Shown piece after piece: positions 1-64,000 of a DNA stretch of 64,000 nucleotides. The position numbers and the translations under genes were made by a program. The DNA comes from Roseomonas sp. CECT 9278 (lineage in GTDB: Bacteria > Pseudomonadota > Alphaproteobacteria > Acetobacterales > Acetobacteraceae): positions 1-64,000 of the forward strand of contig NZ_CAKKLX010000005.1 of assembly GCF_918698155.1 (NCBI RefSeq). The letters run 5' to 3'. Numbering within the stretch: the first letter of the stretch is position 1; each line of letters starts with the position of its first letter. Below the pieces are notes generated by a model, which was not told the origin of the DNA, did no database searches, and was given only the letters and a program-made list of their open reading frames with translations.

Positions 1-213
1 CCGGTACTCCGGCACCTCGCTCGTCACATCCACACCAGACCGCAACACTCCCCAGTACCCAACCGCATCCACAACACCACCAGGAACACGCACCGATAAA
101 CCAAGGATCACCAGCGGCACTCTGGCCTGCTCCACCATCGCCTCGGCGGCATCGAGCCGCGTGCGCAGCGCGCCGATCGTCTGCGCCGCGCGCTGGAGCG
201 CACCGGCCGTCAT
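1..213 (-). CDS. Type I polyketide synthase, N-terminal fragment (runs off left edge)
   Basis: Reading leftwards from an ATG at 213, this frame stays open to base 1 (71 codons). The first 30 or so residues (LQRAAQTIGALRTRLDAAEA) are heptad-like and resemble the coiled-coil docking segment that precedes a ketosynthase. From about residue 34 the text PLVILGLSVRVPGG, then YWGVLRSGVDVTSEVP, matches the start of a KS domain. The ATG overlaps the stop of the preceding PKS (ATGA), so the two are probably translated together and act as consecutive modules. Bases 1-120 are about 61% GC by my count and use rare codons such as TTA, CTT and TTG. Bases 121-210 are about 77% GC. The break falls at the docking/KS junction, so recombination or an assembly join is possible. 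Only the fragment is visible, so domain content beyond the KS start is unknown. Confidence 0.85.
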   Translation of the reverse strand, partial: MTAGALQRAAQTIGALRTRLDAAEAMVEQARVPLVILGLSVRVPGGVVDAVGYWGVLRSGVDVTSEVPEYR

Positions 214-3200
214 GCCGCGCCATCCGGAATGCCGAGCCGCGCGGCCTCGCGATCGATCAGCGCCAGCGCTTCCTCCTCGGTCATCTCCTGCGTCGCGGTG
301 TCGGGCGGCGCCGCCGCCTCGCCCAGCAGATGCGCCGACAGCGCCTCCACGTTCGGGTGGTCGAAGGTGATGGTCGCCGGCAGCGCGCGGCCCAGGCTGC
401 GCTGCAGCCGATTGCGCAGCTCGACGCTGGTCAGGCTGTCGAGGCCCATCGCGAAGAAGCCCTGCCGGCGGTCCACGACGTCGTCCGGCGGGATCGCCAG
501 CACCTCGCGCAGATGGCCCAGGATATGCGCGGCCAGCGCATCGCGCCGCAGCTCCGGCGAGCCGCCCTCCGCGCTGAACTGCGCCACCGCCGCGCCACCG
601 CCGACCGCCCGCGCGCCGGCCAGCGCGCGCCAGTCCACATCCATCACGGCCGCCTGCGCCACCCCCGCGCCCATCAGCCGCCACAGCGCCTCGAAGCAGG
701 CCTCCGGCGACATCGTCCGCAGCCCGCGGAACGGGTTGTGCCGCGCGACCGTGCCGATCTCGGCCCAGGCCCCCCAGTCGATGCACAGCCCTGGCTGCCC
801 GCGCGCACGCCGCGCCGCCGCGACCGCCGCCAGCACCGCATTGCCCGCCGCATGCGCCGCCTGGCCCGGATTGCCGATCAACGCCGCCGCCGACCCGAAC
901 AACACCAGCGGCACCTCGCCCGGCAGCAGCCGGTCGAGCAGCAGCGCGGCATCCGCCTTCGGCGCCATGGCACGGCGCAGCGCCTCGGGCGCCAGGCGCA
1001 GCAGCGCCGCATCCTCCAGCACCCCGGCCAGGTGGAAGACCGCGGCCGGCGCCACGCGCGCGACCAGCGCCGGGAGCGCCGCCGCATCGCCGACATCGAC
1101 CTGCGCCACATCGACCTCGGCGCCATGGCGGCGGATCGCCTCGATCGCTGCGCCATCGCGCGGCGCGCCCCGTGCCGCCAGCACCAGCCGCCGCGCGCCG
1201 CGCGCCGCCAGGCGTTCGGCCAGCCGCACCCCGATCCCGCCCAGCCCGCCGGTCAGCAGCAGCGTGCCGTCGGGCGGCGGCTGCCAGGCCGGCGCGGCCA
1301 GCGGCGCGGCATCCTGCACCACGCGCGCCACCAGGCGCTGCGAACCGCGTAGCGCGAATTCCCGCGCCGCCCCCGGATCGGCCAGCAGCGCATCGAGCTG
1401 CCCCGGCGCCTCGATATCCACCAGCCTCAGATCGAGCTCGGGATGCTCCAGCCGCATCACCCGGCCCAGGCCCCACAACGCCGCCTGCGCGGGTTCCGGC
1501 ACGCGGTCCTGCGCGGCCGCCGCGACGGCTCCGCGCGTGACCAGCCACACCGGGCCCGGCGGATGCGGCCGCGCGGCGATCGCCTGCAGCGCGCCGATGG
1601 CGGCGCCGGCGGGATCCGCCGCATCGGCCACCACCAGCACGGCATCCGCCGGGGTCGCCCCGATCGGCGCCGCGCCCGGCCAGGATGCGCCCCCCGCCAC
1701 CACCACGCGCGGCGGCGCCACGCGCCGCGCCAGGATCAGCGCCTGCGGAAAGGCGCCCGCATCCGGTGCCGCCAGCATCGCCGGTTCGAAGCCCTGCGCG
1801 CGCAGCAACGCATCCCAGCCGGCCGGCGCGATCAGGGTCGCGTCGCGCGGTGCCGGGCCCTCGCGATGGCGATGCCAGCCTTCCAACAGTCCGAACGTCA
1901 GGTCGACCCAGGCGCGCCGCGCCGTGCCCTCGACCAGCATCATCATCCCGCCCGGGCGCAGCCGCGCGGCGATGCGCCCCAGCGCGCCCGGCAGGTCGCG
2001 CAGCGCATGCAGCACATTGGCCGCCACCACCAGGTCGAAGCGGCGCGCATCCTCCGGCGGCGCCTCGGCATCGAGGTCGAGCGCCGCCGTCGCCAGGCCC
2101 GGGAAGCGTCGCGCGGCCGCGGCGGCGAAGCCGGCCGAGACATCGGTGAACAGGTAGTCGGCCTCGGCCAGCGCGGGCAGCAGGGCCGCCGTCGTCGCCC
2201 CCGTCCCGCCGCCCAGTTCCAGCACCGCGAGGCCCGGCCGCGCCACCGCGCGCGCGACATCGCCCGCCAGGGCGTTCATCGCCGCGAAGCACGGCGCCTC
2301 GGCATAGAGCCGCGCGACGGCGGCGGCATCGCCCTCAGGGAACAGCAAGGCCAGCGGGTCGGCGCGCCCCTGCGCCACGGCCAGCAGCTGCGCGCCCGTG
2401 CGGGCCAGCAGCGCCGCCGCCGGATCATCGCTTGCGGCCGGCGCGCCAGGCAGGCGCAGCACGCACCCCGCGCCATCCAGCACGCCGGCGCCGCGCAGTG
2501 CCGCGACCATGTCACCGACCATGCCGGCGCGCGCCGGGATGGCGCCCAGGCGCGTCGCCGCATCGGCAAGGACGGCGCCGATCGCCAGCGGTGCGCCGGC
2601 CTGCGCGAAGGCCTGCGCCACCCACTGCGCGGCGGCCTCCGCCAGGTCGTCGCCCGTTGCCGGGGGCACCGCCAGCGGCGCGAGGATCGCCGCCGGCGCG
2701 ATCCGCGCACCGATCGGCTGCACACGCCAATCGAGGCGATGCAGCAGCCCCGGCGGCACCGCCGCGCGGTCCGGCAGCAGCGCCGCGCGCGCTACGCGGC
2801 GGAAGCGGAAGCCGCGCGCCTCCAGCGCCACGCGCCCATCGCCATCGACCAGCCAGAGATCGGCGATGCGCGTCGCGTCGTCGGGTTCGTCCCGCGGCCG
2901 GCGCCGCGCCACCACCCGGCAGTCGCCGCGCGGCGGCGCATGGAGGATGATCGACCCGACCCCCTGCGGCACGAACAGCGCGCCGTCGCGCGCCAGCGAC
3001 GCGGTGTCGAACCACACGCCCTGCACCTGGAAGGCGGCGTCGAGCAGCGCGGGGTCGATCAGCAGGTCGGTCGCCATCGCCGGCGCAAGGGTGGCGGCGG
3101 CGATGGCGCCATCGGCCTGCACCGCGACCAGGCCGCGCATGGCGGGGCCGAAGGTGTAGCCGGCGGCGGCGAAGCCCTCGTAGAAGGCCGCGCCGGATTG

Positions 3201-6200
3201 CGCCGCGAGGCCGCCGGGCAGCGCGGGCGGCGGCGTTGCCGCGACGACCGCCGCGGCATGCGCTTCCATGTGCGTCGACCAGGGCGCATCGGCCGTGCCA
3301 TCGGCCTCCGCCGTGACGTAGCGGATGGCCTGGGCGCCGATCACGCATTGCGCGTCGCGCGCCGCGTCATCCGCCAGCGCGAAAGGTTCGGAAAACACCA
3401 GGTCGGCCAGTGCCGCCGGCCGGCCGAGGCGCGCGAGCGCCGTCAGCGCCACGGCGATGTGGCTGGCGGCGGGCACCACCACGCGGCCATGCAGCCGGTG
3501 GTCCTGGAAGAACGGGGCCGAGCCGGCGGTCAGGCGTGCGGCGAATCGCGCCTCCTCCGCGCCGGGCAGGACCATGCGCTGGCCGAGCACGCCGGCGCGC
3601 GGGTCGCCGGCGCCGAGCCTTGCGTCCGGGTGCGACGTTGCGTCAGTCGTCGTCGCGCCACCCGGCGCGCCATTCACGACAAGCGCGCCACCCGGCGCGC
3701 CATTCACGACAAGCGCGCCGCCGGGCGCGCCATTGGCGACAAGCGCGCGGCCCGGCGCGACATCAGCGGCACGCGCGCCCAGGGGCGCGACATCAGCGGC
3801 ACGCGCGCCCAGGGGCGCGACATCAGCGGCACGCGCGCCCAGGGGCGCGACATCCACACCCGGCGCGCCCGCCGGCAGGTCCACCCAGAAGCGGCGGCGC
3901 TCCAGCGGGCTCGCCGGCAGGTCCACGCCAGCATGCGCGCCACCATGGATGGCCCGCCAGTCGAGCGGCGCGCCCGCCCCATGCAGCGCGGCCAGCAGCG
4001 CCGCCAGCGCATCGCCATCCCCGGTCAGCGTCGGCTCGCAGGGCGGTGCGCCGACGCCGCGCGCCAGGCCGGTCAGCACCGGCAGCGGGCCGATCTCGAC
4101 CAGCACATCCGCCGGCATCCCGGCCAGCGCCGCGGCGAAGCGCACCGGCGCGCGGATCTGCCGCACCCAGTAGTCCGGGTCGGTCAGGTCGGCGAAGCCG
4201 TCGCCGCTCAGCGTCGAGAGCACCGGCAGGCGCGGCGGGTGCAGCGCCACCGCGTCCATCGCCGCCGCGAAGGGCGCCAGCGCCGGGTCCATCAGCGGCG
4301 AATGGAAGGCGTGGCTGACACGCAGCGGCATCGCGAGGATTCCCGCCGCTTCGGCACGCGCACAGACCGCGTCCATCGCGGCGGCCGCGCCGGACACCAC
4401 GCTGGCCTGCGGGCCATTCAGCGCGGCGACGCCGGCTTGCGCTTCCAGCCCGTCGAGCAGTCGCTGGGCCGCCGCCTCGTCACAACGCAAAGCGACCATC
4501 GCACCGCCCGCGGGCAAGGCCTGCATGATGCGCCCGCGGGTGGCGGCGAGGCGCAGCGCGTCCTCGAAGGACAGGATGCCGGCGGCATGGGCGGCGGCGA
4601 TCTCGCCTACCGAATGGCCGAGCACCGCGACGGGCCGAATGCCCCACCCGGCCAGCAGGTCGACCAGGGCCACCTGCACCGCGCAGATCGCCGGCTGCGC
4701 CAGGCCGGTCAGGCCGAGATCCTCGGCCGCCAGCAGGTCGTCGATGCTGCGCCCCAGCAGCGGGCGCAGCACGGCATCGGCACGATCCAGCGCGGCGCGG
4801 AAGCGCGGCAGGCGCGCGGCCAGCGCCAGCCCCATCCCGCGATGCTGGCTGCCCTGGCCGGTGAACAGGAAGCCGATGCGCGGCGTGCGCGGCGGCGCCG
4901 CCGGCCGGTCCTGCGCCGCCAGCGAGGCCAGCGCCGCGCGCAGCGCCGCCGTGCTGTCGCCGGTAACCGCGGCGCGCGCGGGCAAGACCCGCCGCCTCGC
5001 CGCCGCCGCACACAGCGCGGCAGGATCGGCCGCGCCGTCCAGCCCCTCGGCCCAGGCGGCGGCCAGGCGGCGCAGCCCCGCGCCGTCGCGCGCCGAGAGC
5101 GGCATCACCAGCGGGCCGGCGGCGCGGGCCTCGTGCGCGGGCGCCTGCTCCAGCACCGCATGCGCGTTGGTGCCGCTGAAGCCGAAGGCGCTGACCGCCA
5201 TGCGGCGTGGGCGCACCGCATCGCCCGGCCAGCCCTGCGTGCCGTCGGCCAGCCGCAGAGCCGCCTGAAGCGCCGGGCGCAGCGCCGGGTTGGGGGCGGC
5301 CAGATGCGCGATGCCCGGCACCCTGCCCGCGCGCAGCGCCATTACGCACTTGATCAGCCCGGCGATGCCCGCCGCCGCCTCGGCATGGCCGATATTGCCC
5401 TTGGCGGCGGTGACCAGCAGCGGCGCGGCGCGGGGGCCGCCATAGGCCTCGGCCAGCGCGCCGGCCTCGATCGGGTCGCCGAGCGGCGTGCCGGTGCCAT
5501 GCGCCTCGACCGCGTCGACATCACCTGGCGCGAGGCCGGCATCGGCGAGCGCCGCGGCGATCACGGCGCGCTGGGCGGCGCCGCTGGGGGCGGTCAGGCC
5601 GTTGCTGGCGCCATCCTGGTTGACCGCGCTGCCGCGCAGCACGGCCAGGATGCGGTCGCCATCCGCCTGCGCATCCGCCAGCCGCTTCAGCGCGACCAGG
5701 CCGACGCCTTCCGCGCGCGCATAGCCGGCGGCGGCCGCATCGAAGGGGCGGCAACGGCCATCGGCCGCCAGCATGCCGGCATCGGCGAAGGCGCGCGACA
5801 GGTCCGGCATCAGCAGCAGGCTGGCACCGCCCGCGAAAGCGAGCCGGCATTCCCCCGCGCGCAGGCTCCGTGCCGCGAGATGCACCGCGACCAGCGACGA
5901 CGAGCACGCGGTGTTCACCGCCAGCGCCGGCCCGGTCAGCCCGAAGGCATAGGCGAGCCGCCCGGCGGCAATGGCGTTGCTGGTGCCGGTCGCGAAATGC
6001 CCGTCCGGCACCTGCCCGGCGGCGAGCAGCCGCCGTTCCCAGTCCTGCGCGAACAACCCCAGGAACACCCCCGCCTGGCTGCCGCGCAGCGCATCGGGAT
6101 CCAGCCCGGCATGCTCCAGGGTGGCGAGCAGGGTTTCGAGCAGCAGGCGCTGCTGCGGGTCCATGCTGCGCGCCTCGCGCGCCGAGATGGCGAAGGCGGC

Positions 6201-9008
6201 GGGGTCGAAGGCCGCGACATCGTCGAGGAAGCCGCCGCGTTCGCCGGGCGTGGCGGGCCAGCGGTCGGGCGGCACCGGGCCGGTGGCGTCGCGGCCTTCC
6301 TCCATCAGTCGCCAGAAGGCATCGGCATCCGGCGCGCCAGGCAGGCGGCAGGCGAGACCGATGATGGCGATGGCGCCGTCGCTGGGCGGCAGCGCGGTGG
6401 TCACGGCGCGCGGCGCGGCCGTGTCAGCGGCAGCACGCGGCACAGCCGCGTCACCGTTCGCGCGCGGCACAGCCGCGTCACCGTTCGCGCGCGGCACAGC
6501 CGCGTCACCGTTCGCGCGCGGCACAGCCGCGTCACCGTTCGCGCGCGGCACAGCCGCGTCACCGTTCGCGCGCGGCACAGCCGCGACGGCAGCCACCACG
6601 GGCGCGGCGGCCGGCGGCGCGGGCGCTTGCGTGCCAGTCGGCGCCAGCAGCGCCTGCGCGATCCGCGCCGGCGAAGGGTGGTCGAAGAAGAACGACGCCT
6701 CCAGCCGCAGCCCGAGCCGCCGGTTCAACAGCGTGCGCAGTTCCAGCAGGTCGGCGCTGTCGAGCCCGAGGTCGCGCAGCGCCCTGTCGGCATCGAAGCG
6801 ATCGGCGCCGGCGCGCATCACGGCGCGCACGCATTCGGCCACCTGCGCCGGCAGGTCGGCCGGCGCGGCATCGGCGACGGTGGGCGCCGCGACCTCGCCG
6901 GGTTGCAGCGCGTAGGCGATCAGCACCGCATGGCCGGCATTGGCAGTGTCCTCGGGCCGGTAGCCGGGCACCAGCGCGACCAGCCGGGCGCCGCGCCCGA
7001 TATGGAAGCGCAGCGTCGCGTCGCGCGGCAGGCCATCGGCGCCGCGCGCCATCGCCCAGGCCGCGTAGTCGCCGGTGCGATCCCAGTCGCGGCAGCGGGT
7101 CAGGCCCGCCACCGCCTCCACGCCAGGCGTCAATGCCGCCCATTGCAGCGCGAAATCGGCCAGCGCATCACCCAGGCCGCGATCCTGCGCCTGCGGCCGC
7201 ACCATCAGCCCCAGCAGTTGCAGCACCGGGCCATCGTCGCGATACAGCGCATCCAGGCCGCCCCAGCGCGCACCGCGCAGCATATCCACGCTGGCGATGC
7301 GCTGGACATGCAGCGCGGCCAGGATGGCGCCGTCCTGCTCGGCCACCATGATGGCGCGCGGGCGGGCGAGGCGCGCGGCGAGCGTCGCGGCGTCATGGCG
7401 CAGCGCAGGCTCGGGCCAGCAGGCTTGCTCCAGCGCCAGCAGCGCCGGCAGGTCGGCGGCGCGCGCCGCGCGCACGCGCCAGGGCATCGGCCTGAAATGC
7501 TGCAGCTGGATGCGCGCGAAGGGGTGGATGCGCGGGTACTTGCGGAACGCGGCCGGGTCGCCGAACAGCCCGACCTCGGCGGCGGCCAGCACGAAGCTGT
7601 CCGCCGGGACCAGCTGCTGGCCCGAGAAGGCGTGGTAGGCGTCGAAATGCGGCGCCTCGGTGTCGTCGCGCCGCGACGCCACGATGGCGGGCGGCAGGCG
7701 GTGCACCTCCAGCATCATCAGGCCATGTGCGCCCAGCGCGGCGCGCCAGGCGCCGAGGTGCTCGACCAGCGACTGCATCACCGCCCCGGGCGGCACCAGC
7801 GTGCCATCGGGCGCGACGACGATGCAGCGGTCGCCATCGGCCGCGCGGGCAGACCAGTCTGCGCGCGGGGGCACCGCCGGGCGGTCGTGATCCAGGAAGG
7901 ACCGCAGGTGCAGCACGCGCGCCGGATCGACGCCGCGCGCGGCGATGTCGCGCACCAGCCGCGCCGGGTCGGCGATGTCGCCCTGCAGCAGCAGGTGCGG
8001 CAGGCCGGCGAGCGTCCGCCCGGTCGCTTCCAGCGCCGCGGCGTTGAAGTCGGTGCCCACCAGCAGCAGCGGATGGGTGGCGAGGTGGCGGCCGCGCGCG
8101 CTGCGCAGCGCGGTTTCCCAGCAGCGCCGCAGCAGCGTGCCGTCGCCGCAGCCCATGTCGACCAGCGCGGCGGGCTGCGCGTCGAGGTCCGGCGCGTCGA
8201 ACAGCGCCGCCAGCACCGCCTCGAGATCGGCGAAGTAGCGCCCGTGCTGGAAGCCGCTGGCGATCACGTTGGCGGTGCGGTCCAGATGCCGCTCGGCGCC
8301 GGAGGCGTCGCGGCGCATCACCTCCTGCGGGTCGCCGCCGAGCAGCATGGGCATGGCGTGCAGCAGCGGCGCGTAGGACCCCGCGGCGCCAGTGACCTGG
8401 CCGCGGTCGGCGACGAAGGCGCCGAGCGGCGTCGGCGCGCCGTCCGGCGTGGTCCAGCCGAGCGCCGCGAAGGCCGCGCGCAGCGGGCCCTGCGCGGTGC
8501 CGGCCGCGAGCGCGTGGCGCGCCGGCCCATTGGCCAAGGGCAGCGCCAGCGCGCCCGAGAGCTGGTCGGCCAGTTCGGCATCGCTGTCCCAGCGCCGGGC
8601 GATCCGCGGCGCGAAGCGGTCGAGCAGATCAAGCGCCGGCGCATCTAGGCGAGACCAGTCGCAGGCATAGGCATCGAGCAGGGCGTCCGGCACGGCATAC
8701 GGGCGCGCCGCCGGCAGCAAGCGCAGCACGCCGCCGGCATCCGCCGCGACCCAGCCGAGCGACTGCAGCAGGTCGAACGCGGCGGCGGCGTGGCCGGGAT
8801 TGAGCCCGGCCAGCGCGACGACGTCGGCCAGTCGCCGCGGCTGGGCGGCCAGCAGCCCGAACACGCCCCGGCGATCGAGCGCGCGCACCACCGGCACGGC
8901 GACGAAGCCGTGCGAATACCGGTTCAGCAGGTCAAGCACGTCGATGGTCCGCGATGGGTTGGGCAGGATGCCGCAAGGCGCTTCGCCGCGTTGCGCGTTC
9001 CGGGCCAC
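210..9008 (-). CDS. Type I PKS: loading module (AR-like/MT/GNAT/ACP) plus KS-AT-DH-cMT-KR-ACP
   Basis: A 2,932-residue modular PKS. Residues 1-500 form an adaptor-like region with a methyltransferase (VDMGCGDG near 280-288; LHLRSFLDHDRP near 365-377). A GNAT-like domain spans about 508-705 and an ACP about 720-790 (GLDSADL, Ser751). This order resembles the starter-forming modules of AprA and GphF, where the MT methylates malonyl-ACP and the GNAT decarboxylates it. The extension module follows: KS from about 880 (Cys1035, His1170, His1208), AT about 1380-1690 (GHSVG Ser1466; HAFH near 1567, the malonyl-type motif), DH (HRLHGRVVVP, His1837; Asp1990), C-methyltransferase (LELGGGTG near 2265), KR about 2560-2760 (TGGLGGIG; Ser2706) and ACP (GLDSLTS, Ser2858). 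No ER or thioesterase is present. The KR catalytic Tyr position is His2719. The start is a GTG 29 nt after mbtH; a slightly later start is possible. The C-terminal acidic tail (TEEEALALIDREAARL) looks like a docking helix. Confidence 0.93.
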   Translation of the reverse strand: MARNAQRGEAPCGILPNPSRTIDVLDLLNRYSHGFVAVPVVRALDRRGVFGLLAAQPRRLADVVALAGLNPGHAAAAFDLLQSLGWVAADAGGVLRLLPAARPYAVPDALLDAYACDWSRLDAPALDLLDRFAPRIARRWDSDAELADQLSGALALPLANGPARHALAAGTAQGPLRAAFAALGWTTPDGAPTPLGAFVADRGQVTGAAGSYAPLLHAMPMLLGGDPQEVMRRDASGAERHLDRTANVIASGFQHGRYFADLEAVLAALFDAPDLDAQPAALVDMGCGDGTLLRRCWETALRSARGRHLATHPLLLVGTDFNAAALEATGRTLAGLPHLLLQGDIADPARLVRDIAARGVDPARVLHLRSFLDHDRPAVPPRADWSARAADGDRCIVVAPDGTLVPPGAVMQSLVEHLGAWRAALGAHGLMMLEVHRLPPAIVASRRDDTEAPHFDAYHAFSGQQLVPADSFVLAAAEVGLFGDPAAFRKYPRIHPFARIQLQHFRPMPWRVRAARAADLPALLALEQACWPEPALRHDAATLAARLARPRAIMVAEQDGAILAALHVQRIASVDMLRGARWGGLDALYRDDGPVLQLLGLMVRPQAQDRGLGDALADFALQWAALTPGVEAVAGLTRCRDWDRTGDYAAWAMARGADGLPRDATLRFHIGRGARLVALVPGYRPEDTANAGHAVLIAYALQPGEVAAPTVADAAPADLPAQVAECVRAVMRAGADRFDADRALRDLGLDSADLLELRTLLNRRLGLRLEASFFFDHPSPARIAQALLAPTGTQAPAPPAAAPVVAAVAAVPRANGDAAVPRANGDAAVPRANGDAAVPRANGDAAVPRANGDAAVPRAAADTAAPRAVTTALPPSDGAIAIIGLACRLPGAPDADAFWRLMEEGRDATGPVPPDRWPATPGERGGFLDDVAAFDPAAFAISAREARSMDPQQRLLLETLLATLEHAGLDPDALRGSQAGVFLGLFAQDWERRLLAAGQVPDGHFATGTSNAIAAGRLAYAFGLTGPALAVNTACSSSLVAVHLAARSLRAGECRLAFAGGASLLLMPDLSRAFADAGMLAADGRCRPFDAAAAGYARAEGVGLVALKRLADAQADGDRILAVLRGSAVNQDGASNGLTAPSGAAQRAVIAAALADAGLAPGDVDAVEAHGTGTPLGDPIEAGALAEAYGGPRAAPLLVTAAKGNIGHAEAAAGIAGLIKCVMALRAGRVPGIAHLAAPNPALRPALQAALRLADGTQGWPGDAVRPRRMAVSAFGFSGTNAHAVLEQAPAHEARAAGPLVMPLSARDGAGLRRLAAAWAEGLDGAADPAALCAAAARRRVLPARAAVTGDSTAALRAALASLAAQDRPAAPPRTPRIGFLFTGQGSQHRGMGLALAARLPRFRAALDRADAVLRPLLGRSIDDLLAAEDLGLTGLAQPAICAVQVALVDLLAGWGIRPVAVLGHSVGEIAAAHAAGILSFEDALRLAATRGRIMQALPAGGAMVALRCDEAAAQRLLDGLEAQAGVAALNGPQASVVSGAAAAMDAVCARAEAAGILAMPLRVSHAFHSPLMDPALAPFAAAMDAVALHPPRLPVLSTLSGDGFADLTDPDYWVRQIRAPVRFAAALAGMPADVLVEIGPLPVLTGLARGVGAPPCEPTLTGDGDALAALLAALHGAGAPLDWRAIHGGAHAGVDLPASPLERRRFWVDLPAGAPGVDVAPLGARAADVAPLGARAADVAPLGARAADVAPGRALVANGAPGGALVVNGAPGGALVVNGAPGGATTTDATSHPDARLGAGDPRAGVLGQRMVLPGAEEARFAARLTAGSAPFFQDHRLHGRVVVPAASHIAVALTALARLGRPAALADLVFSEPFALADDAARDAQCVIGAQAIRYVTAEADGTADAPWSTHMEAHAAAVVAATPPPALPGGLAAQSGAAFYEGFAAAGYTFGPAMRGLVAVQADGAIAAATLAPAMATDLLIDPALLDAAFQVQGVWFDTASLARDGALFVPQGVGSIILHAPPRGDCRVVARRRPRDEPDDATRIADLWLVDGDGRVALEARGFRFRRVARAALLPDRAAVPPGLLHRLDWRVQPIGARIAPAAILAPLAVPPATGDDLAEAAAQWVAQAFAQAGAPLAIGAVLADAATRLGAIPARAGMVGDMVAALRGAGVLDGAGCVLRLPGAPAASDDPAAALLARTGAQLLAVAQGRADPLALLFPEGDAAAVARLYAEAPCFAAMNALAGDVARAVARPGLAVLELGGGTGATTAALLPALAEADYLFTDVSAGFAAAAARRFPGLATAALDLDAEAPPEDARRFDLVVAANVLHALRDLPGALGRIAARLRPGGMMMLVEGTARRAWVDLTFGLLEGWHRHREGPAPRDATLIAPAGWDALLRAQGFEPAMLAAPDAGAFPQALILARRVAPPRVVVAGGASWPGAAPIGATPADAVLVVADAADPAGAAIGALQAIAARPHPPGPVWLVTRGAVAAAAQDRVPEPAQAALWGLGRVMRLEHPELDLRLVDIEAPGQLDALLADPGAAREFALRGSQRLVARVVQDAAPLAAPAWQPPPDGTLLLTGGLGGIGVRLAERLAARGARRLVLAARGAPRDGAAIEAIRRHGAEVDVAQVDVGDAAALPALVARVAPAAVFHLAGVLEDAALLRLAPEALRRAMAPKADAALLLDRLLPGEVPLVLFGSAAALIGNPGQAAHAAGNAVLAAVAAARRARGQPGLCIDWGAWAEIGTVARHNPFRGLRTMSPEACFEALWRLMGAGVAQAAVMDVDWRALAGARAVGGGAAVAQFSAEGGSPELRRDALAAHILGHLREVLAIPPDDVVDRRQGFFAMGLDSLTSVELRNRLQRSLGRALPATITFDHPNVEALSAHLLGEAAAPPDTATQEMTEEEALALIDREAARLGIPDGAA
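3661..3854 (-). repeat. In-frame 30-bp tandem repeats in the AT-DH linker
   Basis: Six 30-bp units lie in unbroken register. Three (3661-3750) encode NGAPGGALVV-like decapeptides and three (3751-3840) encode ADVAPLGARA-like decapeptides, followed by a partial unit. They fall between the AT and DH domains of the PKS (about residues 1720-1783). The sequence is rich in Ala, Gly, Pro and Val with no predicted catalytic role. It is most likely an expandable flexible linker formed by slippage. Units 3781-3810 and 3811-3840 are identical, which indicates recent duplication. Confidence 0.95.
6440..6585 (-). repeat. In-frame 27-bp tandem repeats in the ACP-KS linker
   Basis: Five identical 27-bp units (6440-6574) and a partial sixth encode the nonapeptide PRANGDAAV, repeated between the loading ACP and the KS of the PKS (about residues 812-857). 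The identity of the units at DNA level indicates recent expansion. No unit-spacer structure is present, so this is a coding minisatellite and not CRISPR. Copy number may vary between strains or be misassembled. Confidence 0.96.
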
Positions 9009-9037
9009 CGAAACGCGAGGCGCATGGCCAGTTCACT

Positions 9038-9253
9038 TCAACCCTGACGATCACCAGCCATGGCGCGCCGCAGGCTCAGCGGCCGCATATCGGTCCAGAC
9101 CGTGTTGATGAAGGCAAGGCATTCCGCTTTCGCGCCCGTTTTTCCAACGCGCGACCAGCCGGCGGGGGGCTCGCTTGCAGCGGGCCAGATCGAATACTGT
9201 TCCTCATGATTGATCACGACATCAAATATTGTCTTGTCTTCATCTTCATCCAT
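9038..9253 (-). CDS. MbtH-like protein
   Basis: This 71-residue protein has the MbtH signature: a short acidic N-terminus, then [43 protein letters not shown]. The invariant tryptophans of the family are visible. MbtH proteins bind NRPS adenylation domains and help them fold or act. The gene ends 29 nt before the PKS start and is probably first in the minus-strand operon. Its first 20 codons (GAT, GAA, ATA, TTT, AAT) are markedly more AT-rich than the flanking PKS. No adenylation domain is in the window, so its partner is presumably encoded to the left or elsewhere in the genome. Confidence 0.93.
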
Positions 9254-9540
9254 TTGTCACCCCGGACGCTGGTGTACGTGATCCGGCGATAATGAGAGCA
9301 GAGGAGCCGCAAACGCGTCAAGGAAGGGGCGGCGCGCAACGCCCCGCTGAGCGGCAGCGCGGCAACAAGTTATTCGGATGTCGGCGTTACATACTGGGCG
9401 CCCATTCGCGGGCATCGGAATCGGTTCGATGATTGACCGGGACGCATGCCGGAGACTAGGCTTTCGTCGTCAGATCATTGGGCATAACGACCATGGATCG
9501 GAAACGGCCGCAACGCAGGCCCAGGGACCGGAGAGCGGAC
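9254..9540. promoter_or_regulatory. Divergent promoter region between mbtH-PKS and the export operon
   Basis: This 287-bp gap separates the two arms of the cluster and must carry promoters in both directions. A possible plus-strand promoter is TTGACC at 9433-9438, 17 nt, then CTAGGC at 9456-9461, about 80 nt before the first plus-strand ATG. A 6-bp stem (GGGGCG 9326-9331 with CGCCCC 9340-9345) is present but has no T-run. No regulator gene lies next to it. The assignment rests on gene layout; the promoter boxes are weak matches. Confidence 0.4.
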
Positions 9541-10071
9541 ATGAGCGACAGCGACGCAACCATGGTTTCGTCAAGCAGCGAACGTGCCGCCGATGCCACG
9601 ATGCTGAACGGCGCGGAACGCTTCGCCGAGGGCGAGGCGCTGGTGCGGCGCATGTCCTGGTGGTCGGCCGGCGCGGGCGTGATCCCGGTGCCGCTGCTCG
9701 ACCTCGCCGCGATCAGCGGCGTCCAGTTCAAGATGGTGCGCGACCTGGCGCAGCTCTATGGCGTGCCGTTCGAGAGCGTCCGCACCAAGGCGATCATCAC
9801 CTCGCTGGTCGGCGGGCTGTTCCCCTTCAATGCCGCGATGGGCGTCGGCGGCCTGGCCGGCGTCTGGTACAAGGCCATCCCCGGTGTCGGCCCGTTCCTC
9901 GGCCTGGTGACCATGCCGATCGCGGCCAGCGCGGCGAACTACGCCATGGGGCGCCTGTTCCTCGAGCACTTCGAAGGCGGCGGCACGCTGCTCGACATCG
10001 ACATCGACCGTATGCGCGCGCGCTACGCGGCGACGGCCAAGGCCTCCGTGCCGGCCAGCTCCGCCGCCTGA
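9541..10071 (+). CDS. DUF697-family membrane-associated protein
   Basis: About 176 residues from the ATG at 9541, which follows a GGAG-like ribosome site at about 9530. The core (WSAGAGVIPVPLLDLAAISGVQFKMV, then LAQLYGV and two glycine-rich hydrophobic stretches) is typical of the DUF697/YcjF C-terminal family, found alone or fused to GTPases. The two hydrophobic stretches (around TSLVGGLFPFNAAMGVGG and VGPFLGLVTMPIAASAANYAMG) could be membrane hairpins. The family has no firmly established function. Here it heads the operon that encodes exporters and the phosphopantetheinyl transferase, so a role in organising or regulating the membrane export machinery is a guess. An upstream TTG at 9478 is in frame but less likely. 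Confidence 0.75.
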   Translation: MSDSDATMVSSSSERAADATMLNGAERFAEGEALVRRMSWWSAGAGVIPVPLLDLAAISGVQFKMVRDLAQLYGVPFESVRTKAIITSLVGGLFPFNAAMGVGGLAGVWYKAIPGVGPFLGLVTMPIAASAANYAMGRLFLEHFEGGGTLLDIDIDRMRARYAATAKASVPASSAA

Positions 10072-10093
10072 CGCCGCGGCGGGGAGCCTCCCG

Positions 10094-10282
10094 ATGGCGT
10101 TCGCCCAGGCCATCTTCATCGGTGGCTACATCATCGTCTCCATGATGGTGGGCATGTGCGGGCGGCATACACGGCTGGGCGGCGTCCTGTCGGCCTTCTT
10201 CGCGCTGCTGCTGACACCCCTGGTCATGCTGTTCCTGATCTACGTGTTCGGCCCGCGCCGCGACGCGCCGCCGGCAACCTGA
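10094..10282 (+). CDS. Small hydrophobic membrane protein
   Basis: A 62-residue protein with two predicted membrane spans (about residues 3-22 and 30-51) joined by a short CGRHTR loop, ending in a basic-acidic tail (FGPRRDAPPAT). I do not recognise a family. It lies 22 nt after the DUF697 gene and 4 nt before the ABC exporter, so it is embedded in the operon and may be an accessory subunit. Confidence 0.65.
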   Translation: MAFAQAIFIGGYIIVSMMVGMCGRHTRLGGVLSAFFALLLTPLVMLFLIYVFGPRRDAPPAT

Positions 10283-10286
10283 CGGC

Positions 10287-11918
10287 GTGGCGCTCGCGGC
10301 CCTGCTGCGCCAGCACTCGGCGCAGCGCCTGGCTCGGCTGGGCGTGCTGGCCGGATTCGCCGGGCTGGGCAATGCCCTGGTCATGGCGGTCGCGAGCGAC
10401 GCCGTGCAGACCGGCCGCACCGATGCCCTGCGCCTCGCGCTGTTCCTCGTCGCGATCCTGATCTACTGCGTCGCCGAGTGGGGCTCGGTCCGCGGCCTCG
10501 CGCGGGAGGTCGAGGGCGTCGTCCACGCGCTGCGGATGCAGGTGTTCGACGCCATCCGCCGCGCCGGCTTCGCCTCGCTCATGCGCCTCAAGCCGGCCGA
10601 GGCCTATGGCGCCATCACCCGCGACAGCCAGTCGATCAGCCAGGCGGCCACCGCGCTGTCGCTGGGCGCGCGGGCGGCGCTGCTGATCGTCTTCACGCTG
10701 CTCTACCTGCTGTGGCTGTCGCCGGTCGAATTCGCCGCGCTGCTGGCGATGGCGGCGCTGATCGCCAGCCTCGTCACCTGGCGCGCGCGGCGCGACCGCC
10801 AGGCGCTGGACGATGCGGTGGCGCGCGAAAGGGCCGTGCTGCAGGACGTCACCGGGTTGCTGGATGGCTTCAAGGAGGCAAAGACATCGGCGCGCCGCGG
10901 TGCCGCGCAATTCGCCGCCATCGCGCAGGGAAGCCGCGCGGCGGCGGCGGCGCGCGGCGCCGTTGACGGCCGTGCCGCGGCCGGCGCGGTGGCGGTGCAG
11001 ACCGGCGTCTACCTGTCTCTCGCGCTGCTGGTGTTCGGGCTGCCGCTGGTGGTGCAGACCGATGCCGGCAGCCGCCAGCAGACCATCACCGCGCTGCTGT
11101 TCGCCGCCGGCAGCGTGGCGCTGCTGGTGCAATCCATCCCGGTGCTGGCGGTGGCCGACGAGGCCGCGCGCAACCTTGCCGCGCTGTCGGCGCGGCTGCC
11201 GGCGGAGGATGCCGGCCAGGGCCCGCTGCCCGATGGCCCGCCGGCGATCAGCCTGCGCGACATCGGCTTCACCTGGCGCGACGAGGCCGGCGCCGCGCTG
11301 TTCCGCGTCGGGCCCGTCAACCTCGAAGTCGCGGCCGGGCAGATCGTGTTCATTGCCGGCGGCAATGGCAGCGGCAAGACCACGCTGCTGCGCATCGCCG
11401 CGGGCCTGCTGCCCCCGGATAGCGGCACGCTGTTCTATCGCGGCACGGCCATAGCGCCGGACAACCGGCAGACCTATCGCGACCGGGTCGGCAGCGTATT
11501 CTCCGACATGCACCTGTTCCGCCGGCCCTACGGGATCGACCCCGACCCCGCGGTGCTCGCCGCGCTGCTGCGCGACTACGGGCTGGAGGGCAAGGTCTCG
11601 TTGCGCGCGGACGGCGCGTGGGAGGGGCTGGCGCTGTCGGGTGGGCAGCGCAAGCGGCTGGGCATCGTGTCGCTGCTGCTGGAGGCGCCGCGCATCGTCA
11701 TCCTCGACGAATGGGCGGCGGACCAGGATCCCTCCTTCCGCCGGCACTTCTATGAGGAAGTGCTGCCCGCCTTGCGCCGGCGCGGCTGTGCGGTGCTCTG
11801 CGCCACCCATGACGATCGCTATTTCGCCACGGCGGATTGCTGCTACATCCTGCGCGACGGGAGGCTCGACGTGCTGGCGCCCAGCCCCCCGCCGACCAGT
11901 GAGGAGCCGACGGAGTGA
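10287..11918 (+). CDS. Cyclic-peptide-type ABC exporter (PvdE/SyrD family), first copy
   Basis: A 543-residue half-transporter with a six-helix membrane domain in the first 290 residues and a fused ATPase. Walker A (GGNGSGKTT) is near residue 360 and the signature LSGGQRKRL near 452. Walker B is in ILDEWAADQDPSFRRHFYEEVLP, whose AADQDP continuation is characteristic of the PvdE/SyrD/YojI cyclic-peptide exporters. CATHDDRY provides the H-loop. PvdE moves the acylated pyoverdine precursor to the periplasm, so this copy could move the cluster product or an intermediate across the inner membrane. It starts with GTG 4 nt after the small membrane gene and ends in a GTGA overlap with the SPFH gene. 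A second copy lies downstream; the two could pair as a heterodimer. Confidence 0.9.
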   Translation: MALAALLRQHSAQRLARLGVLAGFAGLGNALVMAVASDAVQTGRTDALRLALFLVAILIYCVAEWGSVRGLAREVEGVVHALRMQVFDAIRRAGFASLMRLKPAEAYGAITRDSQSISQAATALSLGARAALLIVFTLLYLLWLSPVEFAALLAMAALIASLVTWRARRDRQALDDAVARERAVLQDVTGLLDGFKEAKTSARRGAAQFAAIAQGSRAAAAARGAVDGRAAAGAVAVQTGVYLSLALLVFGLPLVVQTDAGSRQQTITALLFAAGSVALLVQSIPVLAVADEAARNLAALSARLPAEDAGQGPLPDGPPAISLRDIGFTWRDEAGAALFRVGPVNLEVAAGQIVFIAGGNGSGKTTLLRIAAGLLPPDSGTLFYRGTAIAPDNRQTYRDRVGSVFSDMHLFRRPYGIDPDPAVLAALLRDYGLEGKVSLRADGAWEGLALSGGQRKRLGIVSLLLEAPRIVILDEWAADQDPSFRRHFYEEVLPALRRRGCAVLCATHDDRYFATADCCYILRDGRLDVLAPSPPPTSEEPTE

Positions 11919-12958
11919 AGCGTTTCGGAGGCTTCGGCGCGTTCCTGGACCGCAACGCCATGCGCATCACGGTCGCGATGGCGGGCGTGTTCCTGCTGCT
12001 GGTCGCGGTGGTGCCGAACGCCGTCTTCGCGGTGGGGTCGGGCGAGGTCGGGGTGATCTGGAGCCGCTTCGGCGGCGGCACGCGCATCGACCGCGTGTTC
12101 CGCGAAGGCACCCACGTCAAATGGCCCTGGGACATCATCACGATCTACAACGTGCGCACCCAGACCGACACGCACACCTACCAGGCGCTGTCGTCGGAAG
12201 GCGTGCAGGTCACCGCCGAGGTCACCTACCGCTACCAGGTGCAGGCACCCGATGCCGGGCTGCTGCACAAGGAGGTCGGGCCGGACTACCTGAACGTGGT
12301 CGTGCGCCCCGAGGTCGGCGCGGCGCTGCGCAGCGCGATCGGCAGCTTCACCGCCGAGATTCTCTACAGCAATCGCCGCGACGAGGTGCAGGACCGCATC
12401 GAGACCATCATCGAGACCTGGTCGACGCAGGGAAGGATCGGCGGCGTGCCGGTGGTGCGCGTGATCTCCCTGCAGGATGTGCTGATCCGCGGCGTGATCC
12501 TGCCGACGGCGCTGCAGGCGGCGATCGAACGCAAGATGATCGAGAACGAGCTGTCGCAGGAATTCGTCTTCCGCCTGCAGCGGGAGCGGCTGGAGGCCGA
12601 GCGCAAGCGCATCGAGGCCGCCGGCATCCGCGACTTCCAGCAGATCGTCGGCGGCAACCTGACCGAGCAATACCTGCGCTGGCGCGGCATCGACGCGACA
12701 CTGCACCTGGCGCAATCGCCCGGCAGCCGGCTGGTCATCATCGGCGGGCGCGACGGGCTGCCGGTCATCCTGAACCCGTCGGGCGGGCCGGAGCCTGCCG
12801 GCACCGACGCCCCGGCCGCGCCGCCCGGCGTACTGCCCGGCCTGGTCCCGGGCCCGCGCATCGGCAGCCCATCGAGCCTGCCGAGCCGACCGCTGCCGCC
12901 GATGGGCGAGCTTCCCCAGCCCATGATCGCGCCGCGCGATGACCAGTCTCGCCCTTGA
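11915..12958 (+). CDS. SPFH/band-7 (prohibitin-like) membrane protein
   Basis: This 347-residue protein has one N-terminal membrane anchor (about residues 17-38, MRITVAMAGVFLLLVAVVPNAVF). A band-7/SPFH domain follows (VGSGEVGVIWSRFGGGTRIDRVFREG, then YQALSSEGVQVTAEVTYRYQV and SFTAEILYSNRRDEVQDRIE). A helical region (ERKMIENELSQEFVFRLQRERLEAERKRIEA) follows, and the tail is proline-rich. Family members form ring-like scaffolds that organise membrane proteins. Its GTG start overlaps the ABC exporter stop, and it overlaps the thioesterase start by 20 bp, so it is co-translated with cluster genes. That placement is unusual for this family and suggests a scaffold for the exporters, which is my inference. 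Confidence 0.85.
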   Translation: MKRFGGFGAFLDRNAMRITVAMAGVFLLLVAVVPNAVFAVGSGEVGVIWSRFGGGTRIDRVFREGTHVKWPWDIITIYNVRTQTDTHTYQALSSEGVQVTAEVTYRYQVQAPDAGLLHKEVGPDYLNVVVRPEVGAALRSAIGSFTAEILYSNRRDEVQDRIETIIETWSTQGRIGGVPVVRVISLQDVLIRGVILPTALQAAIERKMIENELSQEFVFRLQRERLEAERKRIEAAGIRDFQQIVGGNLTEQYLRWRGIDATLHLAQSPGSRLVIIGGRDGLPVILNPSGGPEPAGTDAPAAPPGVLPGLVPGPRIGSPSSLPSRPLPPMGELPQPMIAPRDDQSRP

Positions 12959-13718
12959 TCCGCGCGCCGCGGCGTCGCGCTGGGCCGTGCCGGACCCCCG
13001 GCCCGGGCCCTTCGGCGCGCGGCTGTTCCTGCTGCCGCATGCCGGCGGCGGCGCCAACACCTATCGCGCCTGGCCCGCGCTGCTGCCGGCCGGGATCGAG
13101 GCGCTGGCCATCCAGCTCCCGGGCCGCGAGCGCCGCTTCGGCGAGGCGCCGCTGACGCAGATGGACGCGCTGATCGATGCGCTGGTGCCCGCCATGGCGC
13201 CGCTGCTCGACCGTCCCTTCGCCTTGTTCGGGCACAGCATGGGGGCCTGCATCGGCCATGCACTGGTGCATCGGCTGCGCGCCGAGGGCCTGCCGGCGCC
13301 GCGCCTGCTGATTGCCGCGGGCCACGACGCGCCAACCCATCCGCGCCCGCGCCAGGCGCTGCACACCCTGCCCGAGGCGGAGTTCCTCGATGCGCTGCGC
13401 GCGCTGGGCGGCACGCCGCCCGAGGTGCTGGCCCATCGCGAATTGCTCGACCTGCTGCTGCCGATGCTGCGCGCGGATTTCTCGGTGATCGCCAGCTATC
13501 GCCCCGGCCCGGCGCGCTTCGACTGCCCGGTGCTGGTGCTGGATGGCAGCGCGGATGCCGAGACGACGCAAGCGGGCCTGGCCGCATGGGCCGGCTGCAC
13601 CACGGCGGGCGTCGAGGCCACGACCCTGCCGGGCGGGCATTTCTTCCCCGACGAACAGCGCCAGCGTGTGCTCGACCTGGTCGTCGCGGCACTTCGGCGC
13701 CACGGCATCGAGGCCTGA
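12939..13718 (+). CDS. Type II thioesterase
   Basis: A 259-residue alpha/beta-hydrolase of the family that removes misprimed acyl groups from PKS/NRPS carrier proteins. It shows LFLLPHAGGGANTYRAW near the N-terminus, the nucleophile in FGHSMGA (Ser100), a likely acid at Asp206 (LDGSAD) and the histidine in LPGGHFFPDE (His234). Length fits the family. It overlaps the SPFH gene by 20 bp and precedes the RND genes by 42 nt. As the visible PKS lacks a release domain, it might also help release product, although editing is the usual role. Confidence 0.93.
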   Translation: MTSLALDPRAAASRWAVPDPRPGPFGARLFLLPHAGGGANTYRAWPALLPAGIEALAIQLPGRERRFGEAPLTQMDALIDALVPAMAPLLDRPFALFGHSMGACIGHALVHRLRAEGLPAPRLLIAAGHDAPTHPRPRQALHTLPEAEFLDALRALGGTPPEVLAHRELLDLLLPMLRADFSVIASYRPGPARFDCPVLVLDGSADAETTQAGLAAWAGCTTAGVEATTLPGGHFFPDEQRQRVLDLVVAALRRHGIEA

Positions 13719-13760
13719 GGCGATGGGCCGCGCCCTGCCTGCGCGCTGCGGGGACCGGCG

Positions 13761-14864
13761 ATGAAGCGCGCGCTGATCGCGGTGCTGGTCGTCGTGCTGC
13801 TCGGCGCCGGGTACTACTATTACCGCACCACCACGACCGCTGCGCCGGCGGCCGGTGCGGCCGCGCCCGCCGCCGCGCCGATCCCAGTGCAGACCGCGCC
13901 CGCCGGCACCGCGACCGTGGTGGACCTGCTGCCGGCCTATGGTTCGCTGCGGCCGCGCCTGCTGGTCACCATCACCGCGCCGCAGGCCGCGCCGCTGCGC
14001 CGTATCCTGTTCACCGACGGCGCGAGCGTGGAGGCCGGCACGCCGCTCGCGATGCTCGACGACAGCGTGGCGCAGGCGCAACTGACCGCGGCCCGCGCCA
14101 AGCTGCTGACCGACCAGCAGAACCTGCGCCGCGTGACCGACCTGGCGCGCCGCGGCCTCGACAGCACGCAGTCGGTCGAGCAGGCGCAGAGCACCGTGGC
14201 GTCGTCGCAGGCGACGGTGCTGGTCAATGAACGGCAACTCGAACTGACGACGCTGCGCGCGCCCTTCGCCGGCGCGCTGGGCACGCGCTACGTCGACGAA
14301 GGCGCAATGCTGAACGCCGGCGACCGCATCGTGATGATCGAGGACCGCTCGCGGCTGTTCGTCGAGATCCGCGTCGCCGGGCGCTACCTGCCGCGCCTGC
14401 GCCAGGGCATGCCGGTGCGCCTCGACATCCCCGACATCCAGGAGGAGCTGGGGCCGGGCGTGCTGACCTTCGTCGATACCTCGGTGTCGGTGGATACGCG
14501 GTCGGTGCTGCTGCGCGCCGAGATCGAGAATCCCGGCGACCGCCTGACGCCAGGGCTGTTCGTGCGGGTGGTGCTGCAGCTCGCGACCCGCGCGGATGCG
14601 GTGGTGGTGCCGGCCGATGCGCTGGTGCGGGAGCTGGTGGGCAGCTTCGTCTATGTCATCGACAATGGCGTGGCGGTGCGCCGGGCGGTGACGCTCGGCA
14701 CCCACCAGGACAACATGGTCGAGATCCGCGACGGTCTGAAGGCGGGCGATCGCATCGTCACGGTCGGCGCCTTCCGGCTGCGCGACGGCGACCGTGTGCA
14801 GGAGACCGCCGCGCCGCCGGCGAGCGCACCGGCCGCGGCGGCCGCGCCCGCTGGCGGTGGCTGA
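13761..14864 (+). CDS. RND efflux membrane fusion (periplasmic adaptor) protein
   Basis: A 367-residue HlyD/AcrA-type adaptor. It has an N-terminal hydrophobic anchor (about residues 4-19), an Ala/Pro linker, and a lipoyl-like half (VTITAPQAAPLRRILFTDGASVEAGTPLAMLDDS). A helical hairpin follows (AQLTAARAKLLTDQQNLRRVTDLARRG). The second lipoyl half (LRAPFAGALGTRYVDEGAMLNAGDRIVMIED) and beta-barrel segments complete it. It links the inner-membrane pump to the outer-membrane channel encoded next. Its stop shares a base with the pump start. Confidence 0.92.
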   Translation: MKRALIAVLVVVLLGAGYYYYRTTTTAAPAAGAAAPAAAPIPVQTAPAGTATVVDLLPAYGSLRPRLLVTITAPQAAPLRRILFTDGASVEAGTPLAMLDDSVAQAQLTAARAKLLTDQQNLRRVTDLARRGLDSTQSVEQAQSTVASSQATVLVNERQLELTTLRAPFAGALGTRYVDEGAMLNAGDRIVMIEDRSRLFVEIRVAGRYLPRLRQGMPVRLDIPDIQEELGPGVLTFVDTSVSVDTRSVLLRAEIENPGDRLTPGLFVRVVLQLATRADAVVVPADALVRELVGSFVYVIDNGVAVRRAVTLGTHQDNMVEIRDGLKAGDRIVTVGAFRLRDGDRVQETAAPPASAPAAAAAPAGGG

Positions 14865-17800
14865 TGGATCTCTCGAACTTCTGCATACGCCGGCCGGTCT
14901 TCACCATCGTCATCAACGCGATCGTGGTGCTGCTCGGGCTGTGGGCGCTGACCACGCTGCAGGTGCGCCAGCTGCCCGACTTCGTGATGGCGAATGTCTC
15001 GGTCGACACGGTGTTTCCCGGCGCGGCGCCGGCACTGGTGGAATCGCAGGTGACATCGCCGCTGGAACAGGCGCTGGCCGCGGTGCCGGGCGTCGCGACC
15101 ATGACCAGCACCAGCCGCCAGGGGCTCAGCTCCATCCAGCTGACCTTCGCGGTCGGCGTCGCGCCGCAGGATGCGGTCAGCGACGTGCGCGCGGCGATGG
15201 GCCAGGTGGTCGGGCTGCTGCCGGCCGGTGCGCTGGCGCCGAGCGTGTCGCAGGCGGCCAGCAACGCGCAGCCGGTGCTGTACGTGTCGTTCTCGGACCA
15301 GCGGCGCGACGCGATGGAGGTGACCGACACCGTCCGGCGCACCATGCTGCCGATGCTGTCCAATATTCCCGGCGTGGCGCAGAACCAGCTGATCGGCGAC
15401 CGCAAATACGCCATCCGCATCCGGCTCAACACGCTCAGCATGGCGGCGCACGGCGTCACGGTGGACGACGTGACGAATGCACTGGCGACGCAGAACGTGG
15501 ACGTGCCGGGCGGGCAGTTCCGCAGCCGCGACCAGATCATCTCGGTGCTGGTCAGCACGGCGCTGAACCGGCCCGACCAGTTCGAACAGCTGGTGCTGCG
15601 CCGCGGCGAGGACGGCTTCCAGATCCGCATCGGCGATGTCGGCACCGCCATGGTCGGGCCGGATACGGCGGCGAATGCCATCCGCTATGCCGGGCAGACC
15701 GCCGTCGCTGTGGGCGTGGTGCCGCAATCCACCGCCAATCCGCTCGATATCGGCAAGGCGGTGCGCGCCATGCTGCCCGCACTCCAGGCTGCGGCGCCGC
15801 CGGGGATGCAGGTGGCGATCGCCTTCGACACCTCGATTTTCGTGCAGGCCAGCGTCGATGAGGTGTTCAAGGCGGTGATCGTCGCCGTGCTGCTGGTGCT
15901 GGCGGTGGTGGTGGTGTTCCTGGGGTCGCTGCGCACCAGCGTGATCGCGCTGCTGACCATCCCGGTCTCGCTGGTCGGTGCCTTCCTGGTGATGAAGATG
16001 TTCGGCTTCAGCATCAACATTTTCAGCCTGCTGGCGATGATCCTGGCCGTCGGGCTGGTGGTGGACGACGCGATCGTCGAGGTCGAGAACGTCCAGCGCC
16101 TGGTCGATGGCGGCATGGACCCGATGGCCGCCACCTTCCGCGGCAGCGAGGAAGTGGGCTTCGCGGTCATCGCCACCACCATCACCCTGGCATCGGTCTT
16201 CGCGCCGGTCGGGCTGGTGAGCGGCATGGTCGGCCAGTTGTTCCGCGAATTCGCCTTCACCCTGGCGGCGACCATCCTGATCAGCGGCTTCGTGGCGCGC
16301 ACCCTCTCGCCCATGCTGTGCGGGCGGCTGGTGCGGCCCAAGAAGCCAGGCGGCTGGGCGCAGCGCATGGACCGCGCGCTGGAATGGCTGGCCGGCCATT
16401 ACGCACGGCTGCTGCGCTGGCTGCTGCGCCGGCGCTGGCTGGTGGGCGTGCTGTGCGTGCTGTGCATCATCGGCACCGCGCAGGTGGCCGGCAGCATCCC
16501 CGCCGAGGAAGCACCGGTCGAGGACGACGCCTATGCGCTGATCCAGTTGCAGGGGCCCACCACCGCCTCGCTCGACTACCTGTCGCGCTGGGCGGCGGAA
16601 GCCGAGGCCGCCTTCCACGCGCAGCCCGAGGTGGTGGACGCGTTGGTGCTGGTCGGCACGCCGTTGCCCAACCAGGTGCTGTCCTTCGTGGTGTTCCGCG
16701 ACTGGACGCAGCGCACCCGCAACAGCACCCAGATCACCGCCAGCATCATGGAGCGGCTGTCGAAGCTGCCGGGCGTCTCGGCCAGCGTGTTTGCCGCCGG
16801 GGGCCTGGGCGGCGGCGCGGCGGGCCAGGCGGTGCAGGTCGTGCTGCGCACCAATTCGGACTACGAGACGCTCGCGCAGGCGGTCGATACGCTGCGCACC
16901 GCGGCCGCCACCCAGGCGACCCAGGCCACCAACATCACCAGCGACCTGGTGATGAACACCCCGCAGGTGGTGGTCGAGGTGGACCGCCTGCTGGCCGCCG
17001 ACCTGGGCGTGCCGGTGGCGTCGGTGGGCACCACCATCCAGGCGCTGCTGGGCGGCAACCGTGCATCGACCTTCAACTACGGCGGCGCGGTCTACAACGT
17101 GATCGTGGACCTGCCGCAGGACCTCCAGGGCGACCCCAGCGCGCTGGATCGCGTGTACCTGCGCGGGCGCGCCGATTCGCCGGTCTCGCTGGGCTCGCTG
17201 GTGACGGCGAGCGAGGTGCCCGGGCCGGCGGTGCTGTCGCATACCGGCGGGCAGCGCAGCGCCACCATCGGCGCCGACCTGCGCCCCGGCGCCACTGCCG
17301 GCGAGGCGACCGACGAGCTCATCCGCATCGCCTCCAGCGTGCTGCCCGCCACCATCCGGGTCGAGGCCGCCGGCGGCGCGGCCGCGACAGCACAGGGCAC
17401 CAGCGACCTTGGCACGGTCTTCCTGCTGTCGATCGTGTTCATCTACCTGGTGCTGAGCGCCCAGTTCGAGAGCTTCCGCGATCCCGCGATCGTGCTGCTG
17501 GCGGTGCCGCTCGCGATCTGCGGCGCGCTGGTCGGGCTGCTGTGGATGGGTGGGTCGCTGAACCTTTACAGCGGCATCGGCATCATCACGCTGATCGGGC
17601 TGATCGCGAAGCACGGGATCCTGATCACGGAATTCGCCAACCAGCTGCGCGACGAAGGCCGCAGCTTCGAGGACGCGCTGGTCGAGGCCGCGGCGATGCG
17701 CCTGCGCCCGATCATCATGACCACCGTCGCGACCGTGCTCGGCGCGCTGCCGCTGGTGCTGGCCACCGGCGCGGGCGCCGCCAGCCGGGCGCAGATCGGC

Positions 17801-17938
17801 ATGGTGATCGTGGCCGGGCTGACCTTCGGCACGCTGGTCTCGCTGTTCGTGATCCCGACCGTCTATTCCCTGCTGTCGCGGCGCCGGCGCATGCCGCTGC
17901 CCGCGCTACCCGCACATCCGGCAACCGGAGGGCATTGA
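14864..17938 (+). CDS. RND family multidrug/export permease (AcrB-like)
   Basis: A full-length 1,024-residue inner-membrane proton-driven pump of the HAE1/AcrB type. It has the usual two sets of membrane helices separated by two large periplasmic loops. The proton-relay aspartates are present in GLVVDDAIVEVENV (Asp401/Asp402), as is PVSLVGAFLVMKMFGFSINIFSLLAMIL. The second half has GIITLIGLIAKHGILITEFANQLR and RPIIMTTVATVLGALPL. With the adaptor and the channel it makes a complete tripartite system, the likely route for moving product to the outside. It overlaps both neighbours by one base. Confidence 0.95.
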   Translation: MDLSNFCIRRPVFTIVINAIVVLLGLWALTTLQVRQLPDFVMANVSVDTVFPGAAPALVESQVTSPLEQALAAVPGVATMTSTSRQGLSSIQLTFAVGVAPQDAVSDVRAAMGQVVGLLPAGALAPSVSQAASNAQPVLYVSFSDQRRDAMEVTDTVRRTMLPMLSNIPGVAQNQLIGDRKYAIRIRLNTLSMAAHGVTVDDVTNALATQNVDVPGGQFRSRDQIISVLVSTALNRPDQFEQLVLRRGEDGFQIRIGDVGTAMVGPDTAANAIRYAGQTAVAVGVVPQSTANPLDIGKAVRAMLPALQAAAPPGMQVAIAFDTSIFVQASVDEVFKAVIVAVLLVLAVVVVFLGSLRTSVIALLTIPVSLVGAFLVMKMFGFSINIFSLLAMILAVGLVVDDAIVEVENVQRLVDGGMDPMAATFRGSEEVGFAVIATTITLASVFAPVGLVSGMVGQLFREFAFTLAATILISGFVARTLSPMLCGRLVRPKKPGGWAQRMDRALEWLAGHYARLLRWLLRRRWLVGVLCVLCIIGTAQVAGSIPAEEAPVEDDAYALIQLQGPTTASLDYLSRWAAEAEAAFHAQPEVVDALVLVGTPLPNQVLSFVVFRDWTQRTRNSTQITASIMERLSKLPGVSASVFAAGGLGGGAAGQAVQVVLRTNSDYETLAQAVDTLRTAAATQATQATNITSDLVMNTPQVVVEVDRLLAADLGVPVASVGTTIQALLGGNRASTFNYGGAVYNVIVDLPQDLQGDPSALDRVYLRGRADSPVSLGSLVTASEVPGPAVLSHTGGQRSATIGADLRPGATAGEATDELIRIASSVLPATIRVEAAGGAAATAQGTSDLGTVFLLSIVFIYLVLSAQFESFRDPAIVLLAVPLAICGALVGLLWMGGSLNLYSGIGIITLIGLIAKHGILITEFANQLRDEGRSFEDALVEAAAMRLRPIIMTTVATVLGALPLVLATGAGAASRAQIGMVIVAGLTFGTLVSLFVIPTVYSLLSRRRRMPLPALPAHPATGGH

Positions 17939-19266
17939 TGCGCGCGCGCATGCTGCTTCTGCTGCTGACCCTGCTGCCCGGGGGCGCCGCGGCACAGACC
18001 TTCCGCGATGCGCTGGTCGCAGCCTATCGCGGCAACTCCGATCTCCAGGGCGCGCGCGCGGGGCTGCGCGCCACCGACGAACAGGTGGGCCAGGCGCGCG
18101 CCGGCTGGCTGCCGACGATCCAGCTCTACGGATCGGGCGGGCAGACCGGGCAGACCGTCAGCCGGCCGATCTTCGATTCACGCACCAATTCGGTGTCTGG
18201 CGGCATCCAGATGCAGCAGCCGATCTACAGCGGCGGGCGGACGCCCGCCCAGGTGGCACAGGCCGAGGCCACCGTGCTGGCCGGGCGCGCCGACCTGCTG
18301 GGCACCGAGCAATCCGTGCTGCTGCGCGCCGCCACCGCCTACCAGGACGTGCTGCGCGACCGCGCCCTTCTGCAGGTGGCGCGCGACAAGGAGAACGTGA
18401 CCCGCCAGCAATACGAGCAGATCGGCATCCGCATGCGGGCCGGCCAGCTCACCCAGCCCGATGTCGACCAGGCGAACAGCCGCTACCTGGCGGCGCGCGC
18501 GGAGACGCAGACGCAGGAGGGCCAGCTCGAAGCCTCGATCGCCAGCTTCCTCGCCGCGGTGGGCATGACGCCGGGCGAACTGGCGCCGGCGCCGCGCCCG
18601 CCCGGCCTGCCCGACACCATCGCCACCGTGCAGCAGCTGGCCGACACCAACAGCCCCGTGGTGATCGCCAGCGCCTTCCGCGAGCGCGCCGCGCGCGCGC
18701 AGATCGGCGTCGCGCGCGCCGACATGCTGCCCAGCCTGTCGCTGTCGCTGAATGGCGGGCGCGACTACGGCCTCACGATTCCCGACCAGCGGTCCAATAC
18801 CTGGGGCGTCACGCTGAACCTGACGGTGCCGCTGTACCAGGGCGGCCTGGCGATCGGGCGGGTCCGCCAGGCGCAGGAACAGGCGCAGCAGAGCCGCTGG
18901 GACACCGTCAGCTCGCGGCGCGACGCCATCGAGAATGCCAGCCGCGCCTTCGCCACCTGGAACGGCACCAGCGCCGCGGCGCGCATCAGCGTGTTGCAGG
19001 TGCGGATCGCGCAGGCGGCCTATGATGGCGTGCAGGCACAGGCCGCGCTGGGTGCGCGCAGCACCTTCGAATTGCTGGGCCAGCTCGAATCCCTGTACGA
19101 GGCGCGGCGCGCGCAGATCGGGCTGGAGCACGACGCCGCGGTGGCGTCCTACCAGCTGCTGGTGGCGATCGGCCGCTTCACGGCGGAGGCGCTCGGCCTG
19201 CCGGTCGACCTGTACGACCCGACGGTGCATGCCCGCACCGCGCGCCGTCGCGGCGGCCTGCCATGA
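17938..19266 (+). CDS. TolC-family outer membrane efflux channel
   Basis: A 442-residue protein with a Sec signal peptide (MRARMLLLLLTLLPGGAAAQ, cleavage near residue 20) and two OEP repeats. The text AYRGNSDLQGARAGLRATDEQVGQARAGWLPTIQL is the usual start of the first repeat. LDVQANSRYLAAR-like coiled helices and a second repeat (ASAFRERAARAQIGVARADMLPSLSL) follow. It starts on the last base of the pump gene and ends in an ATGA overlap with the second ABC exporter. It completes the RND tripartite pump. Confidence 0.94.
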   Translation: MRARMLLLLLTLLPGGAAAQTFRDALVAAYRGNSDLQGARAGLRATDEQVGQARAGWLPTIQLYGSGGQTGQTVSRPIFDSRTNSVSGGIQMQQPIYSGGRTPAQVAQAEATVLAGRADLLGTEQSVLLRAATAYQDVLRDRALLQVARDKENVTRQQYEQIGIRMRAGQLTQPDVDQANSRYLAARAETQTQEGQLEASIASFLAAVGMTPGELAPAPRPPGLPDTIATVQQLADTNSPVVIASAFRERAARAQIGVARADMLPSLSLSLNGGRDYGLTIPDQRSNTWGVTLNLTVPLYQGGLAIGRVRQAQEQAQQSRWDTVSSRRDAIENASRAFATWNGTSAAARISVLQVRIAQAAYDGVQAQAALGARSTFELLGQLESLYEARRAQIGLEHDAAVASYQLLVAIGRFTAEALGLPVDLYDPTVHARTARRRGGLP

Positions 19267-20891
19267 CCGAGCCCGCCCAAGCGCGGCCAGGCCTGCGGCT
19301 GTGGGCGCTGATCGGGCCGGAACTGCGCGTCCCGGTGTGGCCGCTGCTGGCGCTCTCGGCGGTGGCGGGCCTCGCGAACACCGCGATCCTGGCGGTGCTG
19401 GGCACGGTCGGCCAGTCGGGCAGCGAGCCTGCGCTGCGCAACCTGGTCATCCTGCTGGCCGCGATCGCGGTCTATGCGGGCTGCCAGATCCATGTCGCAC
19501 GCGTCACCGCGATGGAGGTCGAGGGCGTGCTGTCGCGCCTGCGCCTGGGGCTGCTGGAGAAGCTGTCGCGGACCGATCTCGCGACCTTCGAACGGCTGGG
19601 CCGGGCGCGTCTGGTGGCGAGCCTGTCGGGGGACGTGCAGTCCATCTCGGCCTCGGCCGTGCCGATCGTCAGCGCGGCGCAGGCGGCGCTGCAACTGCTG
19701 TTCGCGGTGATCTACCTGTTCATGCTCTCGAAGCTGGCCTTCGTGCTGGGCACCATCGGCGTGACGCTGGCGGCGGTGGCGTATATCCGCCGGCTGAAGG
19801 TGATGGGCGCGAAGCTTGCGCTGTCCGCCGGCAAAGACCAGGAGGCGCTGGAGGGAATCGAGGACGCGCTGCGCGGCGCCGGCCAGGTGAAGCAGAATTC
19901 GGCGCGCAGCGCGGCGCTGCGCGACCATGTCGCCGCGCTCAGCACGCGCGCCGCCACCGCGCGGCGCGAGGCGCAGGAAGGCATCGGCAGCATGACGCTG
20001 TTCGGGCAGATGATGTTCTTCCTGCTGCTGGGCATGATGGTGTGGGTGCTGCCGGCCTGGGGCCTGGCCGGGCCTACGGTCGCGAAGGCGGCGATGGTGC
20101 TGCTGTTCGTGCTGGGGGCGATCGGCAGCCTGCTGCAGGGCGTCACCACGGTCGCCATCGCCGAGACGGCGGCGGCGCGGCTGCTCGACCTGCGGGCCGA
20201 GCTGGCGCGGCTGCCGCCGGAACCGCCGCCGCGCGATGCCCCGCCGCCGCCCTTCGAGAGCCTGCAACTGCGCCACGTGGTGTACCGCCACGCCGGCGAG
20301 GGCGACGCGCCGGGCTTCGGCATCGGGCCGATCGACCTCGACCTGCGGCGCGGCGAGATCGTGTTCCTGTCGGGTGGCAATGGCGCGGGCAAGAGCACCC
20401 TGATCAAGGTGCTGGCCGGGCTGTATCCGGCGCAGGGCGGCGTGGTCGCGTTGAACGGCACCGACCTGCCGCCGGGCGATGTCTCGCTGCGAAGGGTCAT
20501 GGCGGTAGTGCATTCCGACTTCCACCTCGCGGCCCGGCTGTGGGGCGTGCCGCCCAGCGAGGCACCGCGGGTGCGCCTGCTGCTGCGCGAACTCGGCCTG
20601 GATGCGAAGGTCACGCTGCGCGACGGGGCGTTCTCGACCGTCGACCTGTCGGTGGGGCAGCGCAAGCGCCTGGCGTTGATCGTGGCGCTGCTCGAACGCC
20701 GGCCTGTGCTGGTGCTGGACGAATTCGCCGCCGACCAGGACCCCGATTTCCGCCGCCGCTTCTACCGCGAGATCCTGCCCGCCATGAAGGCCGATGGGCT
20801 GACCGTGCTGGCGGTCACGCATGACGACGACCATTTCGACGCCTGCGACCGCCGCCTGGTGATGGAGGATGGGGTGCTGCGCCCGGCATGA
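19263..20891 (+). CDS. Cyclic-peptide-type ABC exporter (PvdE/SyrD family), second copy
   Basis: A 542-residue half-transporter with the same layout as the first copy. The membrane domain is in about the first 300 residues. Walker A (GGNGAGKST) is near 370 and Walker B plus the family extension is in LVLDEFAADQDPDFRRRFYREILP. The signature is LSVGQRKRL in place of LSGGQ, a change of one glycine to valine. That raises the possibility that one composite ATP site is weakened, as in asymmetric heterodimers. Overlaps of 4 bp with both the TolC-like and the phosphopantetheinyl transferase genes place it firmly in the operon. Confidence 0.9.
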   Translation: MTEPAQARPGLRLWALIGPELRVPVWPLLALSAVAGLANTAILAVLGTVGQSGSEPALRNLVILLAAIAVYAGCQIHVARVTAMEVEGVLSRLRLGLLEKLSRTDLATFERLGRARLVASLSGDVQSISASAVPIVSAAQAALQLLFAVIYLFMLSKLAFVLGTIGVTLAAVAYIRRLKVMGAKLALSAGKDQEALEGIEDALRGAGQVKQNSARSAALRDHVAALSTRAATARREAQEGIGSMTLFGQMMFFLLLGMMVWVLPAWGLAGPTVAKAAMVLLFVLGAIGSLLQGVTTVAIAETAAARLLDLRAELARLPPEPPPRDAPPPPFESLQLRHVVYRHAGEGDAPGFGIGPIDLDLRRGEIVFLSGGNGAGKSTLIKVLAGLYPAQGGVVALNGTDLPPGDVSLRRVMAVVHSDFHLAARLWGVPPSEAPRVRLLLRELGLDAKVTLRDGAFSTVDLSVGQRKRLALIVALLERRPVLVLDEFAADQDPDFRRRFYREILPAMKADGLTVLAVTHDDDHFDACDRRLVMEDGVLRPA

Positions 20892-21580
20892 TCGCGGTGC
20901 TGACCTGCCCGGTGGGCGAGCAGCACGACGCGCTGGCCGAGGCGCTGCTGCCGCGCCTCGATGAGGCCGAGCGTGCGCGGGCGGGGCGCTTCGTCTTCGC
21001 GCGTGATCGCCGCGCCTATGTGCTGGCGCATGCGCTGTTGCGCTTCGCGCTGGCGTCGCATGGCATGCGCTGGGATGCGCGGATCGCCGCGGATGCGCAG
21101 GGCAAGCCGCGGGTCGATCCGCGCGACGGGCTGCTGCATGTCAGCCTGACGCACACCGATGGGCTGGTCGCGGTGGCTGTCGCGCAGGATCACGAAGTGG
21201 GCGTGGATGCGGAAGCCGCGGCGCGCGACCCGGACGAGGCCGCGCTGCGTGCGCTGGCGCTGGCGCCGCCGGAGATCGCGGAACTGGATGGCGCGGCGGA
21301 TCGCCGGCAGAGGCTGCTGCGGCTGTGGGTGGCGAAGGAAGCGGTGGCGAAGGCCGTGGGGCTCGGGCTGGCGCTGCAGATCCGGCAGGTGGTGCTGGCG
21401 GACGAACCACCGCGGATCATGGCACTGCCGCCGGCCTGCGGGCCGGTCGCGGCCTGGTCGCTGCACACGGCGCGCCAGGGCGGGCATTGGATCGGGCTTG
21501 CCGCGCCGGTTCCCGGCATGCGGTTCGTGGTGCGCGATGTCGATCCGATGAGGCTGCGGAGCGCGGCGGCGGCGGCGTAG
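20888..21580 (+). CDS. 4'-phosphopantetheinyl transferase (Sfp type)
   Basis: A 230-residue Sfp-family enzyme that transfers phosphopantetheine from CoA to the serine of carrier proteins. The magnesium-binding motif VGVDAE is at 104-109 and the WVAKEAVAKAVG motif at 148-159 (Lys151, Glu152, Lys156). LTHTDGLVAVAV supplies the upstream histidine motif. It is the last gene of the cluster operon (ATGA overlap with the ABC gene) and would activate both ACPs of the PKS. At 230 residues it is the usual length. Confidence 0.94.
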   Translation: MIAVLTCPVGEQHDALAEALLPRLDEAERARAGRFVFARDRRAYVLAHALLRFALASHGMRWDARIAADAQGKPRVDPRDGLLHVSLTHTDGLVAVAVAQDHEVGVDAEAAARDPDEAALRALALAPPEIAELDGAADRRQRLLRLWVAKEAVAKAVGLGLALQIRQVVLADEPPRIMALPPACGPVAAWSLHTARQGGHWIGLAAPVPGMRFVVRDVDPMRLRSAAAAA

Positions 21581-21717
21581 ATCGGGTCGGCTGGCCGACG
21601 ACGGCGTGGCGCCAGTGGCAGCCGGTTCAGGCGCCGGTCTGGCGGACCCGGCGCGTCATCCTGGCGCCGCCATGCGGAAACGGCGAAGCGGCGCGTGCGG
21701 CTGCTACCGGCATGTCA

Positions 21718-21794
<77 letters not shown>

Positions 21795-21893
21795 GTCGCG
21801 CCAAGCCATACCTCAGCCACCCCGCCGAAGGAAGCCCCGTGGCGGCCACCAGTCGCCCGGTCATCCATCTTCCCGCCCCTATCCCTCCGGCCC

Positions 21894-22352
21894 ATGCAAC
21901 CGCCGCTGATCCGCCCCGGCCGGGATGCCAATAGTGACGCCATCGCCGCGATCTGCGGCCATGGCGTCACCCATGGCCTCGCGAGCTTCGAACTCCACCC
22001 GCCCGACACCGCCGAAATCACCCGCCGACGCGCCGCCATCCTCGCCGCCGGCCCATCCTGCCTGGTCGGCGAACGCAATGGGCGCGTCGCCGGCCATGCC
22101 CATGCCTTGGCCAATCGCTTCGCGGTCGGGAACTGGGTCTACGTGGCGCCTGATGTGGCGCGCGGCGGCACCGGCGCGGCACGGCTCGATGCGCTGGCCG
22201 CGTACTGCACCGCGCAGGGCTTCCGCGTGCTGGTCGCGGTCATCGGCGATGCAACGAATACGCTGTCGACCGGGCTGCATGCGCGCGCTCGCCTCGGCGT
22301 GGAGGCCGCCGCGGCGCTGCGCACGGTCGAGGAGCTGCGCGCCGGCCAATGA
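21894..22352 (+). CDS. GNAT family N-acetyltransferase
   Basis: A 152-residue acyltransferase of the phosphinothricin/methionine sulfoximine type. The text ASFELHPPDTAEITRRRAAIL, then WVYVAPDVARGGTGAARLDALAAYCTAQGFRVLVAVIGDATNTLSTGLHARA, matches the family fold, with the acetyl-CoA loop reading ARGGTGAA. The ATG at 21894 is preferred because earlier in-frame starts lie in the tRNA gene. Substrate is not predictable. Confidence 0.8.
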   Translation: MQPPLIRPGRDANSDAIAAICGHGVTHGLASFELHPPDTAEITRRRAAILAAGPSCLVGERNGRVAGHAHALANRFAVGNWVYVAPDVARGGTGAARLDALAAYCTAQGFRVLVAVIGDATNTLSTGLHARARLGVEAAAALRTVEELRAGQ

Positions 22353-22420
22353 CCCGCGCCGGCTTCCGCGCGGCGGCGCACCTGCATAGTGTCGTCGCCG
22401 GTCGATGAAGGAACGCCGCG

Positions 22421-23365
22421 ATGCGGATGCTGGTCTTGGGCGCGGGTGCGCTTGGCGGCTACTACGGCGGCCGGTTGGTCGAGGCCGGCACGGCCGAGGT
22501 CGCCTTCCTGCTGCGCCCCGAGCGGCGCGCCGCGATCGGCCGCGCGGGCCTGCGCATCGACAGCCCCTTCGGCGCCTGGCAGGGGCCCGTCGCCACGCTG
22601 GCGGCGGACCAGGCAGGGCCGGGCTGGGATGTCGTGCTGCTGTCCTGCAAGGCCTACGACCTCGATGACGCGATCGCCGCGATCCGCCCCGCGGTCGATG
22701 CGCGCACCGCCATCCTGCCGGTGCTGAACGGGCTGGCGCATGTCGATCGCCTGGTCGCGGAATTCGGCGCCGACCGCGTGCTGGGCGGGCTGGCGAAGAT
22801 CCAGGCGACGCTCGGCGCCGACGGCACGGTGCGGCAACTCAACGACTGGCGCTGGATCACCTTCGGCGAAATCGGCGGCGCCATGACCGACCGCGTGCGC
22901 GCGATCGAGGCCGCCTTCGCGCCGGCGAAGGGGGTGGTGGCGCAGGCCGTGCCCGACATCATGGCGCGCATGTGGGAGAAGCTGGTGCACCTCGGCACCA
23001 GCGCGGTCGGCACGGTGCTGCTGCGCGCCAATGTCGGCGAGATCGCGCGCAGTCCCGGCGGCGTCGACTTCCTGCACAGGCTGCTCGACCGCAACGCCGC
23101 GATCGCCGCGGCGCGCGGCTTCCCGATGCGCGAGGCCTTCATCGCCGAGTTCCGCGCCGTCTTCGCCGACACCAAGGCGGCCTACGCGACCTCGATGCTG
23201 CGCGACCTCGAGGCCGGCGGGCGGATCGAGGCGGACCACATCCTCGGCTTCCTGCTGGAGGCCGCGCGCGCCGCCGGCGTGCCGCACGAGGCGCACGAGG
23301 CCGCCTTCCTGCACGCCAAGGCCTATGAGCAGCGTCGCGCCGCGGGGCGCCTGCCCGGGGGCTGA
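22421..23365 (+). CDS. 2-dehydropantoate 2-reductase family protein
   Basis: A 314-residue PanE/ApbA-type protein. The N-terminal NADP-binding motif GAGALGGYYGGRL is at residues 6-18, followed by KAYDLDDAIAAI, LNGLAHVDRL and a C-terminal helical domain (KLVHLGTSAVGTVLLRANVGEI). PanE reduces ketopantoate to pantoate for CoA synthesis, but this family includes many paralogues acting on other 2-keto acids. No pantothenate gene is adjacent, so the specific role is open. Confidence 0.85.
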   Translation: MRMLVLGAGALGGYYGGRLVEAGTAEVAFLLRPERRAAIGRAGLRIDSPFGAWQGPVATLAADQAGPGWDVVLLSCKAYDLDDAIAAIRPAVDARTAILPVLNGLAHVDRLVAEFGADRVLGGLAKIQATLGADGTVRQLNDWRWITFGEIGGAMTDRVRAIEAAFAPAKGVVAQAVPDIMARMWEKLVHLGTSAVGTVLLRANVGEIARSPGGVDFLHRLLDRNAAIAAARGFPMREAFIAEFRAVFADTKAAYATSMLRDLEAGGRIEADHILGFLLEAARAAGVPHEAHEAAFLHAKAYEQRRAAGRLPGG

Positions 23366-23450
23366 ATCGTGCTGCGGCGCAGCATGACGCAATGCAAGAC
23401 TCCGGGGCCCTCGCGCGGCTAGGCTGGTCCGACATCGCCGGGTGGCTCCC

Positions 23451-23909
23451 ATGGACACACAGCACGCCGCACCGCGCTTCGTGGATGACTACCTGCTCTC
23501 CCTGCTGGCGCGGGCATCCTTCGTCGTATCCTCCGAATTCCATGACCGGCTGCGCGCGCGCGGCGTCTCGGTGCCAGTGTGGCGCGTGCTGGCGATGCTC
23601 TCGGGCGGCCCCGAGACCGTCACCGCCCTGGCCGAGGCCTGCCTGCTGCAACAGCCCACCATGACCAAGGTGCTCGACCGGATGGAGCGCGACGGGCTGG
23701 TCAGGCGCCAGCAGGACGGGCGCGACCGCCGCCTGGTCCGTGTCAGCATGGCGCCGAAGGGCGAGGCGATGGTCGGCGACCTGCTCGCCGCCGCCCGCGC
23801 GCACGAGGCCGAGGTGGTGGCCCGCCACCCCGATGCCGCCGCCATCAAGGACCTGCTGCGCGCGCTGATCGCCCGGCAGGGGCTCAAGCGGCGCCTGCGC
23901 GGGAGCTGA
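23451..23909 (+). CDS. MarR family transcriptional regulator
   Basis: A 152-residue winged-helix regulator. The recognition region reads TVTALAEACLLQQPTMTKVLDRMERDGLVRRQQDGRDRRLVRVSMAPKGEAM, a standard MarR helix-turn-helix and wing with the DxRxxxV motif. Flanking helices form the dimer interface. The ATG at 23451 is preferred over a GTG three codons earlier. It probably regulates itself and the neighbours; the ligand is unknown. Confidence 0.9.
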   Translation: MDTQHAAPRFVDDYLLSLLARASFVVSSEFHDRLRARGVSVPVWRVLAMLSGGPETVTALAEACLLQQPTMTKVLDRMERDGLVRRQQDGRDRRLVRVSMAPKGEAMVGDLLAAARAHEAEVVARHPDAAAIKDLLRALIARQGLKRRLRGS

Positions 23910-23911
23910 CC

Positions 23912-24001
23912 ATGCCGCCGATTCATGTGCTCCAGCGGATCGTGCTGGTGCTGCTGGTGGTCGCCGCCGTGGTGCAGGTGACGGTGGCCGTGCTGCGTTG
24001 A
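23912..24001 (+). CDS. 29-residue single-span membrane micropeptide
   Basis: An ATG 2 nt after the MarR stop opens a 29-codon frame encoding MPPIHVLQRI followed by a hydrophobic run of Val/Leu/Ala ending VAVLR and TGA. The composition is that of a single membrane span with basic residues at both ends. It is too short for routine annotation. Close coupling to the MarR gene supports translation, but no homologue can be named. Confidence 0.5.
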   Translation: MPPIHVLQRIVLVLLVVAAVVQVTVAVLR

Positions 24002-24052
24002 CGCGCCGCGCCGGCACGCCCAGCCTGCCGCGACCTACGCGGGGGGATCGGG

Positions 24053-24943
24053 ATGAAGGTCGGCGTCATCGGCTTGGGCAGCATGGGCATGGGCGCGGCG
24101 CTGAGCCTGCTGCGCGCCGGCCATGAGGTCACGGGCTGCGACATGCGCGAGACGGCGCGCGCGGAATTCGCCGCCGCTGGCGGCGCGGTGGCGGCCAGCG
24201 CCGACGCGCTGCCCCAGGGGATCGAGGCCCTGCTGCTGCTGGTGGTGAACGCCGCGCAGACCGAGGCGGCGCTGTTCGGTGCCGGCGGCGCGGTCGAACG
24301 CCTGGCGCCGGGCGCCGTCATCGTCAGCTCCGCCACCATGGGGCCGGATGCCGCGCGCGCGCTGGCGGACCGTGCGCGGGAGCGCCAGCTGCTGTTCCTC
24401 GATGCGCCGGTCTCGGGCGGCGCGGTGAAGGCGCGCGCCGGCGAGATGACGGTGATGGCTTCCGGCAGCGCGGCGGCCTTCGGCGCGGCGGCACCGGTGC
24501 TGGACGCGGTGGCGGCGAAGGTCTGGAACCTCGGCGAGGAACCGGGCATCGGCGCGACGGTGAAGGTGGTGCACCAGCTGCTGGCCGGCGTGCATATCGC
24601 GGTGGCGGCGGAGGCGATGGCGCTGGGCATCCGCGCGGGCGCCGACCCGCGGCAATTGTACGACGTGGTGACCAGCGCCGCCGGCAATTCCTGGATGTTC
24701 GAGAACCGCATGGCGCGCGTGCTGGAGGGCGACGATGCGCCACGGTCCGCGGTGGACATCTTCGTCAAGGATCTCGGCCTGGTCGCGGAGATGGCGCGCG
24801 GGCTGGACTTCCCGGTGCCCCTGGCCTCGCAGGCGCAGCAGCTGTTCACCGCGGCGCGGGCGATGGGCCAGGGCGGCAAGGATGATGGCTTCGTCATCCG
24901 CGTCTGGCAGGCGATGACGGGCATCAAGCTGCCGGGGGAATGA
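24053..24943 (+). CDS. L-threonate dehydrogenase-like protein (3-hydroxyisobutyrate dehydrogenase family)
   Basis: A 296-residue NAD-dependent beta-hydroxyacid dehydrogenase. The N-terminal dinucleotide motif is VIGLGSMGMGAALSLLRAGHEV, the substrate motif is LDAPVSGGAVKARAGEMTVMASG, and the catalytic lysine lies in the GIGATVKVVHQLLAGVHIAVAAEAM helix. The sequence around AAGNSWMFENRMARVLEGDDAPRSAVDIFVKDLGLV is typical of LtnD, which oxidises L-threonate in four-carbon acid sugar breakdown. No LtnCIT partners are adjacent, so the substrate is tentative. Confidence 0.82.
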   Translation: MKVGVIGLGSMGMGAALSLLRAGHEVTGCDMRETARAEFAAAGGAVAASADALPQGIEALLLLVVNAAQTEAALFGAGGAVERLAPGAVIVSSATMGPDAARALADRARERQLLFLDAPVSGGAVKARAGEMTVMASGSAAAFGAAAPVLDAVAAKVWNLGEEPGIGATVKVVHQLLAGVHIAVAAEAMALGIRAGADPRQLYDVVTSAAGNSWMFENRMARVLEGDDAPRSAVDIFVKDLGLVAEMARGLDFPVPLASQAQQLFTAARAMGQGGKDDGFVIRVWQAMTGIKLPGE

Positions 24944-25075
24944 CGGCGTCCGGCGCGCCGCCCGCGATGCGATGCGGCAGAGGCCCGCTGGTCTGCCGCG
25001 CCACATCCGCGTTGCGGCGGCGCCCGCGCGGGTCTGCCGCGTCCCGTCCGGGTGGCCGGGCGATGCCGCGCAGCG

Positions 25076-26422
25076 CTATGCCGCCAGCGCCGCCTCCAGC
25101 GCCGCCGCCACCTGGAACAGGCGCGCATCGCCCATGTGCTCGCCGGTCAGCATCAACCCGACCGGCGCTTCGCCTTCGGCCTGGCAGGGAATGCTGATCG
25201 AGCAGCGGTCGAGGAAATTCCCCACGCTGGTATTGCGCAGCAGGGACATGTTGATGCGGTTGTAGTCGGCCTCGGCCTCGACCTCCGCGAGGCGCGGCGG
25301 CACCACCGGGCAGGTCGGGCCGATCACCGCATCGAAGGGCGCGGTGCGCGGCGCGATGGCGGCGATGATGCGCGCGCGGGCCTGCACCAGTTCCACGTAG
25401 TCCGCGGCCGACATGCGTTCGCCGCGCTGGATGCGCTTGAGGATGCGCGGATCGTAGCGGTCGGCATGGTCGGCGACCAGCACGTGGTGCCAGGCCCAGG
25501 CCTCGCTGGCCGCGAAGCCGCCGGCGGCATTGGCGGCAGCGATCTGGTCCAGCTCCGGCAGGTCGAATTCGATGATCTGCGCGCCGGCGGCGGACAGCCG
25601 CGTCAGCGTGCGCCCGAATACCGCGGCGACCGTGCCGTCCATACCATCGGTCAGGAAGGTGCCGCGCGGCAGGCCGAGGCGCAGGCCCTTGATCGGCAGC
25701 GGCTTCGGCGCCGCCGGGTTTTCCTCGCCCGCCATGAAGCCATCGACGATCGCGCAATCCGCGACGGACCGCGCCAGCGGCCCGGCGGAATCGAGCGAGG
25801 GCGCCAACGGCAATATGCCCGCGATGGTCACGCGCTTCGCCGTCGGCTTCCACCCCACCACGCCACACAGCGCGGCCGGGATGCGGCAGGACCCGCCGGT
25901 GTCGGTGCCCAGCGCAGCGAAGCCCATGCCATCCGCCACCGCCACGCCGGCGCCCGAGGACGACCCGCCCGGCAACCGCCCAGTCGCACGATCCCAGGGG
26001 CTGAGCGGCGTGCCGTGATGCGGGTTCACGCCGAGGCCGGAGAAGGCGAATTCCACCTGGTTGGTGCGCCCCAGCACCACGAAGCCGGCACGGATCAATC
26101 GCTGAACCGAGGGCGCCGTGGCCGTCGCCGCCGGCGCGCCATTGAGCACGACCGAGCCCGAGCGCGTGGTCACGCCGGCCTCGTCATACAGGTCCTTGAT
26201 GCTGATCGGGATGCCGGCGAAGCGCGACGGCGCACGCCCGGCCGCACGCAGCGCGTCCATGGCGGCCGCCGATTCGCGCGCGGTGGCCGCGTGCACCGTG
26301 ACGAAGGCGCGCGTCCCCTCCCCGGCCGGGTCGGCGATGCGCGCCAGCGCCGCCTCGGTCAGCGCCGCCGCGGTCGTGTGGCCGGCCGCGAGTGCTGCGG
26401 CCGCTTCGACGATGGTCCTCAT
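25076..26422 (-). CDS. Amidase (amidase-signature family)
   Basis: A 448-residue Ser-cisSer-Lys hydrolase. The lysine is in PISIKDLYDEAG (Lys76), the glycine/serine signature is PGGSSSGAG (Ser154-156) and the nucleophile is in GTDTGGSCR (Ser178). I start it at the ATG at 26422 (MRTIVEAAAAL); earlier in-frame ATGs give a basic extension not typical of the family. It diverges from the cupin gene and converges on the dehydrogenase. The amide substrate is unknown. Confidence 0.9.
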   Translation of the reverse strand: MRTIVEAAAALAAGHTTAAALTEAALARIADPAGEGTRAFVTVHAATARESAAAMDALRAAGRAPSRFAGIPISIKDLYDEAGVTTRSGSVVLNGAPAATATAPSVQRLIRAGFVVLGRTNQVEFAFSGLGVNPHHGTPLSPWDRATGRLPGGSSSGAGVAVADGMGFAALGTDTGGSCRIPAALCGVVGWKPTAKRVTIAGILPLAPSLDSAGPLARSVADCAIVDGFMAGEENPAAPKPLPIKGLRLGLPRGTFLTDGMDGTVAAVFGRTLTRLSAAGAQIIEFDLPELDQIAAANAAGGFAASEAWAWHHVLVADHADRYDPRILKRIQRGERMSAADYVELVQARARIIAAIAPRTAPFDAVIGPTCPVVPPRLAEVEAEADYNRINMSLLRNTSVGNFLDRCSISIPCQAEGEAPVGLMLTGEHMGDARLFQVAAALEAALAA

Positions 26423-26589
26423 GCTGGCGCGGATCCCTGTTGAGCGCCGCATTCTTCCGCTGCGCCGGTGGCTCGGCAAGGGTGAGGGGCAGCACAAAAT
26501 CCTGTCGTGCGATGCCGATTTCGGAGCTACAAATTCTCGCCTGTGAGTCCTGCGGGGATTTTGATGCCCGCCAGACGGGGAAGCCTCCG

Positions 26590-27147
26590 ATGTTCGATCT
26601 CGACCGCTTCATCGCCGATTGCCGCGATGCGATCGCTGAGGACAGCAGCCACAAGACGGTGCGCGAGATCGTCGCGCGCGCGGTGTCCGACCATGCCGGC
26701 GTGACGCGCGCGCTGGGCGAGCCGACGCGCGCCGGGCTGACGCCGATCTACAAGTCGCCGAACCTGACCATCCTGAACCTGGTCTGGGGTCCGATGATGA
26801 CGCTGCAGCCGCACGACCATCACATGTGGGCCTGCATCGGCATCTATGGCGGGCGCGAGGACAACATCTTCTGGCGCCGCATCACGGAAGGCGGCGGCCA
26901 CCGCATCGAGGCGGCCGGTGCGAAGGCGATCGGCACCGGCGACTGCACGGTGCTCGGCCGCGACATCATCCATTCGGTGACCAACCCGATCCCGCGCCTG
27001 ACCGGCGCGCTGCATGTCTATGGCGGCGATTTCTTCGCCGCCCATCGCAGCGAATGGGACCCGGAGACGCTGGAGGAAGGGCCGTATGATTCGGCCAAGG
27101 TGATCCAGCGCTTCGAGGCGGCGAACGACATGCTGGCGCGGCGCTGA
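26590..27147 (+). CDS. Cupin-fold metal-dependent protein (cysteine dioxygenase-like)
   Basis: A 185-residue protein resembling the predicted metal-dependent double-stranded beta-helix family related to cysteine dioxygenase. The metal motif is LQPHDHHMWACIGIYGGREDN, with a later histidine in LGRDIIHSVTNP and HVYGGDFF. The ATG at 26590 is followed by MFDLDRFIADCRDAI. Related proteins are dioxygenases or isomerases; the reaction here is not predictable. It diverges from the amidase across 167 bp in which I see no clear site. Confidence 0.8.
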   Translation: MFDLDRFIADCRDAIAEDSSHKTVREIVARAVSDHAGVTRALGEPTRAGLTPIYKSPNLTILNLVWGPMMTLQPHDHHMWACIGIYGGREDNIFWRRITEGGGHRIEAAGAKAIGTGDCTVLGRDIIHSVTNPIPRLTGALHVYGGDFFAAHRSEWDPETLEEGPYDSAKVIQRFEAANDMLARR

Positions 27148-27208
27148 CGCCAGGGGCGGGCTGGCGCCATCGCGTCGGGCCTGCCAGCCGCCCCATTCGG
27201 CGCAAGCG

Positions 27209-28936
27209 TCAGTAGATGTCGGGCTCCGGCGTTGGCAGCGTGCCTTCCAGGAAGCGCAGGTCGCAGCCCTCGTCGGCCTGGGTTACGTTGTCGAGATACA
27301 GCGACGTCCAGCCGCGCCCGTACCGGCGTACCGGCGGGGTCCAGGCGGCGCGGCGGCGCGCCATCTCGGCATCGTCGACCAGCAGGTCGAGCCGCCGGCC
27401 CGCGACATCCAGCCGGATCAGGTCGCCGTCGCGCACGAAGGCGAGCGGCCCGCCAACATGCGATTCCGGCGCCACATGCAGCACGCAGGTGCCATAGGAG
27501 GTGCCGGACATGCGCGCATCCGACAGCCGCACCATGTCGCGCACGCCCTGCTTCAACAGCTTCTGCGGCAGCGGCAGCATGCCCCATTCCGGCATGCCCG
27601 GCCCGCCCTGCGGCCCGGCCTGCTTCAGCACCAGGACGGAATCCGCCGTCACATCGAGGTCGGGATCGTCGAGCCGCTTCTTAAGATCCGCATAGTTCTC
27701 GAACACCACGGCGGGGCCGGTGTGCTGCAACAGCCGCTGTTCCGCCGCGCTGGTCTTGATGACCGCGCCCTGCGGCGCGAGCGACCCCTTCAGCACCGCC
27801 AGCCCGCCCTCTACCTGCAAGGGCTTGTCGAGCGGCAGGATGATGCTGTCGTCAAACACCTCGGCGCCGGCGATGTTCTCGCCCATCGTGTGGCCGGTGA
27901 CGGTGCGCGCCGACAGGTCCAGATAGTCGCGGATGCGGTTGAGGAAGGCCCGCGCGCCGCCGGCGTAGAAGAAGTCCTCCATCAGGTATTCGCCGGCGTT
28001 CGGGCGCAGGTTCGCCACCAGCGGCACGCGGCGCGACAGCGCGTCGAAGCGTTCCAGGTCCAGCATCACGCCCGCACGACGCGCCATCGCGATCAGATGC
28101 GGGATGGCGTTGGTGGAGCCGCCGAAGGCCATGGTCGCGGTGACGGCATTGTCCACGCTGCCCTGGGTGATCAGCGACTGCGGCGTGGCGTCCTCCCACA
28201 CCATCTCGACGATGCGCTTGCCGGTTTCCGTCGCCATGCGGGGATGCGCGGAATCGGCCGCGGGGATCGACGACGCGCCGGGCAGCGTGAAGCCCAGCGC
28301 CTCGACCGCGAGCATCATCGTCGCCGCCGTGCCGGCGGTCATGCAGGTGCCGAAGGACCGCGCGATGCCGCCCTCCATGTCCTTCCACTGCGCCTGGGTG
28401 ATGTTCCCAGCGCGCAATTCCGCATGGTACTTCCACACATCGGAACCCGAGCCCAGCGTCTTGCCGCGCCAATTGCCGCGCAGCATCGGCCCCGCCGGCA
28501 CCATGATGGACGGCAGGCCGGAGCTGATCGCGCCCATCATCAGCCCAGGCGGCGTCTTGTCGCACCCACCCAGCAGCACCAGGCCGTCGCAGGGGTGGCT
28601 GCGTGCGAGTTCCTCCGTCTCCATCGCCAGCAGGTTGCGATAGAGCATGCTGGTGGGCTTCTGGTACTGCTCGGTCACCGGATGCGCGGGCAGTTCCACG
28701 GGGAAGCCACCCGCCTGCCAGACACCGCGCTTCACTTCCTCCGCCCGCGTGCGGAAATGAAAGTGGCAGGGCGACAATTCCGACCAGGTGTTGATGATGC
28801 CGATCACCGGCTTGCCGCGGAAATCGCTTTCGGAATACCCCGCCTGCAGCATGCGCGAGCGGTGGCCGAAGGCGCGGATGTCGTCCACGCCGAACCAGCG
28901 GTGGCTGCGCAGGTCTTCCGGGCGCTTGCGGGTCAT
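27209..28936 (-). CDS. IlvD/Edd family sugar-acid dehydratase (L-arabinonate dehydratase-like)
   Basis: A 575-residue iron-sulphur dehydratase. The three cluster cysteines of the family are visible at Cys57 (SELSPCH), Cys125 (LLGGCDKTPPG) and Cys198 (GTCMTAGTA). The serine motif is in LSDARMSGTSYGTCVLHVAPE. Compared with IlvD proper, the sequence (QKPTSMLYRNLLAMETEELARSHP) fits the sugar-acid subgroup that dehydrates L-arabinonate, D-xylonate or similar acids to 2-keto-3-deoxy acids. GGAGG precedes the ATG. It diverges from a GntR gene with a palindrome between them. A companion DapA-family gene supports a non-phosphorylative sugar-acid pathway. Confidence 0.88.
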   Translation of the reverse strand: MTRKRPEDLRSHRWFGVDDIRAFGHRSRMLQAGYSESDFRGKPVIGIINTWSELSPCHFHFRTRAEEVKRGVWQAGGFPVELPAHPVTEQYQKPTSMLYRNLLAMETEELARSHPCDGLVLLGGCDKTPPGLMMGAISSGLPSIMVPAGPMLRGNWRGKTLGSGSDVWKYHAELRAGNITQAQWKDMEGGIARSFGTCMTAGTAATMMLAVEALGFTLPGASSIPAADSAHPRMATETGKRIVEMVWEDATPQSLITQGSVDNAVTATMAFGGSTNAIPHLIAMARRAGVMLDLERFDALSRRVPLVANLRPNAGEYLMEDFFYAGGARAFLNRIRDYLDLSARTVTGHTMGENIAGAEVFDDSIILPLDKPLQVEGGLAVLKGSLAPQGAVIKTSAAEQRLLQHTGPAVVFENYADLKKRLDDPDLDVTADSVLVLKQAGPQGGPGMPEWGMLPLPQKLLKQGVRDMVRLSDARMSGTSYGTCVLHVAPESHVGGPLAFVRDGDLIRLDVAGRRLDLLVDDAEMARRRAAWTPPVRRYGRGWTSLYLDNVTQADEGCDLRFLEGTLPTPEPDIY

Positions 28937-28969
28937 GGGCGGTTCCTCCGTGCTTCACGCCAAGGCTGC

Positions 28970-28987
28970 CAACTGCTATGGCAGTTG
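28970..28987. promoter_or_regulatory. Perfect palindrome, likely GntR operator
   Basis: CAACTGC-TATG-GCAGTTG is a perfect 7-bp inverted repeat with a 4-bp spacer. It lies between the divergent dehydratase and GntR start codons and ends 3 bp before the GntR ATG. A copy of its core occurs before the TRAP genes. Position and symmetry fit a site for the adjacent FCD-type GntR regulator, giving autoregulation and control of the dehydratase. Confidence 0.72.
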
Positions 28988-28990
28988 TCC

Positions 28991-29704
28991 ATGGCCGCTG
29001 CGAAGACAGCCCTCGGGAGGATCACGCCACTGGCCGAGGAGGACACGCTCTCCCTCGGCGAGCGTGCCTATCGCCGCCTGCGCGAAGGCATCGTGCAGGG
29101 GCTGATCCCGGCCGGACGCAAGGTGTCCGAACGCAGCCTGGCGGTCCAGCTCGGCATTTCCGCGCAGCCGGTGCGCGAGGCGCTGCGCCGCCTCGAACAG
29201 GATGGCATGGTGGTGACGCATCCGCGCCGCGGCACCGTGGTGGCCGAGATGGGGCCAGCGCAGCTCGGTGAGCTCGGGCGTATCCGCGCGGCGCTGGAAG
29301 GTGTCGCGGCCGCGCTGGCGGCGGAGCGCATGGGGGCGGGCGAGATCGCCGCGCTGGGTGCGATTCTCGCGCGCATGAAGGACGGCACCGCGGCCGCCGA
29401 CCACGACGCTCTCGATGAGGCGAACGAGGAACTCCACGCGCTGATCCATCGCGCGACGGGCAACCTGTTCCTGATCCGCTCGCTGGGGTCGCTGCGCGCC
29501 TATGACAATCTCGGCCGGCACCGCGCCGTCGGCAGCCAGCCGCGCGACCTGCCCAAGGCGCTGGCCGAGCACCGCGGCATCGTCACCGCGCTGCGCCGGC
29601 GCGACCCCGCACTGGCCGAGGCGCGGATGCGCGGGCACATCATCCGCTCGCTGATCACGAATGGCGTGCTGCCGCCGCCGCCGAAAGGAAAGCCCCGTCC
29701 ATGA
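28991..29704 (+). CDS. GntR family (FadR/FCD subfamily) regulator
   Basis: A 237-residue regulator. The winged helix (LGERAYRRLREGIVQGLIPAGRKVSERSLAVQLGISAQPVREALRRLEQDGMVVTHPRRGTVVAEM) is followed by an all-helical FCD ligand domain (RIRAALEGVAAALAAERM, then ALDEANEELHALIHRATGN and LAEHRGIVTALRRRDPALAEARMRGHI), whose histidines and acidic residues usually bind a metal and a carboxylate effector. Its stop overlaps the DapA-family gene. It probably senses the sugar acid and controls the surrounding locus through the palindromes at 28970 and about 30650. Confidence 0.92.
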   Translation: MAAAKTALGRITPLAEEDTLSLGERAYRRLREGIVQGLIPAGRKVSERSLAVQLGISAQPVREALRRLEQDGMVVTHPRRGTVVAEMGPAQLGELGRIRAALEGVAAALAAERMGAGEIAALGAILARMKDGTAAADHDALDEANEELHALIHRATGNLFLIRSLGSLRAYDNLGRHRAVGSQPRDLPKALAEHRGIVTALRRRDPALAEARMRGHIIRSLITNGVLPPPPKGKPRP

Positions 29705-30600
29705 CGCTCGCAGACGCATTGTCTGGCATCTCCGGCATCCTGGTCACGCCCTTCGACAGCGACGACGCCATCCAGCCCGCGCGACTCGCCCCCATCGTCG
29801 CGCGCTGCGCGGCGGCCGGCGTCGATGCGCTGACGGTCAACGGCAACACATCCGAATTCTACGGCCTGACCTTCGCCGAGGCCGAGCGCATGCAGGCCGA
29901 GGTGCCGGCCATCGTCGCCGGCCGCGCGCGCGTGGTCGCCGGCATCGGGCGCAGCGTGATCGAGGCGGTGCGCCTCGCTGTCCGCGCCAAGGCCGACGGT
30001 GCTGACGCCGTCATGGTCCACCAGCCGCCCGACCCCTTCGCCAGCCCGCGCGGCATCGCCGACTACGTCCGCCGCGTGGGCGAGGCGGCCGGGCTGCCGG
30101 TGGTGCTGTACCTGCGCAACAGCGGCATCGGCGATGCCGCCGTCGCGGCACTGGCGGCACTGCCCGGCGTGGTCGCGGTGAAATGGGCCAGCACCGACCT
30201 GATGGCCCTGGCCCGCGCGATGCGCGCCGCGCCTGGCATCCGCTTCGTCTGCGGCCTGGCGGAACCTTGGGCGCCGCCGATGACCGCCCTGGGCGCGCAG
30301 GGCTTCACCTCGGGCCTGATCAATGTCGCGCCGGCGCGCTCGGTCGCCATCCTGCGCGCGCTGCGCGCCGGCGACATGCCACGCGCCACTGCGCTGATCG
30401 CCGGGATCGAGGCCTTCGAAAAGCTGCGCGCCGAGGAGCAGAACGGCGCCAATGTGTCGATCGTCAAGGCGGCGCTGGCGCTGATGGGCGACGATGTCGG
30501 CCCGGCCCGCCCGCCCGCCGCCTGGCCGGTCGCGCCCGAATCGCTGGCGAAGCTGAAGGACCTGGTGGCCGGCTGGCAGACGGCCCGGGCGGCGGCCTGA
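29701..30600 (+). CDS. DapA/NAL superfamily dehydratase or aldolase
   Basis: A 299-residue class I lyase. The Schiff-base lysine is in VVAVKWAS (Lys161) and the catalytic tyrosine in VVLYLRNSG (Tyr137). NGNTSEFYGLTFAE replaces the GTTGE-type loop of DapA, as in enzymes acting on sugar acids. Given the adjacent dehydratase and uronate dehydrogenase-like genes, likely activities are 2-keto-3-deoxy-L-arabinonate dehydratase or 5-dehydro-4-deoxyglucarate dehydratase, leading to 2-ketoglutarate semialdehyde. It begins in an ATGA overlap with GntR and is not lysine biosynthetic by context. Confidence 0.85.
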   Translation: MTLADALSGISGILVTPFDSDDAIQPARLAPIVARCAAAGVDALTVNGNTSEFYGLTFAEAERMQAEVPAIVAGRARVVAGIGRSVIEAVRLAVRAKADGADAVMVHQPPDPFASPRGIADYVRRVGEAAGLPVVLYLRNSGIGDAAVAALAALPGVVAVKWASTDLMALARAMRAAPGIRFVCGLAEPWAPPMTALGAQGFTSGLINVAPARSVAILRALRAGDMPRATALIAGIEAFEKLRAEEQNGANVSIVKAALALMGDDVGPARPPAAWPVAPESLAKLKDLVAGWQTARAAA

Positions 30601-30649
30601 ACCGATCGGTTACCGAAGTTGACGGCACGGCGCCTGCCGCGCCAGACTG

Positions 30650-30669
30650 CTATCTGCTATTGCAGTTCA
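30650..30669. promoter_or_regulatory. Second copy of the GntR-type palindrome core
   Basis: CTGC-TATT-GCAG at 30654-30665, followed by TT, matches the core of the palindrome at 28970-28987 with the same 4-bp spacer. An overlapping direct copy (ACTGCTAT) lies just to its left. It sits 54 bp before the TRAP receptor ATG, in the gap after the DapA-family gene, and so probably controls a separate transporter promoter. Confidence 0.6.
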
Positions 30670-30718
30670 ACGAATCCGAGGGGCGGCCCGACCGCCCCCG
30701 CGTCCCGAGGAGACCTCC

Positions 30719-31720
30719 ATGACCCCGACCCCCCGGCGGCCTCGCCGCGCCCTGTTCGCCGCTGTCGCTGCCGCCGCCCTCGGCGTGCTCGGCCTCGGCG
30801 CCACACCCGCCGCCGCGCAGGAATGGCGCGGCTGGAACATCCATGCCGCCGACTATCCGAACGGCATCGGCATGGATGCCTTCACGCGCCTGGTCGCGGA
30901 ACGCACCAACAACCGCATCCGCATGCGGACCTTCCATTCGGCGCAGCTCGGCCAGCAGGACGAGGCGATCCAGCAGATGCGCCTGGGCACCATCGACTTC
31001 GCCAATTTCAACTTGTCGCCCTTCAACAACCTGGCGCCGTCGACCAATGTGGTCACGCTGCCCTTCCTGTTCCGCAACGTGGCGCACATGCAGGCCGCGA
31101 TCGACGGCCCGGCGGGCGAGGCGATCGCGCGCGACCTGGAAGGCATCGGCATCATCGCGCTGTCCTGGTACGACGCCGGCGCGCGCAGCATCTACACCAC
31201 GCGCCCGGTCCGCACGCCGGCCGACCTGCGCGGCATGAAGATCCGCGTGCAGACCTCCGACCTGTGGATCGACCTGATGCGCGCGCTGGGCGCCAACCCG
31301 ACGCCGCTGCCCTTCGGCGAGGTCTTCACCTCGCTGCAGTCCGGCGTGATCGACGGGGCGGAGAACAACTGGCCGTCCTATGAATCGACCCGCCACTTCG
31401 AAGTGGCGCGCTTCTACAGCACGACGGAACATTCCAACGTGCCGGAGGTGCTCGCCGTCTCCCGCCAGCGCTGGCAGCGGCTGAACGAGGCCGATCGCGC
31501 CATCCTGCGCGACGCCGCCCGCGAATCCGCCGCCATCCAGCGCCGGTCCTGGGCCGAGCGCGAGACGGTCAGCCGCCAGCGCGTGGTGGCCGCCGGCGTG
31601 ACGGTCATCGAGATCGCCGACCGCACGCCGTGGTCGGCGCTCATGGAACCGGTCTATGCCAAGTATGCGGCGGATGCGCGGCTGGCGGCGCTGGTCCGCC
31701 AGATCCGGGCGATGCCGTGA
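30719..31720 (+). CDS. TRAP transporter substrate-binding protein (DctP family)
   Basis: A 333-residue periplasmic receptor with a signal peptide (RRALFAAVAAAALGVLGLGATPAAAQ). It has typical DctP text: FHSAQLGQQDEAIQQMRLGTIDFANFN, SIYTTRPVRTPADLRGMKIRV and LPFGEVFTSLQSGVIDGAENNW. The conserved arginine in GMKIRVQ normally binds the substrate carboxylate. It captures an organic or sugar acid for the permease encoded next. The stop overlaps the GTG of dctQ. Confidence 0.93.
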   Translation: MTPTPRRPRRALFAAVAAAALGVLGLGATPAAAQEWRGWNIHAADYPNGIGMDAFTRLVAERTNNRIRMRTFHSAQLGQQDEAIQQMRLGTIDFANFNLSPFNNLAPSTNVVTLPFLFRNVAHMQAAIDGPAGEAIARDLEGIGIIALSWYDAGARSIYTTRPVRTPADLRGMKIRVQTSDLWIDLMRALGANPTPLPFGEVFTSLQSGVIDGAENNWPSYESTRHFEVARFYSTTEHSNVPEVLAVSRQRWQRLNEADRAILRDAARESAAIQRRSWAERETVSRQRVVAAGVTVIEIADRTPWSALMEPVYAKYAADARLAALVRQIRAMP

Positions 31721-32232
31721 AGGCCTTCTCCCGCGCGCTCGATGCGCTGTCGGCGGTGACGGTGGGGTTGGCGGGCATCGCGCTCGTCGGCCTCATTGCC
31801 ATGATGGGGTGGCTGGTCTTCGGCCGCTATGTGCTGAACGACACGCCGACCTGGATCGAACGGGCGGCGACGCTCGCGATCCTGGCCATCGCCATGCCGG
31901 TCGCCGCCGTCGGCGTGCGGGAACGCTTCCACCTGTCTGTGCTCGGCATCCGGGAGATGCTTCCGCCTGGTCCGCAGCGCTGGATCGCGGTGGGCTGCGA
32001 TGCGCTGATGGGGCTGTTCGGCGCGGGCATGGCCTGGTGGTCGTGGGAGCTGGTGGGCACGGTTGCCAATTTCCGCATCCCCCTGCTGGGCATCAGCCAG
32101 GGCTGGACCTATGCCCCGATGGTGCTGGGCGGCGCGCTGATGGTGCTGTTCGCCATCGAGCAGGTGCTCAAGGACGCGCTCTCGGCCGACGCGCCCGAGA
32201 AGCGCGGCGTCGCAGCGGCTTTCCTGGACTGA
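31717..32232 (+). CDS. TRAP transporter small permease (DctQ family)
   Basis: A 171-residue protein with four predicted membrane helices (about 14-35, 47-66, 88-110 and 128-150). It contains the family text FGRYVLNDTPTWIERAATLAILAIA and GVRERFHLSV. It begins with GTG in a GTGA overlap with dctP and is followed 6 nt later by dctM. It associates with the large permease. Confidence 0.92.
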   Translation: MKAFSRALDALSAVTVGLAGIALVGLIAMMGWLVFGRYVLNDTPTWIERAATLAILAIAMPVAAVGVRERFHLSVLGIREMLPPGPQRWIAVGCDALMGLFGAGMAWWSWELVGTVANFRIPLLGISQGWTYAPMVLGGALMVLFAIEQVLKDALSADAPEKRGVAAAFLD

Positions 32233-32238
32233 CACGAC

Positions 32239-33537
32239 ATGGAATTCGGATTGCTGCTGATCTTCGTGGTCTTCGGCACGCTGGTCGTGGCCGGCGTCCC
32301 GGTGGCCTTCTGCCTGGGAATCGCCGCCGCGACCGGCTTCATCTACGAGGGGCTGAACCCCGCCGTGGTGTTCCAGCAGATGGCGTCGGGCATGAGCATC
32401 TTCGCCCTGCTGGCGATCCCGTTCTTCATCTTCGCCGGCGAGATCATGCTGCATGGCGGCATCGCGCGGCGGCTGGTCGCGCTGGCCAGTGCGGCTGTGG
32501 GCTGGATGCGCGGCGGGCTCGGCATGGTGGATGTCTCCACCTCGATGCTGTTCGGCGGCATCTCGGGCAGTGCGGTGGCGGATACCTCGGCGACCGGCAC
32601 CATCCTGATCCCGGCCATGAAGGCCAAGGGCTACGGGGTGGACTATGCGGTGTCGCTGACCGTCACGTCGTCGATCGCCGGCATCCTGATCCCGCCCAGC
32701 CACAACATGATCCTGTATTCCCTGGCGGCGGGCGGCGGCATTTCCGTCAGCGCGCTGTTCATCGCCGGCATCGTGCCGGGCATCGTGATGTGCCTCAGCC
32801 TCGCGCTCGCGGCCTATGTCATGGCGGTGCGGCGGGGCTATCCGGCGGATGGCTGGAAGGGGTTCGGCCACCTGCTGTGGGCCTTCATCGATGCGCTGCC
32901 GGGGCTACTGACGGCGGTGATCATCCTGGGTGGCGTGCTGTCGGGCATCTTCACCGTGACCGAGAGCGCGGCCTTCGGCGCCATCTGGGCGCTGGCGGTG
33001 ACGCTGCTGGTCTATCGCGCGCTGTCCTGGAAGGACTTCGTCATCGCGGTGCGGGCGAGCGTGCGCACGACCTCGGTGGTCTTCCTGCTGGTCGGCACCG
33101 CGACCGCCTTCGCCTGGCTGCTGGCGATGTACCGCCTGCCCGACATCCTGACGGAAGGCATGCTGTCCATCAGCAGCAATCCCATCGTCATCATGCTGAT
33201 GATCAATGTCTGCCTGCTGTTGCTGGGCTGCGTGATGGACATGGCGGCGCTGATCCTGATCACCACGCCGATCTTCCTGCCGGTGGTGGTCGCCATCGGC
33301 GTCGACCCGGTGCAGTTCGGCATGGTGATGATGATGAACCTGGGCCTGGGGCTGACCACGCCACCGGTCGGCGCGGTGCTGTTCGTCGGCTGCGCCATCG
33401 GGCAGATCCGCATCGAGGACGTGCTGCGCACCATCTGGCCCTTCTGGGGCGCGATCCTGCTCGCGCTGATGCTCACCACCTATTGGCCGGCGATGTCGCT
33501 GACGCTGCCGCGCCTGCTGCTCGGCTATGGAGCCTGA
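32239..33537 (+). CDS. TRAP transporter large permease (DctM family)
   Basis: A 432-residue permease with about 11-12 membrane segments and the DctM signature stretches IPFFIFAGEIMLHGGIARRL, GGISGSAVADTSATGTILIPAM, SSIAGILIPPSHNMILY and MNLGLGLTTPPVGAVLFVGCAIG. It carries the sodium-coupled transport path. It completes a DctPQM system embedded in the sugar-acid locus, so the substrate is probably an aldonate, uronate or aldarate. Confidence 0.94.
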   Translation: MEFGLLLIFVVFGTLVVAGVPVAFCLGIAAATGFIYEGLNPAVVFQQMASGMSIFALLAIPFFIFAGEIMLHGGIARRLVALASAAVGWMRGGLGMVDVSTSMLFGGISGSAVADTSATGTILIPAMKAKGYGVDYAVSLTVTSSIAGILIPPSHNMILYSLAAGGGISVSALFIAGIVPGIVMCLSLALAAYVMAVRRGYPADGWKGFGHLLWAFIDALPGLLTAVIILGGVLSGIFTVTESAAFGAIWALAVTLLVYRALSWKDFVIAVRASVRTTSVVFLLVGTATAFAWLLAMYRLPDILTEGMLSISSNPIVIMLMINVCLLLLGCVMDMAALILITTPIFLPVVVAIGVDPVQFGMVMMMNLGLGLTTPPVGAVLFVGCAIGQIRIEDVLRTIWPFWGAILLALMLTTYWPAMSLTLPRLLLGYGA

Positions 33538-33538
33538 C

Positions 33539-34381
33539 ATGACCGCACCATCGAAGCCCGTCCTGCTGACCGGCGCCTCGGGCAATCTCGGCCGGCACCT
33601 GGCGGCGGCGCTCGGCGCGCAGGGCTGGACCCTGCGCCTGACCGACATCACGCCCTTTCCGGACCCGCTGCCGCCCGGCGCCTCCTTCGTGAAGGCGGAT
33701 CTGAACGAGGGCCTGGCCCTGGTGCGCCAGGCGGAGGGCTGCGGCGCCATCCTGCATTTCGGCGGCGTGTCGGTGGAACGGCCCTTCGAGGAGGTCCTCG
33801 GCCCCAACCTGCGCGGCCTGTACCATGTGTACGAGGCGGCACGGCGCGAGGGCGCGCGCGTGGTCTTCGCCAGTTCCAACCATTCGATCGGCTTCCACGA
33901 ACGCCCGGCCGGCAACAACGAACGCCTGGATGCGGATTGCGCCTTCCGCCCTGACGGCTACTACGGGCTGTCCAAGGCCTATGGCGAATTGATGGGCCGG
34001 ATGTACTGGGACAAGCACGGGGTCGAGAACGTCAACCTGCGCATCGGCTCCTGCTTCCCGAAGCCGATCGACCGCCGGATGCTGTCCACCTGGCTGTCCT
34101 TCGGCGACCTGACGCGGCTGGTGGAACGCTGCGTCCTGGCCCCGCGCGCCGGGCACGTCGTGATCTGGGCCTGTTCCGACAACCCGGCTTCCTACTGGGG
34201 CCGCGACCATCGCGAGCGCATCGGGTGGGCGCCGCAGGATTCCGCCGAGCCCTGGCGCCCCGAGGTAGGCTCCATCACCGCCGACCCGGTGACCGAGCGC
34301 TACCAGGGCGGCGGCTATACCGCGATCGAATATTCGCGCGCGAAGCCCTCGCCGAAGGACGCCTTCTCACTCGACGACTGA
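33539..34381 (+). CDS. NAD-dependent epimerase/dehydratase family, uronate dehydrogenase-like
   Basis: A 280-residue short-chain dehydrogenase. The cofactor motif is LLTGASGNLGRHLAAAL (TGxxGxxG) and the catalytic pair is Tyr142-x3-Lys146 (YGLSKAYGE), with VFASSNHSIGFH supplying the serine. LHFGGVSVERPFEEVLGPNLRGLYHVYEAARREGARVVFASSNHSIG strongly recalls uronate dehydrogenase, which oxidises galacturonate or glucuronate to the aldarolactone. It starts 1 nt after dctM; an in-frame ATG 12 nt earlier is less likely. Its end overlaps the convergent GNAT gene by 15 bp. Confidence 0.83.
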   Translation: MTAPSKPVLLTGASGNLGRHLAAALGAQGWTLRLTDITPFPDPLPPGASFVKADLNEGLALVRQAEGCGAILHFGGVSVERPFEEVLGPNLRGLYHVYEAARREGARVVFASSNHSIGFHERPAGNNERLDADCAFRPDGYYGLSKAYGELMGRMYWDKHGVENVNLRIGSCFPKPIDRRMLSTWLSFGDLTRLVERCVLAPRAGHVVIWACSDNPASYWGRDHRERIGWAPQDSAEPWRPEVGSITADPVTERYQGGGYTAIEYSRAKPSPKDAFSLDD

Positions 34382-34882
34382 CACGCCGCAGGCGCGCAGC
34401 AGCACCCGCGCATCGTCCCAGGCGATGCGCCGGTAGCGGGTGGGCGCGCCGTGAAGCACGGCGTCATGCGGTTGCGCCGCGACACCACCCAGGCGCTCGT
34501 AGAAGCGCAGCGCGCCATCATTGCCGTCGATGATCGTCAAGGCGACGCGTGGCGCGCCGACCGCCGCGACGGCGCGGCCCAGCAGCGCGCGGCCCAGGCC
34601 ACCGCCGCGCAGCCCGGGCCGCAGATGCAGGTTGTCGACATAGGCCTCGCTGCCATCCAGCCAGGTGGCGCAGAAGCCGCGCAGCCCGTCATCGTCCTCC
34701 GCCAGCAGCACGATGCCCGGGCGCGGTGCGGCGAAGTGTTCGCGCCAGAACGCACGATGCAGCGCCGGCAGGCGGTCGCGCAGCAAGTCCGCCGGCAGCA
34801 GCGCGGCATAGGATTGCCGCCAGGACTCCGTCAGCAGGTCGGCGACGGCATCGGCATCCGCCGCCGTCGCCGCCCGGAACAT
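34367..34882 (-). CDS. GNAT family N-acetyltransferase
   Basis: A 171-residue acyltransferase beginning MFRAATAADADAVADLLTESWRQSYAALLP. The acetyl-CoA loop lies in VDNLHLRPGLRGGGLGRALLGRAV, followed by LTIIDGNDGALRFYERLGG. The ATG overlaps the stop of ilvE (ATGA), so it is co-transcribed with the aminotransferase. The substrate is unknown; an unrelated passenger role is as likely as one in branched-chain metabolism. Confidence 0.85.
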   Translation of the reverse strand: MFRAATAADADAVADLLTESWRQSYAALLPADLLRDRLPALHRAFWREHFAAPRPGIVLLAEDDDGLRGFCATWLDGSEAYVDNLHLRPGLRGGGLGRALLGRAVAAVGAPRVALTIIDGNDGALRFYERLGGVAAQPHDAVLHGAPTRYRRIAWDDARVLLRACGVSVVE

Positions 34883-35958
34883 CAGGCCGCCGCCGGCACG
34901 ACCGAGGTCCAATTGTGCGGATCATTGGTCCGCCCGTACTGGATGCCGACGATGGCGTCGTAGAGCTTCTGCGTCAGCTCGCCGGTCTGCCCGCCATTGA
35001 TCAGGATGTCCTCCCCCTTGTAGCCGAGCGTGCCGACCGGCGAGACCACGGCGGCGGTGCCGGTGCCCCACATCTCGGCAAGCCGGCCATGGCGGCCCGC
35101 CTCCATCACTTCCTCGATGCTGATGGCGCGTTCCGTCACCTTCAGCCCCCAGTCGCGCATCAGCTGCAGCGTCGAGGCGCGGGTCACGCCATCGAGGATG
35201 GTGCCGGCCAGCGGCGGCGTGATCACCTCGTCGCCGATGCGCAGCATGATGTTCATGGTGCCGACCTCATCGAGGAAGCGGCGCTCGACGCCGTCCAGGT
35301 ACAGCACCTGCGTGTAGCCCGCGGCCGCGGCATCGCGCTGGCCGGCCAGCGACTGCGCGTAGTTCGCCGCGGTCTTGGCCTCGCCCGTGCCGCCGCGCAC
35401 GGCGCGCACATGCGTGTCGGAGGCGAGGATCTTCACCGGCTTCACGCCTTCCTTGTAGTAGGACCCGACGGGCGAGAGGATCAGGAAGTACAGCAGGCTG
35501 TGCGCCGGATGCACGCCCAGCATCACGTCGGTCGCGATGATGGTCGGGCGCAGGTACAGCGACGTGCCCGCCTTGCGCGGCACCCAGTCGGCATCGACCC
35601 CCACCAGCGCGTCAAAGGAAGCGCGGATGATGTCGACCGGCACCTCCGGCATGCACATGATCTGGGCGGAGCGATTGAAGCGTTCGGCATGGCGTTCGGC
35701 GCGGAACAGCCGGATCTGCCCGTCATCGCCGCGGAACGCCTTGAGCCCGTCGAAGATCGCCTGGCCGTAGTGCAGCACCGATGTCGCGGGATCGAGGCTG
35801 AGCGGCCCATAGGGCTCGATCCGGGGGTTGAACCAGCCGCGCCCTTCCTCGTAGTTCATCAGGAAGATGTGGTCGGTCAGGACCTTGCCGAAGGACAGCG
35901 TATCATCGGCCGGCTTCTGCTTCGGCGCGGTGGTGCGCGTGGTGGGAAAACGGTCCAT
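34882..35958 (-). CDS. ilvE: Branched-chain amino acid aminotransferase
   Basis: A 358-residue class IV PLP aminotransferase that interconverts Val/Leu/Ile and their keto acids. The PLP lysine is in RGGTGEAKTAANYAQSL (Lys195). HYGQAIFDGLKAFRG, LYLRPTIIATD and RFLDEVGTMNIMLRI are typical of the longer bacterial/mitochondrial group. I take the ATG at 35958, preceded by a GGAAGGA ribosome site, rather than the ATG 22 codons earlier. It diverges from the MarR/response-regulator genes, an arrangement I recall as common in alphaproteobacteria. Confidence 0.95.
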   Translation of the reverse strand: MDRFPTTRTTAPKQKPADDTLSFGKVLTDHIFLMNYEEGRGWFNPRIEPYGPLSLDPATSVLHYGQAIFDGLKAFRGDDGQIRLFRAERHAERFNRSAQIMCMPEVPVDIIRASFDALVGVDADWVPRKAGTSLYLRPTIIATDVMLGVHPAHSLLYFLILSPVGSYYKEGVKPVKILASDTHVRAVRGGTGEAKTAANYAQSLAGQRDAAAAGYTQVLYLDGVERRFLDEVGTMNIMLRIGDEVITPPLAGTILDGVTRASTLQLMRDWGLKVTERAISIEEVMEAGRHGRLAEMWGTGTAAVVSPVGTLGYKGEDILINGGQTGELTQKLYDAIVGIQYGRTNDPHNWTSVVPAAA

Positions 35959-36095
35959 GCTGCGTGTCCTTCCGGTTTTCTTCTGCGTGCGGTTGGCGTG
36001 TTGGACGAAAGAATGTTGCTTCAACTGGCGCTAAGTTAGAATGACACGTCGGATCGGTCAATGATACTGACCCAAACGGAGGCCCACGCCCGAAC

Positions 36096-36638
36096 ATGCC
36101 AGCCCCACGCCAGGCGCAGATCGCGGAATCCCCGGAGCGCAGCACGCCGCCGGCCGGGCGCAACCTGCTGTTCCTGCGGGAGGAGGAACTGCGCCTCGCC
36201 CAGGACCTGCTGTTCTTCGGCTATCGCGACTTCACCGCGGGGGCGGATGAGATCCTGGCCGGCATGGCCATGGGCCGCGCGCATCACCGCGTGCTGCATT
36301 TCGTCGGCCGCCGGCCGGGCATCACGGTGGGCGACCTGCTCGGGATCCTTGCCATCACGAAGCAGTCGCTCGGCCGCGTGCTGACGCCGCTGATGGAGGA
36401 TGGCTACGTCCTCCAGACGCCAGGCCGCACCGACCGCCGCCAGCGCCTGCTGGCCCTCACCGACAAGGGCGCCGCGCTCGAACGCCGCCTGTTCGAACGC
36501 CAGCGCGAGACGGTGATGCAGGCCTATCGCGAGGCCGGCCCCGCCGCCGTGGAAGGCTTCCGCCGCGTCATGCGCGGCCTGATGGGCGACCAGGCCCGCA
36601 CCGCCTTCGACATGCTGGAAGGCCCGCCGGCGCCATGA
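36096..36638 (+). CDS. MarR family regulator (PetP-like)
   Basis: A 180-residue winged-helix regulator. Helical dimer segments (LREEELRLAQDLLFFGYRDFTAGADEIL) precede the DNA-binding part (GITVGDLLGILAITKQSLGRVLTPLMEDGYVLQTPGRTDRRQRLLALTDKG). It overlaps the following response regulator by 4 bp. This pair, beside ilvE, matches the petP/petR layout first described in Rhodobacter, so the PetP-like label is a context-based call. Confidence 0.87.
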   Translation: MPAPRQAQIAESPERSTPPAGRNLLFLREEELRLAQDLLFFGYRDFTAGADEILAGMAMGRAHHRVLHFVGRRPGITVGDLLGILAITKQSLGRVLTPLMEDGYVLQTPGRTDRRQRLLALTDKGAALERRLFERQRETVMQAYREAGPAAVEGFRRVMRGLMGDQARTAFDMLEGPPAP

Positions 36639-37342
36639 ACACCACGGCCGACACCGCGCATCTCCTGGTGGTCGACGACGATGCGCGGCTGCGCGACCTG
36701 CTGCAACGCTTCCTGGCCGACCAGGGCTTCCGCGTGACCGCTGTGGCCGACGCCGCCGCGGCGCGGCGCGCCATCGGGTCCATGATGTTCGACCTGCTGG
36801 TGCTGGACGTGATGATGCCCGGCGAATCGGGGCTGTCGCTCACGGAGTCCCTGCGCCGCGAGGGCAACGAGGTGCCGATCCTGATGCTGACCGCGCGCGG
36901 CGCGCCGGAGGATCGCATCTCCGGCTTCGAGCACGGTGTCGACGACTACCTCGCCAAGCCCTTCGACCCGCGTGAACTGGCGCTGCGCATCCGCACCATC
37001 CTGCGCCGCGCCGCGCCGCCGCCCGCCCCCGCGCAGCATAGCGCGCCGGTGCAGCTCGGCCCCCGTTGGTTCGACGTCGATCGCGCCGAACTCCGCGGCC
37101 CGGAGGGCATCCAGCGGCTGACCGGCGGCGAGGCATCCTTGCTCCAGGCCCTCGCACGCCGCACCGGGGAAGTGCTGAGCCGCGAGGAGATCGCCGCCGC
37201 CCTCGGCACGCCCGAGGCCGGCGAGCGCGCCATCGACGTGCAGGTCACCCGCCTGCGCCGCAAGGTCGAGACCGACCCACGCGAACCGCGCTTCATCCAG
37301 ACCGTGCGTCATCGCGGCTATGTGCTGAGGCCCGGCCCGTGA
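36635..37342 (+). CDS. OmpR family response regulator (PetR-like)
   Basis: A 235-residue two-domain regulator. The receiver has the acidic cluster VVDDDARLRD, the phosphoacceptor Asp58 (LLVLDVMMPG) and Lys108 (DYLAKPFDP). The C-terminal winged helix (LLQALARRTGEVLSREEIAAAL, then RAIDVQVTRLRRKVETDPREPRFIQTVRHRGYVL) binds DNA. It overlaps the kinase start (GTGA), so the two form a classical pair, coupled translationally with the MarR gene. Confidence 0.93.
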   Translation: MNTTADTAHLLVVDDDARLRDLLQRFLADQGFRVTAVADAAAARRAIGSMMFDLLVLDVMMPGESGLSLTESLRREGNEVPILMLTARGAPEDRISGFEHGVDDYLAKPFDPRELALRIRTILRRAAPPPAPAQHSAPVQLGPRWFDVDRAELRGPEGIQRLTGGEASLLQALARRTGEVLSREEIAAALGTPEAGERAIDVQVTRLRRKVETDPREPRFIQTVRHRGYVLRPGP

Positions 37343-38676
37343 CGCTGCCCGCGCTGCTGCGCTGGCTGGTGCCGCGCGGGCTGCTCGGCCGCGCGCTGCT
37401 GATCATCCTGGTGCCGCTGGTGATCGTGCAGATCGTTGCGCTGTACCTGTTCTACGGCAGCCACCTCGATGTCATCTCGCGCCGCCTGGCGGGTGCCGTG
37501 GCCGGCGACGTGTCGATGGTGGTGGAACTGCTGGCCCGCCATCCGCGCGACGAGGAACGCGGCTGGATCTTCCGCGAGGCGGCCTGGCGGCTCGACCTGT
37601 CGCTCGCCTTCGAGCACGGCGCGGTGCTTGGCCCCACCGCGAGCCGCCCGGCCTCCCTGCCGCTGCTGCCGCTCGAGGAGGATCTGGAGGATGCGATGCG
37701 CGAACGCGTCCGACTGCCCTTCGACACCGACTGGCAATCCGACCCGCGCAGCGTGATCATCCGCGTGCAGCTCCCTGACGGCGTGCTGCATGCGGAAGCC
37801 GCGCGCAAGCGGCTGTTCAGCGGCACGCTGTATCTGTTCGTGATCTGGGTCGTGGGGTCGTCGCTGCTGCTGTTCATCGTGGCGGCGCTGTTCATGAAGA
37901 ATCAGGTGCGCGCCATCCGCCGCCTGGCGGAGGCCGCCGAGGCCTTCGGGCGCGGCCGCGACCTCGGTCCCATGAAGCCCGAGGGCGCGGCCGAGGCACG
38001 CCAGGCGGCGGTCGCCTTCAACTCCATGCAGGGGCGTATCCGCCGCTTCGTGGAAAGCCGTACCGAGATGCTGGCCGGCATCAGCCACGACCTGCGCACG
38101 CCCCTGACGCGGCTGCGCCTCGGCCTCGCGATGCTGCCGGCCGCCGCGCAGGACGATGCCGCGGCGATGACGCAGGATGTCGAGGAAATGGACCGGCTGA
38201 TCGCCGCCTACCTCGCCTTCGCGCGCGGCGAGGGGATGGAGCAGGCGGCGCCGGCGGACCTTGGCGAATTGGTCGGCGAGGCCGCGGCCAAGGCACGGCG
38301 CGACGGCGCGCAGGTCGAGCTCGACGTGCCGGCCGATCCGCTGGTGCTCGCGGTGCGCGCGGATGCGCTGCGGCGCTGCCTGGGCAATCTGCTCGACAAT
38401 GCGCGCAAGCATGCGCGCCGCATCGCGGTGGGCCTGACCCGCGTGCCGCGCGGCGATACCGGCGCCTGGGCGATGGTAACGGTGGACGACGACGGCCCCG
38501 GCATCCCGGAGGATGCGCGCGAGGAAGCCTTCAAGCCCTTCGCGACCTTCTCCTCCGGCGGCACCGGGCTGGGGCTGGCGATCGCGCGCGACATCGCGCG
38601 CGCGCATGGCGGCGATATCGTGCTGGAGGACAGCCCGCTGGGCGGGCTGCGCGCGCGGGTCAGGCTGCCGGCCTGA
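37339..38676 (+). CDS. EnvZ-like sensor histidine kinase
   Basis: A 445-residue inner-membrane kinase. There is one span at about 16-38, a periplasmic region to about 160 and a second span at about 162-186. A HAMP linker (RAIRRLAEAAEAFGRGRDLG) is followed by the H-box ISHDLRTPLTRLRLGLAML (His250), and then the ATPase domain with N-box (CLGNLLDNARKHA), G1 (VDDDGPGIPED) and G2 (GGTGLGLAIARDIARAHGG). It starts with GTG overlapping the response regulator and would phosphorylate it. The periplasmic domain has no recognisable ligand fold. Confidence 0.93.
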   Translation: MTLPALLRWLVPRGLLGRALLIILVPLVIVQIVALYLFYGSHLDVISRRLAGAVAGDVSMVVELLARHPRDEERGWIFREAAWRLDLSLAFEHGAVLGPTASRPASLPLLPLEEDLEDAMRERVRLPFDTDWQSDPRSVIIRVQLPDGVLHAEAARKRLFSGTLYLFVIWVVGSSLLLFIVAALFMKNQVRAIRRLAEAAEAFGRGRDLGPMKPEGAAEARQAAVAFNSMQGRIRRFVESRTEMLAGISHDLRTPLTRLRLGLAMLPAAAQDDAAAMTQDVEEMDRLIAAYLAFARGEGMEQAAPADLGELVGEAAAKARRDGAQVELDVPADPLVLAVRADALRRCLGNLLDNARKHARRIAVGLTRVPRGDTGAWAMVTVDDDGPGIPEDAREEAFKPFATFSSGGTGLGLAIARDIARAHGGDIVLEDSPLGGLRARVRLPA

Positions 38677-38691
38677 CGACCGCATGCAAAA

Positions 38692-38729
38692 GGGCCGGCC
38701 GCGTTCCCCGGGGGGATCGCGGCCGGCCC
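38692..38729 (-). terminator. Intrinsic terminator for the OmpA-type gene (between convergent genes)
   Basis: A perfect 12-bp stem pairs GGGCCGGCCGCG (38692-38703) with CGCGGCCGGCCC (38718-38729) around a 14-nt loop. On the minus strand it is followed by TTTT, the expected U-run, so it best terminates the OmpA-type transcript. It lies 15 bp after the kinase stop and may also slow plus-strand transcription. Confidence 0.85.
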
Positions 38730-38750
38730 GTTCGATGCAGCGCCGCGGCG

Positions 38751-39875
38751 TCAGCGCAGGACGATCTCCACGCGGCGGTTCTGCGGCTCGCGCGTGTTGT
38801 CCGGCGTGGCGACCAGCAGCTGGCTCTCGCCCACGCCCGTCGCGGTGATCTCGCTGCGCGGCACGCCCAGGCGCACCAGCTCAGCCGCCACCGCATTGGC
38901 GCGGCGCACCGACAGGCCCTGGTTGTACTGCGGCGAGCCGGAGGTGTCGGTATGGCCGGTCACCTCGATGCGCGTCACCGCCTGGCTGCTGCGCGCCTGC
39001 GCCGCGTCGGCGATGATCTGGCGCGCGCGCGTGCTGAGGTCGGCGCGGTTCCAGTCGAAGAACACCAGGAAGGTGCGCGCGGGCGCGGGGGCCGCCGCGG
39101 CCGGCACCGGCGCGGTGCGCGGTGCCTGGCCGAAATTGTAGCGGACGCCGACCAGGACGGAGTGATTGAAGTTGTCCACCTCGACCGTGCTGCGGCGCGT
39201 GACGCCATTGGCGTTGACCGCCGTGGCGTTGAATTCCGGCGAGAGCGTGCCGAAGAAGCGGTATTCGGCGGTGAGCGCGAGGCCCGGCACCGACTGGATC
39301 GGCAAGGCCGCGCCGACGATCGCCTGGTAGGCGAAGCGCCCATCCGTGTCGTCGATGCGGAACTGCGGCAGCGTGCTGCCGGCGCTGCTGCGCGCGCGCA
39401 GGTTCACGTTGTCGTATTCCTGCCAGGCATAGCCCGCGCCGATGCCGACATAGGGCAGCACCGGCCAGTTGGACTGCGTGCCGAAATCGTACAGCGCATT
39501 GACCATGACGCCATAGGTGCGCGCGATGCCGCCGGAATTGCCGCGGAAGCCGCGGGCGGTCACCTCGTTCACCTCGTTGTAGCGGAAATTGCCCTCGAGC
39601 TCGAGCCGCAGCCCGTTGCCGAAGCCGTAGCCGAGGGCGAGCACGCCGACGCCGCCCAGGTCGAAGGACGCATTGAAATTCCCCGACGGCGTCAGGCCGA
39701 GGTTGTTGGGATTGACGTCGGTGCTGTCGATGAAGCTCTGGAGGTTGCCGCCATCGGAATCCGTCAGCCAGTTCAGGCCGGCGCCGCCGCCGACATACAG
39801 CCCCGAAACCGCCTGCGCCTGCGCCAATGCCGGCACGGCGAGCATCGTCGCCGCCAGGAGAGCCTTACGCACCAT
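38751..39875 (-). CDS. OmpA family outer membrane protein (beta-barrel plus peptidoglycan-binding domain)
   Basis: A 374-residue protein with a signal peptide (MVRKALLAATMLAVPALAQAQA). An eight-strand barrel (GLYVGGGAGLNW through VLVGVRYNFG) is followed by an Ala/Pro linker and a C-terminal OmpA domain (LVFFDWNRADLS, then VTGHTDTSGSPQYNQGLSVRRANAVAAEL and NRRVEIVLR). It anchors the outer membrane to peptidoglycan. The ATG at 39875 gives a proper signal peptide; longer in-frame starts do not. Confidence 0.94.
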   Translation of the reverse strand: MVRKALLAATMLAVPALAQAQAVSGLYVGGGAGLNWLTDSDGGNLQSFIDSTDVNPNNLGLTPSGNFNASFDLGGVGVLALGYGFGNGLRLELEGNFRYNEVNEVTARGFRGNSGGIARTYGVMVNALYDFGTQSNWPVLPYVGIGAGYAWQEYDNVNLRARSSAGSTLPQFRIDDTDGRFAYQAIVGAALPIQSVPGLALTAEYRFFGTLSPEFNATAVNANGVTRRSTVEVDNFNHSVLVGVRYNFGQAPRTAPVPAAAAPAPARTFLVFFDWNRADLSTRARQIIADAAQARSSQAVTRIEVTGHTDTSGSPQYNQGLSVRRANAVAAELVRLGVPRSEITATGVGESQLLVATPDNTREPQNRRVEIVLR

Positions 39876-39991
39876 CACCCACACCCCTATCCCCAGCGGC
39901 CGCGCGGGCCGCGATGTTGCAACACCGTCCCCGCAAGGCAGGACCATGGCGCGGCAACGCTCAGGGACAGGGCGGGTTGCGCCCCCGCGGA

Positions 39992-40969
39992 TCAATCAAT
40001 CGAGAGGCGCAGCCGCGCCACGGTGGCGCGCTCGTAGGCGGTGCGTTCCTGGGCGAAGGCCAGGTACTCTGCCGGGCCGAGGTATTCGTCCGGCATCTCC
40101 CAGCGCCGGATCACCGCCTGGCTGGCCTCGTCCTGCAGCGCCTTGCGGAGCGACCGGTGCAGCGTGTCGACCATCTCGGGCGGCAGGCCCTTGGGGCCGA
40201 CGAAACCATAAGGCGACGTGACCGACATGCCGTAGCCGAGGTCGTTGAGCGTCGGCGCGTCCGGGAAGGAGGGCAGCCGCGCGCGCGTCCAGACACTGAG
40301 CAGGCGGAACTCCCCGGTCTCCACCTGCGGACGCCAGGACTGCGCATCCGCCACCATGTCGATCTGCCGGCCGAGCAGCGCCGTGACACCTTCCTGCGCG
40401 CCGCGGAACGGGACGTGCAGCATCTCGCAGCGTTCCCGCACGCACAGCTCCTCCATCGCCAGGTGGTTGGTGGTGGCGATGCCGGAGGTCGAGAAGGACA
40501 CCCGCCCGGGCCGCGCCCGCGCCGCCGCGAACACATCCGCCAGGCTGCGGTAGCTGCTGTCGGCGCGCACCACCGTGCCGAACAGGAAGCCCGACAGCTG
40601 CATGATGTAGGTGAAGTCCGTGACGGGGTCCCAGGTCGGCTGCCGCGTCAGGAAAGGGTGGCGCAGGATCGACAGGTGGTGATGCGCCAGCGTGTAGCCA
40701 TCCGGTTGCGCCTGCTGGGTCAGGTAGATCGCGGCGCGGGTGCCGCGCGCGCCGGGCATGTTCTCCGACAGCACCGCCACGCCGAGATCCCGCCCGACGA
40801 TCTCGAACATCGTGCGCTGCAGCGCGTCGAGCGACCCGCCGGGCGGCCAGGGCGTGATGATGCGGATCGGCCGGTTCGGGTAGCGCGCCTGGCCGAAGGC
40901 CGGCCGCGCCAGCACGGCCGCTGCGCCGCCCGCGAGCAGCGCGCGGCGGCGCGCGATCACCTGGGTCAT
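39992..40969 (-). CDS. Bug family tripartite tricarboxylate transporter receptor (1 of 3)
   Basis: A 325-residue periplasmic binding protein. The N-terminus (ARRRALLAGGAAAVLARPAFGQ) has twin arginines and a hydrophobic stretch, possibly a Tat signal. The family features are YPNRPIRIITPWPPGG, the substrate loops ENMPGARGTRAAIYL and PDGYTLAHHHLSILRHPFLT, and VTSPYGFVGPKGLPPEMVDTLH. Its closest relative in view is the next gene, with which it shares the AHHHLS/RHPFLT segment. No TctA/TctB permease genes are present, so it depends on a transporter encoded elsewhere or acts as a sensor. Confidence 0.92.
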   Translation of the reverse strand: MTQVIARRRALLAGGAAAVLARPAFGQARYPNRPIRIITPWPPGGSLDALQRTMFEIVGRDLGVAVLSENMPGARGTRAAIYLTQQAQPDGYTLAHHHLSILRHPFLTRQPTWDPVTDFTYIMQLSGFLFGTVVRADSSYRSLADVFAAARARPGRVSFSTSGIATTNHLAMEELCVRERCEMLHVPFRGAQEGVTALLGRQIDMVADAQSWRPQVETGEFRLLSVWTRARLPSFPDAPTLNDLGYGMSVTSPYGFVGPKGLPPEMVDTLHRSLRKALQDEASQAVIRRWEMPDEYLGPAEYLAFAQERTAYERATVARLRLSID

Positions 40970-41008
40970 CTCCGTTCTCCCTGTGCTGCGTGCCGTGTCC
41001 CCGGCGCG

Positions 41009-41974
41009 TCAGTCGATGCTGAGGTTGAGCCGCGCCACCATCCGACGTTCATAGACCGCGCGTTCGCGCGCGAAGGCGGTGTAGGCCGCCGGGCCGAGGT
41101 ATTCGTCCGGCATGTCGTTGGTCCGCATGTAGGCCTGCATCGCGTCGCTGAACTGCATCTTGCGGAAGGCCTGGTGCAGCCATTCCGTCACCTCCGGATC
41201 CATCCCCTTCGGCCCCGCGATGCCATAGGGCGAGGTGACCACCATGTCGTAGCCCAGTTCCTGCAGCGTCGGCGTGTTCGGGAAGGTGGGCAGGCGCTGG
41301 CGCGTCCAGACCGCCAGCAGCCGCAGTTGCCCCGCCAGCACGCCCGGCTGCCAGGCGTTGGAATTGGCGATGCAGTCGAGCTGCCGGGCCAGCAGCGCGG
41401 TGATGTTCTCGCTGGTGCCGCGATAGGGCACGTGGATCATCTCCACGCGTTCCTTCTCGCACAGCTCCTCCATCGCGATGTGGTTCGACGTGGCGATGCC
41501 CGAGGTGCCGTAGCTGAGCTGCCCCGGCCGCGCCCGTGCCGCCGCCCACAGGTCGGCCAGCGTGTTCCAGCCCGATGCCGGATGCACCACATGGCCGAAG
41601 ACGAAGCCGGATTGCTGCATGACATAGGTGAAATCATTGACCGGGTCCCAGGTCGGGCGCGCGGTCAGGAAGGGGTGGCGGATCACCGAGAGGTGGTGAT
41701 GCGCGATGGTGTAGCCGTCCGGGCGCGCCTGCGTGTTGAGCTGGATGGCGGCGCGCGTGCCGCGCGCGCCGGGCATGTTCTCGATGATCAGGCTCTGGCC
41801 GTATTCGCGCTGGAACATCTCGGCCTGCAGCCGCATGAAGCCGTCCAGCGTGCCGCCCGGCGCCCACGGGATCAGGAAGCGTACCGGGCGGTTGGGGAAG
41901 CGCCCCTGGCCGAGCGACGGACGCGCGAGGATCGGCAGCGCCGCCCCCGCCATCAGGATGCGACGTGCGATCAT
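41009..41974 (-). CDS. Bug family tripartite tricarboxylate transporter receptor (2 of 3)
   Basis: A 321-residue receptor with a possible Tat-type leader (ARRILMAGAALPILARPSLGQ), then FPNRPVRFLIPWAPGG, ENMPGARGTRAAIQL, PDGYTIAHHHLSVIRHPFLT and VTSPYGIAGPKGMDPEVTEWLH. Strong identity to the first receptor along the whole length shows a tandem duplication. Distances of about 40 and 11 bp to its neighbours suggest one transcript for all three. Confidence 0.92.
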   Translation of the reverse strand: MIARRILMAGAALPILARPSLGQGRFPNRPVRFLIPWAPGGTLDGFMRLQAEMFQREYGQSLIIENMPGARGTRAAIQLNTQARPDGYTIAHHHLSVIRHPFLTARPTWDPVNDFTYVMQQSGFVFGHVVHPASGWNTLADLWAAARARPGQLSYGTSGIATSNHIAMEELCEKERVEMIHVPYRGTSENITALLARQLDCIANSNAWQPGVLAGQLRLLAVWTRQRLPTFPNTPTLQELGYDMVVTSPYGIAGPKGMDPEVTEWLHQAFRKMQFSDAMQAYMRTNDMPDEYLGPAAYTAFARERAVYERRMVARLNLSID

Positions 41975-41985
41975 GGCGCGCCTCC

Positions 41986-42984
41986 TCAGCCGTCGAGGCT
42001 CAGGTTGAGCCGGCGCACCATCGCCTTCTCGTAGTCCACGCGCTCGGCGATGAAGGCGCGGTAGGTCTGGGTGTCCTGGTAGACCAGCGGCATGTCGAAG
42101 CGCGAGCGGACCTGCGCGTTCTCGGGCGTCATCAGCGCGTCGCGCATGACGTCGTGCAGCACCCGCACCACGCCCTCGTCCATGCCCTTCGGCCCGCTCA
42201 CGCCATAGGGGGAGGTCACGACGATGTCGTAGCCGAGCTCCTTCAGCGTCGGCACCGTGGGGAAGCGCTGCACGCGATCCGCCGTCCAGACCGACAGCGC
42301 GCGCATCTGGTTGTTCTCCACGAAGGGCGCCCAGGTCGAGCTGTCGCAGACCATGTCCACCTGGCCGCCGAGCGCCGCTGTCACCGCCTCGTTCGACCCG
42401 CGGTAGGGCACATGCGTCAGCTGCACGCCGTCCTTCTCCTGGATGGATTCCATCGCCAGGTGGTTGGTCGTGCCGATGCCTGAGGTGGTGTAGGTCAGCC
42501 GCCCCGGATTGGCGCGGGCGAAGGCGATCATCTCCTGCCAGGTGGCGAAGCGGCTGTCGGCCCTCACGGCGCAGCCGAACAGCCAGCCGGTCAACCCGAT
42601 GATGTGGGTGAAGTCGCCCACCGGGTCCCAGCCGGGTGTGCGCATCATCCAGGGCCGGCGCAGCACGGACAGGTGCATCTGCGTCAGGGTGTGGCCATCC
42701 GGGCGCGCCTGCTGCGCGACGCTCAGCGGCCCGAGCGTGCCGCCAGCGCCGGGGCGGTTCTGCACCACCACCGGCTGGCCCAGCGTGCGGGACGCGATGT
42801 CGCCCAGCGAGCGCAGCTGGACGTCGGCCGACCCGCCGGCCGGCCAGGGCACCACCAGCTGGATCGGCCGGTCGGGGAAGCGCGCCTGGGCACGCGCGAT
42901 GCCCGGCAGGGCCAGCGCGGCGGCGCCGGCGCCCAGCACCAGGCGGCGGGTCGGATGGGGGGCGGTGGTGTCCCGGACAGTCAT
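41986..42984 (-). CDS. Bug family tripartite tricarboxylate transporter receptor (3 of 3)
   Basis: A 332-residue receptor, first in the transcript. Its leader is HPTRRLVLGAGAAALALPGIARAQ. The loops differ from the other two (QNRPGAGGTLGPLSV and PDGHTLTQMHLSVLRRPWMM), but the C-terminal VTSPYGVSGPKGMDEGVVRVLH segment is shared. This more divergent copy probably binds a different but related carboxylate. The ATG at 42984 follows a GGAGGAA ribosome site. Confidence 0.92.
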   Translation of the reverse strand: MTVRDTTAPHPTRRLVLGAGAAALALPGIARAQARFPDRPIQLVVPWPAGGSADVQLRSLGDIASRTLGQPVVVQNRPGAGGTLGPLSVAQQARPDGHTLTQMHLSVLRRPWMMRTPGWDPVGDFTHIIGLTGWLFGCAVRADSRFATWQEMIAFARANPGRLTYTTSGIGTTNHLAMESIQEKDGVQLTHVPYRGSNEAVTAALGGQVDMVCDSSTWAPFVENNQMRALSVWTADRVQRFPTVPTLKELGYDIVVTSPYGVSGPKGMDEGVVRVLHDVMRDALMTPENAQVRSRFDMPLVYQDTQTYRAFIAERVDYEKAMVRRLNLSLDG

Positions 42985-43152
42985 GCGGCGTTCCTCCTGC
43001 GGGCGGCGCGTCTGCCGGCGCCTGCCCGTGCCGCGGAAGGATAGCGGCGGAACCCCGCCGACCCCAAGTGCTTCCCTGCGCTTGATCCCGGCTGGCGACG
43101 GGGGCAGTTTCCGCCCGCCTTCCCAGCCTTCCAGCCCCAGGACCACCGATCC

Positions 43153-44544
43153 ATGCCCGAAACTTTCGATGTCATCGTGATCGGCGCCGGCCCCGGCGGC
43201 TATGTCTGCGCCATCCGCGCGGCGCAGCTCGGCATGAAGGTGGCCTGCGTCGAGAAGCGCGAGACGCTGGGCGGCACCTGCCTGAACATCGGCTGCATCC
43301 CGTCCAAGGCGCTGCTGCATTCGTCGGAGGTCTTCGAGGAGACCGCGCATCACCTGGCCGAGCACGGCATCGGCGTGGGTCAGGTGACGCTGGATCTCGC
43401 GAAGATGCAGGCGCGCAAGGACGATGTCGTCTCGGCCAACGTCAAGGGCGTGGAATTCCTGTTCAAGAAGAACAAGGTGACCTGGCTCAAGGGCGAGGGC
43501 TCGATTCCCGCGCCGGGCGTGGTGCGCGTGGCCGGCACCGACTACGCCGCGAAGCACATCGTCATCGCCACCGGATCGGAATCCACGCCGGTGCGCGGGG
43601 TCGAGGTCGATGAGAAGCGCATCGTCACCTCGACCGGGGCGCTGGAGCTGGAGGCCGTGCCGAAGCACCTGGTGGTGATCGGCGGCGGCGTGATCGGGCT
43701 CGAGATGGGCAGCGTGTGGCGGCGGCTCGGCGCGCAGGTGACGGTCATCGAATTCCTCGATGGCATCCTGCCGGGCATGGATGGCGAGATCCGCAAGCAG
43801 TTCGAGCGCATCCTGGCCAAGCAGGGCATGACCTTCCGCCTGTCGTCGAAGGTGACCGGCGCGGCGGTGGACGACACCGGCGTGACGCTGCAGGTGGAAC
43901 CCGCCGCCGGCGGCGCGGCCGAGGCGATCCGCGCCGATGTGGTGCTGCTCGCGATCGGCCGCCGGCCGCACCTGGCGGGGCTGGGGCTGGACACGGTTGG
44001 CGTGGCGCTGGACGAACGGGGCCGCGTGAAGACCGACGCGCATTTCGCGACCAACGTGCCCGGCGTCTACGCGATCGGCGACGCCATCGCGGGCGCGATG
44101 CTCGCCCACAAGGCCGAGGACGAGGGCTATGCGCTGGCGGAGATGCTCGCCGGCCAGAAGCCGCACATCAACTACGATGCCATTCCGGGCGTGGTCTACA
44201 CCTGGCCGGAGGTCGCCAATGTCGGCGCCACCGAGGAATCGCTGAAGGCCGCCGGGGTCGCCTACAAGGTCGGCAAGTTCCCCTTCATGGCGAATGGCCG
44301 CGCCCGCGCGATGGGCGCGACCGACGGCTTCGTGAAGGTGCTCGCCGACCGCGCGACCGACAAGGTGCTCGGCGCGCACATCATCGGCCCCGATGCCGGG
44401 ACCCTCATCGCCGAGATCGCCATGGCGATCGAATTCGGCGCGAGCGCCGAGGACATCGCGCGCATCAGCCACGCGCATCCCTCGTTGAACGAGGCGGTGA
44501 AGGAAGCGGCGATGGCGGCCTGGAGCAAGCCACTGCATCTGTGA
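43153..44544 (+). CDS. lpdA: Dihydrolipoamide dehydrogenase (E3)
   Basis: A 463-residue flavoprotein disulphide reductase. The FAD motif is [21 protein letters not shown] and the redox cysteines are Cys43/Cys48 ([16 protein letters not shown]). The NAD motif is [28 protein letters not shown], and the C-terminal [14 protein letters not shown] contains the catalytic His-Glu. It serves 2-oxoacid dehydrogenases or glycine cleavage; no E1/E2 gene is adjacent, so it may be shared. It diverges from the Bug receptors across 168 bp. Confidence 0.96.
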
Positions 44545-44592
44545 TGGCGCGGTCGCTTGCACCGGCGCCGCGCGGCGCCCATCTGCGGCGGC

Positions 44593-44874
44593 ATGGTGAT
44601 CCTGCGCCCCTCCCTCTCCCGCAAGGCCGCGGGCTGGTCGCTGCTGGTGCTCGGCGTGCTCGGCTTGGTCCTGCCCTTCCTGCAAGGGTTCCTCTTCCTC
44701 GCCCTTGGCGTGTTCGTCCTGCGTGACCAGCACATCTGGGCCGCGCAGCGCTGGGGCTGGGTGGCCGGCCGCTGGCCGCACCATGTCGGCCGGGTCGAGG
44801 CGATGGAAGCCTCGCTCGGCCGGCGCGTCGGCGGCGCGGCGGAGCGCATCCGGCGGCTGTTCACCCGCGCATGA
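44593..44874 (+). CDS. Small inner-membrane protein (PGPGW-like)
   Basis: A 93-residue protein. A hydrophobic block (AAGWSLLVLGVLGLVLPFLQGFLFLALGVFVLRD, about 13-47) could form two short spans, followed by a basic amphipathic tail (LGRRVGGAAERIRRLF). The layout resembles the PGPGW-type small transmembrane proteins. Function is unknown. The ATG at 44593 is chosen over an upstream in-frame start that gives an Arg-rich extension. Confidence 0.65.
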   Translation: MVILRPSLSRKAAGWSLLVLGVLGLVLPFLQGFLFLALGVFVLRDQHIWAAQRWGWVAGRWPHHVGRVEAMEASLGRRVGGAAERIRRLFTRA

Positions 44875-44928
44875 CGATTGCGCCGGATGCAGGTGACGGC
44901 TGCGCCGGACCGGCGTAAGCCACCGGCC

Positions 44929-45291
44929 ATGCATCGCATCTGGCTTGTCCTTGGCGCCCTGACGGGGCTGGTCGCCGTCGGCCTCGCCGCCTGGGCCGCG
45001 CATGGCACGCCGGCGGGATTCGAGGGCGCGCAGCGCCGCGCGGTGGACAACGCGCTGATGATCCAGGGCTGGCACGCCGCCGCGCTGCTGGTGGCGGGGC
45101 TGATGGCCGAGCGCGGGCGTGGCCTCGCGAGCCTGGCGGGCGCGGCCTTCGCGCTCGGCACGGCCGGCTTCTGCGGCGGGGTGTGGTGGGGGGCGATGGG
45201 CGGCGCGTCGCTCGGCCCGGTCGCGCCGGCCGGGGGCATGCTGCTGATGGCGGGCTGGGCGCTGCTGGCGCTGGCCGCGCTGAAGCGGTGA
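44929..45291 (+). CDS. DUF423 family membrane protein
   Basis: A 120-residue protein with four hydrophobic segments. GALTGLVAVGLAAWAAHG, then NALMIQGWHAAALLVAGLM and VAPAGGMLLMAGWALLALAAL match the DUF423/YgdD family, including its conserved AHG and histidine. The function is undefined. The stop overlaps the following methyltransferase (GTGA), as is often seen for this pair, which suggests co-expression. Confidence 0.87.
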   Translation: MHRIWLVLGALTGLVAVGLAAWAAHGTPAGFEGAQRRAVDNALMIQGWHAAALLVAGLMAERGRGLASLAGAAFALGTAGFCGGVWWGAMGGASLGPVAPAGGMLLMAGWALLALAALKR

Positions 45292-46202
45292 TCCGCAGCG
45301 CCTACCTGGCGGCCGAGGGCTTCGAGGCAGACCTCGCCGAGGATCTGCGTCGCGCCGGCGCCGGCATCGCCGCCTGGCATGGCCGCCTGGCGCTGAGCCC
45401 GGACCCGCCGGTCGCCGCCGCCTGGTCGCTCGACACCTGGACCGATCCGCGCGAGATCCCTGTCCCGTCGGTCAAGGCCGGCGCCGATGCGCTGCGCGCC
45501 ATCCAGCGCAACTGGTCGCACCTGCCGCTGCTGCACCACCGCCGCTCCGCCCTGCTGGCCGAGCGCCTGCCGCCGGTGAAGGCGCGCGCCCTCGCCTTCC
45601 CCGAGCCCGCGCCCACGGCGCATCTGGGCGCCTGGACGCTGCTCTCGCCGGACCGGATGCTGGCCAGCCCGACCAAGACCAGCCCCTTCGTGAACGGCGA
45701 CGTCGCCTTCGTCGAGGACCGCGAGGGCCCGCCGTCGCGCGCCTACCTGAAACTGTGGGAGGCGCTGACGCGGATCGGCCGCCACCCGGTGCCGGGCGAG
45801 ACCTGCCTCGACCTCGGCGCGGCACCCGGCGGCTGGAGCTGGGCGATCGCGCGGCTCGGCGCGCAGGTGACCGCGGTGGACAAGGCGCCGCTCGACCCCG
45901 CGATCGCTGGCTTGCCCGGCGTTTCCTGCCGGCAGGAGAGCGCCTTCGGCCTGGACCCCCGGCAGGAAGTGCCGGTCGACTGGCTGTTCTCGGACATCAT
46001 CTGCTACCCGTCCCGGCTGCTCGGCCTGGTGCGGCGGTGGATGGAGGCCGGCGCGGCGCGCAACATCGTCTGCACGCTGAAGTTCCAGGGCGAGACGGAC
46101 CACGACACCGCGGCCGAATTCGCGGCGATCCCGGGCGCGCGGCTGTTCCACGGCGTCCACAACAAGCACGAATTGACCTTCGCGCGGCTCGACGCGGGCT
46201 GA
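45288..46202 (+). CDS. RlmM-like SAM-dependent RNA methyltransferase
   Basis: A 304-residue protein. The N-terminal region (about 1-140) resembles the RNA-binding part of RlmM, and the Rossmann domain has TCLDLGAAPGGWSWAIARLGAQVTAVDKAPL and DWLFSDIICYPSRLLGLV. RlmM 2'-O-methylates C2498 of 23S rRNA. PSRAYLKLWEAL provides the first catalytic lysine and CTLKFQG a later one. It is shorter than E. coli RlmM, so the exact target is inferred. Confidence 0.82.
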   Translation: MIRSAYLAAEGFEADLAEDLRRAGAGIAAWHGRLALSPDPPVAAAWSLDTWTDPREIPVPSVKAGADALRAIQRNWSHLPLLHHRRSALLAERLPPVKARALAFPEPAPTAHLGAWTLLSPDRMLASPTKTSPFVNGDVAFVEDREGPPSRAYLKLWEALTRIGRHPVPGETCLDLGAAPGGWSWAIARLGAQVTAVDKAPLDPAIAGLPGVSCRQESAFGLDPRQEVPVDWLFSDIICYPSRLLGLVRRWMEAGAARNIVCTLKFQGETDHDTAAEFAAIPGARLFHGVHNKHELTFARLDAG

Positions 46203-46288
46203 CCTGGCACGGTCCCTGCAATGCCCGGTCTGCGCCAGCACGGCGCCGCCCGGAAACCCCGGGTGCCACCACGACGGAGTACGCGGCC

Positions 46289-46585
46289 ATGCAGACTGCC
46301 CCCACCGCCCCGCAGGCGATCCGGGCCTTCCGCATGCAGAGCCAGCAGGATGCGGCTCGGCTTCAGGCTGCCGGCGGCGGACAGGATTTCGCCGCGACGC
46401 TGCAAGGATTGCGGCCAGGCCCCACGAGGATCGCGGGGCCGGGAACACCCACGGGCAATACGCTCGCCGCACTGCTCCAGCGGCTGGACACCGACCAGGA
46501 TGGACGGATCACGCCGCTGGAACTGCGCGCCTCGACCGACCGGCAGGCCCCGCCGCAGGGGGCCAGGACCATCAACACCGGTTGA
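46289..46585 (+). CDS. Small EF-hand protein
   Basis: A 98-residue protein beginning MQTAPTAPQAIRAFRM. Near residues 66-79 is one EF-hand calcium loop, LDTDQDGRITPLEL (Asp-x-Asp-x-Asp-Gly-x-Ile-x-x-x-Glu). The rest is low-complexity and Gln/Ala/Pro-rich, with no signal peptide. GGAG at about 46275 precedes the ATG. Single EF-hand proteins of this type occur in alphaproteobacteria without assigned roles. Confidence 0.72.
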   Translation: MQTAPTAPQAIRAFRMQSQQDAARLQAAGGGQDFAATLQGLRPGPTRIAGPGTPTGNTLAALLQRLDTDQDGRITPLELRASTDRQAPPQGARTINTG

Positions 46586-46636
46586 AGCGACACGCCGGCG
46601 TTTCCGCCGCGGCGGTTTCGCCCTACCTGTTGCGGC

Positions 46637-47509
46637 ATGGATGTCATGCCGCCTGTCCGCAACCCGCCCCGGAAGCGCGACAGCGCCTTCGCGGTCGTCC
46701 GGCGCATGTGGCGGGAAGCCGCGTCCGACCGCATCTCCCTGACCGCCGCCGGCTGCGCCTTCTACGCCATGGTCGCGCTGTTCCCCGCGCTGTTCCTGCT
46801 GGTGCTGGTCTATGGCCTGGCCTTCGATCGCGAGACGGTGGAACCGCAGCTCGAAGTGCTGCGCGAACTGGTGCCGGAGGAGACCTTCGACCTCATTGCC
46901 GGGCGGGTTCACGACCTGATCGAATCGCCGCGGCCGCGGCTGGAATGGGGCGCCATCGTCTCGGGCGGTGTCGCGATCTGGTCCGCCTCGGCCGGCACGC
47001 GGTCGATGATCGGCGCGCTGAACATGGCGCACAACGTGGTCGAGAGCCGCCGCTTCCTGCACTACCACCTGCTCGCCATCGGCATCACGCTGTCGATCAC
47101 GCTGGCGGTGGCGCTGGCGATCGCGACCCTGGTGGCACTGCCCGGCGTGGCCGCGCTGTTCGGGCTGCCCGCCCCGCAGGCCTGGGCCTTGCGCGGCATG
47201 TCGCTCGGCACGCTGCTGCTGCTGGTCTTCATGGGGCTGATCGTGGTGTATCGGCTGGGTCCATCGGGACGGCATCCGGGGATTGCCTGGACGATGCCCG
47301 GCGCGGTGGTGGCGACGCTGCTCTGGGCGGCGGCCTCGGCGGGGTTCACGCTCTATGTCTCGCATGTCGCGACCTATGACCTGATGTACGGGCCGCTCGG
47401 CGCCGCGATCGCGCTGATGATGTGGTTCTGGGTCAGCGTGTATGTCGTGCTGCTGGGGGCGGAGCTGAATGTCTCGCTGCTCGAGGCCCGTGCCTCGACG
47501 GCCGACTGA
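46637..47509 (+). CDS. YihY/BrkB family membrane protein
   Basis: A 290-residue protein with six predicted membrane helices. ISLTAAGCAFYAMVALFPALFLLVLVYGL near the N-terminus, and YDLMYGPLGAAIALMMWFWVSVYVVLLGAELN near the C-terminus, are hallmarks of the family (formerly called ribonuclease BN-like). Its role is not settled. It is unlinked functionally to its neighbours. The ATG three codons later would serve equally well. Confidence 0.92.
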   Translation: MDVMPPVRNPPRKRDSAFAVVRRMWREAASDRISLTAAGCAFYAMVALFPALFLLVLVYGLAFDRETVEPQLEVLRELVPEETFDLIAGRVHDLIESPRPRLEWGAIVSGGVAIWSASAGTRSMIGALNMAHNVVESRRFLHYHLLAIGITLSITLAVALAIATLVALPGVAALFGLPAPQAWALRGMSLGTLLLLVFMGLIVVYRLGPSGRHPGIAWTMPGAVVATLLWAAASAGFTLYVSHVATYDLMYGPLGAAIALMMWFWVSVYVVLLGAELNVSLLEARASTAD

Positions 47510-47546
47510 CGCACGGGCAGGATCGTCGCCGGAGGACCGCCTGCCC

Positions 47547-48635
47547 ATGACGATTCCGCTGATCGCCGAGGTGCGCGTGCGCGCGGTGGATGCACCGATC
47601 GACCCGCCGCTGCGCAACAGCCTGAACGTGATCCCGCGCGCGCCGCTGGTCATCGTGGATGTCCGCACCGACTGCGGCGCGGCCGGCACCGCCTATGTCT
47701 TCCCCTATGCGCCGGCGGCGCTGGCGCCGACCGCGGCGCTGGCGCGCAGCCTGGGCGCGGGGCTGGTCGGGCGGCCCCTGGCGCCGGCGACGCTGTGGCG
47801 GGAACTGCACGATGCCGGGCGCATCCTGGGCACCGAGGGGCTGGTGCAGATCGCGCTCTCGGCGCTCGACATGGCGTTGTGGGATGCGCTGGCGGTGCGC
47901 GCGGGGCTGCCGCTGTGCGCGCTGCTGGGCGGTGAACCACGCCCGGTGCCGATCTATGCCTCGCTGCGCGGCTGGGGTGCCGCGATGCTCGCGGAGGAGG
48001 CCGGCCAGGCCGTGGCTGCGCTCGGCGCGCGGGCGGTCAAGTTCAAGCTGGGCCAGGCGCGGCTGGAGGACGACCTCGACACGGTGCGCGCGGTGCGCGG
48101 CGTGGTGGGCGAGGCCGTGCAGATCCTGGTCGACTACAATCAGGCACTCAGCCTGCCCGAGGCCGAACGCCGCGGCCGCGCGCTGGAGGCGCTGGACGTG
48201 CGCTGGCTCGAGGAACCGCTGCCGGTGCAGGATGATGCCGGGCTGGCGGAACTCGCGCGGCGCCTGGCGGTGCCCGTGCAGGGCGGCGAGAACTGGTGGG
48301 GCCCGGCCGGGATGCACCGCGCGCTGATGGCCGGCGCGGTGGACCTGTGCATGCCCGATGCGATGAAGATCGGCGGCGTGACCGGCTGGATGCGCGCGGC
48401 GGCGATGGCGGCGGCGCATCGCGTGCCGATGTCGTCCCACATCTTCGTCGAGGCCAGCGTGCACCTGCTGAACGCGACGCCGAGCGCGCATCTGCTGGAA
48501 CACCTGGATATCGCGGCGCCGCTGCTGGCGGAACCGCTGGTGGTGCGCGACGGCATGGCGCTGGTGCCGGAGCGGCCCGGCATGGGCATGGTGTGGGATG
48601 AGGCGGCGCTCACCGCGCACGCCGCGGATGTCTGA
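47547..48635 (+). CDS. Enolase superfamily enzyme (mandelate racemase/muconate lactonizing type)
   Basis: A 362-residue enzyme with the catalytic set of the mandelate racemase group. These are Lys165/Lys167 (VKFKLG), metal ligands Asp196 (VDYNQ), Glu222 (LEEPL) and Glu248 (GGENW), Asp271 (PDAMKIGG) and His298 (MSSHIF). It should abstract a proton next to a carboxylate, for racemisation or acid-sugar dehydration. It is followed by a 2-hydroxyacid dehydrogenase gene 13 nt on, which suggests a hydroxyacid or sugar-acid substrate. Confidence 0.9.
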   Translation: MTIPLIAEVRVRAVDAPIDPPLRNSLNVIPRAPLVIVDVRTDCGAAGTAYVFPYAPAALAPTAALARSLGAGLVGRPLAPATLWRELHDAGRILGTEGLVQIALSALDMALWDALAVRAGLPLCALLGGEPRPVPIYASLRGWGAAMLAEEAGQAVAALGARAVKFKLGQARLEDDLDTVRAVRGVVGEAVQILVDYNQALSLPEAERRGRALEALDVRWLEEPLPVQDDAGLAELARRLAVPVQGGENWWGPAGMHRALMAGAVDLCMPDAMKIGGVTGWMRAAAMAAAHRVPMSSHIFVEASVHLLNATPSAHLLEHLDIAAPLLAEPLVVRDGMALVPERPGMGMVWDEAALTAHAADV

Positions 48636-48648
48636 AGGGGAAACCGGA

Positions 48649-49569
48649 ATGCGCGCAGCCTTCGTCGATGCCAATGCCTCCCTCGCCGACGTGATGCGCC
48701 GGCTGCACCAGCCGGACGACCTGCCGGTCGCGATCCACCAGGACCCCGACATCACGCCGGACGCCCTGCCCGCCTTGCTCGCCGGCGTACAGGTCGCGAT
48801 CGACGACCACACGCATTTCCCGGTCGATGTCGTGAAGCGTTGCCCGGACCTCAGGCACATCGTGTTCCTGGGCACCGGCGCGCGGTCCTACATGGATCCC
48901 GAGGCGCTGGAGGCCGAATGCGGCGTCCAGGTCCACATCATCAAGGGCTATGGCGACACCGCGGTGGCCGAGATGGCCTTCGCGCTGATGTGGGCCGCCG
49001 CGCGCGGCATCGGCCCGACGCACCACGCGATGGTCGGCGGCGGCTGGCCGCGCGACGAGGGGATGCAGCTGACCGGCAAGACCGTCGGCATCATCGGCTT
49101 CGGCGGCATCGGCGCCGAGATGGCGCGGCTGTGCAGCGGCGCCGGCATGAAGGTGCTGGCCTGGAACCGCTCGCCGAAATCGCATCCCGGCGTGACCTTC
49201 ACCGACATCGACACGCTGCTGGCGGGCAGCGACGTGGTGTCCCTGCACCTGCTGCTGAACGACGAGACGCGCGGCTTCCTCGATGCCGCGCGGCTGGCGC
49301 GGATGAAGCCGGGCGCGCTGTTCGTGAACACCGCGCGCGGCGCGATCGTCGACGAGCCCGCGCTGGTCGCCGCGCTGCGCGAAGGGCGCATCCGCGCCGC
49401 CGGTCTCGATGTGTTCGTCGAGGAACCGCTGCCGGCCGGCCACGCCCTGGCCGCCCTGCCGAATGTGACGATGACCTCCCATTCGGCCTTCCGCACGCCG
49501 GAGGCGACGGACAACCTGATCGAGGCCGCGCTGGCGCATTGCCGGCGGATCGTGGCGCAGGGGCGCTGA
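48649..49569 (+). CDS. D-isomer-specific 2-hydroxyacid dehydrogenase
   Basis: A 306-residue NAD(P)-dependent enzyme. The cofactor motif is KTVGIIGFGGIGAEMARL and the catalytic residues are Arg230 (VNTARGAIVDE), Glu259 (DVFVEEPLP) and His278 (TSHSAFRTPEA). It interconverts a 2-keto acid and a D-2-hydroxyacid. GAAGGGG precedes the ATG at 48649. It is probably co-transcribed with the enolase-superfamily gene. Confidence 0.92.
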   Translation: MRAAFVDANASLADVMRRLHQPDDLPVAIHQDPDITPDALPALLAGVQVAIDDHTHFPVDVVKRCPDLRHIVFLGTGARSYMDPEALEAECGVQVHIIKGYGDTAVAEMAFALMWAAARGIGPTHHAMVGGGWPRDEGMQLTGKTVGIIGFGGIGAEMARLCSGAGMKVLAWNRSPKSHPGVTFTDIDTLLAGSDVVSLHLLLNDETRGFLDAARLARMKPGALFVNTARGAIVDEPALVAALREGRIRAAGLDVFVEEPLPAGHALAALPNVTMTSHSAFRTPEATDNLIEAALAHCRRIVAQGR

Positions 49570-49585
49570 CCCCCGCGCCGCCGGT

Positions 49586-51172
49586 TCAGGCCGGCCGCAC
49601 GCCCCAGGGGTAGGGCATGCTGCCCTTGGCCAGGCCGGTGATGCTGCGCCGATGCGCCGTGCGGATGAAGAACTGGCCGAGCGGGATGGTCGCGACATCA
49701 TCCTGCGCGAGCTTGTTGATCTCGTTCGCCAGGTTGCGCTGACGCTCCGGCTCCGCCGCATCGAGCCAGGCCTGCACCAGCTCCTCCGCGCGCGGGCTGG
49801 TGTACCAGCCGAACCAGCCGCTCGCCCCCGGCCCCTTCACCAGGGAGGACACGCCCGGGTTCAGGTACGCGAGCGATGAGCCGTAGGTGTGGAAGATGCT
49901 CCAGCCGCCCTGGTCGACCGGTTCGCGGCGCACGCGGCGCTGCACCACCGTGCCCCAGTCGGTATCGGCCAGTTCGACATTCATGCCGATGCGCTTCAGC
50001 CGGTCGGCGGTGATCTGCCCATGCGGGCCGATCAGCGGGAAGTCGGTGGGGTTAATGATGACCACCTTCTCGCCGCGATAGCCCGAGGCCTGCAGCGCGG
50101 CCCGCGCACGATCGAGGCTGCGCGGCGCGGCGTTGAATTCCGACAGGTCCTCGATCCCCAGCGGCGTGCCGCAGGGGAACAGGCTGCGGCATTCGCGCCA
50201 GACCGCGCGATCCGACCCGAGCGTCGCCTGCATGTATTCCGGCTGGTCGACCGACAGCGCCACCGCCTGGCGCGTCTTCACATTGTCGAACGGCGCCTGC
50301 AGGTGGTTGAGCCGCATGATCGACAGCAGGCCCGCGGGATTGAGGATGTCGATCGCGATGTTGCGGTTGCGCTGCAGGGTCGGGATCAGGTCCGACAGCG
50401 GCTGTTCGAGCCAGTCGATCTCGCCGCTCTGCAGGGCCGCCGCGGCGGTCGCGGGGTCGGGCAGGATGTGCCATTCGATGCGCGGGAAATGCCCGACCTT
50501 GCCGCCCGAGGCCCAGTCCGACGCCTCCTGCCGCGGCACATAGGCGTCGTTCTTCGCGTAGACCACGCGGCTGCCCGAGACGAATTCGTCGCGCAGGAAG
50601 CGATAGGGGCCGGAGCCGATCACCTCGCTCACCTGCGCATTCGCATCGGTCCGCGCGAGGCGTTCGGGCATGATGAACGGCACATTCGCATCCGGCTTCG
50701 CAAGCGCATCAAGCAGCAGCGGGAAAGGCCGCTTCAGCCGGATCTCGAGCGTGCGGTCGTCGGTCGCGACCCAGCCATCGACCACCTGCGCCAGGATCTG
50801 CCCGAAGGGATCGCGCTTCGACCAGCGTTCCAGGCTTGCCGCGCAGTCGCGCGCACGGACGGGTTCATTGTCGTGGAAGCGCAGGCCGTCGCGCAGGCGG
50901 ATGGTCCAGGTGCGGCCATCGGCGCTGACCGTGTGGCCCTCGGCCATCTGCGGGCGCGGCTGCTGCTGCCCGTTCACCGCATAGAGCGTGTCGTACACGT
51001 GGTAGCCGTGCATCTGCGTGACGATCGCGCTGGTCCAGATGGGATCGAGCGCGGTGAGGTTCGCCTGCGGCACGAAGCGCAGCGTGGCCGTGCGCGCCGG
51101 CTGCGCGACGGCGGGCGCCGCGGCGCCGAAGGCACCGGCAGCGGTGCCCTGCAGGAGGGTGCGACGTTTCAT
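49586..51172 (-). CDS. ABC transporter substrate-binding protein, peptide/nickel (family 5) type
   Basis: A 528-residue periplasmic protein with a twin-arginine-like leader (MKRRTLLQGTAAGAFGAAAPAVAQ). Family-5 features include LRFVPQANLTALDPIWTSAIVTQMHGYHVYDTLY, GRTWTIRLRDGLRFHDNEPVRARDCAASLERW and GSGPYRFLRDEFVSGSRVVYAKNDAY. It binds peptides or other larger solutes. No permease or ATPase genes adjoin it, so it is an orphan receptor here. Confidence 0.92.
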   Translation of the reverse strand: MKRRTLLQGTAAGAFGAAAPAVAQPARTATLRFVPQANLTALDPIWTSAIVTQMHGYHVYDTLYAVNGQQQPRPQMAEGHTVSADGRTWTIRLRDGLRFHDNEPVRARDCAASLERWSKRDPFGQILAQVVDGWVATDDRTLEIRLKRPFPLLLDALAKPDANVPFIMPERLARTDANAQVSEVIGSGPYRFLRDEFVSGSRVVYAKNDAYVPRQEASDWASGGKVGHFPRIEWHILPDPATAAAALQSGEIDWLEQPLSDLIPTLQRNRNIAIDILNPAGLLSIMRLNHLQAPFDNVKTRQAVALSVDQPEYMQATLGSDRAVWRECRSLFPCGTPLGIEDLSEFNAAPRSLDRARAALQASGYRGEKVVIINPTDFPLIGPHGQITADRLKRIGMNVELADTDWGTVVQRRVRREPVDQGGWSIFHTYGSSLAYLNPGVSSLVKGPGASGWFGWYTSPRAEELVQAWLDAAEPERQRNLANEINKLAQDDVATIPLGQFFIRTAHRRSITGLAKGSMPYPWGVRPA

Positions 51173-51253
51173 GGCGTTTCCTGTTCTTTGTTCACGCGAC
51201 CAGGCGCAGCCTATGGGCCCCGCGAAGCCGGGGTCAAATGGCTGCGCGCGGCG

Positions 51254-51595
51254 TCAGGGCAGGTCGAAGCGCACCGCGATCGCCGCTGAGGCGATCACCG
51301 CGAGGTCGTGGCCGCCCTCGGCCGGCACGTCCAGCCCGCCCTTGACCGCCCGCGCGGTCACCACGCCATAGGGCAGCGACTTGCGCACCGCCTCGATATC
51401 CACCGCGTCGGGCTGCTGGACGCCGATCGTGACCTCGACCTGCATGGCATGGATGTCGAGCCCGAGGGTGCGGATGAAGGCCAGCGAGGAATGATGCAGC
51501 GCGTCCTGCACCGCGCGCAGCGCCGCCTTGGTGTAGTCGCCGCCATGCAGGTCGTTGCCGGTGCCCATCTCCAGGATGATGCGCTTCAAGGCCAT
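51254..51595 (-). CDS. Lin0512 family protein, copy A
   Basis: A 113-residue protein. MALKRIILEMGTGNDLHGGDYTKAALRAVQDALHHSSLAFI, then MQVEVTIGVQQPDAVDIEAVRKSLPYG and a C-terminal VIASAAIAVRFD match the Lin0512 family of unknown function. It lies 12 bp after a paralogue in the same orientation. The pair probably forms a hetero-oligomer. Ring-forming homologues are known, but no activity is established to my knowledge. Confidence 0.85.
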   Translation of the reverse strand: MALKRIILEMGTGNDLHGGDYTKAALRAVQDALHHSSLAFIRTLGLDIHAMQVEVTIGVQQPDAVDIEAVRKSLPYGVVTARAVKGGLDVPAEGGHDLAVIASAAIAVRFDLP

Positions 51596-51607
51596 GGTGC
51601 GGGTGTC

Positions 51608-51946
51608 CTACAGGTCGAGCCGCACGATGGCGCAGCAATTGGCGATCAGCGTGGTGGTGGTGCCGTCGTCGCTCGGGATCTCGAGCCCGCCTTCGACGAC
51701 CGTCACGGTGCCGGTGCCATGCGGCAGGATGGCCAGGACCTGGTCCTTGTCGACCTGGTCGGGCCTCGGCACGCCGATCAGCACCTCGACCCGCATGGCG
51801 TCGACCGGCTGGTCGACCGCCACGCCGATCGTCAGCGCGTTGTGCCACAGCGCGTCGCGCAGCGCGCGCACGGCGGCCTTGGTGGAATCCGCACCGCGGA
51901 TATCGGTGCCCATCCCGATTTCGAGCGCCATGCGCTGCAACGCCAT
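51608..51946 (-). CDS. Lin0512 family protein, copy B
   Basis: A 112-residue paralogue of copy A: MALQRMALEIGMGTDIRGADSTKAAVRALRDALWHN, MRVEVLIGVPRPDQVDKDQVLAILPHGTGTVTVVEGGLEIPSDDG and IANCCAIVRLDL. The ATG at 51946 gives the family-typical N-terminus, whereas longer in-frame starts add a basic unrelated stretch. It leads a short operon with copy A, divergent from the ROK regulator across 224 bp. Confidence 0.85.
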   Translation of the reverse strand: MALQRMALEIGMGTDIRGADSTKAAVRALRDALWHNALTIGVAVDQPVDAMRVEVLIGVPRPDQVDKDQVLAILPHGTGTVTVVEGGLEIPSDDGTTTTLIANCCAIVRLDL

Positions 51947-52170
51947 GCCGGTGCTTCCCCCCGCGCGCCGGACCGGCCGGCACGATTGTCCGACCGCGAG
52001 ACTAGCGGGAGGGCGCGGGTTCGACCATGCGCCGCGGCCGTCGCGCCGGGCGGGCGCGGGCACGGGCGCGTATCGGTGCGCGGGGGTGCCGCGGCTCGCC
52101 ACCGCCGCCATCGCGGGCGCGCGCCGGGCGCGAGTGGCAGCACGCGCCCCATCTCCCCTACACTCCGCGC

Positions 52171-53406
52171 ATGGACCTCCGATCCCTTGGCGCGGGCGTG
52201 GCCGCCCTGCGCGAGCACAACTCAGCCCTGGTCATGCGCCAGATCCTGTCGTCGCAGGGTCTGTCGCGGTCGGAGATCGCGATCCGCGTCGGCCTCACGG
52301 AAGCGGCGGTGTCGCGGATCACCCGCGACCTGATCGACGCCGGCCTGGTGCGCGAGGGCGAGGAGGTCCGCGCCGAACCCGGCCAGCGCGGCCGCCGCCA
52401 GGTCCAGCTGGAGGCGAACGGCAACGGCGCGCTTTTCCTGGCAGTGAGCCTGACGATCTCCGACCGCCGCGTGTCGATCGTCGACCTCACCGGGCGCCGC
52501 CGTGCCGAGGCCGCGCTGCCGCCCGCATTGCCGGACCACTACGGCACCCTGGTCGACAAGGTGGTCGCCGGCGCCCGCCACCTGCTGGGCAAGTCGCGAT
52601 TGCCGCGGCAGCGAATCCTGGGCCTGGCGGTCGCCACCGCGGGGGCGGTGGACCAGGCCTCGGGCCGCGTGACGGCCTCCTCGCTCGCGGTGCTGGAGGG
52701 CCAGGACGTGGCCGGGGAGCTGTCGGGGCGGCTGCGCCTGCCGGCCATCGTGGAGACGATCGGCAATACCTTCGGCCTCGCGGAGGCGCATCGCGCGATG
52801 CGGGAGGGCAGCGCGGCGATGGCGGGGCCGAGCCTGGTCGTGCACGTGGCCTTCGGCCTGGGCGTCAGTGTCATGCTGGACGGGCAGCTCATCCGCACGG
52901 GCGGCGACGAACGCGTCGCGGGGCATGTCCCGGTGCCGGGCGGGCGGGCGCGCTGCGTCTGTGGCGCGCAGGGCTGCCTGATGGCCGAGGCGGGCGGGTA
53001 CGGCATCCTCCGCCGCCTCGACGCCATCGCCCCCGAGGCACCCCGCCAGGGCTGGGCGGAGATGCGCCCGGACGCCCTGCGCGACGCGGTGCATCGGTCC
53101 AACGCCGGCGGGAACGAGGCCGCCCGCGTCATGGCCGAGGCGGGCAGGCTGCTGGGGGAAAGGCTGCTCGACATCGGGGCATCGATCGCGCCGCGCCGTG
53201 TCCTGCTGGGCGGTCCGCTGGCCGCGGCCGAGCCCTTCGTCGCCGGGGTCGGCCGGGGGCTTGCCGCAGCCCATGCGCGCATCGGGTCGCTGCCGCCTGC
53301 GCTGCGCGTTTCCGCCATCGACTACCTGCGGGCGACCGAGCTGCTGGCGATCGAGGAATTCGCGCTGAACCGGCCCCTGCTGCCCAGCCTGGCGCCGGTG
53401 GCTTGA
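52171..53406 (+). CDS. ROK family transcriptional regulator
   Basis: A 411-residue repressor-type ROK protein. The N-terminal helix-turn-helix is at about 22-66 (LVMRQILSSQGLSRSEIAIRVGLTEAAVSRITRDLIDAGLV), followed by a sugar-kinase-like fold. The ROK zinc motif is CVCGAQGCLMAEAGG. The kinase motifs are imperfect, as usual in regulators. It lies upstream of the cyclase/amidase genes and divergent from the Lin0512 pair, so it probably controls one or both. Confidence 0.9.
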   Translation: MDLRSLGAGVAALREHNSALVMRQILSSQGLSRSEIAIRVGLTEAAVSRITRDLIDAGLVREGEEVRAEPGQRGRRQVQLEANGNGALFLAVSLTISDRRVSIVDLTGRRRAEAALPPALPDHYGTLVDKVVAGARHLLGKSRLPRQRILGLAVATAGAVDQASGRVTASSLAVLEGQDVAGELSGRLRLPAIVETIGNTFGLAEAHRAMREGSAAMAGPSLVVHVAFGLGVSVMLDGQLIRTGGDERVAGHVPVPGGRARCVCGAQGCLMAEAGGYGILRRLDAIAPEAPRQGWAEMRPDALRDAVHRSNAGGNEAARVMAEAGRLLGERLLDIGASIAPRRVLLGGPLAAAEPFVAGVGRGLAAAHARIGSLPPALRVSAIDYLRATELLAIEEFALNRPLLPSLAPVA

Positions 53407-53420
53407 TGCGGTGCCGGTAA

Positions 53421-53443
53421 TTGCTTACCGTTTGCAACCATAC
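53421..53443. promoter_or_regulatory. Candidate operator before the cyclase gene
   Basis: TTGCTTAC at 53421 and GCAACCATAC at 53434-53443 lie 23-45 bp before the cyclase start, containing the inverted repeat TTGC-N9-GCAA. The same 10-mer GCAACCATAC recurs at 57156-57165, upstream of the frameshifted Bug gene, and there too the complement of TTGCTTAC abuts it. It is a candidate site for the ROK regulator, based on recurrence and position only. Confidence 0.35.
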
Positions 53444-53465
53444 CTGAGCCCGCCCGGAGGTTGCC

Positions 53466-54155
53466 TTGGAACTGATCGACCTGAGCCGCGAGATCCACCA
53501 CAAGATGCAGCGGCTGGTGAACCACCCGACCATCGAGGTCTATCCCTTCAGCACGCATGACGAGAAGCGCGTGGCCGACGGCTACGAATTCTCCTCGGCG
53601 ACCATGGTGCTGCACATGGGCGACCACGGCGGCACGCATGTCGATGCGCCGGTGCATTTCGACGACCGGCCCGGCGCGAAGACCATCGAGGAACTGCCGC
53701 TCGAGACCTTCTTCACCGAGGCGATGTGCCTCGACCTCACGCATGTGCCCGACCGCACCGACATCACCATCGCGCATCTCGAGGAAGCGGAGCGCAAGGC
53801 GGGCGTCGCGATCCAGCCGAAGGACACGGTGCTGCTCTACACCGGCTTCTACCAGCGCGCCGCCGGCACGGACGGCTACATCACCGACTTCCCGGGGCTG
53901 ACCAAGGACAGCGCGACCTGGCTCGGCCGGAAGGGCATCACCGCCTTCACCGTGGAATCCGTCAGCCCCGGCCGGCCGGGGCGCAACAACTTCGAGGTCC
54001 ATCACGTCTGCCGCGACCTCGGCTTCACGCATTACGAAGGCGTGGTGAACCTCGACAAGGTGGTGGGCCGCGGGCGCTTCCGCTTCATCGCCTTCCCGCT
54101 GCGCATCCGCGCCGGCACCGGCAGCCCGGTGCGCGCCGTGGCCTGGTTCCCGTGA
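53466..54155 (+). CDS. Cyclase family protein (kynurenine formamidase-like)
   Basis: A 229-residue metal-dependent hydrolase. The family motif is MGDHGGTHVDAPVHF (HxGTHxDxPxHF), with a later histidine near HHVCRDLGFTHYEG. Relatives include KynB and isatin hydrolase; the substrate is probably an N-formyl compound, lactam or amide. I use the TTG at 53466 because CGGAGG at 53454-53459 sits at the right distance and no ATG or GTG fits the N-terminus (MELIDLSREIHH). The stop overlaps the amidase GTG. Confidence 0.88.
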   Translation: MELIDLSREIHHKMQRLVNHPTIEVYPFSTHDEKRVADGYEFSSATMVLHMGDHGGTHVDAPVHFDDRPGAKTIEELPLETFFTEAMCLDLTHVPDRTDITIAHLEEAERKAGVAIQPKDTVLLYTGFYQRAAGTDGYITDFPGLTKDSATWLGRKGITAFTVESVSPGRPGRNNFEVHHVCRDLGFTHYEGVVNLDKVVGRGRFRFIAFPLRIRAGTGSPVRAVAWFP

Positions 54156-55513
54156 GCACGCCACCCGCCTGGGCGCTGGATGCGACGGCCCTCGCCGCCG
54201 CCTTCCGCGGCCGCACGCTCGACCCCGTCGCGGCGCTGGACTCCTGCCTGGCGCGGGCGGAGGCGACGAACCCGGTGCTCAACGCGATCGTGACCTTCGA
54301 CATCGCCGGCGCGCGCCAGGCGGCCGAGGCGAGCGCGGCGCGCCACCGCACCGGCGCGCCGCTCGGGCTCTTCGATGGCGTGCCGATCACCGTGAAGGAC
54401 AACCTGTATGTCGGCGGCTTGCGCGCCACCTGGGGCAGCCGGCTGTTCGCCGACCATGTCGCGCCGCGTGACGACATTCCGGTGGCGCGGCTGCGCGCCT
54501 GTGGCGCCGTGATCATCGGCAAGACCAACACGCCCGAACTCGCGCTGTCCGGCTTCACCGACAATGCGGTCTTCGGATCGACGGGCAATCCCTGGGCGCC
54601 GAACCGCCAGCCTGGCGGATCGAGCGGCGGCGCCGTCGCGGCGGTGGCCGCCGGCATGGGTCCGGTGGCGATCGCGACGGATGCCGGCGGGTCGCTGCGC
54701 CGCCCGGCCGGGCATGCCGGCGTCGCGACGCTGAAGGCGACGCCGGGGCGTGTGCCGCGGCGCTGGGGCTTCCCGGCACTGGCCACCGACTTCCAGGTCA
54801 TCGGGCCGATCGCGCGCAGCGTGCGGGACCTTCGCGCGGCATTCGACCTGATCGGGGAGGCGCACACGGCGCCCGCCACCCCCGCCCGCCTGACCATCCT
54901 TGCCGTGAGCCGCTGCGGCGATGCGCCGGTCGATCCCGGCGTGCGCGCCGCCTTCGAGGACGCGCTCGGCGTGCTGCGCGGCCTCGGCCACGCAGTGACG
55001 GAGGTCCCGGCGCCGTGGGATCCGGAGGAGGTCGGTGCGCTGTTCGCCACCATCGCCGCGGTCGGCGTGGCGCGCGTCGTCGCCGGCCAGGCGGGCTGGG
55101 AGGCACTGGTCACGCCCGCCATCCGGGCGCAGGCGGAAACCGGCCTGGCGATGACCGCGCCCGACTATCTGCGCGCGCTGGACCGCATCGGCGTGCTGCG
55201 CGCGGAGCTGCGCGACTGGATCGCCGGGGTGGATGTGCTGGCGACGCCCTCGGCCGCCGTGCTGCCGTGGCCGCGCGACCGACCGGGACCGGCGATGGTC
55301 GATGGTGTCGCCGTCGGGCCGCGGGCGGCCGCGCTGTATTCGACGGTGATCAATCTCGCGGCGCTGCCGGCGGCGGTGGTGCCCTCGGCGCCGGTCGGCG
55401 GGCTGCCGACCGGCCTGCAGCTGGTGGCCGGTCCGTTCCGGGAGGAGCTGCTGCTGGACCTGGCCGAAGCCTATGAAGGGGCGCGGCCCTGGCAGCCTCT
55501 CGCGCCGCTCTGA
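54152..55513 (+). CDS. Amidase (amidase-signature family)
   Basis: A 453-residue hydrolase with Lys82 (PITVKDNLY), the signature QPGGSSGGA (Ser157/158) and nucleophile Ser181 (IATDAGGSLRRP). GTG start in a GTGA overlap with the cyclase gene. Together these two suggest stepwise ring opening and deamidation of a cyclic amide or formamide, which is inference from context. Confidence 0.9.
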   Translation: MSTPPAWALDATALAAAFRGRTLDPVAALDSCLARAEATNPVLNAIVTFDIAGARQAAEASAARHRTGAPLGLFDGVPITVKDNLYVGGLRATWGSRLFADHVAPRDDIPVARLRACGAVIIGKTNTPELALSGFTDNAVFGSTGNPWAPNRQPGGSSGGAVAAVAAGMGPVAIATDAGGSLRRPAGHAGVATLKATPGRVPRRWGFPALATDFQVIGPIARSVRDLRAAFDLIGEAHTAPATPARLTILAVSRCGDAPVDPGVRAAFEDALGVLRGLGHAVTEVPAPWDPEEVGALFATIAAVGVARVVAGQAGWEALVTPAIRAQAETGLAMTAPDYLRALDRIGVLRAELRDWIAGVDVLATPSAAVLPWPRDRPGPAMVDGVAVGPRAAALYSTVINLAALPAAVVPSAPVGGLPTGLQLVAGPFREELLLDLAEAYEGARPWQPLAPL

Positions 55514-55520
55514 CCGCGGG

Positions 55521-56135
55521 TCAGTTGCCGGTGCGGCGCACCGGCAGGGCGGCGGTGTCGATCGCGGCGAGCCAGGCCGGCCCGCCATGCGCGACGAACA
55601 GCGCGGACGCCAGGCCGGCGAAGGCCGTCTGCACGGCCAGGTCGCGCTCCCCGAAGGTCCCGCGCGCCGCATTCGCGCAGATGATCACGCCGAGGTAGTC
55701 GTCGCGCCACAGCATCGGCGTGAACATCGACGAACCGGCACGGAAGGCCTGCAGGATCTTCACGAAACTCGCATGCAGCGTGGTGTCGTGCAGCACCATC
55801 GCCCGGCGCGTCGCCGCGACATGGCCGGGATGGCCGAGCGCGATGTCCACCAGCTCATGGTGCTGCGCGGCGGGGAAATTGACCGGCGCGCCGATCAGAT
55901 GGTGCCGTCCGTCCGGCATGCGCAGGAAGACGGCGCAGGCGCTGGTCACCGCCGGCGGCGGATCGTCGCGAAAGGCCCCCGGCGCCAGCGCCGCCGCGCG
56001 GTCGCCGAGCAAGGCGGGCAGCGTGCGGGTGACGCACCACAGCGCGTCCTCCGGTCCCGCGGCGGCGGCCGCCTCGGCCGCGACGCGGGTCAGTGCCAGC
56101 ATCGCATCGTGGGAGAGTTCGAGCGTGTCGCGCAT
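55521..56135 (-). CDS. GAF domain protein
   Basis: A 204-residue protein beginning MRDTLELSHDAMLALTRVAAEAAAAAGPEDALWCVTRTL. A single GAF-like domain spans most of it (VFLRMPDGRHHLIGAPVNFPAAQHHELVDIALGHPG, SMFTPMLWRDDYLGVIICANAARGTFGERDLAVQTAFAGLASALFVAH). There is no output domain, so it may be a small-molecule sensor acting through a partner. It is encoded 8 bp after the frameshifted Bug receptor. Confidence 0.8.
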   Translation of the reverse strand: MRDTLELSHDAMLALTRVAAEAAAAAGPEDALWCVTRTLPALLGDRAAALAPGAFRDDPPPAVTSACAVFLRMPDGRHHLIGAPVNFPAAQHHELVDIALGHPGHVAATRRAMVLHDTTLHASFVKILQAFRAGSSMFTPMLWRDDYLGVIICANAARGTFGERDLAVQTAFAGLASALFVAHGGPAWLAAIDTAALPVRRTGN

Positions 56136-56143
56136 GCGGCGCC

Positions 56144-57096
56144 CTATTGCAGGAGGTTGAGCTGCCGGGCGACGGCGCCGAGCGCCTCGTACTCGGCACG
56201 GATGGAGCGCGCGAAGGCCTCGCCGGTCTCGATCTGCATGACCGCGGCCTGTTCGCGCATGAGTGTCGCGAAGGCAGGGTGCTGCGCCGCCTCGGTGAAG
56301 GCCGTCGTCAGGCGGTCGAGCCGATCGGCCGGCAGGCCACGCGGCGCGATCAGGCCCCACCAGATGGTGATCGCCATGTCGGCCAGGCCGATCGCGCCGA
56401 GGCCCTGGCTGCCGGGCGCCTCGGGGAACCCTCGGCCGTGGTGAGCATCAGGCACTTGGCGCGGTCGCCGCGCAGCGCCGGCACCGCGCCGGTCAGCGAC
56501 CCGCCATAGAAGGTGATGTGGCCGCCGAGGAAGGCGGGCAGCGTCTGCCCCGCGCCCTGGAACGGCACCGCGGTCAGGTCGAGCCCGAGCCGCTGCCAGA
56601 CGCGCTGGACGCCGAGATGCATGACGCCGCCCATGCCCTCGTTGCCCCAGGTGTATTGGCCGGGATTGGCGCGAATGCGCTCCACCATCTCGGTCAGGTT
56701 CGAGGCCGGGAAATCCGGGCGGGCGCAGATCGCGAAGGGCGAATAGCCCACGCGCAGCACCGGCGTGTAGCTGTCGAGCCGGTAGCGCGCGCCCAGCGTG
56801 TGCGGCGCCGCGGTCAGCGGGGTGTTCCAGACGAAGCCGAGCGTATGGCCGTCAGGCCTGGAATCGATGACGAACTGCGTGCCGATCGTGCCGCTGCCGC
56901 CGGGGCGGTTCTCGACGATGATCGGCTGGCCGAGCGACGAGCCGATGAGCTCGACCAGCTTTCGCGCGAAGATGTCGGTGCCGCCGCCAGGATTGACCGG
57001 GACGATGATGCGGATGGGACGATCCGGGAAGGTCTGCGCGGCTGCGGGCAAGGCCGCGAGCGCGAACAGGCAGGCGATGACGGTGCGGATGAGCAT
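56144..57096 (-). pseudogene. Bug family receptor with a one-base frameshift
   Basis: The N-terminal frame starts at 57096 with a signal peptide (MLIRTVIACLFALAALPAAAQ), FPDRPIRIIVPVNPGG, ENRPGGSGTIG and PDGHTLGFVWNTPL, and runs as a normal Bug receptor to CLMLTTAEG. It then goes out of frame at about 56430-56433. The rest of the family sequence (FPEAPGSQGLGAIGLADMAITIWWGLIAPRGLPADRL to RQLNLLQ) continues in the next frame to 56144. One missing G in a short G/C run explains it. It is either a recent pseudogene or a sequencing error, as the remainder is intact. Confidence 0.88.
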
Positions 57097-57650
57097 CTGG
57101 ACCCCCTTGCGTTCAACCGTGCCGTGGCGTCGGCGGATTTAAATTCCGCCTGTAAGCAACCATACGAGCGCGGCGCGCGGTTGGAAAGGGGCGGCCTCGG
57201 GCGCGGCCTGCCAGCATCCCCGCACCGCGGTGCTCCGTTGCCCAGTACGGACTTCGGGCAATGGGGAGTGTCGCGCCAAGGCGAGCGACGGCCGCGGTGA
57301 ACCACCGCCTTGTACCTGAGGCCTTCGTTATCCGTAGGAAAACGCCCAGGCCAGGAGCTCCGGCGAATACCGCCGCTGGAGAACGATGGTTCGCCTTCTT
57401 CGCGTCCGGCCAGTCAACAGGTCCGCCCCGAAAACCCCAGGAACCCTGCCACTCAGCGCGGCGGTCAGTCAGGCGGAGAGTGCGGTTCGCATGGGAACTG
57501 GCGGCGGGAGTGCTGCCGGATTCAAACCGTCGCGGGCTTTCTCGGGGTCTGCCAGGCGGCAGCCTGCTCGGTGCGGGAACGGGACAGGCACCAGGCCCCG
57601 CGGTCATCCACCTGCGCGACGTCCGGCGCGACCGGAGAACATCGTCCCCA
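57097..57650. other. Intergenic stretch without a recognisable gene
   Basis: Between the Bug pseudogene start and the LysR stop, no frame has convincing coding character. The start-proximal part holds GGCGGA/TCCGCC arms around TTTAAAT (57132-57150) and the recurrent GCAACCATAC (57156-57165), likely promoter elements for the Bug gene. Further left are a 12-bp perfect palindrome GCACCGCGGTGC (57222-57233) and a TTGCCC/GGGCAA stem (57238-57261). The remainder appears less GC-rich than its neighbours and may be decayed sequence. Confidence 0.55.
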
Positions 57651-58589
57651 TCATCGTCGCCGCCAGCTGCTGCTCGCGGCCTCGGCAGCGGCGTGCGCCG
57701 GCATCGCGGCGCTGATCGCCGCACTTATCCGCTTGGCCCATCGCCAGGCATTGTCATGTGCGGCCGCATAGACGGCGAAGGCGAAGGGCAGGCCTGGCTC
57801 GAAGCCGATCGTGGCGCCCCCTGCCCGACGATGCGCGCTGGCGGTCATGGGGTCCGCCACCGCCACGCCAAGCCCGCGCAGCACCAGCTGCGACGCGGAG
57901 AGCGATTGCTGGGTCTCCGCCACCAGCCGCGGTTCCACGCCCGCATCGGCGAAGGTGCGATCCGTTCCCAGCCGCGTCATTGACCCCGCGCCGAGGGCGA
58001 TGAACGGAACCGCCTCGCACTCCGCAGCCTGCACCGGCCTCGCGCGTCCTGCCCAGGGATGTCCCGCCGGCAGCAGCAATTCGCAGACTGCCTCAAACCG
58101 TGCGACCTCCCGGCCGACCGCCATGGCGGCAGGGATCATCGCGATCGCAATGTCGCATTGCCGCTCCAGCAACTGTCCAAGGACATGCTGCGAGGCGCCG
58201 ATCTGCAGGCGCAGGACGGGCGCACCCTTCGCCGCGGCCAGCCCTGCGAGGGCATCCGGCAGCAATGTGAGGCCCAATGCCGGGATCGCCGCGATGGTCA
58301 CGGCGCCGGCCTGGCTCGCCGCGATCTGCCGCGCTCGGCGTACCACCTCATCGAGGCCGCGGAAGGAGCGCTCGACCTCGCCGAACAACTCCAAGGCCTC
58401 GGGCCTCGCGGTCAATCGGGGGCCGCGCCGCTCGAACAGGGCGATGCCGAGCCGGCCTTCCATCTCCGCCACCAGCCGGCTCACCGAGGGCTGCGCCACG
58501 TTCAGCATCGCCGCGGCGCGGGAAATGCTGCCGGTCAGGATCACCGCGCGGAAGGCTTCCACCATGCGGTGCGTGAGGGTGCCGGCCAT
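57651..58589 (-). CDS. LysR family transcriptional regulator
   Basis: A 312-residue LysR-type regulator. The N-terminal winged helix is MVEAFRAVILTGSISRAAAMLNVAQPSVSRLVAEMEGRLGIALFERRGPRLTARPEA, followed by a two-lobe effector domain (VTIAAIPALGLTLLPDALAGLAA through FIALGAGSMTRLGTDRTF). The sequence resembles the opine/nopaline catabolism regulators (NocR/OccR type). That would suit the divergent polyamine/opine-type transport and oxidation operon, which it probably activates. Confidence 0.92.
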   Translation of the reverse strand: MAGTLTHRMVEAFRAVILTGSISRAAAMLNVAQPSVSRLVAEMEGRLGIALFERRGPRLTARPEALELFGEVERSFRGLDEVVRRARQIAASQAGAVTIAAIPALGLTLLPDALAGLAAAKGAPVLRLQIGASQHVLGQLLERQCDIAIAMIPAAMAVGREVARFEAVCELLLPAGHPWAGRARPVQAAECEAVPFIALGAGSMTRLGTDRTFADAGVEPRLVAETQQSLSASQLVLRGLGVAVADPMTASAHRRAGGATIGFEPGLPFAFAVYAAAHDNAWRWAKRISAAISAAMPAHAAAEAASSSWRRR

Positions 58590-58686
58590 GCCTTAATATA
58601 GAAATTTCGTATGATAGGCACAATTGATGATAGTTTTTTTATGCATTCGCGTCTGCTTTCCTCGGGCCTCCTGACGAGAGGCATCG
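58590..58686. promoter_or_regulatory. Divergent LysR/transport-operon promoter region
   Basis: This 97-bp gap is strikingly AT-rich for the window. It holds the perfect 8-bp palindrome GAAATTTC at 58601-58608, flanked by ATATA and GTATGAT, a plausible LysR-type binding site, and a run of seven T at about 58634-58640. Its position between divergent starts supports regulation of both directions. Confidence 0.5.
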
Positions 58687-59715
58687 ATGAAGACCCTTGC
58701 AGCGCTCCTTCTCACGGTCCTGATCGCCGGCCAGGCCCAGGCGCAACAGCGCATCCTGTATTTCGCAGGCTATGGCGGCAGCACCGAAGGCACCCTGCGC
58801 CAGCGCATCCTGCCGTCCTTCGAGCGCGCCCATGGCGTGGAGATCCGCTATGTCGCCGGTGCCTCGGCCGCGAACCTCGCGCGGTTGCAGGCGCAGCGCG
58901 GCAATCCCGAGATCGATGTCGCGCTGCTCGATGACGGACCGATGGAACAGGCTGCGGCGCTTGGCCTGTGCACGGATGTCGAGCCATCGATCGAACGCGA
59001 CAGCCTCTATCCGCTCGCCCGCCTCGCCGGGGGCCGCGCTGTCGGGCTGGGCCTGGTGTCGACCGGCATCGCCTACAACACGCAGGTCTTCGCGCGCGAA
59101 GGCTGGCCTGCGCCCACATCCTGGAACGACCTGGGCGATGCACGCTTCCGCCGGCGCCTGCTGGTGCCATCGATCACCAACACCTACGGGCTGCACACGC
59201 TGCTGATGCTGGCGCGCGCGGCCGGCGGCGACGAGGGGCGTATCGAGCCCGGCTTCACCGCGATGACGCGCACGGTCGCGCCCAATGTGCTGTCCTTCGA
59301 GACGTCGTCGGCCAAGATCTCCGAACTGTTCCAGACTGGCGCGGTCAGCATCGGCGTCTGGGGCAACGGGCGCGTGCACGCCTTGGCCGGCGCCGGCTTC
59401 CCCATCGCCTTCGTCGTGCCGGCCGAGGGCGCGGTCGCCCTGCAGACCGCGCTCTGCCCTGTCAGCGGCAGCGACGTGCCGGACCTGGCGCAGGCGCTGA
59501 TCCGACACCTGCTCTCGCCGGCATCGCAGGCCATCCTGGCGGCGGAAGCCGGCTGGGGCCCCACCAACCGCGCCACGACCCTCACGCCGCCGATCGCCGG
59601 GCAGGTCATCTATGGCCCCGAGGCGGTGCAGCGGCTGATCGCGCCGGACTGGGCCGCCATCAACGCGGCGCGCGCAGAATGGACCCGGCGCTGGACGCGC
59701 ACGGTGGAGCGCTGA
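58687..59715 (+). CDS. Spermidine/putrescine-type ABC transporter substrate-binding protein
   Basis: A 342-residue periplasmic receptor with a Sec signal peptide (MKTLAALLLTVLIAGQAQAQ). The family features are ILYFAGYGGSTEGTLRQRILPSFERAHGVEIRYVAGASAANLARLQAQRGNPEIDVALLDDG, then STGIAYNTQVF and PTSWNDLGDARFRRRL. It belongs with PotD/AfuA-like proteins. The acidic patch of true polyamine binders is not obvious, so the ligand could be another amine, opine or amino acid. It is first in a six-gene operon. Confidence 0.9.
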   Translation: MKTLAALLLTVLIAGQAQAQQRILYFAGYGGSTEGTLRQRILPSFERAHGVEIRYVAGASAANLARLQAQRGNPEIDVALLDDGPMEQAAALGLCTDVEPSIERDSLYPLARLAGGRAVGLGLVSTGIAYNTQVFAREGWPAPTSWNDLGDARFRRRLLVPSITNTYGLHTLLMLARAAGGDEGRIEPGFTAMTRTVAPNVLSFETSSAKISELFQTGAVSIGVWGNGRVHALAGAGFPIAFVVPAEGAVALQTALCPVSGSDVPDLAQALIRHLLSPASQAILAAEAGWGPTNRATTLTPPIAGQVIYGPEAVQRLIAPDWAAINAARAEWTRRWTRTVER

Positions 59716-59718
59716 CCC

Positions 59719-60711
59719 ATGCCTGAGGTCGCGCTGGAGAACCTCACGCGCCGCTATGGCGCGCAACTCGTGGTGGACCGGGTGAACCTGCTGGTCGCCG
59801 AAGGCGAGTTTCTTTGCCTGCTCGGCCCGAGCGGCTGCGGCAAGACCACCACCCTGCAGATGGTCGCGGGCTTCGTGGAACCGACCCTGGGCACGGTTCG
59901 GCTGGCCGGGCGTGACGTCTCGCAGGTGCCCCCGGCGCGCCGCGGCCTTGGCGTCGTGTTCCAGTCCTATGCCCTGTTCCCGCACATGAGCGTGGCGGAG
60001 AACGTCGCCTTCGGACTGGCGATGCGCCGCGTGCCGCGCGCTGAAGCCGCTTCGCGCGTCGCCGATGCCCTGGCCATGGTTCGCCTGTCCGGCATGGAGC
60101 AGCGCTATCCGCGCCAGCTTTCAGGCGGGCAGCAGCAGCGGGTGGCCCTGGCCCGCGCGCTGGTGATCCGCCCGCAGGCGCTGTTGCTGGATGAACCGCT
60201 GTCCAACCTCGACGCCAAGCTGCGCGACGAGATGCAGCTCGAGTTGCGGCGCATCCATCGGGACGCCGGCATCACGGCCATCATGGTCACCCACGACCAG
60301 GGCGAAGCGATGGCCCTTGCCGACCGCATCGCCATCATGAATGCCGGGGTGATCGAGCAGGTCGGACCGCCCGAGGCGGTCTATGACCAACCCGCCACCG
60401 CCTTTGTCGCCGGCTTCCTCGGCCGCACCAACCTGCTGGACGCGGCGATGCTGCGCGGCATCGCGCCGGCCGGCACGGCGCCGCGCTGGTCGTTGCGGCC
60501 GGAGCGGCTTCGCATCACCGCGCCCGGTGAAGGGCAGCTCGCCGGGCGGGTGAGCACGCGTGTCTTCCAGGGCAGCCAGACGCTGTACGAACTCGACACG
60601 CCGTTGGGTGCGCTGTTCTGCGTGCAGGGCGCGGGCAGCGGCGGCGCGAGCGAAGGCCAGGCGGTCGGCATCGCTTTCGACGCCGCCGATCTGCGGCCGC
60701 TCGCGGCATGA
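59719..60711 (+). CDS. ABC transporter ATP-binding protein (PotA-like)
   Basis: A 330-residue ATPase with Walker A (GPSGCGKTT, 36-44), Q-loop (VVFQSYALFPHMSVAENVAFGL), signature LSGGQQQRVALARAL, Walker B (ALLLDEPLSNLDAKLRDEM) and a C-terminal TOBE-type domain. It powers import of the ligand bound by the preceding gene. It starts 3 nt after the receptor and overlaps the first permease by 4 bp. Confidence 0.95.
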   Translation: MPEVALENLTRRYGAQLVVDRVNLLVAEGEFLCLLGPSGCGKTTTLQMVAGFVEPTLGTVRLAGRDVSQVPPARRGLGVVFQSYALFPHMSVAENVAFGLAMRRVPRAEAASRVADALAMVRLSGMEQRYPRQLSGGQQQRVALARALVIRPQALLLDEPLSNLDAKLRDEMQLELRRIHRDAGITAIMVTHDQGEAMALADRIAIMNAGVIEQVGPPEAVYDQPATAFVAGFLGRTNLLDAAMLRGIAPAGTAPRWSLRPERLRITAPGEGQLAGRVSTRVFQGSQTLYELDTPLGALFCVQGAGSGGASEGQAVGIAFDAADLRPLAA

Positions 60712-61562
60712 CCACGACGTGGCGGTTCTGGTTGCTCAGCGGCCCGGCACTGACCTTCTATGCGCTGGTGCTGCTGGTGCCGCTCGGGCTGACCGCGCTG
60801 CTCAGCCTGCAGACGGCGGACCCCGCGACCGGCGCCGGCGCACCGCTCGGCCTGCACAACTATGCCGAGGTCCTGAGCGACTCCTACTTTCTCGAGATCT
60901 TCGTGCGGACCCTCGCGCTCGCGCTCGTGACGACGATCGCGTGCCTGCTGCTGGGGGTGCCGGAGGCGATCATCCTGCACCGGATGCGCGCGCCCTGGCG
61001 CGGACTGTTCCTGCTGGTGATCCTGGGCCCGCTGCTCATTGCGGTGGTGGTGCGCACGCTGGGCTGGGCGCTGGTGTTCGGCCCGCAGGGCGTGCTCGGC
61101 GCCGCCGGCGTCGCCCTGGGCTGGAGCCGCGAACCGGTCTCGCTGATGTACACCAGCGCCGGCGTGACCATCGCGCTGGTGCATGTGCTGGTGCCGTTCA
61201 TGGTGGTCGCGGTCTGGGCCGCGCTGCAACGCGGCGACGCGCAGGCGGAACACGCCGCAGCCTCGCTCGGCGCGGGCGGCTTCACGATCTTTCGGCGCAT
61301 CCTGCTGCCGCGGATCGTGCCGGGCATCGCCTCGGGCTCGGTTGTCGTGTTCTCGCTCGCGGCGACGGCCTTCGCCACGCCCGCAATCATCGGCGGTCGC
61401 CGCCTGAAGGTGGCGGCCACGGCCGCGCAGGATGAATTCCTCGCGACGCTGAACTGGCCGCTCGGGGCCGCCATCGCCGTCATCCTGCTGGTCGGCAATC
61501 TCGGCATCCTGCTGGCCTACGACCGCCTGGTCAAACGCCGCTTCGCGGAGAGCTTCCGATGA
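60708..61562 (+). CDS. ABC transporter permease (PotB-like)
   Basis: A 284-residue inner-membrane protein with six predicted helices and the coupling EAA-type loop EHAAASLGAGGFTIFRRILLPRIVPGIASGSVVVFSLAATAFATP. It forms half the channel with the next gene. It overlaps both neighbours by 4 bp. Confidence 0.93.
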   Translation: MTTTWRFWLLSGPALTFYALVLLVPLGLTALLSLQTADPATGAGAPLGLHNYAEVLSDSYFLEIFVRTLALALVTTIACLLLGVPEAIILHRMRAPWRGLFLLVILGPLLIAVVVRTLGWALVFGPQGVLGAAGVALGWSREPVSLMYTSAGVTIALVHVLVPFMVVAVWAALQRGDAQAEHAAASLGAGGFTIFRRILLPRIVPGIASGSVVVFSLAATAFATPAIIGGRRLKVAATAAQDEFLATLNWPLGAAIAVILLVGNLGILLAYDRLVKRRFAESFR

Positions 61563-62356
61563 TCCGCAACGGCCCCGTCGCGCTCCTGTTCCACGCGGTG
61601 TTCATCGGCTTCATGCTTGCGCCGCTTGTGCTGGTCTGCGTGGTTTCCTTCACCGACCGGGCGTTTCTCTCGCTGCCATCCTGGCCGCCATCGCTGCGCT
61701 GGTACCATGCGCTGGCGGAGAATGCCGACTTCATCCGCGCCTTCCGGACCAGCCTGTGGCTGGGCCTGGCCTCAGCAACGCTGGCGGTGGTGCTCAGCGT
61801 GCCGGCGGCGATGGCCATCGCGCGGCATCCGGCGCGCGGCGCCGAGCCGGTGCGCGCATTCCTGCTCTCGCCGCTGCTGGTGCCGCATGTCGTGCTGGGC
61901 GTCGCCTTCCTGCGCTTCTTCAGCGGCGCCGGCATCAACGGAACATTCGTCGCGCTTCTGGTGGCGCATGTGCTGATCATCCTGCCCTACGCGCTGCAAC
62001 TCGTCCTCGCGGCCGCGTATGGCGTCGATCCGCGGCTGGGGCAGGCGGCGGTGTCGCTGGGCGCCCAACCGCTGCAGGTGTTCCGGCGCGTGACCCTGCC
62101 GCTACTCATGCCGGGCATCGCCAGCGGCTGGCTGCTCGCCTTCCTGCATTCCTTCGATGAGCTGACGATGACCGTCTTCCTGGCTGACCCTGGCACGACC
62201 ACCCTGCCGGTGCGGCTGTATCTGCACATCGAGGAGACGATCGACCCGCTGGTCACGGCGGCATCGAGCCTTCTCATCATCGGCGCGCTGGTGCTGATGG
62301 CGCTGCTGGACCGGCTCTATGGGCTCGACCGGCTGCTCGCCGGCAAGGGGCGCTAG
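61559..62356 (+). CDS. ABC transporter permease (PotC-like)
   Basis: A 265-residue six-helix permease with the loop GQAAVSLGAQPLQVFRRVTLPLLMPGIASGWLLAFLHSFDELTMTVFL, where FDELTMTVFL is characteristic of PotC-type subunits. It completes the importer and is followed 2 nt later by the 2Fe-2S gene, tying uptake to oxidation. Confidence 0.93.
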   Translation: MIRNGPVALLFHAVFIGFMLAPLVLVCVVSFTDRAFLSLPSWPPSLRWYHALAENADFIRAFRTSLWLGLASATLAVVLSVPAAMAIARHPARGAEPVRAFLLSPLLVPHVVLGVAFLRFFSGAGINGTFVALLVAHVLIILPYALQLVLAAAYGVDPRLGQAAVSLGAQPLQVFRRVTLPLLMPGIASGWLLAFLHSFDELTMTVFLADPGTTTLPVRLYLHIEETIDPLVTAASSLLIIGALVLMALLDRLYGLDRLLAGKGR

Positions 62357-62358
62357 GG

Positions 62359-62649
62359 ATGGCCTTCAGGCTTGCCGCCGGCGCCGATGCCCAGCCGATG
62401 ATCGAAGTCACGCTGGACGGCGCCCCATGCCAGGCGCGCGCCACCTGGACCGTCGCCGACCTGCTGCTCGCGGCGGGCGTCACACCGTACCGGCGCAGCG
62501 CCGTCTCCGGCGCGGCGCGCGCGCCCTTCTGCATGATGGGCAGCTGCTTCGACTGCCTCGTGACGATCGATGGCGTGCCTGACAGCCAGGGCTGCCTGCG
62601 CCGCCTCGCGCCCGGCATGCGCATCGAACGGCAGGCGGGACCGGCATGA
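62359..62649 (+). CDS. (2Fe-2S)-binding protein (HcnA/opine oxidase small-subunit type)
   Basis: A 96-residue ferredoxin-like subunit with cluster ligands Cys58, Cys63, Cys66 and Cys79 (FCMMGSCFDCLVTIDGVPDSQGCLRR, C-x4-C-x2-C-x12-C). Small proteins of this type pair with two flavoproteins in hydrogen cyanide synthase, opine oxidases and D-hydroxyproline dehydrogenase. The stop overlaps the flavoprotein start (ATGA). Confidence 0.9.
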   Translation: MAFRLAAGADAQPMIEVTLDGAPCQARATWTVADLLLAAGVTPYRRSAVSGAARAPFCMMGSCFDCLVTIDGVPDSQGCLRRLAPGMRIERQAGPA

Positions 62650-64000
62650 GACGGCACGATGTCATCGTCATCGGCGCCGGGCCGGCGGGGCTGGCGGCGG
62701 CGGCGAGCGCCGCGAACCGCGGCCTCGATGTGCTGGTGCTGGACGAGCAGCCCGGGCCTGGCGGCCAGGTGCACCGGGCGGCGCTGTCCAGCCCTTTGCC
62801 ATGGCTTGCGGCGAAGGCCGCGCCGGCGCGCGCCCTGCGCGACGAAGCCGAGGCGGCCGGGGCGCATTTCGTGCACGGCGCTTCCGTCTGGGCCGCTACC
62901 GCCGACTTCCGGATCGGCTGGGAGACGCCGGAAGGCCACGGCCAGGCATCGGCCGGCGCGATCGTGCTGGCCTGTGGCGCCTATGAACGACCATGGCCGT
63001 TTCCTGGCTGGACCTTGCCCGGCGTAATGGGCGCCGGCGCGGCGCAGGCGACCCTGAAGCAGGCGGGCCTCGGCGCGGATGGCGCGGTGCTGGCCGGGAG
63101 TGGCCCGCTGCTCCACCTGCTGGCCGCACAGTACCTGCGCGCCGGGTTCCGCCCCGCGGCGCTGCTGGACACGGCGCCGTCGGGCCGTTGGCGCGCCAGC
63201 CTGCGGCATTTGGGCAGGGCATTGCTGGCCGGTGGCGCGCCGTTGCTGGCCGAGGGCCTGGGTCTGCTGGCGGCGGCGTCGCGGCGCCGCGTGCCGTGGC
63301 TGCGAGGCGTCAGCGACCTGCGCGCCGAGGGCAACGGGCGGTTGGAATGGGTGCGGTTTCGCCATGGCGGCGGGGCGCGATCGCTGCCGGCGTCGCACCT
63401 CTTCGTGAATCAGGGGGTCGTGCCGCAGACCGGCCTGGCGGAGCTGTTGGGCTGCCCGATGCAATGGGACTCCGGTGATCAGGCCTGGCGACCGCAGGTG
63501 GATGAATGGGGCGCGAGCCCGCTGCCCGGCGTGTTCGTCGCGGGCGACGCGGCGGGCATTGGTGGTGCCGATGCTGCGGTGCCACGCGGCCGGCTGGCTG
63601 GCCTCGCGGTGGCCGCGCGGCTGGGGCGGGGCGACCCGCCGGCGGAGCCGACGCACCGGCTGCGCCGGCAGTTGCGCGCAGCGATGGCCGCGCGTCCCTT
63701 CCTGAATGCATGGTTCGCACCCATCGCCGAGGCACCGCCCGACGAGACGCTGTTGTGCCGCTGCGAGGAGGTCAGGCTGGCGGAATTGCGCGCCGCACTG
63801 CACGCACAGCCGCACCCGCCCAAGGATGCGAATGCGCTGAAGAGCCTGACGCGCTGCGGCATGGGCCGGTGCCAGGGGCGCGGCTGCGGCGCCGCGCTGG
63901 CGGCGGTGATGGCGCAGGTCGCGGCGGTCGGGCCTGACGACATCGTGCCGCTTCGCCGGCGGCTGCCATTGAAGCCGGTGCGGGCGAGTACGCTGATGGC
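62646..64000 (+). CDS. FAD-dependent oxidoreductase, HcnB/OoxA-like (runs off right edge)
   Basis: An ATG at 62646 opens a frame that stays open to the window end (451 complete codons). The N-terminal FAD motif is [30 protein letters not shown] middle VLACGAYERPWPFPGWTLPGV is shared by HcnB/OoxA subunits, as is a PGVFVAGDAAGIGG motif. The C-terminal cysteine cluster Cys371, Cys373, Cys404, Cys409 (CRCEEV, RCGMGRC) forms a BFD-like iron-sulphur site. A second flavoprotein of the DadA/HcnC type would be expected just beyond the edge. The likely substrate is an opine, D-amino acid or hydroxyproline. Confidence 0.92.
   Translation, partial: MRRHDVIVIGAGPAGLAAAASAANRGLDVLVLDEQPGPGGQVHRAALSSPLPWLAAKAAPARALRDEAEAAGAHFVHGASVWAATADFRIGWETPEGHGQASAGAIVLACGAYERPWPFPGWTLPGVMGAGAAQATLKQAGLGADGAVLAGSGPLLHLLAAQYLRAGFRPAALLDTAPSGRWRASLRHLGRALLAGGAPLLAEGLGLLAAASRRRVPWLRGVSDLRAEGNGRLEWVRFRHGGGARSLPASHLFVNQGVVPQTGLAELLGCPMQWDSGDQAWRPQVDEWGASPLPGVFVAGDAAGIGGADAAVPRGRLAGLAVAARLGRGDPPAEPTHRLRRQLRAAMAARPFLNAWFAPIAEAPPDETLLCRCEEVRLAELRAALHAQPHPPKDANALKSLTRCGMGRCQGRGCGAALAAVMAQVAAVGPDDIVPLRRRLPLKPVRASTLM

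What the first reader, a model, noticed from the sequence alone, without database searches (positions are those of the whole stretch)
6580..9008. Rare methyltransferase-GNAT-ACP loading module in an alphaproteobacterial PKS
The first 790 residues carry an adaptor-like segment, a methyltransferase (VDMGCGDG, LHLRSFLDHDRP), a GNAT-like domain and an ACP before the first KS. From established work this order is known from cyanobacterial and myxobacterial systems such as apratoxin (AprA) and gephyronic acid (GphF), where malonyl-ACP is methylated and decarboxylated to make a branched starter. Finding it in what looks like a Rhodospirillales genome implies an acetyl, propionyl or isobutyryl-like starter and possibly an undescribed metabolite.
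Basis: partly seen in the sequence, partly recalled or inferred. Interest (0 to 1): 0.78.

Follow-up and report, generated by a model that had tools for sequence, protein, structure and literature searches.

The report
Methyltransferase-GNAT starter module of a PKS
The first part of a large antibiotic-type synthase in a relative of acetic acid bacteria is a known kind of starter module that probably methylates and decarboxylates malonate to make an isobutyryl starter; such modules are known elsewhere but scarce in this bacterial class, and the product is unknown.

The parts
8745..8936 (-). AprA_N lid/adaptor at the start of the loading methyltransferase (residues 25-88)
   Evidence: Pfam PF23526 43.6 bits; coordinates
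8331..8492 (-). winged-helix part of the loading MT (residues 173-226)
   Evidence: Pfam PF23589 21.6 bits, below cut-off 27; 32.0 bits in the Acidisphaera orthologue
7500..8294 (-). AprA MT1-type SAM-dependent C-methyltransferase core (residues 239-503)
   Evidence: Pfam PF23525 296 bits; PDB 7uci/6b39; fold
6897..7487 (-). GNAT-like decarboxylase (residues 508-704) with W531, T637, H669, R684
6642..6869 (-). loading ACP (residues 714-789), phosphopantetheine serine S751 in GLDSA
6375..6641 (-). ACP-KS linker carrying 6.7 copies of a 27-bp (9-aa) tandem repeat
   Evidence: 6406-6585, 94% matches
210..6374 (-). first extension module KS-AT-DH-CMT-KR-ACP of the same protein (KS 5127-6374, AT 4059-4871, DH 2778-3587, CMT 1902-2270, KR 759-1268, ACP 327-524)
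9038..9253 (-). MbtH-like protein directly upstream of the PKS
   Evidence: Pfam PF03621 75.9 bits; 86% identical in Acidisphaera over 65 residues
1..213 (-). N-terminus of a second PKS (docking region and KS start), overlapping the PKS1 stop and cut by the contig end
   Evidence: 56% identical to Acidisphaera PKS2 over 71 residues, its best match
10287..12958 (+). divergent ABC transporter (10287-11918) and SPFH/Band 7 protein (11915-12958), conserved beside the Acidisphaera cluster
   Evidence: 64% and 54%
12939..13718 (+). stand-alone thioesterase (type II like)
   Evidence: Pfam PF00975 142.8 bits; no counterpart at E 1e-10 in the Acidisphaera stretch
13761..19266 (+). tripartite RND exporter: HlyD-type adaptor 13761-14864, AcrB-type pump 14864-17938, outer-membrane factor ending at 19266 (true start inside the listed frame)
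   Evidence: only a 30% match for the pump in the Acidisphaera stretch
19263..21580 (+). second ABC transporter (19263-20891) and Sfp-type phosphopantetheinyl transferase (20888-21580)
   Evidence: 69% and 55% in Acidisphaera

Best explanation
It is an AprA MT1/SxtA-family loading module at the head of a hybrid PKS-NRPS assembly line. Proposed steps: malonyl is placed on the loading ACP (inferred; the loader is unknown, possibly the module-1 AT, which carries the HAFH malonyl-type motif); the metal- and SAM-dependent MT methylates C2 of malonyl-ACP, most likely twice, to dimethylmalonyl-ACP (inferred); the GNAT-like domain decarboxylates it to isobutyryl-ACP (inferred from kept residues); the KS of the same protein takes isobutyryl and extends it with malonyl, which the in-module CMT can methylate, giving a 2,4-dimethylpentanoyl-type unit of uncertain beta-reduction state (inferred). 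Later PKS and NRPS proteins (several with methyltransferase domains) and a terminal TE finish a lipopeptide-like product that is exported (inferred from synteny with Acidisphaera). Shown: domain order, fold, family, active-site residues and cluster conservation. Not shown: any activity or product.
Against: No enzyme activity or metabolite was measured. A208 is neither the AprA Thr nor the SxtA Ile; with H459 it occurs in 1 of 80 other loci. Methylation extent rests on three residues that do not split the family cleanly (H459 goes with T208 in 29 of 80 loci but with I208 in 14), and the literature on them was read only second-hand. Of 97 columns conserved in at least 90% of the other rows the window differs in 7, among them S151 for Asp (40 of 41) and F132 for Trp (38 of 41). 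WH_AprA is below its Pfam cut-off. The tree groups the window with neither the AprA nor the SxtA rows. The C. terminator GNAT lacks the Trp (MTHR) and was not called by Pfam at E 1e-5, so that calibration rests on alignment. The module-1 KR has His where the Corallococcus KR has Tyr, so the later chemistry is uncertain. The rest of the cluster lies on other contigs and is linked only by synteny.
Confidence: 0.62

Rival explanations
1. Same module, but the MT adds only one methyl, so the starter is propionyl, as in SxtA.
For: SxtA (7uci) is the best sequence and structure match. A208 does not reproduce the AprA Thr exactly.
Against: The window has Y458/H459 and a small residue at 208, against F/Q/I in the SxtA row P0015 (F/Q/V in P0019); the 70%-identical Acidisphaera orthologue has AprA-like T/Y/H. 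In the tree the window does not group with the SxtA rows, nor with the AprA rows.
Confidence: 0.22
2. The MT is idle or bypassed and the GNAT simply decarboxylates malonyl-ACP to acetyl-ACP, as in CurA or LynB1.
For: GNAT residues match CurA; LynB1 is described with only a minimal MT lid and a probable acetyl starter (PMC10127204, passages).
Against: The MT is full length here and keeps 22 of 22 invariant columns, and it is conserved at 70% identity with Acidisphaera.
Confidence: 0.08
3. A different starter: pivaloyl as in apratoxin, or another acyl group handled by the GNAT.
For: The MT is AprA-like at the gate residues.
Against: AprA-type proteins carry a further MT (hits P0030, P0031, P0033 have Methyltransf_11/25 besides PF23525); the window loading region has none before the ACP. 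The window GNAT keeps W/T/H/R, whereas the AprA-type rows read QLHE there.
Confidence: 0.05
4. The cluster is decaying and makes no product.
For: The module-1 KR has His for the usual Tyr; the genome assembly breaks inside the cluster.
Against: The large frames found here are open; the contig ends cut a KS, a region after an AT, a stretch after a KS, and a C domain. PKS1 segments are 62-74% identical to Acidisphaera with full domains. The same His is in PKS1-3 of the Acidisphaera cluster.
Confidence: 0.03

Closest known systems
SxtA MT-decarboxylase didomain (PDB 7uci, 7ucl)
   Different: SxtA-type hits have I or V/F/Q at the gate positions and carry an aminotransferase domain (PF00155 in P0015, P0019); the window protein goes on to a KS
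AprA MT1-GNAT (PDB 6b39, 6b3a, 6b3b, 7uch)
   Same: AprA_N, MT1 core, Y/H at 458/459, small gate residue
   Different: AprA-type rows read QLHE at the four GNAT positions and carry a further MT; the window GNAT keeps the residues
GphF (gephyronic acid; GNAT solved as 6mfc)
   Same: GNAT-like decarboxylase 43-44% identical; isobutyryl starter by decarboxylation of dimethylmalonyl-ACP according to PMC10100342
   Different: only the GNAT part of GphF was available for comparison; GphF has Ser at the Thr position
Thiamyxin-type locus of Corallococcus terminator (L034, L120)
   Same: first protein with the same domain order and AprA-type gate; 43% identity over residues 24-1710
   Different: different NRPS part; KR has Tyr; GNAT has Met at the Trp position
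Acidisphaera sp. S103 cluster (L024, L105-L109)
   Same: orthologous loading module (70%), MbtH, PKS, NRPS, TE and transporter genes in the same order as far as the contigs allow
   Different: shorter ACP-KS and AT-DH linkers; one NRPS is in two frames; thioesterase and HlyD genes of the window have no counterpart in the stretch

Membership tests
AprA MT1/SxtA-type loading module (MT-GNAT-ACP) | N-terminal lid (AprA_N) followed by the AprA-type MT core | tested here: met
   PF23526 43.6 bits and PF23525 296 bits, both over cut-off
AprA MT1/SxtA-type loading module (MT-GNAT-ACP) | winged-helix segment (WH_AprA) | tested here: inconclusive
   21.6 bits, cut-off 27; orthologue 32.0; segment modelled at pLDDT 89-96 per ten residues
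AprA MT1/SxtA-type loading module (MT-GNAT-ACP) | same fold as the solved didomains | tested here: met
AprA MT1/SxtA-type loading module (MT-GNAT-ACP) | SAM loop and invariant residues of the family | tested here: met
   22 of 22 columns invariant in 43 other rows kept
AprA MT1/SxtA-type loading module (MT-GNAT-ACP) | metal ligands | not tested
   the structure papers are not held, so the ligands were not identified
AprA MT1/SxtA-type loading module (MT-GNAT-ACP) | metal-dependent methyl transfer to malonyl-ACP | not testable with these tools
   needs enzyme assay
AprA MT1/SxtA-type loading module (MT-GNAT-ACP) | ACP with carrier serine directly after the GNAT | tested here: met
   PP-binding, GLDSA with S751
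GNAT-like decarboxylase (CurA, GphF) | fold match and W/T/H/R residues | tested here: met
GNAT-like decarboxylase (CurA, GphF) | decarboxylation of acyl-ACP | not testable with these tools
   needs enzyme assay
Dimethylating subgroup (AprA-like) | small gate residue with Tyr-His, as in AprA | tested here: inconclusive
   A208/Y458/H459; two of three residues identical to AprA, Ala in place of Thr
AprA MT2 | close match to AprA MT2 (6d6y) | tested here: not met

The most novel reading that the evidence does not exclude
Acetobacteraceae carry an undescribed family of methylated polyketide-peptides that start from an isobutyryl group built on the assembly line from malonyl and SAM, with a loading methyltransferase whose gate residue is alanine, a more open pocket than in AprA; the family is shared by the window organism and Acidisphaera sp. 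S103.
Probability: 0.5. Interest if true: 0.5.

Novelty: new member of a known kind. Interest (0 to 1): 0.4.

Why it matters
It gives a concrete, testable starter prediction for an unstudied natural-product cluster in Acetobacteraceae, adds a sparse alphaproteobacterial branch to a family of unusual metal-dependent C-methyltransferases, and offers a natural variant (Ala at the gate) for studying how one or two methyl groups are chosen. It also suggests that the thiamyxin starter is methylated by a complete loading methyltransferase that was read as a dimerisation domain.

Tried and rejected
Rejected: the opposite-strand 2401-aa frame (1443-8648 +) as a gene (codon-position measure). Rejected: the AprA MT2 label in Pfam's name for PF23525; structure and sequence point to MT1. 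Rejected: the C59 PKS (KS-AT-DH-ER-KR-ACP) as the missing PKS2; its matches to Acidisphaera PKS1-4 are 31-38% identical (34.6% to PKS2) and it lies within its own contig. Led nowhere: DNA overlap of 20 bases or more between the ends of C5 (left), C56, C59 and C73 (none); A-domain codes, of which only motif stretches were printed and no substrate was called. Paper searches: no paper held all three of Acidisphaera, nonribosomal peptide and polyketide among the 20 top-ranked listed; none of 11 papers listed for Acetobacteraceae and loading-module terms had both GNAT and polyketide; PMC8776678 on Acetobacteraceae clusters has no occurrence of GNAT, apratoxin, gephyronic or Acidisphaera. Statements on what is in print rest on listings, open-access text only; of the listed papers I opened five (PMC10100342, PMC10127204, PMC10784701, PMC8776678, PMC6855096), passages only, plus section 5 part 2 of 3 of the first.

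Recalled, not from a call: CurA residue numbers, the HAFH malonyl motif, the usual KR Tyr, the reading of TIGR01720 as an epimerisation-type domain, and the content of the AprA, SxtA and GphF structure papers (not held).
Full report
WHAT IS THERE. The window is the start of contig C5 of a 5.44-Mb draft genome in 113 contigs. The finding lies in a 2932-aa frame, 9008 to 210 on the minus strand, with the codon-position GC of a real gene. Pfam reads it as AprA_N (25-88), WH_AprA (173-226, under its cut-off), Methyltransf_36 (239-503), GNAT (521-633), ACP, KS, AT, DH, C-methyltransferase, KR, ACP. Active-site motifs are present: KS NTACSSS, AT GHSVGE, DH HRLHGRVVVP, two GLDS carrier serines. Translation probably starts at GTG 8939 (residue 24): 39 of 39 aligned relatives have Met there.

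RESIDUES. Of the 22 columns invariant in the 43 other alignment rows the window keeps 22, among them D284, G286, G288, D289 and G290 of the SAM loop, N322, R369, F371, L372, D373, H374, H417, E434 and Q464. In the wider set of 80 loci exceptions occur at column 374 (one row) and column 417 (two rows). Of 97 columns conserved in at least 90% of the other rows the window differs in 7. The GNAT keeps W531, T637, H669 and R684, aligned with CurA; 50 of 80 related loci read WTHR, and the others include loci without a GNAT there. AprA-type rows read QLHE. Three positions separate the AprA-type row P0033 (T202/Y455/H456) from the SxtA-type row P0015 (I204/F458/Q459); the window has A208/Y458/H459 and Acidisphaera T/Y/H. 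One paper states that an SxtA Ile-to-Thr change removes bulk, allows a second methylation and emulates AprA (PMC10784701, passages); window column 208 is the only Ile/Thr column between P0015 and P0033 in the MT. That this is the residue meant is my inference; a PDB title confirms F458H as a studied SxtA variant. Among the 80 loci H459 goes with T208 in 29, Q with V in 15, H with I in 14, Q with I in 7, H with V in 5, Q with T in 3, and H with A in 1; so the residues do not split the family cleanly.

CALIBRATION. A Corallococcus terminator locus (L034) has a first protein with the same domain order and T/Y/H at the gate. Pfam did not call its GNAT at E 1e-5; the GNAT is seen by alignment, with Met for Trp but T, H and R kept. 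Downstream are C-A-T with an extra C-type repeat, twice, then C-T, then C and a cut A. This fits the layout given for thiamyxin modules 3-6, and the thiamyxin paper names a similar cluster in this species (PMC10100342, passages, section 5 part 2). There, 13C-methionine feeding left two methyls that the authors assign to a doubly methylated malonyl starter, and valine did not label the starter. They report a 'dimerization domain' before the GNAT; in C. terminator this region is a complete loading methyltransferase. This supports isobutyryl as the outcome for the architecture. I compared C. terminator, not the thiamyxin producer itself.

CLUSTER. MbtH (9038-9253) precedes PKS1, and the start of a second PKS overlaps its stop and runs off the contig. 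Other contigs of the genome hold the likely remainder: C56 (MT-MT-KR-ACP end of a PKS, then NRPS proteins with methyltransferase domains, then a KS) and C73 (C-A-T-TE). In Acidisphaera sp. S103 the matching genes lie on one 415-kb contig in the order mbtH, PKS1, PKS2, PKS3, NRPS1-3, PKS4, NRPS4-5 with TE (PKS3, NRPS2 and NRPS3 of Acidisphaera were identified by comparison and motifs, not by Pfam). Identities are 62-74% for PKS1 segments, 56% for the PKS2 start over 71 residues, 64-70% for the C56 and C73 frames and 74% for the C56 KS against PKS4. A-domain core motifs number 10 in Acidisphaera and 7 in the pieces found here. On the other strand of the window are a DUF697 protein, two ABC transporters, an SPFH protein, a thioesterase, an RND pump and a phosphopantetheinyl transferase; the DUF697 protein, both ABC transporters, the SPFH protein and the transferase have counterparts of 53-69% identity beside the Acidisphaera cluster, the thioesterase and HlyD genes none. 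That C5, C56 and C73 form one cluster is inferred from this synteny.

DISTRIBUTION. The GTDB-based scan found 251 stretches encoding a relative, of which the best 80 were kept; at least 6 of the 80 are alphaproteobacterial by title (L024, L056, L063, L069, L077, L080). In the window's family 2 of 299 sampled genomes match (the window's own and the MAG of L056), and none of the 6 other same-genus genomes listed; Acidisphaera S103, which has the module, was not among the matches, so the sample is not complete. In the class 9 of 385 match at E 0.001, 8 over the cut-off, the own genome included. In an 88-row tree the window pairs with Acidisphaera (100), near an Acetobacteraceae MAG and Azospirillum (support 85); other alphaproteobacterial rows (L056, L077, L063) lie elsewhere, and so do the AprA and SxtA rows. 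Sporadic presence fits horizontal transfer or repeated loss; neither was tested further.

MECHANISM. Malonyl-ACP, methylated at C2 (probably twice), decarboxylated to isobutyryl-ACP, then extended by the same protein. The family, order and residues are shown; every chemical step is inferred.

NOVELTY. This is a new member of a known kind. GNAT-ACP initiation is published in the alphaproteobacterium Labrenzia (PMC6855096, passages). The listings of open-access searches showed no report of an MT-GNAT-ACP module in Alphaproteobacteria; subscription papers were not covered.

Noticed in passing
L034:10001-19072 and L120: The Corallococcus terminator thiamyxin-type first protein has a complete AprA-type loading methyltransferase (353 bits); the thiamyxin paper reports a dimerisation domain there and assigns the bis-methylation to that domain together with an unspecified methyltransferase of the cluster.
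   Followed up: partly
6406-6585 and 3654-3870: Two tandem-repeat linkers inside PKS1: 6.7 copies of 27 bp between ACP and KS, and 30-bp repeats between AT and DH. The Acidisphaera orthologue has shorter stretches at both places (domain positions).
   Followed up: partly
window residue 2719 (KR of PKS1, 852-854); Acidisphaera PKS1-3; C56 frame 1: The usual KR tyrosine is His in these ketoreductases, while Acidisphaera PKS4, the C59 PKS and the Corallococcus KR have Tyr. Whether they are active is open.
   Followed up: partly
L108:7391-10699: Acidisphaera PKS4 is KS-KR-ACP without an acyltransferase domain at E 1e-6, between NRPS genes.
   Followed up: no
L107:6916-7908 and L107:7899-18788: The second NRPS of the Acidisphaera cluster is in two frames, while the counterpart in the window genome (C56) is one 3973-aa frame; a sequencing error is possible.
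   Followed up: no
G000:C59:1713-9188 (-): A separate one-module PKS (KS-AT-DH-ER-KR-ACP) in the same genome, with a further KS gene at 13.9 kb.
   Followed up: no
L093: Candidatus Endobugula sertula has a relative of the loading methyltransferase in a 4390-aa frame, without the GNAT residues at the aligned positions.
   Followed up: no
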